This document shows, one piece after another, positions 1-28,101 of a stretch of DNA of 28,101 bases; positions within the stretch are counted from its first letter, which is position 1, and each line of letters starts with the position of its first letter. This DNA is from a virus. The stretch lies in the IMG/VR virus record IMGVR_UViG_3300011115_000405, positions 1 through 28,101 of that record. The stretch is one strand, 5' to 3'. The notes under the pieces are model-generated. The model saw only the letters and a program-made list of their open reading frames with translations, searched no databases and was not told the origin of the DNA. A program made the translations under genes and the position numbers.

Positions 1-8
1 AAAGAACT

Positions 9-233
9 ATGGCAGTCAGCAAACAAGGTAACGCGGCGCTACTCACGGCAGGCATCGGAAGTTTGGGCGCGGCTAAAGAAATCACTGCGCAAGCGAAAGA
101 CGCGGTTGACGTGGCGGATCAATTCGCTGGTCTACTCAGCAACCCAAACTTTGTTGCTATGGCGGCTGTCGTGGGGCTTGGTGCCGCTATCTGGTACTGG
201 CGCAAGAAGAACATGGATCAGCACGGTGTTTAG
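9..233 (+). CDS. Putative holin-like small membrane protein
   Basis: This 74-residue protein has an N-terminal half predicted to be amphipathic helix (Ala-rich, with a few Lys, Glu and Asp residues) and one clear transmembrane segment at about residues 48-66, followed by a basic tail (WRKK). That layout fits small phage holins, which form the lesions that let the endolysin or spanins act. It lies directly before an inner/outer spanin pair and its stop overlaps the inner spanin start by 8 nt, which strongly supports a lysis role. No endolysin is visible, so that gene probably lies just left of the window. The ATG is only 8 nt from the window edge, so the ribosome site cannot be judged. It could also be a virion membrane protein; the holin call rests on topology and neighbours, not on a sequence signature. 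Confidence 0.62.
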   Translation: MAVSKQGNAALLTAGIGSLGAAKEITAQAKDAVDVADQFAGLLSNPNFVAMAAVVGLGAAIWYWRKKNMDQHGV

Positions 234-456
234 CCTGCTGTTCACGCCGGTCGGGCGTTACGCCATCATGGCGTTCATCGCCATAGTCGTTTTGAGCGGC
301 GTCTATTTTAAGATCCGCGCAGACGCGGTGGCTGAGATCGAAGCTGCTGCGACGGCGGACGTGCTACGGAGAACACGCAATGCGGTTGGCGCTTCTGATG
401 CTCTTGATCTGTCCCCTGACCGGGTGCGTGACCCTGACAAGCACCGTCGAGACTAA
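226..456 (+). CDS. Putative i-spanin (Rz-like inner membrane lysis protein)
   Basis: A 76-residue protein if translation begins at the GTG at 226, or 62 residues from the ATG at 268. A single N-terminal membrane span (about residues 13-30, AIMAFIAIVVLSGVYFKI) is followed by a charged, Ala/Glu/Arg-rich helix that could form the periplasmic coiled coil of an Rz-type inner spanin. Rz proteins anchor in the inner membrane and pair with an outer-membrane lipoprotein to fuse or disrupt the outer membrane at the end of lysis. The next gene, which carries a lipoprotein signal, starts inside this gene in another frame, the classic Rz/Rz1 arrangement. It is shorter than lambda Rz (153 aa). The start is uncertain because no strong Shine-Dalgarno stands before either candidate; the GTG overlaps the preceding stop. 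Confidence 0.68.
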   Translation: MFSLLFTPVGRYAIMAFIAIVVLSGVYFKIRADAVAEIEAAATADVLRRTRNAVGASDALDLSPDRVRDPDKHRRD

Positions 457-571
457 CGCGGCGGTCTGCACCGTCTGGAAAGACGTGTCGTGGTCGTCCA
501 AGGACACCACGGGCACCATCATCGAGGTCAAGCAGAACAACGCCCGCCGCGAAGGGTGGTGCGCTAAGTAA
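380..571 (+). CDS. o-spanin (Rz1-like outer membrane lipoprotein)
   Basis: A 63-residue protein with a short signal peptide and a clear lipobox, LTGC, at residues 13-16, so Cys16 should be lipidated and the mature protein held in the outer membrane. The mature part has the pattern C-x2-W...SSKDT...TI-x2-VK-x-NNARR-x2-WC, which I recognise from small lysis-associated proteins of many proteobacterial phages and prophages. The first 77 nt overlap the inner spanin gene in a different frame, and a GGAG sits 8-9 nt before the ATG. Two mature cysteines (the CTVW and GWC motifs) could form a disulfide. Its stop overlaps tail-to-tail by 8 nt with the stop of the minus-strand operon, inside a small GCGCT/AGCGC hairpin at 561-575. 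Confidence 0.8.
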   Translation: MRLALLMLLICPLTGCVTLTSTVETNAAVCTVWKDVSWSSKDTTGTIIEVKQNNARREGWCAK

Positions 572-767
572 GCGCCATCACCTTGGGAAACTTTACAGCC
601 CCAAGGATCTCCGTGCGCTCCCGCGCCGCGCGCAGCATCGTGTAGCGTTGGTGCAGGCGGATCAGCACGGTCTGGCGCTGTTCGCCTTTGCGCTCGTCCT
701 CAAGCAGACGCAGGACAGCGTCCTCGTCCAGATCGGGCAACGCCTTGTTGATCTCGCGCCAGTTCAT
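564..767 (-). CDS. Small hypothetical protein coupled to the helicase
   Basis: A 67-residue, highly charged and probably all-helical protein. The first half reads as a short acidic helix-turn (ALPDLDEDAVLRLLEDER) and the second as a basic helix (RLHQRYTMLRAARERTEIL). I recall similar short proteins after phage helicase genes but no function for them. The start codon overlaps the helicase stop in an ATGA, so the two are almost certainly translationally coupled, and the product may assist the helicase or nuclease. It is the last gene of the minus-strand operon that starts at dpdA and ends tail-to-tail with the outer spanin gene. No catalytic motif is visible. Confidence 0.72.
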   Translation of the reverse strand: MNWREINKALPDLDEDAVLRLLEDERKGEQRQTVLIRLHQRYTMLRAARERTEILGAVKFPKVMALT

Positions 768-2104
768 GCTTTCAGTTCCTCAAGTGCTATGTCTGAAATC
801 GCCCGCTTGTCCTGAAGCGCGATCCAGATCCGTTCGTCTATAGTTTTATTACAGATCAGCAAATAGCACCAGACATCCTTCGTCTGGCCGCTGCGGTGCA
901 GCCGCCCCACCGTCTGTTCGAACAGCTCCAGCGACCACGGCATGGACAAGAAGATGATCTTGCAGCCGCCGAACTGGAGATTGAGGCCATGCCCCGCCGA
1001 CTTGGGGTGGATCAGCAGCAGCTCAATCTCGCCTGCGTTCCACCGTTGGATGGCGTTGAAGTCGTCAATCGTTCGCGCCAGCGGGTAGCGGCGCTTCAGC
1101 TCGGCCAACTCTTCCTTGTAGTTGTAGACGATGATTGTGTTGGCGCGCTGGTTCTCGTTCAGGACTTCCTCGATCAATTCAAACTTGTGCGCGGAAATCC
1201 AAATCGCTTTTTGTTTCTGGAGAAATTTACCTGGCTCTAGTGATGCTTCCGTCTTGCTGTCGTAGACAAACCCAGACGCCATCTGCTGGAGCTTGTTCGT
1301 CACGGCGGCGGCGTTCGCCGCAATAATCCGGTCGTCGCCGTATTCCAGCACAAAATCGCGCTTCATTTTTTCGTAGGGCTTGCGGTCGGCCATGTCGCAG
1401 CGCATTTCCACAACATGTAGCTGCGGCAGTTTGTCGCTGTACTCGCCTGGCTCCAGCACGAAGGTTGCCGGGCGGATGGCGTCCATGACCTGTTCCAGCG
1501 CGCCCTTGCGCGGCTGCCAGTCGCCGAAGTCGCGGTTGACACAGACGAAGTACTTCTGGAGGAACGCGCCCTTGGCCCGGCCCAACAGCGTCTGGTCAAT
1601 GACCTTGCACTGACCGAACACGTCCTCAAGCCCGTTGGATGTAAACGAGCCCGTCAGGCCCCACCGGAACGGGATCTTGTCGAGGTGCGCCAGCAGCGCC
1701 TTGAAACGTTTGCCACTGGGGTTTTTAAGCCGCGTCAGTTCGTCAAAAACAACGCCATCGAAGCCCGACAAATCTGGCAAGGACTGGATGTTGTCGTAGT
1801 TGGTCACAACGATGGGCGCGGCGCTGTCAAACGCTGCTTGACGCTGCGCTGGCGTTCCAACGGCTACGGCGATCTCAAAGTCTGGAGCCCACTTGGGTTG
1901 CTCGACCGGCCACACGTCCGTGCAGACGCGCTTGGGGGCCAACACCAGCCATCGCTTGACGTGCCCCTCCGCGATCAGCTCGGTCATGGCCGTCAGCGTG
2001 ATAGCCGTCTTGCCTGCGCCCACCGGGGCTAGGATCATTGCGCGGTCTCGTTCGAAGAGGAAGTCAGCGGCTTGTTCTTGGTAAGGTCGTAACGTGAGGC
2101 CCAT
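764..2104 (-). CDS. SNF2/DEAD-like superfamily 2 helicase
   Basis: A 446-residue superfamily 2 ATPase. A Q-motif-like LRPYQ lies near the N terminus, Walker A is APVGAGKT at about residues 26-33, the Walker B/motif II is VVFDELTRLKN at about 118-128 (DELT in place of DEAH), and motif VI is QTVGRLHRSGQ near the C terminus. The RLHRSGQ form is typical of SNF2-type translocases such as the phage helicases found beside VRR-NUC nucleases. It probably moves along duplex or branched DNA during replication or recombination. I chose the ATG at 2104 over an upstream TTG (2134) because an AAGGGG lies 7 nt before it. It overlaps the VRR-NUC gene by 70 nt, suggesting a helicase-nuclease pair, and ends in an ATGA overlap with the next gene. 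Confidence 0.93.
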   Translation of the reverse strand: MGLTLRPYQEQAADFLFERDRAMILAPVGAGKTAITLTAMTELIAEGHVKRWLVLAPKRVCTDVWPVEQPKWAPDFEIAVAVGTPAQRQAAFDSAAPIVVTNYDNIQSLPDLSGFDGVVFDELTRLKNPSGKRFKALLAHLDKIPFRWGLTGSFTSNGLEDVFGQCKVIDQTLLGRAKGAFLQKYFVCVNRDFGDWQPRKGALEQVMDAIRPATFVLEPGEYSDKLPQLHVVEMRCDMADRKPYEKMKRDFVLEYGDDRIIAANAAAVTNKLQQMASGFVYDSKTEASLEPGKFLQKQKAIWISAHKFELIEEVLNENQRANTIIVYNYKEELAELKRRYPLARTIDDFNAIQRWNAGEIELLLIHPKSAGHGLNLQFGGCKIIFLSMPWSLELFEQTVGRLHRSGQTKDVWCYLLICNKTIDERIWIALQDKRAISDIALEELKA

Positions 2105-2358
2105 TCGTCCACCCCTTCTCTGGACCAGAGGCAAGCGTATCGCTGCCCCAGATGCTGCATGTCCGCAGCAAAGATCTTCTGAAGCGGCGCGAGACGCCCG
2201 CCCTTGGTTTTAAGTTCCACAAACCACGTCTGACCGTCCGGCATACATGCGATCCGGTCGGCCACACCGCGCTGCGTAGGCGATTTGAACTTGTAAGTGG
2301 TGCCCCCGCGCAACACGACGGCCCACACAAAATAAGTTTCAACCTCACTTTCGCGCAT
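2035..2358 (-). CDS. VRR-NUC domain nuclease
   Basis: A 107-residue stand-alone VRR-NUC domain of the PD-(D/E)XK superfamily. Key features are an N-terminal ESEVE, the RGVADRI stretch with Asp34, the FVELKTK motif with Glu48 and Lys50, and Gln60 in the following helix. Stand-alone phage VRR-NUC proteins are thought to cut branched or Holliday-type junctions, and they often sit beside an SNF2-like helicase, as here (70-nt overlap). The length is normal for a single-domain member. The last 20 or so residues after YDLTKN are probably a tail dictated by overlap with the helicase gene. The start overlaps the end of the upstream transporter gene by 14 nt; the ribosome site is weak, so translation may depend on coupling. 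Confidence 0.9.
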   Translation of the reverse strand: MRESEVETYFVWAVVLRGGTTYKFKSPTQRGVADRIACMPDGQTWFVELKTKGGRLAPLQKIFAADMQHLGQRYACLWSREGVDEWASRYDLTKNKPLTSSSNETAQ

Positions 2359-2821
2359 AATTAATCGCTAACGTCCAAAGACTGCCGCCCACTGTTTTTG
2401 CAATAAATTGCGCCAGCACGATTTCTGGCATAAGCGCGTTAAAAGCTAACGTGGGGAACAATAAACTATCCACCGCAGCTCCGCAGACGTTTGAAAGATT
2501 TGCGCGGCGTTGCCAACTGCCTTGCGATTTTGCAAACACCCACCAATCTGCCAACGCGGCAATCATAAATGACGCGGCAGATGCAATGGCGATGACGCCA
2601 GCAGTCGAATTTAGCAGATACGACACACCGCCAGTAGCAACGATAAGCAGCGCCATGCGTTGCGGGGACAAACGCAAATGCAACCAATCACGCAACGCTA
2701 AATCTAAACCTATCAATACAAACGCATTTAAAGGCGTTATGACGGGGCCAAAAATTGCCACTAACAAATTAGCCCCAATAATTGCGCTTGCGTATACCAC
2801 CAAAGCCAAACCTAAGATCAT
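2345..2821 (-). CDS. VUT family (YhhQ-like) queuosine-precursor transporter
   Basis: A 158-residue, very hydrophobic protein with about five membrane segments (roughly residues 2-22, 26-46, 54-72, 73-97 and 115-140). The pattern ANLLVA-x-FGP-x2-TP-x-NAF-x2-IGLDLALRDWLH is the core signature of the VUT/YhhQ family, whose characterised E. coli member YhhQ imports the 7-deazaguanines preQ0 and preQ1. It is shorter than YhhQ (about 220 aa), as I recall other phage copies to be. The dpdA-like stop and this start are separated by one base (TAA-c-ATG), so the two are coupled. The inferred job is to raise the pool of preQ0-type base in the infected cell for insertion into phage DNA. The ligand is not proven by sequence. 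Sampled GC is lower than in the flanking genes. Confidence 0.88.
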   Translation of the reverse strand: MILGLALVVYASAIIGANLLVAIFGPVITPLNAFVLIGLDLALRDWLHLRLSPQRMALLIVATGGVSYLLNSTAGVIAIASAASFMIAALADWWVFAKSQGSWQRRANLSNVCGAAVDSLLFPTLAFNALMPEIVLAQFIAKTVGGSLWTLAINYARK

Positions 2822-2822
2822 G

Positions 2823-3539
2823 TTATTTCTCCATATATTCGTAGCGACAAGGCGCGTTGTGAGATTCTATTCGAGCGCGCATCACTTGAGCGCGAACTTC
2901 TTTGCTGGGCGGCGTGTACGTTCCAGACCAAGCTTTATCTATCCCTACGTTGCGTCCGATATTGGTTCTGTCGGCGCTGCTCAAGGGAAGTTTTGTAAAA
3001 CCCTTGGGGTTAAGCATACGCAAGCCGTGCAATTTCACTAGCGGTTCGCCGTTTCGATTGCAGACAACGCGCATAGTTTCGTCGATACGTTTCCACCAAT
3101 CGGGCGAACCTACCGAAGCGTAAGAACCGGAACTGCCTAGACAAATGCGCGGGTATTGCAACGCGAGACGTTCTAACCTGTCCAGTGATTCGTGCATGTG
3201 CCAGACCGGCGCACCAAACCAAGGGGGCAACGGACAAGCATCCAGAAGCGCGTCGTTACTTTCTTCGTCGCCGTCAATAACATCAGGAATAACGGCAAAA
3301 TCACAAGAGGGTATGCGTTGACATTGCAACGCCCAAACGTAAAACGCAGACCAATCTTGCACCGGGTGTCCACTTTTCCATGCGGAAAACGCACCGTTAT
3401 CAACAGCAAACGATTGACACACTTCAACCGCCACCGGCAACTGATCGGGGTGGCGAAAACTTACAAACGCATGGCCTGCGTTAACAGCCTTAGCGGCGGC
3501 GGTAGCGGGCGTTATGGGGAGGCCGTGATAGTGAATCAT
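2823..3539 (-). CDS. dpdA: DpdA-like DNA-guanine transglycosylase (7-deazaguanine DNA modification)
   Basis: A 238-residue protein that I recognise as a phage DpdA, a relative of tRNA-guanine transglycosylase that exchanges guanine in DNA for a 7-deazaguanine such as preQ0. Diagnostic blocks are HAFVSF (23-28), QSFAVDNGAFSAW (42-54, with Asp47), DFAVIPDVIDG (80-90, with Asp86 and Asp89), VWHMHES, ICLGSSGSY and KLHGLRML. Asp residues in these barrel loops are the candidates for nucleophile and base recognition; the CxCxxC zinc site of tRNA enzymes is absent, as expected for phage DpdA. It is the first gene of the minus-strand operon and is one base from the transporter gene. No FolE, QueD, QueE or QueC gene is in the window, so the precursor must come from the host or from genes elsewhere. 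GC is about 50%, below the flanks. Confidence 0.88.
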   Translation of the reverse strand: MIHYHGLPITPATAAAKAVNAGHAFVSFRHPDQLPVAVEVCQSFAVDNGAFSAWKSGHPVQDWSAFYVWALQCQRIPSCDFAVIPDVIDGDEESNDALLDACPLPPWFGAPVWHMHESLDRLERLALQYPRICLGSSGSYASVGSPDWWKRIDETMRVVCNRNGEPLVKLHGLRMLNPKGFTKLPLSSADRTNIGRNVGIDKAWSGTYTPPSKEVRAQVMRARIESHNAPCRYEYMEK

Positions 3540-3611
3540 AAAAAAATGTATTGCATGTTCGTAAAAGAATGTCTAGTGTCTGATTCGTCAACAGTCCACT
3601 GAGGTAATCTA
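3540..3611. promoter_or_regulatory. Divergent intergenic region, probable early promoters
   Basis: These 72 nt separate the divergently transcribed dpdA operon (minus) and the replication operon (plus), so promoters in both directions are expected here. The stretch is AT-rich relative to its flanks. Candidate hexamers are weak: on the minus strand TAGACA with an AATACA or TACATT 17-19 nt downstream, and on the plus strand TTGCAT with TAGTGT after 17 nt. The plus-strand gene has a GAGG ribosome site 8 nt before its ATG. Position is the main evidence; no operator repeat was seen. Confidence 0.35.
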
Positions 3612-4742
3612 ATGGCTCAACATTCCAGCATTGTCGGCGGGTCCACCGCCAAACGCGTCATCAACTGCCCTGGCTCCGTGGCGCTCGTCGCCCAGATGCC
3701 GCCCAAGCCATCCAGCGTCTACGCCGACACCGGCACCCTGCTCCACAACGTCATCGCGGACGTGCTGGACGGCAAGGCGACGCCTCAAGATTTCCTTGGC
3801 GCTGTCCATGCGGACGTGACGCTCGATCAGGATCTGATCGACAACAAGCTGCTGCCCGCGCTGGCTGCGCTGAATGAGATCGACCCCGACAAGATCATGG
3901 AATACGAGACCGAGGTGGTCGTTGGGTTTGGCGATCTGCTGCCCGGCGTGTTCGGGTCCGCCGACATTGTCGGTCGCATTGGCGACACGGCGTACATTGT
4001 CGATTGGAAGTTTGGCGATGGCGTCGCCGTCGATGTCGAAGAAAACTCCCAGCTTATGTTTTACGCCGCTGCGGCCATGCGGACCCCCGCCGCGCAATGG
4101 GCGTTCGAAAACGCAACCAAGGTTGAACTGGTTATTGTGCAGCCGCCCTATGTCAAGCGTTGGGAGACGACCCCGCGCCGCATCCAACTGTTTGAGAAAG
4201 AACTGATGCAGGCGGTCAAGGTTGCCCAGCGTCCTGACGCGCCGCTGGCGCAGGGTGATTGGTGCCGTTGGTGCGCCGCCAAGGCGATCTGCCCCATCAT
4301 GACCGGCGCTGCTGACCGGGCGATGGTCGCCGCGCTGAAGAGCGTCGATGTCGCCAGCGTGTCGGACCACCTCAAGATGGCGGATCAGTTGGAAAACTGG
4401 ATCAAGGAGGTGCGGGCGCTGGCGATGCAGACGCTGGAGGCTGGCCTGCCGGTGCCCGGCTACAAGCTTGTCCCCAAGCGCGCCATGCGCCAGTGGATGG
4501 ATGAAGGAAAGGCCCTTGACGCCATGTGCGATCTGGGGCTCGATGTAAAGGAATTGACAGAGACGAAGTTGTTAAGTCCTGCACAAGCCGAGAAAGTGTT
4601 GAAGAAGCACAAGCTCGCGCTGCCTGCGGATCACGTCGTCGCTGTCTCATCGGGTAACACGTTGGCGCCCGAGGATGATCCTCGCCCAGCGGTGTTGCAG
4701 ATCGGCGCACAGTTGTCCGCCGCTCTTGGTAAACTCGTCTAA
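3612..4742 (+). CDS. DUF2800 protein, Cas4/RecB-like iron-sulfur nuclease
   Basis: A 376-residue member of the phage DUF2800 family. The N terminus (HSSIVGGSTAKRVINCPGS) is characteristic. A PD-(D/E)XK core is visible as SADIVGRIGD (Asp118), YIVDWKFGDG (Asp131, Lys133) and NSQLMFYA (Gln147). Cys19 together with Cys218, Cys221 and Cys227 (C-x2-C-x5-C) matches the split four-cysteine arrangement that holds a [4Fe-4S] cluster in Cas4 and AddB nucleases. The likely role is exonuclease or end processing in phage recombination, acting with the polymerase and the SSB-position protein that follow. It opens the plus-strand replication operon, with GAGG 8 nt before the ATG. A Cas4-like role in spacer acquisition is unlikely because no CRISPR genes are present. 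Confidence 0.88.
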   Translation: MAQHSSIVGGSTAKRVINCPGSVALVAQMPPKPSSVYADTGTLLHNVIADVLDGKATPQDFLGAVHADVTLDQDLIDNKLLPALAALNEIDPDKIMEYETEVVVGFGDLLPGVFGSADIVGRIGDTAYIVDWKFGDGVAVDVEENSQLMFYAAAAMRTPAAQWAFENATKVELVIVQPPYVKRWETTPRRIQLFEKELMQAVKVAQRPDAPLAQGDWCRWCAAKAICPIMTGAADRAMVAALKSVDVASVSDHLKMADQLENWIKEVRALAMQTLEAGLPVPGYKLVPKRAMRQWMDEGKALDAMCDLGLDVKELTETKLLSPAQAEKVLKKHKLALPADHVVAVSSGNTLAPEDDPRPAVLQIGAQLSAALGKLV

Positions 4743-4754
4743 GGAGAAACAGTA

Positions 4755-5408
4755 ATGTCAAATCTTACAGCCTTCGGTAACGCTAATCTTCCCTCCGTTC
4801 AGTCGCTTGCTTCGAGCCTGCGTTCGATCAACGCCGGGGTGCCTGACGGCGCGGGTTCTGTCATCATCAAGATGGACAAGACCGGCCATTGGGTGTTCGG
4901 CGCGGATCAGACCGAAGTCGAGGACGACGCGACTTGGGCCATCAATCCTTTCAGCTTTGTCCACGGCTTTATTGCTTGGGGCGAAGGTGAGGTGCTTGGC
5001 GAAAAAATGGTGCCGGTGTCGCAGCCGCTGCCTGAACTCGACGTTGCGCCGCCCGCCGCCAAGCGCGGTTGGGAGGTGCAGGTGGGTCTGTCCCTCAAGT
5101 GCATGTCTGGCGAGGACAAGGATCTGGAAGGCCGTTACACGGTCACGTCCGTGGGCGGCAAGAAGGCGGTGCAGCAGCTCGCGCTCGCCATCGCTGCCCA
5201 GGTCGATAAGGACCAGACCAAGCCGGTTCCCGTGGTGCGCCTGAAGAAAGAACACTACGTTCACAAGTCCTACGGTCGCATCTATACCCCCGTCTTCGAA
5301 ATTATTGAGTGGGTCGGGATGGATGGTGCGGCTGCGGAAACCGAGGCGGCGGAAGCCGCGTCGGACGATGCTCCTGCTGAGTCGCGTCGCCGTCGTCGCA
5401 GCGCGTAA
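4755..5408 (+). CDS. Hypothetical replication/recombination-associated protein (SSB position)
   Basis: A 217-residue protein I recognise only as a recurrent neighbour of DUF2800 and polymerase genes. Conserved-looking blocks are GHWVFGADQTEVE, WAINPFSFVHGFIAWGEGEVLGE, VTSVGGKKAVQQL and HKSYGRIYTPVFEI. The central region alternates hydrophobic and polar residues, as a beta-rich fold would, and the C-terminal 30 residues are a flexible acidic Ala/Glu stretch ending in an unusual Arg run (SRRRRRSA). In related phages this slot between nuclease and DNA polymerase is often filled by a single-stranded DNA-binding or annealing protein, so that is a reasonable guess, but there is no OB-fold signature I can name. 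GGAG lies 8 nt before the ATG, 12 nt after the previous stop. Confidence 0.85.
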   Translation: MSNLTAFGNANLPSVQSLASSLRSINAGVPDGAGSVIIKMDKTGHWVFGADQTEVEDDATWAINPFSFVHGFIAWGEGEVLGEKMVPVSQPLPELDVAPPAAKRGWEVQVGLSLKCMSGEDKDLEGRYTVTSVGGKKAVQQLALAIAAQVDKDQTKPVPVVRLKKEHYVHKSYGRIYTPVFEIIEWVGMDGAAAETEAAEAASDDAPAESRRRRRSA

Positions 5409-5421
5409 GGAGGAGTGAAAG

Positions 5422-5456
5422 CGGGCGCCAGTGGTTCCTCCCCCCGCTGGCGCCCG
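5422..5456 (+). other. Strong hairpin in the DNA polymerase leader
   Basis: A perfect 10-bp GC-rich stem (CGGGCGCCAG at 5422-5431 paired with CTGGCGCCCG at 5447-5456) encloses a 15-nt loop in the 64-nt gap before the polymerase ATG. An AAGGAGG at 5407-5413 just before it has no start codon at usable spacing except a GTG at 5431 that lies inside the stem. No T-run follows, so it is not a canonical intrinsic terminator; translation control, RNA processing or partial attenuation are all possible. Confidence 0.6.
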
Positions 5457-5472
5457 TGAGTATCTAAAGCCC

Positions 5473-7446
5473 ATGAAAATTCTCTGGCTAGATTTCGAGA
5501 CGCGGAGCAAGTGCGACTTGCCTTCGCGGGGCGTGTACAATTACGCCCAAGATCTGAGCACTCAGGTGCTTTGCATGTCCTACGCTTTCGATGACGACGA
5601 GGTGATGACCTGGGTGCCCGGTCAGCCGTTCCCCGCCGCTGTCGCCAACCACACCGGCCAGATCCGCGCGCACAACGCTGCGTTCGAGCGCCTGATCTTC
5701 TGGTTCGTGCTGTGCCCCGATCACAAGATCCCTGAACCTAAGCTGGCGCAGTTCTATTGCACGGCGGCGCAGGCGCGCGCCAACTGCGCGCCCGGCTCGC
5801 TGGAGGACGTGGGGCGCTTTGCTGGCGCGTCCATGAAGAAAGACCACCGGGGCTCGCAACTGATTCGTTTGCTGTCCGTCCCGCAGGCTGACGGGGGCTT
5901 CCGCCAAGATCAGACGCTCATGGACGAGATGATTGCCTATTGCGAACAAGACGTCCGTGCCATGCGCGCGATCAGCAAGGGTATGCGTGACCTGTCTGCG
6001 GACGAGCTGGCCGATTACCACGTCAACGAGCGCATCAACGACCGAGGCGTTCGCGTCGATGTCGCGCTGTGCAACGCTGCCGTGCGCTACGCGACTGAGG
6101 AGCTGGACGAGATTCAGCAGATCGTGCGTGAGGTGACGGAGGGCGCGATCACCAGCGTCCGCAGTCCCAAGATGCGCCAGTGGGTGCTGGACCGCGTCGG
6201 GCCGCAGGCGCTGGAATTGATGACGATCTACAAGGACGGCGAGGCCAAGTATTCTATCGACAAGTCCGTGCGCGGCAACCTTTTAATTCTTGCTGGAGAA
6301 AACCCCGATGAAGTGCCGCCCGATGTCGCTGAGGTCATACAATGTGCGGACGACCTATGGGCGTCATCAGTCGCGAAGTTTCAACGCGCAGCTAATCTTG
6401 CTGACGCAGATGATGGACGAGTGCGTGGGGCGTTTGTCTTTTCTGGGGGTTCAGCAACGGGCCGTGCTTCGAGCTTTGGACTGCAATTGCAAAACTTCCC
6501 TCGCAAGTGTGCGAAGGAACCTGAACTAGTTCGCGCTGCGATGACGCAGGGCAACGAGATCGTCCCGCAGTACGGCAAGCGCGTTACGGATGTGCTAAAG
6601 CAGATGCTGCGCCCCATGATTTTGCCCGAGCGCGGCAACAGTCTAATCATTTACGATTGGTCGTCCATCGAAGCGCGCGTCAATCCGTGGCTGTCTGGTC
6701 GGGGCGACGACAAACTGGACATCTTCCGCAACGGCGGCGACGTTTACAAGGTGAACGCATCGGCAACCTTTCGTGTGCCGGTCGCCGAGGTGACGGGCGA
6801 CCAGCGCCAGGTCGGCAAGGTCCAGGAACTCGCGTGTTCTTTTGGGGGCGGCGTCGGCGCGTTCGCTGCGATGGGCCGCATCTACGGCCTGTTGCTGCCT
6901 GAACCTGAGGCCAAGCGCATGGTGGACGGGTGGCGTCGCGCTAATCCGTGGGCGATGCCGTTCTGGGAAGGTCTGGAGCGGTGCTACACCGCCGCCATGC
7001 GCCATAAGGGGAAAGAGTTTACCGCCGGGCGCATAACTTACTTGTTCGACGGCGTCCACCTCTGGTACGCTTTGCCGTCTGGGCGCATTCTTTGCTACCC
7101 ATACGCTCGATTGGAGGAAGACGGCGTCACCTACGCCAAGGCGGCGTGGAAGCCCGCCGCAGACGCCAAGGAATGGCCCCGCGCCCGCCTATGGCGTGGT
7201 CTGGCCTGCGAGAACGTCACGCAGGCGACCGCGCACGATCTGCTTCGCATATCTCTGCGCCGGTTAGATGAAGCCGGTTTCGAAGTTATCGCGCATGTCC
7301 ACGATGAAATAATTGTGGAGCATCCGACAATTGAGGCGGAAGACGCCGCCGAACGAATACGAAACATAATGGTGACGCCTCCTGCGTGGGGAAAAGATAT
7401 ACCTCTTGCCGCCGAAGGCGAAGTAATGCTACGGTATCACAAATAA
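5473..7446 (+). CDS. DNA polymerase I-type (family A) with 3'-5' exonuclease
   Basis: A 657-residue replicative family A polymerase. The exonuclease domain has motif I LDFETRS (Asp7, Glu9), motif II HNAAFE (67-72) and motif III YCEQD (156-160). The polymerase domain has the TGR...LQNFPR template motif (329-344), motif A YDWSSIEAR (Asp395, Glu400, Arg402), the O-helix RQVGK (Arg445, Lys449) and motif C HVHDE (Asp611, Glu612). There is no 5' nuclease domain. In the O-helix the positions matching E. coli Pol I Phe762 and Tyr766 are Leu453 and Phe457. I start at the ATG at 5473 because LDFET motifs normally lie within ten residues of the N terminus; a GTG at 5431 would add 14 low-complexity residues and sits inside a hairpin. 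Its ribosome site is weak. Confidence 0.96.
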   Translation: MKILWLDFETRSKCDLPSRGVYNYAQDLSTQVLCMSYAFDDDEVMTWVPGQPFPAAVANHTGQIRAHNAAFERLIFWFVLCPDHKIPEPKLAQFYCTAAQARANCAPGSLEDVGRFAGASMKKDHRGSQLIRLLSVPQADGGFRQDQTLMDEMIAYCEQDVRAMRAISKGMRDLSADELADYHVNERINDRGVRVDVALCNAAVRYATEELDEIQQIVREVTEGAITSVRSPKMRQWVLDRVGPQALELMTIYKDGEAKYSIDKSVRGNLLILAGENPDEVPPDVAEVIQCADDLWASSVAKFQRAANLADADDGRVRGAFVFSGGSATGRASSFGLQLQNFPRKCAKEPELVRAAMTQGNEIVPQYGKRVTDVLKQMLRPMILPERGNSLIIYDWSSIEARVNPWLSGRGDDKLDIFRNGGDVYKVNASATFRVPVAEVTGDQRQVGKVQELACSFGGGVGAFAAMGRIYGLLLPEPEAKRMVDGWRRANPWAMPFWEGLERCYTAAMRHKGKEFTAGRITYLFDGVHLWYALPSGRILCYPYARLEEDGVTYAKAAWKPAADAKEWPRARLWRGLACENVTQATAHDLLRISLRRLDEAGFEVIAHVHDEIIVEHPTIEAEDAAERIRNIMVTPPAWGKDIPLAAEGEVMLRYHK

Positions 7447-7463
7447 CTTGCCGGAGCATCGCG

Positions 7464-7952
7464 ATGAATGAGTTAACGCAAGAACGTCTCAAAGAATGTT
7501 TGACCTATGTGCCCGCTACAGGAAAATTTTATTGGCGAATGTCGCGCGGCGCGGCGCGGAGAGGGACCGTTGCAGGGGCGGTAGATGCTTACGGCTATGT
7601 GAATGTCCGCATAGACGGTAAGCTATACAAAGCTCACAGATTGGCGTGGTTGTACGAACATGGGGCGTGGCCGGGCGGCGTCATAGACCACATGAACAAC
7701 AACCCCAGCGACAACCGTTTAGTTAACCTGCGCGATGTATCTCAATCGGTAAACATGCACAACGCCAAGGTGCGTACCGGTTCGCGCAGCGGGGTTGCGG
7801 GCGTTCGGTGGCGCGCGGATCGCGGATGTTGGATAGCCACCATTCGAGTGGGGTACGCCCAGCACTATTTAGGTTCTTTTGCATCTGTAGACGACGCCAT
7901 TGCTGCGCGAAAAATGTCGGAGCAGCAGATGCTGGCGGTTATCGGAAAATAA
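7464..7952 (+). CDS. HNH endonuclease with AP2 domain (homing type)
   Basis: A 162-residue free-standing endonuclease. Residues about 50-100 form an HNH_3 domain with AHRLAW, the IDHMNNNPSDNRLVNLR core and a final SVNMHN. Residues about 110-155 form an AP2-type DNA-binding domain (SGVAGVRWRADRGCWIATI, then YLGSFASVDDAIAAR). This pairing is typical of phage homing endonucleases, which nick or cut alleles lacking the gene and spread into neighbours. It is wedged between the DNA polymerase and primase genes, a common landing place. GGAG lies 8 nt before the ATG, and an upstream in-frame extension into the polymerase gene is rejected for that reason. It appears intact; activity and target cannot be read from sequence. 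Confidence 0.93.
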   Translation: MNELTQERLKECLTYVPATGKFYWRMSRGAARRGTVAGAVDAYGYVNVRIDGKLYKAHRLAWLYEHGAWPGGVIDHMNNNPSDNRLVNLRDVSQSVNMHNAKVRTGSRSGVAGVRWRADRGCWIATIRVGYAQHYLGSFASVDDAIAARKMSEQQMLAVIGK

Positions 7953-7964
7953 AAGGGGTAGGAC

Positions 7965-10304
7965 ATGCAAGAACAACAATTCTACGATTACATTACGGGG
8001 CTTGCCCCGGCAGGCGAGACGGCGCTGCTGGTGCGCCAGAAGCCCGTCATGCGCGACGGCGAACAGCAGATGCACGCAGACGGCGTGCCTAAGTACACTT
8101 GGCCCGCGTATATGCCTACCAAGCCGCGCAAGGAAGGCGAGGCGTGGTATCTCAACACCGGCTCATTCATGGTGTCACGCTTCCTCGACGGCAAGCCCAG
8201 CGCCAGCGCCGCCAATTGCGATTACGTCCTGTGCATGATGCTGGACGACATTGGCACCAAGTCCAAGGTGCCTCCGCTGCCCCCGACGTGGATCATGGAG
8301 ACCAGCGAGGGGTCGTTCCAGTGGGGCTACGGCTTTACCGAGCAGCCGTCCAAGGGCGAGTTCAGCGCGGCCATCACCGCCATTGCGGAGGCCGGCTACA
8401 CGGATCCCGGCGCGACCAACCCTGTACGTAATTTCCGTATTCCCGGATCAGTCAATGTAAAGCCCGGTCGTGATCTCTTCCGTTCACGTTTGGTTGAGTT
8501 CCACCCTGACCGTGAGTATACCCTGCCTCAGATCTGCGAGGCGCTGGGCGTTACGCCAGCGGAGGCGGACACCGCCCGCGTCTTGTCGTTCAAGCTGCGC
8601 GACACCGGCAAGGACACCGTGCTGGAGTGGCTTAATGACAAGGGTCTGGTGCTGTCGCACGTCAACCCAGAGGGCTGGATGGGCGTCGTGTGCCCCAACC
8701 ATGCCGAGCACACGGATGGCCAGATCGGAGCCCGCTACAAGCCTCTGGATCGCTCGTTTTGCTGCTACCACGGCCACTGCGAGGGCTTCAACACGCAGGC
8801 GTTCTTGGCTTGGGTGCATGACAACGGCGGCCCGCGCGTCTCGCCAGGTCTGCGCGACGAGTTGCTGGCCGAGCATATGCAGGCGGCCATGTCCAAGCTG
8901 TCGCCCACTGAGGCGTTCCCTGACGAGGCCGCCAAGGTCATCGCTGAAGTGGAGCGCAAGGAGGTCGGACGTGTTGACAAGGCGAGCTGGTATGAACGCT
9001 TCGCCTACATCGTGGAAGACGATGCTTATTTCGACATGGACGCCCGCACCGAGATCAGCCGGGGCAGCTTCAACGCCATCTTCCGACACGTCAACTGCAA
9101 GAGCATCCACGTCACCGGCAAGAGCGCCCGGCGGATTGAGGCCAGCGTGTGTTACGACGAGAACCGCAGCGCCGCCAACGCCCGCCTGCTGCGCGGCATC
9201 ACCTATGCTGCGGGTGACGGCGTCCTCGTCTCACGCGACGGCGACGTGTACGGCAACCGCTGGCGCGACGCGCGGCCTGATCTGACCGGCGTGGGCGTTG
9301 GCGACGTGTCCCGGTGGCTGGACCATTGCCGGGTGCTGGTGCCTGAGGAAGCCGAGTTGAACCATTGCCTCGACGTGATGGCGTTTAAGCTCCAGAACCC
9401 CCGCGTCAAGGTCAACCACGCGATCCTGCACGGCGGTGACGAGGGTTCCGGCAAGGACACCATGTGGGCTCCGTTTATCTGGTCTGTGTGCGGTCCAGGT
9501 CTCAAGAACCGGGGTCTGGTGGACAGTGACGGGCTTACCTCGCAATGGGGGTACGCGTTGGAATCGGAGATCCTGATCCTGAACGAGTTGAAGGAGCCCG
9601 ACGCCAAGGAGCGGCGCACCCTCGCCAACAAGCTCAAGCCCATCATTGCTGCGCCGCCGGAGACGCTGCCGATCAACCGCAAGGGCCTGCACCCTTACGA
9701 CATGGTGAACCGCATGATGGTGCTGGCGTTTACGAACGATCCGGTGCCGATCTCAATATCGTCCGCTGATCGCCGTTGGTTTTGCATTTGGTCAACGGCG
9801 GGGCGTATGCCCGCAGACGAGGCGCAGGCGATGTGGCGCTGGTATCGCTCCGGCGGGTTTGAAACCATCGCCCGGTGGCTCGCTGACCGCGACGTGTCGA
9901 AGTTCAATCCGGCAGCGCCGCCCATGTGGACTGAGTTCAAGGAAAACCTAATTGAGAACGGCATGAGCATCGCCGAGAGTTATATCGTGGACCAGATCCG
10001 CGCCAAGTCGGGCGAGTTTAGGCGCGGCGTGGTCGCCACGCCATTCTTCAAGATTTGCGAAAGCCTGACTAATGGCGCACCTGGCGGCGTCAAGATTCCG
10101 CAGGCGGCGTTGCTTCACGCCCTCAAGGAGGCCGGGTGGATGGACATGGGGCGCATCGCATCGTTCGAGCATTCCAGTAAACGCCACATCTACGCTGCGC
10201 CCGATCTGGCGCGGTCGCAGACCAAAAGCTATCTGCGAAACCTGTTAGAGCCTGTCGCCAGCGCGGAAGGTAACGTGCGCGATTTTCCCGGCAAGAAACC
10301 CTGA
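7965..10304 (+). CDS. RepB-like primase fused to SF3/D5-type helicase (DUF5906-like)
   Basis: A 779-residue two-domain replication protein. The N-terminal 200 residues resemble RepB/AEP-type primases: a YVLCMMLDDIG strand (Asp94, Asp95), a TSEGSFQWGY block and RNFRIPGSVNVK. A probable zinc-binding segment follows (CPNHAEH at 243-249 and CCYHGHC at 266-272). The C-terminal half is a P-loop helicase with Walker A GGDEGSGKDT (490-499), Walker B EILILNELKE (535-544), an LAFTND sensor and an SADRRWF arginine-finger motif, as in SF3/D5 and DUF5906 proteins. It should prime and unwind DNA at the fork with the upstream polymerase. An AGGGGTAGG lies just before the ATG. It is the last gene of the plus-strand replication operon and is followed by a terminator. 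Confidence 0.94.
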   Translation: MQEQQFYDYITGLAPAGETALLVRQKPVMRDGEQQMHADGVPKYTWPAYMPTKPRKEGEAWYLNTGSFMVSRFLDGKPSASAANCDYVLCMMLDDIGTKSKVPPLPPTWIMETSEGSFQWGYGFTEQPSKGEFSAAITAIAEAGYTDPGATNPVRNFRIPGSVNVKPGRDLFRSRLVEFHPDREYTLPQICEALGVTPAEADTARVLSFKLRDTGKDTVLEWLNDKGLVLSHVNPEGWMGVVCPNHAEHTDGQIGARYKPLDRSFCCYHGHCEGFNTQAFLAWVHDNGGPRVSPGLRDELLAEHMQAAMSKLSPTEAFPDEAAKVIAEVERKEVGRVDKASWYERFAYIVEDDAYFDMDARTEISRGSFNAIFRHVNCKSIHVTGKSARRIEASVCYDENRSAANARLLRGITYAAGDGVLVSRDGDVYGNRWRDARPDLTGVGVGDVSRWLDHCRVLVPEEAELNHCLDVMAFKLQNPRVKVNHAILHGGDEGSGKDTMWAPFIWSVCGPGLKNRGLVDSDGLTSQWGYALESEILILNELKEPDAKERRTLANKLKPIIAAPPETLPINRKGLHPYDMVNRMMVLAFTNDPVPISISSADRRWFCIWSTAGRMPADEAQAMWRWYRSGGFETIARWLADRDVSKFNPAAPPMWTEFKENLIENGMSIAESYIVDQIRAKSGEFRRGVVATPFFKICESLTNGAPGGVKIPQAALLHALKEAGWMDMGRIASFEHSSKRHIYAAPDLARSQTKSYLRNLLEPVASAEGNVRDFPGKKP

Positions 10305-10325
10305 CAGAGTTTCTGGAACGAAAGA

Positions 10326-10351
10326 CCCCCGGTTGCGTGAGCGACCGGGGG
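10326..10351 (-). terminator. Hairpin, probable terminator of the minus-strand operon
   Basis: An 11-bp stem (CCCCCGGTTGC at 10326-10336 with GCGACCGGGGG at 10341-10351, one T-G wobble) closes a GTGA tetraloop of the stable GNRA class. Read on the minus strand the stem is followed by TCTTTCGTT, so it would best terminate the small-gene operon ending at 10441. It lies 22 nt past the primase stop, where the two operons converge. Confidence 0.65.
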
Positions 10352-10387
10352 CAAGTGGGCGTGTCGAACAAACACTAGGGACTAGAC

Positions 10388-10427
10388 CGTCAGACAGCCT
10401 GTCTGACGCGCCGGGGCGGGTGCCCCG
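10388..10427. other. Two tandem hairpins in the convergent intergenic region
   Basis: The first has a perfect 9-bp stem CGTCAGACA/TGTCTGACG (10388-10396 and 10400-10408) with a 3-nt loop; the second is CGGGGC-GGGT-GCCCCG (10412-10427). Neither has a T-run on either strand. Together with the flanking terminators they make four stem-loops in 125 nt. They could back up termination, protect the 3' end of an mRNA, or belong to a short structured RNA. Confidence 0.5.
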
Positions 10428-10429
10428 AC

Positions 10430-10457
10430 GATCCGGTTCATCACCGGATCTGTTTTG
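10430..10457 (+). terminator. Intrinsic terminator of the replication operon
   Basis: A perfect 8-bp stem GATCCGGT (10430-10437) / ACCGGATC (10443-10450) with a 5-nt loop is followed by TGTTTTG, a short T-run on the plus strand, so it would stop transcription from the primase gene. The right arm overlaps the stop codon and last codons of the convergent minus-strand gene. Confidence 0.6.
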
Positions 10458-10815
10458 CGGCACGGGCCGCATGTTCATCATCTTCGCGCAGGGCGTGGGT
10501 CGCAACGCACCACGCGCTTTCAATCTCACGGGGCGGCGTGTCTTCAATGACGCGCAGAGCCGCCCGCAAATTCTCGATCTGATACTGGTAGGTCTCGGTG
10601 GCGTCGTCAATGGCGTTTGCGGTTGCGCGGTCGTCAACGCCTAGAATGACCAACAGTTCCTCAATCTCACGCTCCATCTCGTCGTGGAACATCTGCTTCT
10701 TGCGGCCTTCGCAGTAATAGGCCAGCAGCGCCGCTTCAGCAATAGCCTTGGCCGCGATCTGAATGCGGACGTAGGCAACCGCGTCGTGTTCACAGATACC
10801 GATTTTGAATGTCAT
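10441..10815 (-). CDS. Hypothetical accessory protein, charged helical
   Basis: A 124-residue protein of unknown function, last gene of the minus-strand accessory operon. It is predicted almost wholly helical, with a conspicuous acidic helix (DEMEREIEELLVIL, about residues 44-57) and heptad-like hydrophobic spacing through residues 60-95, which suggests a coiled-coil oligomer. I chose the ATG at 10815 because GGGGAG lies 6-7 nt before it; an upstream in-frame ATG at 10944 would add 43 residues that overlap the neighbouring gene and look unlike protein. Cysteines are scattered and form no metal motif. The stop codon is buried in the terminator hairpin of the opposing operon. Confidence 0.72.
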   Translation of the reverse strand: MTFKIGICEHDAVAYVRIQIAAKAIAEAALLAYYCEGRKKQMFHDEMEREIEELLVILGVDDRATANAIDDATETYQYQIENLRAALRVIEDTPPREIESAWCVATHALREDDEHAARAAKQIR

Positions 10816-10873
10816 GGTAGGCTCCCCTTGGTTGACGGTGGACCATCGCACGTCAGCGCAATGGTGTAAAGAT

Positions 10874-11092
10874 TTATTTTGCATCCAGTGCTTTGCGGGC
10901 AAGCTCTTCAATTGCAGGCCAACGATCGTCATATGCCGCGTCAAACGAATACTGATCGACCCAGCTCAACACTTCCCGCAGCGCCGCCTCCAGTTTCTTG
11001 ATGCGGTCGGCAGCTTCACTCATCGTCACCGCCGTTTCGTAATCGTCTCGCAGTGGCCCCTTATGCAGCCGCTTCACAAGATCATCAGTCAT
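10874..11092 (-). CDS. MTDDLVKRL-type small protein, paralogue 3
   Basis: A 72-residue helical protein and the third of three tandem relatives in this operon. They share an opening (M-S/T-DDLVK-x-LR), a central AADRI-x-KLEAAL block and an ending of the form A-x-KAL. Such short proteins are common in phage accessory regions; I know of no function. The central block has coiled-coil spacing (residues about 28-42), so the relatives may form homo- or hetero-oligomers. Its start overlaps the stop of paralogue 2 in an ATGACTGA, so it is probably translated by coupling. The ATG at 11092 is preferred to an upstream in-frame ATG at 11257 because it matches the paralogues' N termini exactly. Confidence 0.75.
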   Translation of the reverse strand: MTDDLVKRLHKGPLRDDYETAVTMSEAADRIKKLEAALREVLSWVDQYSFDAAYDDRWPAIEELARKALDAK

Positions 11093-11291
11093 CTTTTCTC
11101 TCCAGTGCTTTCTGAGCTGTGCGGCCACAGTTAGCGCCGCCATCGTAGTATTCGACTCCGCATCCATCGTCAGGTTTGCAATCGCAGGCGTAGAGACGCA
11201 GCGCCGCCTCCAGCTTCTCGATGTGGTCTGCGGCGGGCTTGGCAAGATACCAGCCACTGTTACGCAACTGCTTCACAAGATCATCAGTCAT
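11085..11291 (-). CDS. MTDDLVKRL-type small protein, paralogue 2
   Basis: A 68-residue relative of the genes at 10874 and 11642. It keeps the MTDDLVKQLR opening, the AADHIEKLEAAL block (about residues 20-31) and the AQKALERKDD ending, but its middle carries a distinct segment with four cysteines (ACDCKPDDGCG and a later NCG) and several Asp and Tyr residues. That spacing could bind metal, though no known zinc-finger pattern fits. The start overlaps the preceding gene's stop in an ATGACTGA, and its own stop makes the same overlap with paralogue 3. Function is unknown. Confidence 0.72.
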   Translation of the reverse strand: MTDDLVKQLRNSGWYLAKPAADHIEKLEAALRLYACDCKPDDGCGVEYYDGGANCGRTAQKALERKDD

Positions 11292-11649
11292 CTTTCCACT
11301 CCAATGCTTTGCGGCGAATTACGACGAAGCGACCCAATGGCCGGGCTCTCAGTTCTTTGAACCAGAGGGCCGTTATGTTATGGCCCATGAACCGTGAAGC
11401 AAGCACCACCGTCTTTACCGTTTGAAGCTCTGGATGCCGCTTCAAGTGGCTCTTGAAAGCCTTGAAGGAGCGGCAATGGGCAGTGGTGGTGGCTCCTTTT
11501 GTCCCGCACTCTGACAAAGGTAGCCACTTTTTATGCTCGTAGCTCCACCACAAGTCCCCTTCAAAGTTGGTGATGCCGTGAAAGCGCGAGCGCAGAATGC
11601 GGGTGCCCTTAGGGGCTTCAAAATAAAACTCCCATCTGCCCTCAGTCAT
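11284..11649 (-). CDS. Hypothetical protein with borrowed paralogue tail
   Basis: A 121-residue basic protein, Trp- and Phe-rich (EGRWEFYFEAPKGTRILR, DLWWSYEHKKWLPL), which reads like a compact alpha/beta domain. It does not resemble the small paralogues around it except at the last ten residues, RRKALEWKDD, which match their endings (AQKALERKDD, ARNALEGKDD). DNA at the 3' end also matches. Both ends carry the ATGACTGA start/stop overlap used throughout this cluster. I infer that a recombination placed this gene into the paralogue array and gave it the array's 3' tail. No catalytic motif is recognised and the role is unknown. Confidence 0.72.
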   Translation of the reverse strand: MTEGRWEFYFEAPKGTRILRSRFHGITNFEGDLWWSYEHKKWLPLSECGTKGATTTAHCRSFKAFKSHLKRHPELQTVKTVVLASRFMGHNITALWFKELRARPLGRFVVIRRKALEWKDD

Positions 11650-11881
11650 CTTTCCCCTCCAGCGCGTTGCGGGCTATAGAAGCCATCTCTTCGTTGTACC
11701 GATGATGTACTGCGATCTTTTCCAAAGCGCGCTCCAGCTTCTCAATGCGGTCGGCGGCTGCGTCAGCGTTTTCAGCATGATGCCAATTAACAGTCTTTTT
11801 GGGGTCGCAATCAGCTTCATGCGCAACTGCCCTGTGGTCTTTCGCATCTTCACGCAGCCGCTTTACAAGATCATCGCTCAT
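11642..11881 (-). CDS. MTDDLVKRL-type small protein, paralogue 1
   Basis: A 79-residue relative of the genes at 11085 and 10874, with MSDDLVKRLRED at the start, AADRIEKLERAL (about residues 42-53) and the ending IARNALEGKDD. The segment between the first two blocks is His-, Asp- and Lys-rich (AVAHEADCDPKKTVNWHHAEN) and unlike its siblings, so the family has constant ends and a variable middle. The ATG at 11881 comes one base after the stop of the upstream gene (TAA-c-ATG); an upstream in-frame start at 11908 is less likely because it departs from the paralogue N terminus. Unknown function, probably a small oligomeric accessory protein. Confidence 0.75.
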   Translation of the reverse strand: MSDDLVKRLREDAKDHRAVAHEADCDPKKTVNWHHAENADAAADRIEKLERALEKIAVHHRYNEEMASIARNALEGKDD

Positions 11882-11882
11882 G

Positions 11883-12116
11883 TTAACCTTCTCCCGTTTT
11901 TTTAACACGTTCTGGGGATGTGTTAAGTTCGCGTCTCATTGTCGGGTTAGGGCGCCCGCGCACGTCAGGGTTAGGCCAGACCCAAATTTCTCCAGTGTCG
12001 TCTTGAATGCAGACCCACAGCAAATGGTGTTCGTCGCCGTTATCGATCAGGAAGTGGCACAGCGCCCGCCCCAGCGGCGTGGTGAGCGGTATGGTAGGGT
12101 TTAGCTGGAGGATCAC
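11883..12116 (-). CDS. Conserved small phage protein, unknown function
   Basis: A 77-residue protein starting at a GTG that overlaps the upstream stop (GTGA). The sequence MILQLNPTIPLTTPLGRALCHFLIDNGDEHH... then LLWVCIQDDTGEIWVWPNPDVRG is one I recognise as a recurrent short protein in proteobacterial phages, with no known activity. The pattern of alternating hydrophobic residues and the QDDTGEIW turn suggests a small beta-rich domain. A GAGGATC-like stretch cannot serve as a ribosome site, so coupling to the upstream DUF6378 gene is probable. The last fifteen residues (ELNTSPERVKKTGEG) look like a flexible tail. Confidence 0.75.
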   Translation of the reverse strand: MILQLNPTIPLTTPLGRALCHFLIDNGDEHHLLWVCIQDDTGEIWVWPNPDVRGRPNPTMRRELNTSPERVKKTGEG

Positions 12117-12469
12117 GGCCTGCCCTCCGTCAGGAACGCAGGCGCGTCCAGCGGCTCATCGCCGGGCCTGTCGGGCATAGTAGCGCGGGGCATGGCGGCG
12201 GGTGCCTGCGCTTGCGCCAGGTCGCGCACCACCAGTTCGAAGTAACCCGCGCCGTCCTGCCAGTGGTCGGGAAAAGACGGGTCGCCGCACAGGATGCGCG
12301 ACACCTTGTCGGCGATGACCTCCAGCGCCTGCGCCTGCGCCACGTCCAGCCGGTTCCAATTGCGCGAGGTTCGCATGACGTTCTTGATGGCTTGCGAGTA
12401 ACCGGCGACTTCGCGGAATAGCCCGTGGGTCTGTTCTCGCTCGCTCAGGATCTGGTCTGTAATGCTCAT
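12113..12469 (-). CDS. DUF6378-like phage protein
   Basis: A 118-residue protein fitting the DUF6378 pattern: ILSEREQTHG near the N terminus, a run of helix with QAIKNVM, then DVAQAQALEVIADKVSRILCGDPSFPDHWQDGAGYFELV. The family is widespread in phages and has no assigned function; the spaced acidic and His residues (Glu10, His15, Asp/Glu near ADK, His in PDHW) recall all-alpha nucleotide pyrophosphohydrolases, but that is only a resemblance. The C-terminal 25 residues are Pro/Ala-rich and probably disordered. The start overlaps the upstream stop in an ATGA, and the stop overlaps the next gene's GTG, so it sits in a fully coupled string. Confidence 0.82.
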   Translation of the reverse strand: MSITDQILSEREQTHGLFREVAGYSQAIKNVMRTSRNWNRLDVAQAQALEVIADKVSRILCGDPSFPDHWQDGAGYFELVVRDLAQAQAPAAMPRATMPDRPGDEPLDAPAFLTEGRP

Positions 12470-12948
12470 TTTTTACGGTCCTTTTTCGGATTTAAGGCGT
12501 TCATGACGGTGGTGTGGTCGCGGTTGCAGAATATCGCTATCTTTTTCAGAGACCACCCATGGCGGCGCAGGGCGGCGTAGACGTCGGCGCGGGCACGGGT
12601 GTAGGGCAGGGTGCGGCTTGGACCCATGGCTTGGTCAAAGGTCATGCCGTGAGGCGCAAGCGCCTCTTGTGCGATGCGCCTGGCGGCGCGGGGCGGGGGT
12701 ACGATCGGCGGCGCAGGCGGCGCGTTCGATTTGATTTCGGCTATGACTTCGGCTTTAACCTCGTCTCTAAGCTCGGCCTTAAGTTCTTCGCGAATTTCGG
12801 TCTCAAGCTCCACGTCGATCTCAACGGCGAGTTCGACGATCAGCTTAGGGTCGGGCGTCGGCGGTTGACGCCATGGCGCCGGGGGCGGTCCGTTCAACCT
12901 AGCGCGCACGGCCTTGTAGTGGTCCATTAGCTCGTCATAGTAGCTCAT
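12466..12948 (-). CDS. Protein with C-terminal DnaA domain IV-like DNA-binding domain
   Basis: A 160-residue protein in three parts. Residues 1-35 are a Pro-rich lead; residues 36-73 are a strongly charged Glu/Lys helix with heptad spacing, a likely coiled coil; residues about 90-151 resemble DnaA domain IV. The closing motif NRDHTTVMNAL (142-152) matches the DnaA signature in which the DHTTV residues contact the DnaA box, preceded by a helix (ARADVYAALRRHGWSLKKIAIFC) like that of Bac_DnaA_C. It has no AAA+ domain, so it can bind DNA but not act as an ATP switch. It may direct host or phage replication factors to the phage origin, or compete with host DnaA. The repeat-rich candidate origin lies about 1.8 kb away. 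Confidence 0.85.
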   Translation of the reverse strand: MSYYDELMDHYKAVRARLNGPPPAPWRQPPTPDPKLIVELAVEIDVELETEIREELKAELRDEVKAEVIAEIKSNAPPAPPIVPPPRAARRIAQEALAPHGMTFDQAMGPSRTLPYTRARADVYAALRRHGWSLKKIAIFCNRDHTTVMNALNPKKDRKK

Positions 12949-13139
12949 GGGACCATCTCCATCAGCCAGCGCCGCGCGTCGGCCTCGTTCCTAGCGTAGC
13001 CCAGCGCGCCTAGGACGCTCACGCAGCGCCATGCGCGGGCGTGGGTGCGCTTGTAGCGGACGGGGCCGTAGTGGCCTAGCAGGCGCCCGTAGTAGCTCAC
13101 GGTGCGCGTCGCGTCGGGGTGGGTTTGAACGGTTACCAT
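12945..13139 (-). CDS. Small basic hypothetical protein
   Basis: A 64-residue protein, rich in Arg and Tyr (TRTVSYYGRLLGHYGPVRYKRTHARAW) with a C-terminal helix that includes ARNEADARRWLMEM. The net positive charge would allow nucleic-acid binding but no known fold is evident. I used the ATG at 13139, one base after the upstream stop (TGA-t-ATG), instead of an in-frame ATG at 13253 that would overlap the upstream gene by over 110 nt and adds Cys/Arg-rich sequence typical of a shadow frame. Its stop overlaps the DnaA-like gene start in an ATGA, so the pair is probably coupled. Confidence 0.65.
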   Translation of the reverse strand: MVTVQTHPDATRTVSYYGRLLGHYGPVRYKRTHARAWRCVSVLGALGYARNEADARRWLMEMVP

Positions 13140-13140
13140 A

Positions 13141-13416
13141 TCACGCCCTCCGATTCTGAGCGCGCACGGCGCGCAGGATCTCCTGCCCATCGCTCGCCCA
13201 CACGCCGGAGGCGCAGGGGCATGGGTGCGTCGGGAGCTCACGGGCAAGCTCACGGGCCTGCAAGGCGCGTATGGCGCTCAGAACCGCCTGGCCATACGCG
13301 CGGCGGTCGGCGTCGGGCGCGCGCCTGTAGCGGTCCAAGCCGGGCAGCTTGGGGTAAACTTTATGATCGGCATAGAAACCGTTCATATCATCATATGTGC
13401 GGATTCGCTTAGCCAT
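13141..13416 (-). CDS. Hypothetical protein, Arg-rich helical
   Basis: A 91-residue protein beginning MAKRIRTYDDMNGFYADHK, followed by long Arg/Ala-rich helices (DADRRAYGQAVLSAIRALQARELARELP, about residues 33-62) and a short Cys-containing stretch (PCPCASGVW). A strong GGAGG lies 8 nt before the ATG, so the start is secure. It lies between a tiny membrane-protein reading frame and the 64-residue gene with which it is spaced by one base. No motif or family recognised. Confidence 0.75.
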   Translation of the reverse strand: MAKRIRTYDDMNGFYADHKVYPKLPGLDRYRRAPDADRRAYGQAVLSAIRALQARELARELPTHPCPCASGVWASDGQEILRAVRAQNRRA

Positions 13417-13432
13417 TGTCAGACCTCCAGAT

Positions 13433-13513
13433 CTATAGCGCCAGCATGGCGACGAGCGCCCCCACGACTAGCATGGACATCAGGGTGAGCAGGGCTTCGA
13501 TGATCGCGATCAT
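13433..13513 (-). CDS. Possible 26-residue single-span membrane protein
   Basis: A very short reading frame, ATG at 13513 to TAG at 13433, encodes 26 residues that are almost entirely a membrane helix (IEALLTLMSMLVVGALVAML). Third codon positions are strongly G/C, as in the neighbouring real genes, whereas the overlapping longer frame has A/T-rich third positions here. A GGAA lies about 9 nt before the ATG, and the next gene's ribosome site directly follows the stop. Phages do carry such mini-proteins (holin-like or superinfection-related), but its role is unknown and it may not be translated. Confidence 0.45.
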   Translation of the reverse strand: MIAIIEALLTLMSMLVVGALVAMLAL

Positions 13514-13600
13514 TGTTGAGGTTCCGTTGCGGGAGGGGCGGGGGGCGACGCGCTTGGTAGCGCGTCGTTGGGGCGATGGGGCGTATGGGCGTCACGCGCA

Positions 13601-13834
13601 TCAGAAAACGCGGACGGCGTTGGAAAGCTTCTGGGTCAGACCGTATTCGGTCACGGTCGACACGTCGGTGTAGGGCACGGTCCAGTCACGGGGCGTCGGG
13701 TCACGCTCCCATGATTGCTTGGCGTAGGTTTCAAGCGCGGCCCACGCCGGACGGCGCTCGCCCGTGTGATATGTCGGTTGACGGCGCACGTCTTCATTAT
13801 AGGCAAGCTCGCCGGGGGTCATGTTGCGGGTCAT
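13601..13834 (-). CDS. Hypothetical small protein
   Basis: A 77-residue soluble protein (MTRNMTPGELAYNEDVRRQP, then WAALETYAKQSWERDPTPRDW and a C-terminal VSTVTEYGLTQKL). Trp/Tyr-rich with mixed charge, it resembles small phage accessory proteins but no family I can name. The ATG at 13834 follows an AGGAGG by 8 nt and comes two bases after the stop of the DUF7249-like gene, so the two are co-translated. An in-frame TTG two codons earlier is less likely. Confidence 0.75.
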   Translation of the reverse strand: MTRNMTPGELAYNEDVRRQPTYHTGERRPAWAALETYAKQSWERDPTPRDWTVPYTDVSTVTEYGLTQKLSNAVRVF

Positions 13835-13836
13835 GA

Positions 13837-14127
13837 TCAAGCCTCCTCTGATTCGGTTTCGATGTCATATGCGTCGCGATAGGCGTCGCGCATGGCGTCG
13901 CCGATTTCGTACCATTCGACATCTTGCAGGAATGCGCGGGCGTATTCGCGGGCAATGGTGTTTGCGCCGCCCTCGACCAAGTCGAGCGCATAATCCTTCA
14001 ACGCCATGCCAAGATCGTATCGGTCCAGCTTGTGCCAATCCATATCGCGCAAGTCGATTCCATCAAAGATTTCGAGATTGACGCGCCAGGTAGCGTAATT
14101 GGTCCAGCCGTTGTATGTGTTGCTCAT
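13837..14127 (-). CDS. DUF7249-like protein
   Basis: A 96-residue acidic protein opening MSNTYNGWTNYATWRVNLEIFDG, the hallmark of the phage DUF7249 family (NGWTNYETW-type), which is common in accessory regions of many phages and in some plasmids. Function is unknown. The rest is a run of helices with many Asp and Glu (DGIDLRDMDWHKLD; residues 64-96 very acidic), so a DNA-mimic or protein-binding role is conceivable but not shown. It is preceded by 75 nt containing two hairpins and so may be the first gene of a sub-operon. Confidence 0.82.
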   Translation of the reverse strand: MSNTYNGWTNYATWRVNLEIFDGIDLRDMDWHKLDRYDLGMALKDYALDLVEGGANTIAREYARAFLQDVEWYEIGDAMRDAYRDAYDIETESEEA

Positions 14128-14159
14128 GTTGTTCGATTCCTTGTTTTTGGTCTCATCAG

Positions 14160-14193
14160 ACGGCGCGTGACGCCGTGACGGGCTGGCGCCCGT
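14160..14193. other. Two adjacent short hairpins between small genes
   Basis: ACGGCG-CGTGA-CGCCGT (14160-14176) and ACGGGC-TGGC-GCCCGT (14178-14193) lie side by side in the 75-nt gap between the minus-strand genes ending at 14203 and starting at 14127. On the minus strand neither is followed by a T-run. They could attenuate read-through or shield the downstream mRNA 5' end. Confidence 0.4.
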
Positions 14194-14202
14194 TTCGACT
14201 TG

Positions 14203-14415
14203 TTAGGCGCAAGTCATGCTCTCAGGCAATTCCTTAGACGCCCAGCCATAGAAACGTGCGCGTGCGCCGTTAGCCTCAACGTCAGACAAATGCGCCCATT
14301 CATATGCGCTGCCCACGCGGCGAAACGCGCGTCTGTCAAGCGCAGGGTTGATGACGGGCTCTACCATCAGCATTTGGCCATCGGATGTGGTGAGGATTGT
14401 AATGCCTTTATTCAT
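14203..14415 (-). CDS. Hypothetical small protein
   Basis: A 70-residue protein with the first half hydrophobic and beta-like (GITILTTSDGQMLMVEPVINPA) and the second with Arg/Trp/Tyr-rich helices (RRVGSAYEWAHLSDVEANGARARFYGW). GGGAG precedes the ATG at 14415 by 8 nt; an upstream in-frame ATG at 14493 lies in the neighbouring gene and is rejected. No family recognised. It is the second gene of the minus-strand operon that begins next to the candidate origin. Confidence 0.72.
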   Translation of the reverse strand: MNKGITILTTSDGQMLMVEPVINPALDRRAFRRVGSAYEWAHLSDVEANGARARFYGWASKELPESMTCA

Positions 14416-14428
14416 TGTCACGCTCCCG

Positions 14429-14614
14429 TTACCAAGTGAAGGATGCTTTGAAGGTCTCGCCGGGATATTGCGCCTGCGCTGCAGCGACCGCATCCTTGCA
14501 AGTGCGATAGGCGTTGGTATTCCATGCGAATGACCACACGAGGTGCGGCGCAGTCTTGGGCGTGCGCTTGTGCCAGACGTAAATCTTGCGAGGGTAAACT
14601 TTGAAGGTGCTCAT
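14429..14614 (-). CDS. Hypothetical small protein, first gene of the minus-strand operon
   Basis: A 61-residue basic, aromatic protein (STFKVYPRKIYVWHKRTPK, then HLVWSFAWNTNAYRTCKDAVAAAQAQYPG and a final FKASFTW). The alternation of aromatic and basic residues with one central Ala-rich helix suggests a small beta-alpha domain. It resembles short phage proteins that start KVYVWHKR, for which I know no function. AGGA precedes the ATG by 9 nt. It lies nearest the repeat-rich non-coding region, so the promoter for the whole accessory operon should be just upstream, though I see no good hexamer pair there. Confidence 0.75.
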   Translation of the reverse strand: MSTFKVYPRKIYVWHKRTPKTAPHLVWSFAWNTNAYRTCKDAVAAAQAQYPGETFKASFTW

Positions 14615-14786
14615 TTGTCTGTCCTAATGTTTGGCGTCTGCGCGCCGTTTCGACAAGAATCACTGTAAAGGATTTTCGAGCATTAGCAAGCGGAAAATGC
14701 AGGAATGGCGAAAAAAGTTTTGGGCTAGTGCTTGGTCGGGCTTAGGCGTCGCATTAGGCGTGCGAATTTCCCAGTTTTCCGGGCTG

Positions 14787-14804
14787 TTAGGCTATTTAGG
14801 CTAT
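14787..14804 (+). repeat. Iteron pair TTAGGCTAT x2
   Basis: Two perfect direct copies of TTAGGCTAT lie at the left edge of the AT-rich patch. They differ by one base (T for C) from the main iteron TTAGGCCAT. Two further TTAGGCGT half-copies precede them at 14742 and 14754. Confidence 0.75.
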
Positions 14805-14850
14805 TATTTATATATACCTTTAGAAATTTAAATGTGTATTGTATAGCTCT
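14801..14850. other. AT-rich patch, possible DNA-unwinding element
   Basis: By hand count 40 of 50 bases are A or T, in a genome otherwise well above 50% GC; it includes TTATTTATATATA and AAATTTAAATG. Flanking iterons on both sides suggest duplex opening at an origin, though an AT-rich promoter is also possible. Confidence 0.5.
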
Positions 14851-14891
14851 AGCTGTAGGCTGTGTGGAGCTGTGACGTGTCCCGCGAAACT

Positions 14892-14907
14892 AGCCTAAAT
14901 GGCCTAA
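14892..14907 (-). repeat. Inverted iteron copy
   Basis: AGCCTAAATGGCCTAA is one full TTAGGCCAT plus a truncated second unit (TTAGGCT) in reverse orientation. The same 16-bp block recurs at 15063-15078 and, with one mismatch, at 15164-15179. Confidence 0.75.
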
Positions 14908-15015
14908 GTGATATTTTTTCCCGGTTTTCTGGGGGCTTTTTGCCAAAATGCGTGACAATTAATAGCCAAACAAGACGACTATGTAAACGCCCAACGCCAC
15001 GCCCCGGCACGCGCG

Positions 15016-15051
15016 TTAGGCCATTTAGGCCATTTAGGCCATTTAGGCCAT
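15016..15051 (+). repeat. Four tandem TTAGGCCAT iterons
   Basis: Four perfect head-to-tail copies of the 9-bp unit TTAGGCCAT occupy 15016-15024, 15025-15033, 15034-15042 and 15043-15051. This is the densest iteron cluster in the region. The 9-bp period is close to one helical turn, so bound protein would track slowly round the helix. Confidence 0.9.
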
Positions 15052-15078
15052 TTGCAAACACTAGCCTAAATGGCCTAA
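15034..15078. repeat. 15-bp perfect inverted repeat (potential cruciform)
   Basis: The last iterons (TTAGGCCATTTAGGC, 15034-15048) pair perfectly with GCCTAAATGGCCTAA at 15064-15078 across a 15-nt loop. The right arm is itself the inverted iteron block. As DNA this could extrude a cruciform; as RNA it would be a stable stem-loop with no T-run. Confidence 0.8.
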
Positions 15079-15163
15079 CGCCATGCACGCGCTACTGGCA
15101 CGCCATGCGAGCGCCAGGCAAGCGCAAGCTGGCGCAGGACGCCATGTGCGACTTCCGGCGCGT

Positions 15164-15179
15164 AGCCTAAATGGCCCAA
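15164..15179 (-). repeat. Inverted iteron copy, one mismatch
   Basis: AGCCTAAATGGCCCAA is the third inverted copy of the 16-bp block, with C in place of T in the last unit. It lies 12 nt before the 20-bp tandem repeats. Confidence 0.7.
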
Positions 15180-15190
15180 AACGCCTATGC

Positions 15191-15270
15191 CATTGCCTAG
15201 ATCATGTAGCTATTGCCTTGCTTGTGTTGCTATTGCCTAGATCATGTAGCTATTGCTCAGGTTATGTTAG
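15191..15270 (+). repeat. Four tandem 20-bp repeats upstream of terS
   Basis: Units at 15191-15210, 15211-15230, 15231-15250 and 15251-15270. The consensus is TATTGCCTAGATCATGTAGC; units 1 and 3 are identical except for the first base, while units 2 and 4 share the TATTGC start and degenerate later. A 20-bp period places equivalent bases on the same helix face, as expected for cooperative binding. Candidate ligands are the terminase small subunit (a pac site) or a replication initiator. Confidence 0.88.
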
Positions 15271-15272
15271 AA

Positions 15273-15281
15273 GGGGGGGGG
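15273..15281 (+). repeat. G9 homopolymer run
   Basis: Nine consecutive G followed by AGGG, just downstream of the 20-bp repeats and upstream of the late promoter. A matching C10 run ends the window at 28089-28098. Length is uncertain because homopolymers are prone to sequencing error. Confidence 0.7.
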
Positions 15282-15317
15282 AGGGCCTGCTGCCGCCCGG
15301 TCACGATCACGGAGGGA

Positions 15318-15346
15318 TTGCAAACAATTTTTTTTAAATATAAAAT
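15318..15346 (+). promoter_or_regulatory. Sigma-70-type late promoter overlapping the terS start
   Basis: TTGCAA (15318-15323), a 17-nt A/T-rich spacer containing T8, and TAAAAT (15341-15346) give a near-consensus -35/-10 pair at ideal spacing. Transcription would begin at about 15352-15354, at or after the likely terS ATG codons (15345, 15354), so terS mRNA from this promoter would be leaderless or would need a longer upstream transcript. It should drive terminase, portal and downstream genes. Confidence 0.6.
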
Positions 15347-15908
15347 GTCTTACATGACATGGCACACGCTCCCACACGAACCGCGCAGGCTTCAGGCAAC
15401 TGAGGCGCGGCTTGACGCAATCTATTGGGCGGCGCGTAATGGCCTGAAGGGCGACACGCTGGCGTTGGCTGCTGGGATGCGTCCGTCTGAGTATCGGCAG
15501 CTCTGCGAGTTTGATCCGCTGACGGAGATGGCGGAACAGAAGGGACGCGCTGACGGCGAGATGGAAGTCTCTGGTATATTGCACGAGGCGGCGCGGCAGG
15601 GCGACGCCAAGGCGGCGCTGGAGATCTTGAAGCACGCGCATGGGTGGACCGCCAAGACGGCTGTAGACATCAGCATCGACCAGACCATATCGGTCAAGCA
15701 CGCCTTGGAGATGGCCCAGCAACGAGTGCTGGAGGGGGCGTTTACTGTCGTGGAACAGTTAGAGGACATGGACTGTGCAAGCACCAATCTATTCGGCTCA
15801 GGACGAGATGGAGCTAATGTCGCGGTTGTGGACGCCCGCGCTGAAGAACGACCCGTTGAAGTTCGTCCTGTACGCATTTCCGTGGGGGCAGAAGGGGACG
15901 CCTCTTGA
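15345..15908 (+). CDS. terS: Terminase small subunit
   Basis: A 187-residue protein directly before the large subunit. The sequence LDAIYWAARNGLKGDTLALAAGMRPSEYRQLCEFDP (about residues 23-58) forms a helix-turn-helix-like DNA-recognition domain, and the following DGEMEVSGILHEAARQGDAKAALEILKHAHGW is the oligomerisation helix pair I associate with small terminases that bind the packaging site and load the ATPase. The C-terminal 45 residues after LEDMDC are Asp/Val/Arg-rich and overlap the terL gene for 134 nt. The start is uncertain: ATG at 15345 or 15354 lies within or just after a -10 box and has no Shine-Dalgarno; a GGAGGG at 15311-15316 is too far upstream. Further upstream codons run through the tandem repeats and are rejected. 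Confidence 0.8.
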   Translation: MSYMTWHTLPHEPRRLQATEARLDAIYWAARNGLKGDTLALAAGMRPSEYRQLCEFDPLTEMAEQKGRADGEMEVSGILHEAARQGDAKAALEILKHAHGWTAKTAVDISIDQTISVKHALEMAQQRVLEGAFTVVEQLEDMDCASTNLFGSGRDGANVAVVDARAEERPVEVRPVRISVGAEGDAS

Positions 15909-17298
15909 GGATTTTGCTGGCCCGCGCAAATGGCAGCGCGAAGTGCTGCATGAATTGGCGCAGCATATAGAGCAGAACAACGGCAAAGTTGACTTTGACA
16001 CGCTGCGGATGGCGACCAGTTCGGGGCGCGGCATCGGCAAGTCGGCGCTGGTGTCCTGGCTGGTGATCTGGATGCTATCGACGCGCATTGGGTCCACCAC
16101 CATCGTGTCGGCCAACTCGGAAGCGCAGCTTAGGTCAGTGACGTGGGCGGAAATAACCAAATGGCTCAGCATGAGCCTGAACAGCCACTGGTTCGAAATC
16201 AGCGCGACAAGGGTTGCACCGGCCAAGTGGCTGACGGAGATCGTGGAAAAGGATCTCAAGATGGGCACGCGCTACTGGGGCGCGGAGGGACGGCTGTGGA
16301 GCGCGGAGAATCCCGACGCCTACGCGGGGGTGCACAACTTTCAAGGCGTGATGTTGGTGTTCGATGAGGCCAGCGGCATTGAGGACAGCATCTGGTCGGT
16401 GGCGGCGGGGTTCTTTACGGAGAACACGCCCAACAGGTTCTGGATGGCGTTCAGCAACCCGCGTCGCAACAGCGGGTACTTCTACGAGTGCTTCAACGGC
16501 AAGCGAGACTTTTGGCGCAACAAGATCGTGGACGCCCGGTCGGTCGAGGGAACCGACAAACAAGTTTATCAACAGATCATTGACGAGTACGGGGCGGACA
16601 GCAACCAAGCCTACGTTGAGGTGTACGGGCAGTTTCCCAGTGCGTCAGACGATCAGTTCATTGGCAGCCATTTGGTTGACGAGGCAATGGCAAGGGTCAA
16701 GTGGAAGGATCAGTCGGCCCCCATCGTCATCGGCGTGGACCCGGCGCGGTTCGGGGCGGACTCGACGGTCATCGCCGTGCGGCAGGGCCGGGACATCATC
16801 GCTATTAAAAAGTACCGGGGCGACGACACGATGGAGGTCGTCGGACGCGTGATCGAGGCCATCGAAGAGTACAAGCCCGCGCTGGTCGTGGTGGACGAGG
16901 GCGGGCTGGGCGCGGGCGTTGTGGACCGGCTTAAGGAACAGCGGTACAAGATTAGGGGCGTCAACTTCGGGTCCAAAAGTAAAAACCCGCTCATGTGGGG
17001 CAACAAGCGGGCGGAGATGTGGGGTGAGCTGCGGACGTGGCTCAAGACGGCCAGCCTGCCCAAGGACCGCTACCTCAAGAGCGACCTGATTGGCCCCATG
17101 ATGAAGCCGGACAGCAAGGGTACGATTTTCTTGGAAAGCAAAAAGGACATGAAGGCGCGGGGGCTGGCGTCGCCTGACGCGGCGGACGCCATTGCTGTCA
17201 CGTTTGCGTTCCCGGTGGCGCACCGGGAGTACGTTGACCGGGGGCCAAGAAGGGGGTACTCTGCGGGCGGAATTACAACCTCATGGATGGGATCGTAA
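15775..17298 (+). CDS. terL: Terminase large subunit
   Basis: A 507-residue packaging motor. The ATPase domain shows Walker A SGRGIGKS (83-90), Walker B VMLVFDEAS (Asp197, Glu198) and a coupling-type FSNPRR motif (about 226-231). The nuclease domain shows the RNase H-like acidic residues in VIGVDPARFGADST (Asp322), VVVDEGGLG (Asp374) and SPDAADAIA near the C terminus. It cuts concatemeric DNA and drives it into the prohead through the portal encoded downstream. I start at GTG 15775 because AGAGGA lies 8 nt before it; an in-frame ATG at 15808 is the alternative. The 134-nt overlap with terS is unusually long for such a pair. Confidence 0.96.
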   Translation: MQAPIYSAQDEMELMSRLWTPALKNDPLKFVLYAFPWGQKGTPLEDFAGPRKWQREVLHELAQHIEQNNGKVDFDTLRMATSSGRGIGKSALVSWLVIWMLSTRIGSTTIVSANSEAQLRSVTWAEITKWLSMSLNSHWFEISATRVAPAKWLTEIVEKDLKMGTRYWGAEGRLWSAENPDAYAGVHNFQGVMLVFDEASGIEDSIWSVAAGFFTENTPNRFWMAFSNPRRNSGYFYECFNGKRDFWRNKIVDARSVEGTDKQVYQQIIDEYGADSNQAYVEVYGQFPSASDDQFIGSHLVDEAMARVKWKDQSAPIVIGVDPARFGADSTVIAVRQGRDIIAIKKYRGDDTMEVVGRVIEAIEEYKPALVVVDEGGLGAGVVDRLKEQRYKIRGVNFGSKSKNPLMWGNKRAEMWGELRTWLKTASLPKDRYLKSDLIGPMMKPDSKGTIFLESKKDMKARGLASPDAADAIAVTFAFPVAHREYVDRGPRRGYSAGGITTSWMGS

Positions 17299-17300
17299 CT

Positions 17301-17711
17301 ATGTCCTCCAGCACCAAATCAATCGGCATCGCGTTTGAAGATCAGAACATCATCGGCTCTGATTTTGTTTTGGCTGGCGGTCAGCTTGGCTATTCGACCG
17401 ACGCTCAAGGCGCGGTTACGCAGCTTACCAGCAAGTCGACCGGCGTGACGCTGGATAAGTCCTGCGGTCAAATTACCATGAACAACGCCGCGCTGGCGGC
17501 TACAACCAACGTGACGTTTACGTTGACCAACTCGCTGATCGGCGTCAAGGACGTGCTGGTACTGAACGTGTATGGTGGCACTTCGGGGTCGTACAACGTG
17601 TGGGTAAGCGGTCTGGCTGCGGGTTCTGCAACCATCACCGTGCGTAACATCACGGCTGGTTCGTTGTCGGAAGCCATCGTTATCAACTACGCCATCATCC
17701 ACGGACAGTAA
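17301..17711 (+). CDS. Small virion-type beta-rich protein
   Basis: A 136-residue protein dominated by Thr, Ser, Gly, Asn and Val with alternating beta-type spacing. The blocks QLTSKSTGVTLDKSCGQITM, TNVTFTLTNSLIG and GSLSEAIVINYAII recur in many phage genomes, usually in head gene clusters, and I take it as a capsid decoration or minor structural protein without certain function. It sits between the large terminase and portal genes. I chose ATG 17301; an in-frame ATG at 17283 overlaps terL by 16 nt and is possible. Neither has a strong ribosome site. Low charge and no signal peptide are consistent with a virion surface component. Confidence 0.75.
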   Translation: MSSSTKSIGIAFEDQNIIGSDFVLAGGQLGYSTDAQGAVTQLTSKSTGVTLDKSCGQITMNNAALAATTNVTFTLTNSLIGVKDVLVLNVYGGTSGSYNVWVSGLAAGSATITVRNITAGSLSEAIVINYAIIHGQ

Positions 17712-17712
17712 G

Positions 17713-17856
17713 ATGCCCCTCAAAAAATCCGCGTCGCCCAAGGCGTTCAAAGCCAACGTGGCGGCAGAGGTAAAGGCAGGCAAACCGCCCAAGCAGGCGG
17801 TTGCCATTGCCTATTCGGTTAAGCGAGCAGCAGCGAAGCCGTCAAAAGGTAAGTGA
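17713..17856 (+). CDS. 47-residue Lys/Ala-rich conserved phage protein
   Basis: A short gene from ATG 17713 to TGA 17856 encodes 47 residues with 11 lysines and many alanines. The pattern SPKAFKANVAAEVKAGKPPK then QAVAIAYSVKRAA is one I recognise from many small phage and bacterial proteins (GKPxKQAVAIAYS), with no known activity; its basic nature suggests DNA or RNA contact, perhaps in the packaged head. It begins one base after the previous stop and ends one base before the portal ATG, so all three are co-translated. GGA precedes the ATG by about 8 nt. Confidence 0.8.
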   Translation: MPLKKSASPKAFKANVAAEVKAGKPPKQAVAIAYSVKRAAAKPSKGK

Positions 17857-17857
17857 C

Positions 17858-20077
17858 ATGGACTATTCAGGGGTAGCTGCGGCAGGCCGTGTGTCTAGCG
17901 GAGGCGGGTCTCGTAAGAAAGACCCCGCCACCGTCATGGACACCATGCGTAGCCGTCTGACGATGGCTATTTCTGCTTATTCTGAAAGCCGCGAAGACGA
18001 GTTGGACGACCTGCGGTTTTTTGCGGGATCGCCCGACAACCAGTGGCAGTGGCCTGCGGACGTGCTGGCTACCCGTGGGTCGGTGCAGGGACAGACAATC
18101 AACGCCCGGCCTTGCCTGACCATCAACAAGCTGCCCCAGCATGTGCGCCAGGTAACAAATGATCAAAGACAGAATCGACCCAGTGGTAAAGTTATTCCTG
18201 TCGATGACAAGGCAGACGTGGAAGTCGCTGAAATCTACGATGGTATCGTGCGCCATATTGAGTATATGTCGGACGCAGACGTGGCTTACGATACTGCTTG
18301 CGAGAATCAGGTAACGTATGGCGAGGGCTACATCCGGCTGCTGACGGAGTATTGTGGTGACGATACGTTCGATCAGGACATCCGCATTGGGCGCATTCGC
18401 AACTCTTTTAGTGTCTACATGGACCCCACCATTCAAGATCCATGCGGATCTGACGCCAAATGGTGCTTTATCACAGAAGATCTCACGCGTTCTGAGTACG
18501 AGCGCCTTTTCCCCGACGCCATGCCTGTCTCGTCCATCCAACAGCAAGGCGTGGGCGACGAAAACTTGTCCAACTGGCTTAACGAAGACGTAGTCCGCAT
18601 TGCGGAGTACTTTTACATCGACTACGAGCCTGCCAAGCTCAATTTGTACCCTGACAACCGCACAGCGTTTGAAGGAAGCCGCGAAGACGCCATGTTTAAA
18701 GCGTCTGGATTGATCCCGCTCAAGAGCCGCAACGTGGACCGCAAGCGGGTTAAGTGGTGCAAGACCAACGGCTATGAAATGCTGGAAGAAAACGACTGGG
18801 CGGGCCAGTGGATTCCGGTCATTCGCGTCGTTGGCAACGAATTTGAGGTCGATGGCCGTCTTTTTGTGTCTGGATTGGTGCGAAACGCCAAAGATGCCCA
18901 GCGGATGTACAACTATTGGGTGTCCGCCGAAACTGAAATGTTGGCTTTGGCCCCCAAAGCGCCGTTTATTGGCTACGGAGGCCAGTTTGAAGGTTATGAA
19001 CAGCAGTGGAAGACTGCAAACGTCAACAATTGGCCCTATTTGGAGGTCAATCCTGACGTTACGGACGGCGCTGGCGCTGTCTTGCCGCTTCCGCAGCGCG
19101 CTGCACCTCCAATGGCCCAAGTGGGGCTTATTCAGGCTAAGGCAGGCGCGTCTGACGACATCAAATCAACCACTGGTCAGTACGATAGTAGCCTCGGCGC
19201 GACCAGTAACGAGCGGTCGGGACGGGCTATTCTGGCTCGCGAAAAACAAGGCGATACAGGCACATATCACTACGTTGACAACCTCGCCCGCGCCATCCGC
19301 TACACGACGCGCCAGATTGTCGATATGATTCCTAAGATCTACGACACCCAGCGCATCGCTCGTATCATCGGCATCGACGGTGAAACGGACATGGCTAAGA
19401 TTGATCCGACGCAGCAAGAGCCTGTCAAGAAGATCGTAAACCCAGAAAACCCCAATGTTGTGATTGAAAAGATCTACAACCCCAGCGTTGGAAAGTATGA
19501 TGTGTGTGTCACAACGGGGCCAAGCTACATGACCAAGCGTCAGGAAGCTCTCGACTCCATGTCGCAGCTTCTTCAGGGCAACCCGGCACTTTGGGCCGTC
19601 GCTGGCGATCTGTTTATCAAGAACATGGATTGGCCCGGCGCGCAGGAAATGTCCAAGCGGTTTGCCAAGACTATCGACCCCAAGCTTCTTGAGACCGACG
19701 ACAAATCCCCGGCGCTTCAAGCTGCTGAACAGCAGATGCAGGCAATGGGTCAAGAGATGGACATGATGCACAAGATGCTTCAGAACGTCCATCAGTCCGT
19801 CGAAATGCAGGATCTTGAGCGCAAGAACTTTGAAGCGACGATCAAGGCGTTTGACGCTGAGACCAAGCGTTTGTCCGCCGTTCAAGCGTCCATGTCGCCC
19901 GAACAGATCCAAGACATTGTCATGGGCACCGTTCACGGCATGATCACCAGCGGCGATTTGGCGGGCGAAATGCCAGGTCAGCAATTGCCAGGCGAAGAAA
20001 TGCCAATGGAAATGCCGCAGGAAATGGCGTCTGAAATGCCGCCCCAAGGGATGCCACCGCAGGGAATGCCGCAATGA
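17858..20077 (+). CDS. P22-like portal protein
   Basis: A 739-residue portal close in length to P22 gp1 (725 aa). Recognisable P22-portal features are the N-terminal DDLRFFAGSPDNQWQWP (about residues 48-64), RPCLTINKLPQHVRQV followed by NDQRQNRP, a VTYGEGYIRL segment and the GATSNERSGRAILAREKQGD block in the C-terminal half. The portal forms the dodecameric ring at the unique capsid vertex through which terminase loads DNA. After residue about 620 it changes to a long Met/Gln-rich helix (the barrel) and ends in a Met/Pro-rich tail with repeated EMP/QGMP units (about 705-739). Start at ATG 17858, with AAGG 7 nt upstream, instead of an in-frame start at 17801 inside the previous gene. Confidence 0.95.
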   Translation: MDYSGVAAAGRVSSGGGSRKKDPATVMDTMRSRLTMAISAYSESREDELDDLRFFAGSPDNQWQWPADVLATRGSVQGQTINARPCLTINKLPQHVRQVTNDQRQNRPSGKVIPVDDKADVEVAEIYDGIVRHIEYMSDADVAYDTACENQVTYGEGYIRLLTEYCGDDTFDQDIRIGRIRNSFSVYMDPTIQDPCGSDAKWCFITEDLTRSEYERLFPDAMPVSSIQQQGVGDENLSNWLNEDVVRIAEYFYIDYEPAKLNLYPDNRTAFEGSREDAMFKASGLIPLKSRNVDRKRVKWCKTNGYEMLEENDWAGQWIPVIRVVGNEFEVDGRLFVSGLVRNAKDAQRMYNYWVSAETEMLALAPKAPFIGYGGQFEGYEQQWKTANVNNWPYLEVNPDVTDGAGAVLPLPQRAAPPMAQVGLIQAKAGASDDIKSTTGQYDSSLGATSNERSGRAILAREKQGDTGTYHYVDNLARAIRYTTRQIVDMIPKIYDTQRIARIIGIDGETDMAKIDPTQQEPVKKIVNPENPNVVIEKIYNPSVGKYDVCVTTGPSYMTKRQEALDSMSQLLQGNPALWAVAGDLFIKNMDWPGAQEMSKRFAKTIDPKLLETDDKSPALQAAEQQMQAMGQEMDMMHKMLQNVHQSVEMQDLERKNFEATIKAFDAETKRLSAVQASMSPEQIQDIVMGTVHGMITSGDLAGEMPGQQLPGEEMPMEMPQEMASEMPPQGMPPQGMPQ

Positions 20078-20439
20078 AGAAAGCTTCTGATTTTGTAGGG
20101 TATCTGTTCCTTGCACGGGATGTGGCTCACTCGGTCCATCTCAACACCCGCAGCTTTGCCAAGCACATGGCGTTGCAAGGGTTTTACGATGGCATCGTTG
20201 ATTTGGCCGACAAATTTGCTGAAGCTTATCAAGGCCGTCACGGTCTGATCGGCGGAATCAGCCTTCAAACCGCCAAGAAAACTACCAACGTGGTTGAGTT
20301 TTTGGAAAACCAGCTCGAAGAGATTGAAGCTTGTCGGTACGACGTGGTGTCTGACAAAGACACTGCGCTTCAGAACATCATCGACGAAATCGTAGGGTTG
20401 TATCTTTCAACCCTGTACAAACTCAAGTTCTTGTCGTGA
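20074..20439 (+). CDS. DUF5856-like helical protein
   Basis: A 121-residue all-helical protein of unknown function, starting in an ATGA overlap with the portal stop. The sequence FVGYLFLARDVAHSVHLNT, then FAKHMALQGFYDGIVDLADKFAEAYQG, fits the phage DUF5856 family, whose His, Asp and Glu placement in a four-helix layout resembles ferritin/Dps-like folds; whether it binds metal is not known. Coupling to the portal suggests a virion or head-assembly role. The last part (YDVVSDKDTALQNIIDEIVGLYLSTLYKLKFL) continues the helical pattern. Confidence 0.8.
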   Translation: MKKASDFVGYLFLARDVAHSVHLNTRSFAKHMALQGFYDGIVDLADKFAEAYQGRHGLIGGISLQTAKKTTNVVEFLENQLEEIEACRYDVVSDKDTALQNIIDEIVGLYLSTLYKLKFLS

Positions 20440-20446
20440 GGCGCTG

Positions 20447-20863
20447 ATGCCCACCGCCTCCTACGTCAAATATACCGCCGCTATTGAGCCTCTTTTAGAG
20501 GGGATCAACGCTGGCACGGACACATGGAAGATTGCGCTGGCGTTGACCGTCAACGCCGCCGATACGACGTTTACGGCGGGCACCACGGATCTGGCTACGG
20601 CTGGCGGGTACACGGCAGGCGGCAACACAGCTAGCATCACGTCCGCCGCCCAGACGGCAGGCACCTACAAATTGGTATTGGCAAGCCCGGCTGTCTGGAC
20701 GGGATCTGGCGCTGGATTTACGTTTCGATATGCGATACTTTGGGATGCAACGACCAGCACCCCGGTAGCGTATTGGGATTACGGGTCCAGCGTAACCGTG
20801 GCTTCCGGCGACACCATTACCGTGACCCTTGATGCTACGAATGGCGTGTTCCAAGCTACCTGA
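20447..20863 (+). CDS. Putative virion structural protein, beta-sandwich-like
   Basis: A 138-residue Thr/Ala/Gly-rich protein with a predicted all-beta fold. The ending FRYAILWDATTSTPVAYWDY then GSSVTVASGDTITVTLDAT resembles a domain often found in phage structural gene clusters, where it is annotated only as hypothetical; I think it is a minor capsid or tail-surface protein. GAGG lies 5 nt before the ATG. It begins the adhesin-rich block that here separates the portal from the scaffold and coat genes. No enzymatic motif is visible. Confidence 0.75.
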   Translation: MPTASYVKYTAAIEPLLEGINAGTDTWKIALALTVNAADTTFTAGTTDLATAGGYTAGGNTASITSAAQTAGTYKLVLASPAVWTGSGAGFTFRYAILWDATTSTPVAYWDYGSSVTVASGDTITVTLDATNGVFQAT

Positions 20864-20875
20864 TAGGATAGATCT

Positions 20876-22156
20876 ATGGCCTTCATAACCGCAGATCGTG
20901 TCAAGGACACATCGACCACGACCGGTACCGGCAACATTACGGTGTCTGGATCTGCGCCGTTTGGCTATCGTACCTTCTCAACGGTTTTGAGCGTTGGCGA
21001 CACATTCTATTACGCCATTCAAGGACAATCGACTGCCGAATGGGAAATTGGCGTTGGCACCTACGTCAGCACCAACCAGTTTGCCCGCACGACCGTTTTG
21101 GCGTCTTCCGCCAGCGGCAGCGCCGTGTCGTTCTCGTCCGGCACCAAAAATGTGTTTATCACGTTGGCGGCTGCCAGAACGCTTCAACTTGGGCCTAGTG
21201 ATGGGCCTACCGCCGGTTCTGTGCCTTATGGCACGGGCTCTACGTTGGCGTATACGGCGGCAGGCACGGCAGGGCAATTGCTTCAATCTAATGGTTCTGG
21301 CGCACCCACTTGGGTTACGGCGGCCGGAACTGGTACGGTCACTAGCGTTGATGTTAGTGGCGGCACAACGGGCCTTACCGCCAGTGGCGGGCCAGTTACT
21401 ACGTCTGGCGCCATAACGCTTGCGGGTACGCTTGCAACGGCTAATGGCGGCACTGGCGGCACGGCTACTCCTACGGCAGGCACTATTCCCTATGGCACCG
21501 GCACTGCGCTTGGCTATTCAGCTGTGGGTACGTCCGGTCAAGTGCTTACGTCTGGAGGGTCTGGTGCCCCTACTTGGACTACAGTGACCGGCACCGGCAC
21601 GGTTACCAGCGTCAACGTTAGCGGCGGTACTACGGGGCTTACGTACAGCGGCGGTCCCATTACGGGCTCCGGCACCATTACAATGGCAGGCACATTGGCG
21701 GTTGCCAACGGCGGTACGGGTATCACCAGTTTTGGTACGGGCGTTGCTACTGCGTTTGGGCAAAACGTATCGGGTTCCGGCAGCATCGTTCTTGGCACAT
21801 CACCTACGGTCAATAACCCTACTGTTACTAATTACGTTGAATCGGTCGTAGCCATTGGAACCGTTACGACCACCAACACTCTCAGCCTTACCAACGGTAC
21901 GGTGCAGACGGCTACATTGACGGCGTCTACGGCCTGCACGTTTACGATGCCAACGGCGACCGCTGGTAAATCTTTTGTGTTGTTGCTAAAGCAAGCCGCA
22001 ACTACTGGTAACGGTACTGCTACGTTTACCAGCGTAAAATGGAATGCAAGCGGCGCGCCCACTATTACCGCAACCGCAGGTAAAATGGACATCCTTACGT
22101 TTGTTGCTGACGGCACCAATTGGTACGGCAGTTATGCACAAGGATACACCCCGTAA
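20876..22156 (+). CDS. Tail fibre-like protein with two internal repeats
   Basis: A 426-residue fibre-type protein. Residues 1-105 form a head domain (MAFITADRVKDTST..., GTKNVFITLAAAR) shared with the gene at 22995, probably the virion attachment part. Two 88-residue repeats follow (about 114-201 and 202-289), each with the order PYGTG, SGAPTW, GTGTVTSV-x-VSGGTTGLT and ANGGTG, a beta-solenoid-like pattern typical of trimeric phage fibres. The C terminus (TASTACTFTMPTATAGKSF, then FVADGTNWYGSYAQGYTP) is a common fibre end domain. It may bind a host surface glycan or receptor. The stop overlaps the next ATG (TAATG), so the adhesin is co-translated. The ribosome site is weak. Confidence 0.85.
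   Translation: MAFITADRVKDTSTTTGTGNITVSGSAPFGYRTFSTVLSVGDTFYYAIQGQSTAEWEIGVGTYVSTNQFARTTVLASSASGSAVSFSSGTKNVFITLAAARTLQLGPSDGPTAGSVPYGTGSTLAYTAAGTAGQLLQSNGSGAPTWVTAAGTGTVTSVDVSGGTTGLTASGGPVTTSGAITLAGTLATANGGTGGTATPTAGTIPYGTGTALGYSAVGTSGQVLTSGGSGAPTWTTVTGTGTVTSVNVSGGTTGLTYSGGPITGSGTITMAGTLAVANGGTGITSFGTGVATAFGQNVSGSGSIVLGTSPTVNNPTVTNYVESVVAIGTVTTTNTLSLTNGTVQTATLTASTACTFTMPTATAGKSFVLLLKQAATTGNGTATFTSVKWNASGAPTITATAGKMDILTFVADGTNWYGSYAQGYTP
21215..21742 (+). repeat. Two 264-bp in-frame repeats inside the fibre gene
   Basis: The 88-residue protein repeat corresponds to about 21215-21478 and 21479-21742. Protein-level similarity is high, while codons have drifted, so the duplication is not recent. 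Unit loss or gain would keep the frame and change fibre length. Confidence 0.65.
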
Positions 22157-22995
22157 TGTTCGCCGCAAAAAACAATTTTCTTGCTGGAGGATTGCCGGTG
22201 GTTTCGTCCATCGAATACCTTGTTGTTGCTGGTGGCGCGGGCGGCGGGTGGTCTCGTGGTGGTGGGGGCGGCGCGGGCGGGTTTCGCACTAGCACGGCGT
22301 CCGTAGCTCCCGCAACCACATATACAATCACCGTTGGCAGCGGCGGCCCCGGCGGCATTACCGGTGCGTCTACCACACAAAATGGTAGCGATTCTAGCAT
22401 ATCCGGCATTTCAATTACATCTACGGGCGGCGGTTACGGTGCTTCGTCTAATGTTGCTATCGGCGGCGCAGGTGGATCAGGCGGCGGCGGATGTAGCATC
22501 AGCATAATTGGCGGCGCGGGGATATCCGGGCAAGGAAATAACGGCGGCGCTGGCGGCGCGGGGTCTGGGTATGCTGGTGGTGGTGGTGGTGGCGCGGGGG
22601 CCGTTGGCAGTGTTGCAACCGTAAGCGGCGGCGCTGGCGGCGCAGGTACGGCATCGTCAATAACAGGATCGTCCGTAACATACGCTGGCGGCGGAGGCGG
22701 CGGTGCTGACACAACAATTGGCATTGGCGGCGCGGGCGGTGCTGGAGGCGGCGGAACTGGCGGAAGCACAAACGGGTCAAATACCGCAGGCACTGCAAAT
22801 ACCGGCGGCGGCGGCGGCGCGGGCGGCCGCAACCCTGGCGAATATAATGGCGCGGCGGGCGGGTCAGGCATTGTAGTTATTCGTTACCCCAACACATATG
22901 CTGCCGCCACATCTACTACCGGATCGCCTACTATCACCAACACTGGCGGGTATAGAATTTACGTCTTTAACAGTAGCGGGAGCATAGCTTTCTAA
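22156..22995 (+). CDS. Glycine-rich adhesin-like protein
   Basis: A 279-residue protein that is mostly glycine after residue 20. It opens VSSIEYLVVAGGAGGGWSRGGGGGAGGF, the start seen in Gly-rich domains of phage tail fibres and adhesins, then TYTITVGSGGPGG and long GG-x-GG tracts, and ends with a short beta strand (SGIVVIRYPNTY) and YRIYVFNSSGSIAF. Poly-glycine II helices stacked into a sheath, as in T-even-type gp38 adhesins, are a likely fold, with the loops between Gly runs as candidate receptor contacts. The start overlaps the fibre stop (TAATG) and its stop overlaps the next start the same way. A GGT run (22574-22591) may vary by slippage without frameshift. Confidence 0.82.
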   Translation: MFAAKNNFLAGGLPVVSSIEYLVVAGGAGGGWSRGGGGGAGGFRTSTASVAPATTYTITVGSGGPGGITGASTTQNGSDSSISGISITSTGGGYGASSNVAIGGAGGSGGGGCSISIIGGAGISGQGNNGGAGGAGSGYAGGGGGGAGAVGSVATVSGGAGGAGTASSITGSSVTYAGGGGGGADTTIGIGGAGGAGGGGTGGSTNGSNTAGTANTGGGGGAGGRNPGEYNGAAGGSGIVVIRYPNTYAAATSTTGSPTITNTGGYRIYVFNSSGSIAF

Positions 22996-24533
22996 TGGCT
23001 TTCATAACCGCCGACCGTGTTCTTGATAGTTCCACGTCCACTGGCACGGGAACGTTTGTCGTATCTGGTACGCCTGCTGCGGGGTATCAAACATTTTCGT
23101 CTGTTATGTCGATTGGCGACACTTGCTACTATTCAATCCAAGGACAGACAACTAGCGAATGGGAAGTAGGGCTCGCCACTTATTCGTCTGCCAACACGCT
23201 TACCCGCACCACGGTTTATAGCTCGTCCAATGCAGGCGCTGCGGTTACGTTTTCCGCAGGCACTAAAAATGTGTTCCTTACGATGGCGGCGTCGCGGTCG
23301 CCGCAACTTAACGCATCCGGCAATATAACGGCGCTTGGTACGCCAGTTTCTGCAACTTTAACCAACGCTATTGGGTTGCCATTGACCACAGGCGTAACCG
23401 GCGTTTTGCCTCCCGCAAACGGTGGGGCGTTAGCATGGCAAACTGTTCAAACAAGCGGATTTACCGCTGTTGCTGGCAATGCGTACCCTGTCAACACAAC
23501 ATCTGGCGCAGTAACTGTAACGTTACCAGCAAGTCCGTCTGCGGGTAATGTCGTACAAATTACGGATTACGCAGGCACGTTTATCACTAACAATTGCATC
23601 GTCAATCCAAATGGCGGAAAAATTAATAGCTCTACAAATAATTTTGGTATTGGTATAGCTCGTCAAAGTTTGTACATAGACGCTACACAAGGATGGAGTA
23701 TTTATTCCGCTGCTAACCAAAGCACTATTTACGCAGGGGCATATCTGCTTGCCGCTGGCGGCGGGGGCAATCCTACCAGCGGCGTGACTAATTTAGGCGG
23801 CGGCGGCGCAGGAGGTATTTTAACCGGAATTTTAACTTTAATTTTAGGTACGACATATACCGTTACAATTGGCGGCGGAGGGTCGAGCACTACGAACGGG
23901 TCAAATTCATCTTTTACAACCGTAACTACTGCTGCGGTTGGCGGCGGGGCAGCATTAACCACAGGCGGCGCAGCAGGTGGGTCTGGCGGGGGCGGTTCAA
24001 CCTCAACTATTACCGGCGGAACTGGAACGTCTGGTCAAGGAAACAACGGCGGAACAGGGCGCACTACGTCGCCATTTTCAACGGGCGGCGGTGGCGGCGC
24101 AGGCGCAGTCGGCGCAAATGCTTCTGCTTCTGGTGGCGGTAACGGCGGCATCGGCGTAGTTACAACACTAATTACCGCCGCTCAAGCAACTTCGGCAGCG
24201 GTTGGCGAAGTGGTAGGCGCCAGCGTTTATTTTGGCGGCGGCGGGGGCGGGGCGACTAATAGTGGCGGAACTTCGGGAACTGGCGGTTCTGGCGGCGGCG
24301 GGCGCGGGAACGTTAACGGAACCAACCAACCTGTTAACGGAACCGCAAATAGCGGTGGGGGCGGCGGCGGCGGCGCGGGCGCTACGGCAGCGGCTTCCGG
24401 CGGGTCGGGGGTTCTACTTCTTAGCGTCCCAACATCTTCATATTCCGGCGTTACAACCGGGTCACCTACGGTCGTTGTAAATGGTGCCAACACGGTAATC
24501 ATTTTTAAAGCTAGCGGGAGTTATACAGCATGA
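22995..24533 (+). CDS. Chimeric tail fibre: shared N-domain plus glycine-rich C-domain
   Basis: A 512-residue protein that joins modules of the two preceding genes. Residues 1-105 match the N-domain of the 426-residue fibre (MAFITADRVLDSST, FLTMAASRSPQL). Then come a linker like TLTNAIGLPLTTGVTG, a beta domain (about 150-245: SGAVTVTLPASPSAGNVVQI, ...QSLYIDATQGWSIY), and a C-domain (about 250-512) starting GAYLLAAGGGGN that is Gly-rich with the same layout as the 279-residue adhesin, closing on VLLLSVPTSSY and VIIFKASGSYTA. It likely mounts on the virion through the N-domain and displays an adhesin of different specificity. Start is in a TAATG overlap and the stop in an ATGA overlap with the next gene. 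Confidence 0.86.
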   Translation: MAFITADRVLDSSTSTGTGTFVVSGTPAAGYQTFSSVMSIGDTCYYSIQGQTTSEWEVGLATYSSANTLTRTTVYSSSNAGAAVTFSAGTKNVFLTMAASRSPQLNASGNITALGTPVSATLTNAIGLPLTTGVTGVLPPANGGALAWQTVQTSGFTAVAGNAYPVNTTSGAVTVTLPASPSAGNVVQITDYAGTFITNNCIVNPNGGKINSSTNNFGIGIARQSLYIDATQGWSIYSAANQSTIYAGAYLLAAGGGGNPTSGVTNLGGGGAGGILTGILTLILGTTYTVTIGGGGSSTTNGSNSSFTTVTTAAVGGGAALTTGGAAGGSGGGGSTSTITGGTGTSGQGNNGGTGRTTSPFSTGGGGGAGAVGANASASGGGNGGIGVVTTLITAAQATSAAVGEVVGASVYFGGGGGGATNSGGTSGTGGSGGGGRGNVNGTNQPVNGTANSGGGGGGGAGATAAASGGSGVLLLSVPTSSYSGVTTGSPTVVVNGANTVIIFKASGSYTA

Positions 24534-24901
24534 GCCACTTTGCCAAAGTTCTGGATGGCAAAGTCATCCAAGTCATCGTTGCGGACGCAAGTTTCTTCGA
24601 CACATTTGTGGATTCGTCGCCGGGCCAGTGGGTGCAGACCAGCTACAATACGCGTGGCAACACCCACTACGGACCAGATAATAAACCTGATGGTGGCGAG
24701 GCCCTACGCGGCAACTACGCCGGGATCGGCTACATTTATGACGCCGCCAATGACGTGTTCTACGCGCCGCAGCCCTATGGATCATGGTCTCTGAACCAGA
24801 CCTCGTGGTTGTGGGAACCTCCGGTAGCCTACCCGACCGATGGGAAAATTTATGCTTGGGACGAAGCTACGGTCGGTTGGAAACTTGTAACTGAGGGATA
24901 G
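24530..24901 (+). CDS. Small phage structural protein (SHFAKV family)
   Basis: A 123-residue protein recognised from many myo- and podophages, often near fibre genes: MSHFAKVLDGKVIQVIVADA, GQWVQTSYNTRGNTHYG, the ALRGNYAGIGYIYDAANDVFYAPQP block, and WSLNQTSWLWEPPVAYPTDG. These proteins are rich in Trp, Tyr and Pro, as in carbohydrate- or surface-binding beta domains, and are treated as virion or fibre-associated; the exact role is unknown. It starts in an ATGA overlap with the chimeric fibre gene, which suggests that it is made with, and perhaps caps or chaperones, that fibre. Confidence 0.82.
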   Translation: MSHFAKVLDGKVIQVIVADASFFDTFVDSSPGQWVQTSYNTRGNTHYGPDNKPDGGEALRGNYAGIGYIYDAANDVFYAPQPYGSWSLNQTSWLWEPPVAYPTDGKIYAWDEATVGWKLVTEG

Positions 24902-24910
24902 GTTAATTGA

Positions 24911-25210
24911 ATGGCTTTCGCTCTTACTGGATACGGCATTGCATCGTTACCGATTGCAGCCGCACCGTTAGCGGGAAGCCCCCCGGTCCTTTCGGCTGCC
25001 TATACGTTGACCGCGTCCAACGGTTCTTACGTGCTTACCGGGCAAAACATAACCATTACAAGGGGCTTCTTGCTTTCCCCGCAGAACGGTCTATACTCGT
25101 TAACCGGGCAGGCCGTAGACATCACGTATACCCCCTTCACCCCGCCGGTTACGGGACCGACGCAGTACTTTATAGAAATTCGGTCCTTTACGCAGTCTAG
25201 GAGAATATGA
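24911..25210 (+). CDS. Hypothetical virion-associated small protein
   Basis: A 99-residue protein with an Ala/Pro-rich lead and two related beta segments: YTLTASNGSYVLTGQNITIT (about residues 31-50) and FLLSPQNGLYSLTGQAVDIT (about 53-72). They form an internal repeat of the NGSY-x-LTGQ type that recurs in phage structural proteins. It fits a small beta-sandwich on the virion surface. A weak AGG lies 10 nt before the ATG. Its TGA overlaps the start of the next gene (ATGATG), so the two are coupled. No enzymatic motif is seen. Confidence 0.72.
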   Translation: MAFALTGYGIASLPIAAAPLAGSPPVLSAAYTLTASNGSYVLTGQNITITRGFLLSPQNGLYSLTGQAVDITYTPFTPPVTGPTQYFIEIRSFTQSRRI

Positions 25211-25515
25211 TGTCGATTAACCTGAAAGCCATCACAACCAGGTTAGGCTATCAGCAAATTACCTCTCTCAGCTCATCCACGGCGCTGACGGTGCCCGCCG
25301 TTGATCTCAACGGTCTTAATTGCCGTCCTGTGATCGCTCTCATTACCCCCGAAGGTCAGGCTGTGCGTTGGCGCGATGACAACATCGCCCCCACAACGAC
25401 CGTTGGGATGCCTCTCGCGGTTGGCGTGACACTTCAGTACGATGGCGACCTGACCATGATTCGGTTTATTGAGCAGGTGGCGGGAGCCAAGCTCAACATC
25501 AGCTACTACGCCTAA
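25210..25515 (+). CDS. Hypothetical virion-associated small protein
   Basis: A 101-residue protein with a beta-rich pattern (LGYQQITSLSSSTALTVPAV, RPVIALITPEGQAVRWRDDN, GMPLAVGVTLQYDGDLTMIRFI). Similar short proteins with a closing strand like LNISYYA occur in phage structural clusters; I know no specific function. The ATG at 25210 has AGGAG six bases upstream; the ATG one codon earlier (25207) would have a spacing of only three, though it makes a neat ATGA overlap with the preceding gene. It lies before two helical genes and the scaffold, so a head-completion role is possible. Confidence 0.75.
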   Translation: MSINLKAITTRLGYQQITSLSSSTALTVPAVDLNGLNCRPVIALITPEGQAVRWRDDNIAPTTTVGMPLAVGVTLQYDGDLTMIRFIEQVAGAKLNISYYA

Positions 25516-25525
25516 AGGTGCCCCC

Positions 25526-26014
25526 ATGAACGTCTCGCAGGATAGCGCCCCAATGGACTACATGGATTACTTTACTAACCAGCTCCCCAAGAACCTAGCT
25601 ACGATGGCTGCGTTGCGGGACGAACTGGCTGTCCGTCAGGGCGCGTTGTCCGCCGCACAGGACGCGGTTGTTGACCGCGCTAAGGCTGCAGAAGAGCTTG
25701 CCGCCGCTCGCGCGACTGCTGCCGAGATGGTCGCGGGGGCTCAAAGCGCCCGTGAAACGTTGAAGGCCGATCAGGCGCAATTGACGGCTAACCGCGCCGC
25801 GTTTGACGCTGCCAAAGCCGAATATGACGCGGATCTTGCCACTCGCGCAGATCTTTTGTCCCGGCAGGAAGCTTCTTGCAACGCTACCGAACTTCGTCAG
25901 GCTGCTACGGCGGCGTCCTTGGACGCCCGCGCCGCTGATCTGGCATCCGCTACGCAGGCCCTTGAGGCCCGTGTGAAAGCCTTCCAAGAAAAAGTGGCAG
26001 GTCTTTCAGCTTAA
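25526..26014 (+). CDS. Coiled-coil protein upstream of the scaffold
   Basis: A 162-residue protein that is nearly one long Ala/Glu/Asp/Arg-rich helix from about residue 30 to the end (ALRDELAVRQGALSAAQDAV, then KAAEELAAARATAAEMVAGA, and more), with heptad spacing throughout, so a coiled coil is likely. The first 25 residues (NVSQDSAPMDYMDYFTNQLP) are a short acidic, aromatic lead. Position before the scaffold and coat genes suggests an assembly helper or internal head protein; sequence alone does not name it. I used the ATG at 25526, with AAAGGTG upstream, over an in-frame ATG at 25469 that overlaps the previous gene. A single cysteine is present. Confidence 0.75.
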   Translation: MNVSQDSAPMDYMDYFTNQLPKNLATMAALRDELAVRQGALSAAQDAVVDRAKAAEELAAARATAAEMVAGAQSARETLKADQAQLTANRAAFDAAKAEYDADLATRADLLSRQEASCNATELRQAATAASLDARAADLASATQALEARVKAFQEKVAGLSA

Positions 26015-26052
26015 CCGACTGGCCGGTAGCCAGGCACTCTTCGGAGTAACCC

Positions 26053-26817
26053 ATGAACGACGACAACGCGCTTACCTCAGCGGACGCCCCGGCGCCCGCG
26101 TCAGAATTGGAAGCTACGGCGGCTCCTATTGCTGAAACTACAAGGCCGGAAGATCAAACGACTGAAACGCCCAAATCTTTTACACAAGAAGAATTGGACG
26201 CCATAGTCGGCAAGCGCCTCGCAAGAGAGCAACGAAAATGGGAACGGGAGCAGGCCCAACGGACTGTTCCTACTGCGCCTTCTGAATTACCGCCACCTGA
26301 TCAGTTTGATTCGGTCGAAACCTATGCGAAAGCATACGCCGAACAGATGCTACGGGAACGGGAAGTTCAAAAGCAGCGGTCTGAATATGTAGAAGCTTAC
26401 CACGACCGCGAAGAGGATGCGCGGGGCAAATACGATGACTTTGAACAGGTCGCGTACAACCCCAACCTCCGCATCACGACCGTGATGGCCGAGACAATCC
26501 AGACCTCTGATGTTGGTCCTGACGTAGCGTACTATCTAGGGTCCAACCCCAAAGAAGCAGACCGCATATCTCGTTTGTCGCCTATCTTGCAGGCCAAGGA
26601 GATCGGTAAGATTGAGGCCACGTTGGTCTCAAACCCGCCGGTCAAGAAATCTTCGAGTGCGCCCACGCCTATTTCACCTGTTACTGCTCGCAGCAGCGGA
26701 ACGTCCACATACGACACCACTGACCCACGGTCCATCAAGTCGATGACCACGTCAGAGTGGATCGCCGCTGAACGCGCGCGGCAGGTAAAAAAGCTGGAAG
26801 CTTCGAAATTCCGCTAA
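26053..26817 (+). CDS. Scaffolding protein (P22 gp8-like role)
   Basis: A 254-residue acidic protein, directly before the coat gene. After a disordered acidic N terminus, FTQEELDAIVGKRLAREQRKWERE (about residues 43-66) is the helix typical of phage scaffolds, followed by charged helices and a Ser/Thr/Pro-rich stretch. The C terminus is a basic helix (AAERARQVKKLEASKFR), which fits the coat-binding helix-turn-helix end known from P22 gp8. Scaffolds co-assemble with coat protein into the prohead and leave before DNA packaging. It is a little shorter than P22 gp8 (303 aa). CGGAGT lies 5 nt before the ATG. Identity rests on position and physical character more than on direct similarity. Confidence 0.85.
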   Translation: MNDDNALTSADAPAPASELEATAAPIAETTRPEDQTTETPKSFTQEELDAIVGKRLAREQRKWEREQAQRTVPTAPSELPPPDQFDSVETYAKAYAEQMLREREVQKQRSEYVEAYHDREEDARGKYDDFEQVAYNPNLRITTVMAETIQTSDVGPDVAYYLGSNPKEADRISRLSPILQAKEIGKIEATLVSNPPVKKSSSAPTPISPVTARSSGTSTYDTTDPRSIKSMTTSEWIAAERARQVKKLEASKFR

Positions 26818-26842
26818 CCTCTCACGCCTGAAAGGCTGACCA

Positions 26843-28057
26843 ATGGCTAATAGCATTCTCACAATCGACATGATCACCAGAAAGGCTCTGGAGATCCTCG
26901 AAAACAACCTGGTGCTTTCGCGTAACGTGAACCGCCAGTACGATGACAGCTTCGCCGTCGAAGGCGCGAAGATTGGCTCCACGCTGCGTATCCGCCTCCC
27001 TGATCGCGCTCTCGTCACCAACGGCGCTGCGCTTCAGGTTCAGGACGACAACGAGCAGTTCACCACCCTGACTGTTTCTACTCAGAAGCACATCGGCGTG
27101 AACTTCACTTCTGCCGAACTGACCATGCAGTTGGACGACTTCGCAGAGCGCGTTCTGAAGCCTCGCGTCAGCCAGTTGGCTGCCAGCGTGGATGCGGACG
27201 TGGCGAATGCCTACCAGAGCATCTACAGCTCGGTTGGCACTCCCGGCACGACCCCCGCCACTTCGCTTGTCCTGCTTCAGGCCCAGCAGAAGCTGAACGA
27301 GTACGCCGTTCCGATGGATCAGCGTTACGCCACTGTGAACCCCGCTGCCAACGCCGGTCTGGTCGAAGGCATGAAGGGCTTCTTCAACCCCACCAGCACG
27401 ATCAGCCGTCAGTTCAAGACCGGCATGATGGGCGAAGGGGTTCTTGGCTATGACGAAGTCAACATGTCTCAGTCCATCGTGCAGCACACGACCGGCTCGC
27501 GTTCCACCTCGGACACGATCCTTGTCAACGGCGCTGTCACGACGCAGGGCGCGTCCACCATCAATCTTGATGGCGGCACCGGCTCCGCGACCATCAAGGT
27601 CGGCGACGTGTTCACCATTGCTGGCGTGTACTCGGTCAACCCGCAGACCCGTCAGACCACCGGCAGCTTGCAGCAGTTTGTCGTTACGTCCACCGCCACT
27701 GCTTCCAGCGGCGCTTGGACCAACGTCGGCATTTCGCCTGCGATCTACACCTCCAGCCAGGCGCTGGCGACTGTTGATTCGTTCCCGGCGGACAACGCTG
27801 CTGTCACTTTCCTTGGTGCGGCCTCCACCTCGTACCCGCAGAACCTTATCTACAACAAGAACGCCATCACGCTCGGCACCGCCGATCTGCTGATGCCGCA
27901 GGGTGTGGATATGGCGTCTCGTCAGGTTCATAACGGCATTTCGATGCGTATTGTTCGCCAGTACGACATCAACAACGACCGTATGCCTTGCCGTATTGAC
28001 GTTCTCTACGGCTACTCCGTGATTCGCGCGCCCATGGCCGTGCGTATGTGGGGCTAA
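26843..28057 (+). CDS. Major capsid protein, P22 gp5-like coat
   Basis: A 404-residue HK97-fold coat protein of the P22 gp5 type (P22 gp5 is 430 aa). Characteristic blocks are the N-terminal ITRKALEILENNLVLSRNVN, then GSTLRIRLPDRALVTNGAAL, the VSTQKHIGVNFTSAELTMQL segment and a C-terminal GISMRIVRQYDINNDRMPCR, then IDVLYGYSVIRAPMAVRMWG. The central part (about 220-300) is Thr/Gly/Ser-rich and could be the inserted domain. It forms the icosahedral head together with the portal and scaffold above. AAAGG lies 8 nt before the ATG, 25 nt after the scaffold stop. Codon choice looks more uniform and G/C-ending than in the fibre genes, in keeping with high expression. A hairpin follows the stop. Confidence 0.95.
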   Translation: MANSILTIDMITRKALEILENNLVLSRNVNRQYDDSFAVEGAKIGSTLRIRLPDRALVTNGAALQVQDDNEQFTTLTVSTQKHIGVNFTSAELTMQLDDFAERVLKPRVSQLAASVDADVANAYQSIYSSVGTPGTTPATSLVLLQAQQKLNEYAVPMDQRYATVNPAANAGLVEGMKGFFNPTSTISRQFKTGMMGEGVLGYDEVNMSQSIVQHTTGSRSTSDTILVNGAVTTQGASTINLDGGTGSATIKVGDVFTIAGVYSVNPQTRQTTGSLQQFVVTSTATASSGAWTNVGISPAIYTSSQALATVDSFPADNAAVTFLGAASTSYPQNLIYNKNAITLGTADLLMPQGVDMASRQVHNGISMRIVRQYDINNDRMPCRIDVLYGYSVIRAPMAVRMWG

Positions 28058-28066
28058 CAAGCTTTC

Positions 28067-28088
28067 ATCTGGGGCTGCGGCCCCAGAT
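28067..28088 (+). terminator. Hairpin after the coat gene, possible terminator
   Basis: A perfect 9-bp stem ATCTGGGGC/GCCCCAGAT (28067-28075 and 28080-28088) with a 4-nt TGCG loop lies 9 nt after the coat stop. It is followed by C10 where an intrinsic terminator would have T, so termination may be partial; it could instead define the 3' end of a stable coat mRNA. The window ends 13 nt later. Confidence 0.5.
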
Positions 28089-28101
28089 CCCCCCCCCCTC
28101 C

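Follow-up and report, generated by a model that had tools for sequence, protein, structure and literature searches.

Escherichia phage CAjan and Enterobacteria phage 9g encode DpdA proteins which are homologous to the one described here; like it, they keep the diagnostic histidine and lack the zinc motif. CAjan, in which about one third of G is modified, is annotated with FolE, QueD, QueE and QueC, whereas the DNA we analysed has no matches to these; both have a VUT protein of PHROG 4899. A phage-borne preQ0/preQ1 transporter, like the VUT protein predicted here, has also been reported for Pantoea phage Vid5 with three of the four synthesis genes and for Enterobacter phage EC151 with all four, where our DNA has none matched; salvage through the transporter was proposed for Vid5 in 2018, and salvage or boosting of preQ0 for EC151 in 2021. 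Hutinet 2019 describes 76 phages with DpdA only, which may use host preQ0 or import the base, and notes YhhQ in some phages, and the idea of salvage is therefore not new. The Group 3 ‘DpdA only’ phages of that source, such as Salmonella phage 7-11, and Pantoea phage MED16 are reported without preQ0 synthesis genes, and it has been proposed in print that the precursor comes from the host or by import. Phages 7-11 and MED16 have a DpdA of the same clade as ours (34% and 38% identity, respectively) but no VUT gene, whereas in our locus it lies one base from the DpdA gene. DpdA2 of Vibrio phage nt-1 belongs to the TGT superfamily and acts in phage DNA modification, as we predict for our protein, and His196 (phage 9g numbering) is reported missing from DpdA2 (Hutinet 2019), whereas our protein has the equivalent His171.

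We analysed a stretch of viral DNA of 28,101 bases, here called the window, and we think it probable that it carries a two-gene 7-deazaguanine DNA-modification cassette which makes no precursor and which combines import by VUT with exchange by DpdA. VUT would probably sit in the host inner membrane and import a 7-deazaguanine base (preQ0/preQ1 by homology), this would add to the host-made supply, and DpdA, using TGT chemistry, would then probably insert the base into phage DNA in place of guanine. What we infer comprises the transport with its substrate and direction, DNA as the target, the identity of the modified base and any restriction protection. A scavenging version of the hypermodification pathway had been put forward in the first-pass annotation of this DNA; precursor salvage does stand as the best explanation, with no synthesis gene found in the window, although as an idea it was already in print.

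Gene arrangement and precursor-synthesis genes

Both ORFs were confirmed on the minus strand with base 2822 as the sole spacer between them, in agreement with the adjacency described in the first-pass annotation (Table 1). They head a run of five minus-strand ORFs, as had also been stated, though the word ‘operon’ used for these five genes describes gene arrangement alone. The VUT ORF overlaps the VRR-NUC-like ORF by 14 nt, and the latter (2035-2358) has a Pfam VRR_NUC match which is below the cut-off. The three ORFs downstream of the pair have counterparts in ctNMl277, the nearest syntenic phage (a 38.8-kb circle), with 62% identity over 85 aa for the VRR-NUC-like protein, 68% for the SNF2 helicase and 53% over 59 aa for the 67-aa ORF, and the pair is missing from ctNMl277 at the same place. 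The G+C content is low at the pair, but as it falls almost as far at a second place (0.51 at 22851), base composition alone is no proof of recent gain.

Table 1. Positions of the genes, the candidate functional residues and the upstream region in the window.
Feature	Position	Strand	Characteristics
67-aa ORF	564..767	-	Fifth and last in the minus-strand run
SNF2-type DNA helicase, core gene	764..2134	-	PF00176 4.8e-12, PHROG 62; same strand run, downstream of the pair
VRR-NUC-like nuclease, core gene of the phage type	2035..2358	-	PHROG 93 endonuclease 1.5e-24; downstream of the pair
VUT/QPTR (YhhQ-type) membrane transporter gene (predicted)	2345..2821	-	158 aa, ATG start; ~6 predicted helices
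DpdA-type transglycosylase gene (predicted)	2823..3539	-	238 aa, ATG start; singleton clade, PHROG 887
Asp190, SAD(R/S)T motif	2970..2972	-	Invariant 48/48; aligns with the SCDSS aspartate of CAjan/9g
His171	3027..3029	-	Invariant 48/48; aligns with His196 of phage 9g DpdA
Asp47, DNGAF motif	3399..3401	-	Invariant 48/48; aligns with the DSGA aspartate of CAjan/9g DpdA
Divergent intergenic region upstream of DpdA	3540..3611	.	72 bp; without riboswitch or promoter match

A search of positions 2000-4000 for a preQ1 riboswitch or other RNA upstream of the pair (E up to 10) returned two irrelevant sub-threshold matches, and an RNA-family search at gathering thresholds returned none in the window and six further loci; promoter-like sites were about as frequent as expected (2 observed vs 1.8). 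It should be noted that the window record may be a fragment. It carries no completeness estimate and has no exact terminal repeat, and as the syntenic relative is a 38.8-kb circle, genes beyond the window are possible.

Models for FolE, QueD, QueC, QueF and radical SAM (for QueE) had zero matches in the window, which bears out the earlier statement that FolE, QueD, QueE and QueC are not found there, and zero matches in phages Lg3, LHE71, AB3P2 and PEAT2, which are titled complete and carry the pair. QueE was sought through the general radical-SAM model only and, because the positive control CAjan scored over the cut-off for FolE, QueD and QueC and below it for radical SAM, the absence of QueE is less certain. 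Sixteen bacterial genomes with a DpdA relative, which come from relatives, include fifteen with QueC, fifteen with TGT and fifteen with QueF, and a VUT gene was found beside DpdA by profile in only one of the sixteen (contig L183). As a control, E. coli, the host of several relatives, itself has QueC.

The DpdA-type protein and the VUT transporter

The 238-aa protein matches PHROG 887 ‘queuine tRNA-ribosyltransferase’ (1.3e-64), has homologues in 104 phage records (E 1e-5), and has no match in Pfam or NCBIfam. Its predicted model is a TIM barrel (pLDDT 83) for which 47 of the 50 matches listed by VIA-align were to TGT or arcTGT proteins, the best with a Z of 15.1 (rmsd 3.2, 219 residues, 11% identity) and the first unrelated barrel at Z 13.2. 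Foldseek returned other TIM barrels and zero TGT among the 50 matches listed, a PDB sequence search with the protein or its profile gave no TGT match, and hhalign found nothing significant between its clade and 12 host TGTs. Comparison with a seven-member set of CAjan/9g DpdA proteins by hhalign gave a probability of 97% (E 8.9e-11, 144 columns), and BLASTP against the CAjan DpdA, an experimentally proven phage DpdA of 306 aa vs 238 aa here, gave an E of 6e-7 as a single comparison (23% identity over 154 residues). Profile comparison, residue alignment and structure search place the protein inside the TGT/DpdA superfamily, of which, judged by its sequence and predicted fold, it is a member; a profile search placing it outside had been named in the first-pass annotation as a refuting outcome.

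The residues aligned with the CAjan/9g motifs support this placement. By analogy with TGT, we take Asp47 to have the general acid/base role, and Asp190 is presumably the candidate catalytic nucleophile. The H(G/A)(L/F/Y) form around the conserved histidine is found in 294 of the 329 full-length ORFs of a wider DpdA set. CxCxxC, the TGT zinc motif, is present in all 12 host TGTs, in none of the 48 members of the window clade and in none of the seven CAjan/9g-type DpdAs; the window clade thus lacks the feature by which we recognise a tRNA-acting TGT, and with His171 present the window protein also lacks the histidine loss by which we recognise DpdA2. With regard to the bacterial Dpd defence island, in which dpdB-K genes accompany dpdA, a PADLOC scan covering the DpdA and VUT proteins only assigned zero families to each. 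Values of dN/dS between the window and L003 (0.061 for DpdA and 0.087 for VUT) indicate purifying selection on both genes.

The transporter was described in the first-pass annotation as of YhhQ/VUT type, and its assignment to Vut_1 (QPTR/YhhQ-type) is supported by a Pfam match over the cut-off (PF02592, E 4.1e-10, 40.6 bits vs 27.2) and by a match to PHROG 4899 (2.2e-31), the family of the annotated ‘putative preQ0 transporter’ of CAjan. It shares the Vut_1 domain with the QPTR/YhhQ family (COG1738, PF02592; E. coli YhhQ) and may, like that family, have six membrane helices, of which about six are predicted, but at 158 aa it is under the NCBIfam equivalog cut-offs for the queuosine precursor transporter (TIGR00697, 19.4 vs 50.95 bits) and for YhhQ (NF008406, 17.2 vs 252 bits), and for this reason we do not claim the specific name YhhQ. 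The model (pLDDT 94) has predicted helices at residues 3-48, 53-70, 72-98, 103-127 and 132-157, the first of which is long enough for two, and the top 11 VIA-align matches (Z 8.6-10.8) were to S-components of ECF transporters or to importers related to them. Substrates are reported to vary among QPTR members, with preQ0/preQ1 for the E. coli member and queuine for the Chlamydia member (PMC11130926).

Recurrence of the pair and the DpdA neighbour slot

DpdA is found near VUT in all of the best 80 loci of at least 536 VUT relatives (30 clusters at 95% identity and 9 at 80%), with a gap of 235 bases or less throughout and of 50 or less in 67, counts which apply to this clade only, since similarity to the query decided the order in which loci were taken. 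Gene order varies among 37 DpdA clusters, with VUT downstream in 26 and upstream in 11, and the protein distances of DpdA and VUT are correlated (Spearman 0.51, a value reached by none of 2000 permutations). The pair occurs in nine isolates from various phage groups, and the pairing is real and recurrent across many phages. In the mEp021-like group (seven records, of which two were examined) VUT adjoins a DNA methyltransferase, and no DpdA was found in the examined 8.4 kb of mEp021.

Three kinds of partner occupy the slot beside DpdA, a set of alternatives which is possibly new: VUT, a QueD-like T-fold protein that lacks the catalytic cysteine, and a small X-type protein of 80 aa (PHROG 37496) which occurs alone or with VUT. 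The X-type protein has a CP...E...G(H/Q)E pattern resembling what we take to be the QueF motif, and its sequence is suggestive only of a minimal QueF. The probability from hhalign against a 12-member QueF set was 14%, and the QueFs, which are mutually related, ranked 4, 5, 11, 19, 21, 22, 24, 26, 32, 39, 43 and 66 in a pool made up of these 12 and a background of 415 ORFs which included two X proteins. No QueF model was matched in an NCBIfam search of 20 X-type members, the Pfam QueF model was over its cut-off in none of 24 records, and a PDB profile search returned nothing relevant.

VUT and the QueD-like protein occur together in none of 80 loci and with none of 334 DpdA ORFs (a classification which leaves out nine matches of <150 aa), and as the one-sided Fisher p for this is only 0.04 (63 non-redundant representatives, that is, 64 minus one dropped for short flanks) we do not claim their exclusivity as proven. 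The 122 of 334 ORFs with no partner mostly reflect redundancy (80% clusters of 81 and 24 sequences). We suggest tentatively, as a rather doubtful proposal, that singleton DpdA genes are modular, with a supply position whose occupant can be exchanged, and that the partner sets the amount or kind of base in DNA, such that DpdA-only phages would have traces and VUT phages much more.

Modification levels and alternative explanations

The DNA of phages 7-11 and MED16, which have a same-clade DpdA and no synthesis genes, is reported to contain dADG (~0.02% and ~0.13% of Gs, respectively) and nearly no dPreQ0, and a minimal effect on restriction enzymes was seen by the authors for MED16. Orion, a third DpdA-only phage, had zero modification and its host has no preQ0 pathway. 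The earlier claim that the base blocks restriction enzymes is overstated in view of these same-clade levels. A profile search found no VUT, QueD-like or X-type gene in 7-11 or MED16 and, being without VUT, neither phage is a test of the pair; their lack of VUT could explain why only traces were found in these two. It may be that the DNA contains not preQ0 but dADG or some other derivative, and natural oxidation of dPreQ0 has been allowed as a source of dADG for several phages (Hutinet 2019).

An alternative which overlaps partly with the cassette explanation, and which we consider unlikely, is that DpdA takes host-made preQ0 while VUT brings a different base (preQ1, queuine or other), with the final DNA base not dPreQ0. 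The differing substrates of QPTR members, the dADG of the same-clade phages and the filling of the same neighbourhood by QueD-like and X-type genes in other loci are in keeping with this, but the dADG may be no more than an oxidation product and the substrate of VUT cannot be read from sequence. It is improbable that the target is not DNA and that the enzyme modifies tRNA or protein with VUT feeding the reaction: the best fold match is tied by a Cap10-CdnD complex with an NDG modification (9ntn, Z 15.1), which suggests that the TGT fold can act on protein, and the 238-aa DpdA is hardly more than a barrel, but it keeps the His196 equivalent and has no zinc motif, as in CAjan/9g-type DpdAs, and dADG is found in the DNA of two phages of the same clade.

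Trace modification with little visible protection, and the frequency of TGT and QueF in bacterial genomes with a DpdA relative (15/16 each), would also agree with a pair that boosts host queuosine for translation and modifies DNA as a by-product. We regard this as very improbable, as a transporter alone would do and yet DpdA is kept in every one of the 80 VUT loci, with the residues aligned with CAjan/9g motifs invariant. If the pair were what decay has left of a once complete preQ0 pathway, with no present function, this would explain the synthesis models unmatched in the window, but it is hardly credible given the low dN/dS values, the intact pair in nine isolates, and the low G+C and empty ctNMl277 place, which point to gain and not decay. 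For the favoured explanation of import by VUT and exchange by DpdA, the pair makes the source of the base in precursor-less DpdA phages, and the reality of the DNA modification, directly testable, and a direct experiment is possible as the E. coli phages Lg3 and LHE71 carry both genes and no synthesis-model match.

Arrangement and site of the pair

The DpdA-type transglycosylase and VUT (YhhQ/QPTR-type) transporter ORFs are separated by one base, confirming the adjacency claimed in the first-pass annotation. Next on the same strand come genes for a VRR-NUC-like nuclease and an SNF2 helicase, and then a 67-aa ORF. DpdA and VUT are both under constraint when the window is compared with the related locus L003 (dN/dS of 0.061 for DpdA and 0.087 for VUT). 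Neither a tRNA nor a known riboswitch was found.

Locations of the DpdA–VUT pair and of genes found beside DpdA in other loci (L-numbers are fetched viral or bacterial loci)
Feature	Location	Strand	Notes
DpdA-type ORF	window 2823-3539	minus	238 aa, PHROG 887
VUT ORF	window 2345-2821	minus	158 aa, Pfam Vut_1, PHROG 4899
QueD-like (PTPS, PF01242) gene	L011:4195-4521 and 13 other viral loci		directly beside DpdA
PHROG 37496 protein	L069:9750-10001, L080:10735-10971, L006:10701-10937		beside DpdA
PHROG 37496 protein	L174, L176, L193 (Pseudomonas, Acidovorax and Janthinobacterium contigs)		beside DpdA

The nearest syntenic phage is ctNMl277, a 38.8-kb circular podovirus which has helicase, VRR-NUC, DUF2800, polymerase, primase, terminase, portal and coat genes in common with the window. 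Its VRR-NUC (annotated start 1858, plus strand) and DUF2800 (start 1794, minus strand) genes diverge with 63 bases between them, and the pair, which sits between these two genes in the window, is missing there. G+C in the window is at its lowest around the pair (0.500–0.505 in a sliding scan with mean 0.577 and sd 0.032), with a second low stretch in the same scan at 22851 (0.510). Elsewhere in the window, many small minus-strand ORFs run between the primase and packaging genes (10441-14640), and TTAGGCCAT / GCCTAAATGGCCTAA is repeated in both direct and inverted orientation in a cluster ahead of the packaging genes (14787-15267), possibly an origin or partition-like site.

Assignment of the two proteins

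The DpdA ORF had no Pfam or NCBIfam hits and matched PHROG 887, 'queuine tRNA-ribosyltransferase', at 1.3e-64. In VIA-align, which only re-ranks Foldseek's list, tRNA-guanine transglycosylases (TGTs) took 47 of the top 50 rows for the predicted structure (pLDDT 83, weak at 197–205, modelled from an alignment of 48 sequences) with Z reaching 15.1 over 219 residues. The same score was given to a Cap10-CdnD complex, the first unrelated barrel had a Z of 13.2, and TGTs were absent from Foldseek's own first 50 rows. The profile of the window's DpdA clade matched a seven-member set of CAjan/9g phage DpdAs with 97% probability over 144 columns (dPreQ0 in CAjan DNA is reported by Hutinet 2019 to require its DpdA), and together with the structure comparison this places the 238-aa protein within the TGT/DpdA superfamily, as had been proposed. 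Asp47 and Asp190 are invariant in all 48 sequences, and in the alignment His171 corresponds to 9g His196, the residue whose equivalent is described as absent from DpdA2 (Hutinet 2019). The CxCxxC motif was present in 12/12 host TGTs, compared to 0/7 CAjan/9g-type DpdAs and 0/48 members of the window's clade.

VUT exceeds the Pfam Vut_1 cut-off and shares its PHROG with the annotated 'putative preQ0 transporter' of CAjan (25% identity over 95 residues). The model (pLDDT 94) has about six predicted helices, and ECF S-components or related importers were the top 11 VIA-align rows (Z 8.6–10.8, with other folds from 7.8), noting that helical bundles can score this high from shared arrangement alone. 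As VUT falls under the NCBIfam equivalog cut-offs, its substrate was not assigned from sequence.

Linkage and possibly exchangeable neighbours

Viral contigs held at least 596 DpdA relatives, and amongst the best 80 of these VUT was found just downstream in 56 (14 of which also had the ~80-aa PHROG 37496 protein), with the remainder having a QueD-like gene (14), the PHROG 37496 protein alone (7) or none of these (3). Starting instead from VUT, with at least 536 relatives, DpdA was nearby in all of the best 80, with a gap of no more than 235 bases (50 or fewer in 67), and these loci form 30 clusters at 95% VUT identity and nine at 80%. Across every fetched locus, and without removing redundancy, the 334 DpdA ORFs were accompanied by VUT (130), VUT and PHROG 37496 (32), PHROG 37496 (31), QueD-like (17), QueD-like and PHROG 37496 (2) or none (122), and the corresponding numbers for the 63 representatives after 80% clustering are 30, 4, 10, 3, 1 and 15. 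VUT is downstream of DpdA in 26 of the 37 clusters with the pair and upstream in 11, and the DpdA and VUT protein distances correlate (Spearman 0.51, 0/2000 permutations). VUT relatives occur in 21 phage records, and in nine of the 11 examined (nine phages) VUT adjoins a DpdA of the window's clade; in the other two, mEp021 and MagusPhagus, a DNA methyltransferase is beside VUT instead. Since loci were ranked by likeness to the query, these counts apply to this clade and not to all phages.

The mEp021 VUT relative (L240:3956-4468) lies between a DUF6378 protein and the DNA methyltransferase, near a Dam methylase, and no DpdA was found in the 8.4 kb fetched; the MagusPhagus relative is L379. In L036, VUT copies at 3296-3766 and 5054-5524 flank a single DpdA on the same contig.

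The neighbour genes of DpdA look exchangeable. The QueD-like gene is downstream of DpdA in L063, L070, L074 and L060, and none of 80 loci carried it alongside VUT. QueD-like partners retain the zinc histidines and the DH and E residues, and the CxxxHGH cysteine is missing in 11 of the 12 aligned (it is kept in L186 and in CAjan QueD). CP and E are invariant in the PHROG 37496 proteins, which also show a G(H/Q)E pattern; these features resemble a minimal QueF, with weak statistical backing from profile comparison. The DpdA relative in the Acidovorax delafieldii contig (L176:6394-7149) gives hits of 102 and 138 aa in two different reading frames and so may be broken.

Precursor supply, hosts and precedents

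Models for FolE, QueD, QueC, QueF and radical-SAM proteins had no matches in the window. The earlier claim that synthesis genes are absent from it therefore holds for FolE, QueD and QueC, and is less certain for QueE because the QueE of CAjan, our positive control, is itself under the radical-SAM cut-off. Of 24 records surveyed, many being fragments, one had FolE (CAjan), four had QueD (CAjan plus three loci in which DpdA has a QueD-like partner), and none had QueF or radical SAM over cut-off (the latter sub-threshold in CAjan, 9.3e-8, and the L025 record, 3.5e-4); QueC was found in 0/21 records in the set without CAjan and in 1/8 (CAjan) in another. The window may be a fragment of a larger genome; Lg3 and LHE71 (E. 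coli phages), AB3P2 and PEAT2, which are titled complete genomes, have the pair and no matches to the five models.

We suggest that VUT would import a 7-deazaguanine base which DpdA would swap for G in phage DNA. Salvage through a phage transporter is an already published idea, with salvage or boosting proposed for Vid5 (2018) and EC151 (2021). Hutinet 2019 defined 76 DpdA-only phages, suggested a host or imported precursor, and described YhhQ in some phages with no correlation with any group. Archaeal virus HRTV-29 has been interpreted as taking over host preQ0, and YhhQ is reported in ~9% of bacterial dpd islands. We found no survey of DpdA–VUT linkage in a literature search largely without subscription journals.

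Hutinet 2019 reported dADG at ~0.02% of G in phage 7-11 and no modification in Orion, whose host is without the preQ0 pathway, and dADG was ~0.13% of G in MED16 (2021), which has dpdA only; its authors infer that the restriction enzymes they tried were minimally inhibited. By profile hits, and with 34% and 38% identity, the DpdAs of 7-11 and MED16 fall in the window's DpdA clade, and VUT, QueD-like and PHROG 37496-type genes were all unmatched by profiles in their genomes. Given these trace levels in VUT-less relatives, protection from restriction is uncertain and the VUT-bearing phages are the ones to measure.

QueC, TGT and QueF were each matched in 15 of 16 bacterial genomes with a DpdA relative, probably in prophages, so import would supplement the supply there and not be the sole source. 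VUT was unmatched by profile in 15 of these 16 DpdA contigs, so the survey says little about the hosts of VUT-bearing phages. The pair is present in an Achromobacter aestuarii contig (L183), the genome of which also matches QueC, TGT and QueF.

Follow-up and report, generated by a model that had tools for sequence, protein, structure and literature searches.

In SaPIs, the replication origin consists of an A+T-rich stretch flanked by sets of iterons, and the alpha protein of phage P4 binds its origin via a C-terminal winged helix. SaPI Rep and SCCmec Cch2 each recognise an iteron origin through the C-terminal domain (PMC7581432), and in the Vibrio cholerae PLE, the initiator RepA has a DNA-binding domain that covaries with the origin, both being exchanged in modular fashion (PMC8263062). 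Here we analyze an iteron array in a freshwater podovirus-like contig, a 28,101-base IMG/VR record that is referred to below, over its whole length, as the window. With a probability of about 0.86, this array is the replication origin of the phage, which would be bound by a self-loading primase-helicase via the tip of a C-terminal hairpin, with melting of the A+T-rich gap; this estimate is based on comparative sequence analysis.

The window encodes the small and large terminase subunits (terS and terL), a P22-like portal, a major head protein, a family A polymerase (PolA), an exonuclease, an SSB-like protein, an SNF2-type helicase and the primase-helicase; an HNH (homing-type) endonuclease gene is located at 7458-7949, between PolA and the primase-helicase, and HNH-like genes are placed elsewhere in the relatives (in L083, beside terS and within the structural region). 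The array is located between divergent genes, in agreement with the first-pass annotation, with the small minus-strand genes ending at 14614 and the terS ATG at 15345. The features of this region are as follows.

14742..14759, minus strand: two TTAGGC half-sites (at 14742 and 14754; TTAGGC on the plus strand), left of the array (sequence)
14785..14854, no strand: A+T-rich patch between the divergent unit blocks, candidate unwinding element, 77-78% A+T per 60 nt (window maximum)
14787..14804, minus strand: left block of two tandem units, TTAGGCTAT twice on the plus strand, i.e., the canonical unit TAGCCTAAA on the minus strand (sequence)
14890..14907, plus strand: right block 1, CTAGCCTAA-ATGGCCTAA, in the opposite orientation to the left block (sequence)
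15016..15051, minus strand: four tandem copies of TTAGGCCAT, all perfect, with a 9-bp period (sequence)
15061..15078, plus strand: right block 2, CTAGCCTAA-ATGGCCTAA (sequence)
15162..15179, plus strand: right block 3, GTAGCCTAA-ATGGCCCAA, each with one mismatch (sequence)
15345..15908, plus strand: terS, the landmark downstream of the array in all relatives (gene call)

The repeat unit, TGGCCTAAA in the shorthand used here, occurs as perfect TTAGGCYAT 8 times within 14742-15179 and once in the rest of the window (at 25243), compared to a mean of 0.03 and a maximum of 1 in the same region after 2000 dinucleotide shuffles. The segment 14801-14850 has an A+T content of 80%. Across the window, 50-mers with at least 80% A+T occur only with starts at 14791-14803, between the left pair of units and the first of the inverted blocks. 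Judging from the shuffle counts and the window-wide 50-mer scan, the array and the A+T patch are far beyond chance expectation. The two direct copies, the four perfect tandem copies, the two half-sites and the 80% A+T patch that had been described on first reading were all recovered; the three inverted blocks are present as well, with one perfect unit of two in each of blocks 1 and 2, and none in block 3. The GC skew along the window tracks gene orientation and has no inflection at the array, which makes it uninformative as an origin marker.

Several additional sequence elements were detected in and around this region. Two probably spurious ORFs of 79 and 102 aa overlap the array and encode translated repeat units (e.g., NGLNGLNGL), and the isolated exact TTAGGCTAT at 25243-25251, outside the array and inside a structural gene, is probably a chance occurrence. 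Imperfect copies of TTTCCCRGTTTTCYGGG are found on either side of the A+T patch (14766-14786 and 14919-14938). Two elements between the array and terS were missed in the first-pass annotation: a 20-bp sequence, ATTGCCTAGATCATGTAGCT, repeated in tandem approximately 3.5 times at 15192-15267, in the place of which relatives carry other tandem repeats (CCCCCTG in L004, TGCCC in L005 and CGCTCGC in L010), and, at 15273-15350, a G-run followed by GGTCACGG-AGGG, a T-tract and TAAAAT. The latter element is conserved despite different arrays in L007, L008, L011, L012 and L022, and is a possible late promoter or cos-like site.

Relatives of the phage were collected via TerL (80 loci) and, in further sets, via the primase-helicase, for a total of 232 sequences including the window, 152 of which have a non-redundant upstream region available. 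An array is found at most 0.9 kb before terS in nearly all of these 152, exceeding shuffled controls, whereas the unit itself varies by lineage: TGACCCAAA, TTGTCCACA, TGACTCACA, TGACCCACA, TGACCTA, TTGCCTA, CTGCCGAA, TGACCAAA, TGACTAACA and others. The shared layout comprises a 9-bp period (354 of about 390 same-strand short spacings) and diverging blocks around an A+T-rich gap of about 100 nt; in 78 of 88 loci, two units of opposite orientation are separated by a gap of 60-190 nt (median 100). In all 78 loci with diverging units, the gap is richer in A+T than the region, a comparison that is biased upward by the choice of the A+T-richest qualifying gap at each locus; the A+T-richest 50-mer lies inside the chosen gap in 67 of the 78. 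No clusters of units outside the array were detected in 1.1 Mb of the relatives' sequence, and in approximately one quarter of the relatives, the units are weak or ill-defined. A search of the array DNA against the phage collection yielded no match, which is attributable to unit turnover. For the same family, the absence of the repeats in close relatives, which had been put forward as a refutation of the origin, turns out to be misleading: TTAGGCCAT is missing from most relatives because it has been replaced by another unit, with the layout retained. The relatives L234-L242 were binned into MAGs labelled actinobacterium, Mucilaginibacter, Rhizobium, Armatimonadetes and Betaproteobacteria, and are probably for the most part mis-binned phage contigs.

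The protein that covaries with the unit was sought column by column in the alignments, where the power of a residue to predict the unit class was scored (NMI) across 62 loci (34 with TGACCCAA and 28 with TTGTCCACA). An NMI of 1.0 was obtained at five columns of the primase-helicase, corresponding to window residues 731, 732, 734, 737 and 750, with 0.92 and 0.90 at residues 728 and 742, respectively. Third codon positions at invariant residues of the same protein give bin means of 0.03-0.15, with one codon within the segment at 0.76; therefore plain linkage is unlikely to be the cause of the covariation. With best-column values of 0.20 for TerS, 0.25 for TerL, 0.25 for PolA and 0.30 for the SSB-like protein, these four were ruled out as the partner, and the exonuclease and the SNF2 helicase (best NMI 0.48 and 0.61, in small samples of 28 and 18) do not covary completely either. 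No further copies of the C-terminal domain, of the kind expected for Odn-like decoys, were found when the relatives' other proteins were searched. Taken together, these observations strongly support binding specificity of the primase-helicase for the unit, as predicted from covariation. The features of this protein are given below.

7965..10304, plus strand: primase-helicase, 779 aa, with an AEP-like N-terminus, a DUF5906 SF3-type helicase and a C-terminal winged-helix-like domain
10014..10244, plus strand: predicted C-terminal winged-helix-like domain, residues 684-760 (AlphaFold2 models)
10149..10190, plus strand: putative specificity segment GRIASFEHSSKRHI, residues 729-742, at the tip of a beta-hairpin (covariation)
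10212-10214, plus strand: covarying residue 750 (covariation)

Primase and SF3/D5-like helicase are combined here in one protein (PHROG DNA primase, Pfam DUF5906). In the AlphaFold2 models, the specificity segment occupies, with high pLDDT, the tip of a hairpin (strands 726-731 and 740-744) behind the helix 713-722, an arrangement that appears winged-helix-like. Foldseek searches with the whole protein retrieved the C-terminal region of NrS-1 polymerase (E 4e-15) and the SaPI5 primase-helicase (7ola; E 1e-6), along with poxvirus D5/E5-type and African swine fever virus primase-helicases and the AEP domain of the S-2L PrimPol. The label 'winged helix' is based on topology because the isolated C-terminal domain had no significant Foldseek match.

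The position of the array directly upstream of terS, together with the frequent location of phage pac and cos sites near this gene, would fit a packaging site bound by TerS. However, the terminase subunits are poor predictors of the unit (see the values above), and in L119 and L220, the terS-terL DNA is 90% identical whereas the arrays are different, unalignable over most of their length, so that a packaging function is extremely improbable. The primases of these two phages share about 88% DNA identity, yet their specificity segments differ.

An operator region, in which the repeats are regulator sites for divergent promoters located within the A+T patch, is also improbable, if not to the same extreme. 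The genes do diverge around the region, and weak promoter-like matches are present at 14832-14803 (minus strand) and before terS, but the unit tracks a replicative primase-helicase, and many units across 400 nt would be excessive for an operator. Moreover, although several genes between the primase and terS follow lineage, none segregates fully, that is, none is present in all loci of one unit class and in none of the other (best 0.83 vs 0.07).

The gene for one further candidate binder lies between the primase-helicase gene and the array.

12469..12948, minus strand: small protein (160 aa) with a DnaA domain IV-like HTH, motif RDHTTVMNAL (domain match)

The presence of this protein raises the possibility of a DnaA-type origin, where the units would be divergent versions of DnaA boxes, recognised by this phage protein or by the host DnaA, and the unit of one lineage, TTGTCCACA, is indeed one base off the DnaA box TTATCCACA. 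This is, however, the only lineage within one base; the window unit TGGCCTAAA is unlike the DnaA boxes TTATNCACA, as had been noted from the window, and the unit follows the primase-helicase. The DnaA-HTH gene was found in only 21 of the 128 loci that have both primase and terS, and the protein was accordingly rejected as a general binder or initiator. We consider such an origin very unlikely; host DnaA could still act as a helper in the TTGTCCACA lineage. Of the two binders suggested in the first-pass annotation, the primase-helicase is thus retained as the predicted one, by covariation, and the DnaA-domain protein, lacking in most array-bearing relatives, is not. In a separate observation, all five loci with primase and terS that carry at least four GTTKACRT repeats before terS (L083, L037, L042, L050 and L160) encode the DnaA-like HTH protein, and these repeats are perhaps its own sites, a second repeat system.

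The association between the primase-helicase and its unit was also examined on a tree built from residues 5-690 of the protein, with the specificity segment excluded. The unit class changes at least 5 times on this tree, and K732/R734/D737 switch along with it in 5 of 5 cases (sign test 0.0625, the minimum attainable with five pairs). On the 122-locus tree, C8/R734 yielded 8 supported independent pairs (on average, 6.5 changing the same way and 0 the opposite way; median p 0.03) and T4/D737 yielded 10 (7.7 the same way and 0.3 opposite; median p 0.016); with so few independent switches (8-10 supported pairs), these phylogeny-aware p values are modest.

To number unit positions, the units were placed in a common register (T G A C C C A A A, T T G T C C A C A, T G A C T C A C A and T G G C C T A A A), a pattern that was picked after the units had been seen and leaves 35 of 123 loci outside it. 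Of the 88 training loci, 87 obey the rule that links Arg734 to C at position 8 of the unit, and 84 obey the one that links Asp737 to T at position 4. In the held-out set, 34 loci with a callable unit, the respective counts are 32 and 33, a weak test for the other class because the majority of these 34 loci carry R734. The rule was recorded before the held-out loci were seen, in the version that pairs G at position 3 with T at position 4; T4 alone was scored because non-Asp units with G3 C4 exist. The held-out exceptions, L325, L327 and L237, have weak or unusual arrays. In a chemically sensible pairing, Arg734 would contact the guanine opposite C8, and Asp737 the cytosine opposite G3. A protein-DNA recognition code thus appears to be readable from the sequences themselves.

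The interpretation of iterons with an A+T-rich element as a phage origin, already proposed from the window, is the best supported one, in view of the conserved place and layout, the lack of clusters elsewhere and the covariation with the primase-helicase. Tandem short iterons with an A+T-rich element are found here as in the origins of self-loading primase-helicases, and covariation points to the C-terminal domain as the determinant of origin specificity. On the model of SaPI Rep and SCCmec Cch2, we propose that the primase-helicase binds each 9-bp unit with the hairpin tip of its winged-helix-like domain, assembles on both diverging blocks that flank the A+T gap, melts the gap and loads itself as a ring helicase; it would then prime synthesis for the phage PolA, with replication starting at the array. 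More tentatively, at slightly less than even odds, the primase-helicase and the array could form a fast-switching initiator-origin pair, in which a hairpin of about 8 residues serves as a modular DNA-reading head and the arrays are rewritten in step, making otherwise near-identical phages mutually incompatible replicons; the selective pressure might come from parasites or nucleases that target origins, or from relatives in the course of co-infection.

These results predict an origin and an initiator for a large group of uncultured freshwater phages. The residue-to-base assignments for an initiator helicase imply that origin specificity could be swapped via a handful of residues, and the relatives provide a natural series for the study of how a protein and many sites change together, and why phages keep altering their origin.

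Among known systems, SaPI Rep (SaPIbov1 and SaPI5) is likewise a helicase initiator, fused to a primase in SaPI5, with a C-terminal domain that reads short iterons (PMC7581432). The SaPI origin, however, is directly downstream of rep, whereas the array described here lies before terS, at a distance of about 4.5 kb from the primase-helicase gene, in a phage that has its own PolA; a literature search found no mapped residue code for SaPI Rep. SCCmec Cch2 is also a D5/Primase_Cterm-type helicase whose isolated C-terminal domain binds direct repeats (PMC7581432), but it belongs to a staphylococcal element with only three repeats (AAGTG) and a separately encoded primase. As in the present case, P4 alpha combines primase, helicase and origin binder in a single chain (fusion: PMC7145576); P4 has crr in addition to ori, whereas a second array was not found here in 1.1 Mb of the relatives, and the P4 origin-binding domain is absent among the Foldseek matches listed for the isolated C-terminal domain. 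The closest solved structure for the helicase part is that of the NrS-1 primase-polymerase, for which 8-nt recognition sites have been proposed, with no iteron array described in PMC7102993. The PLE system of RepA, origin and the phage nuclease Odn shows module covariation as observed here, but RepA belongs to the unrelated RepA_N family and has long semi-palindromic iterons and two specificity groups, compared to many in these phages. Thus, iteron origins read by a primase-helicase and covariation of an initiator domain with the origin (PLE RepA, PMC8263062) are already known. A partial literature search found no description of a switching iteron/primase-helicase pair, and what appears to be new is the phage family, the repeated specificity switching under a conserved layout and the residue-level code.
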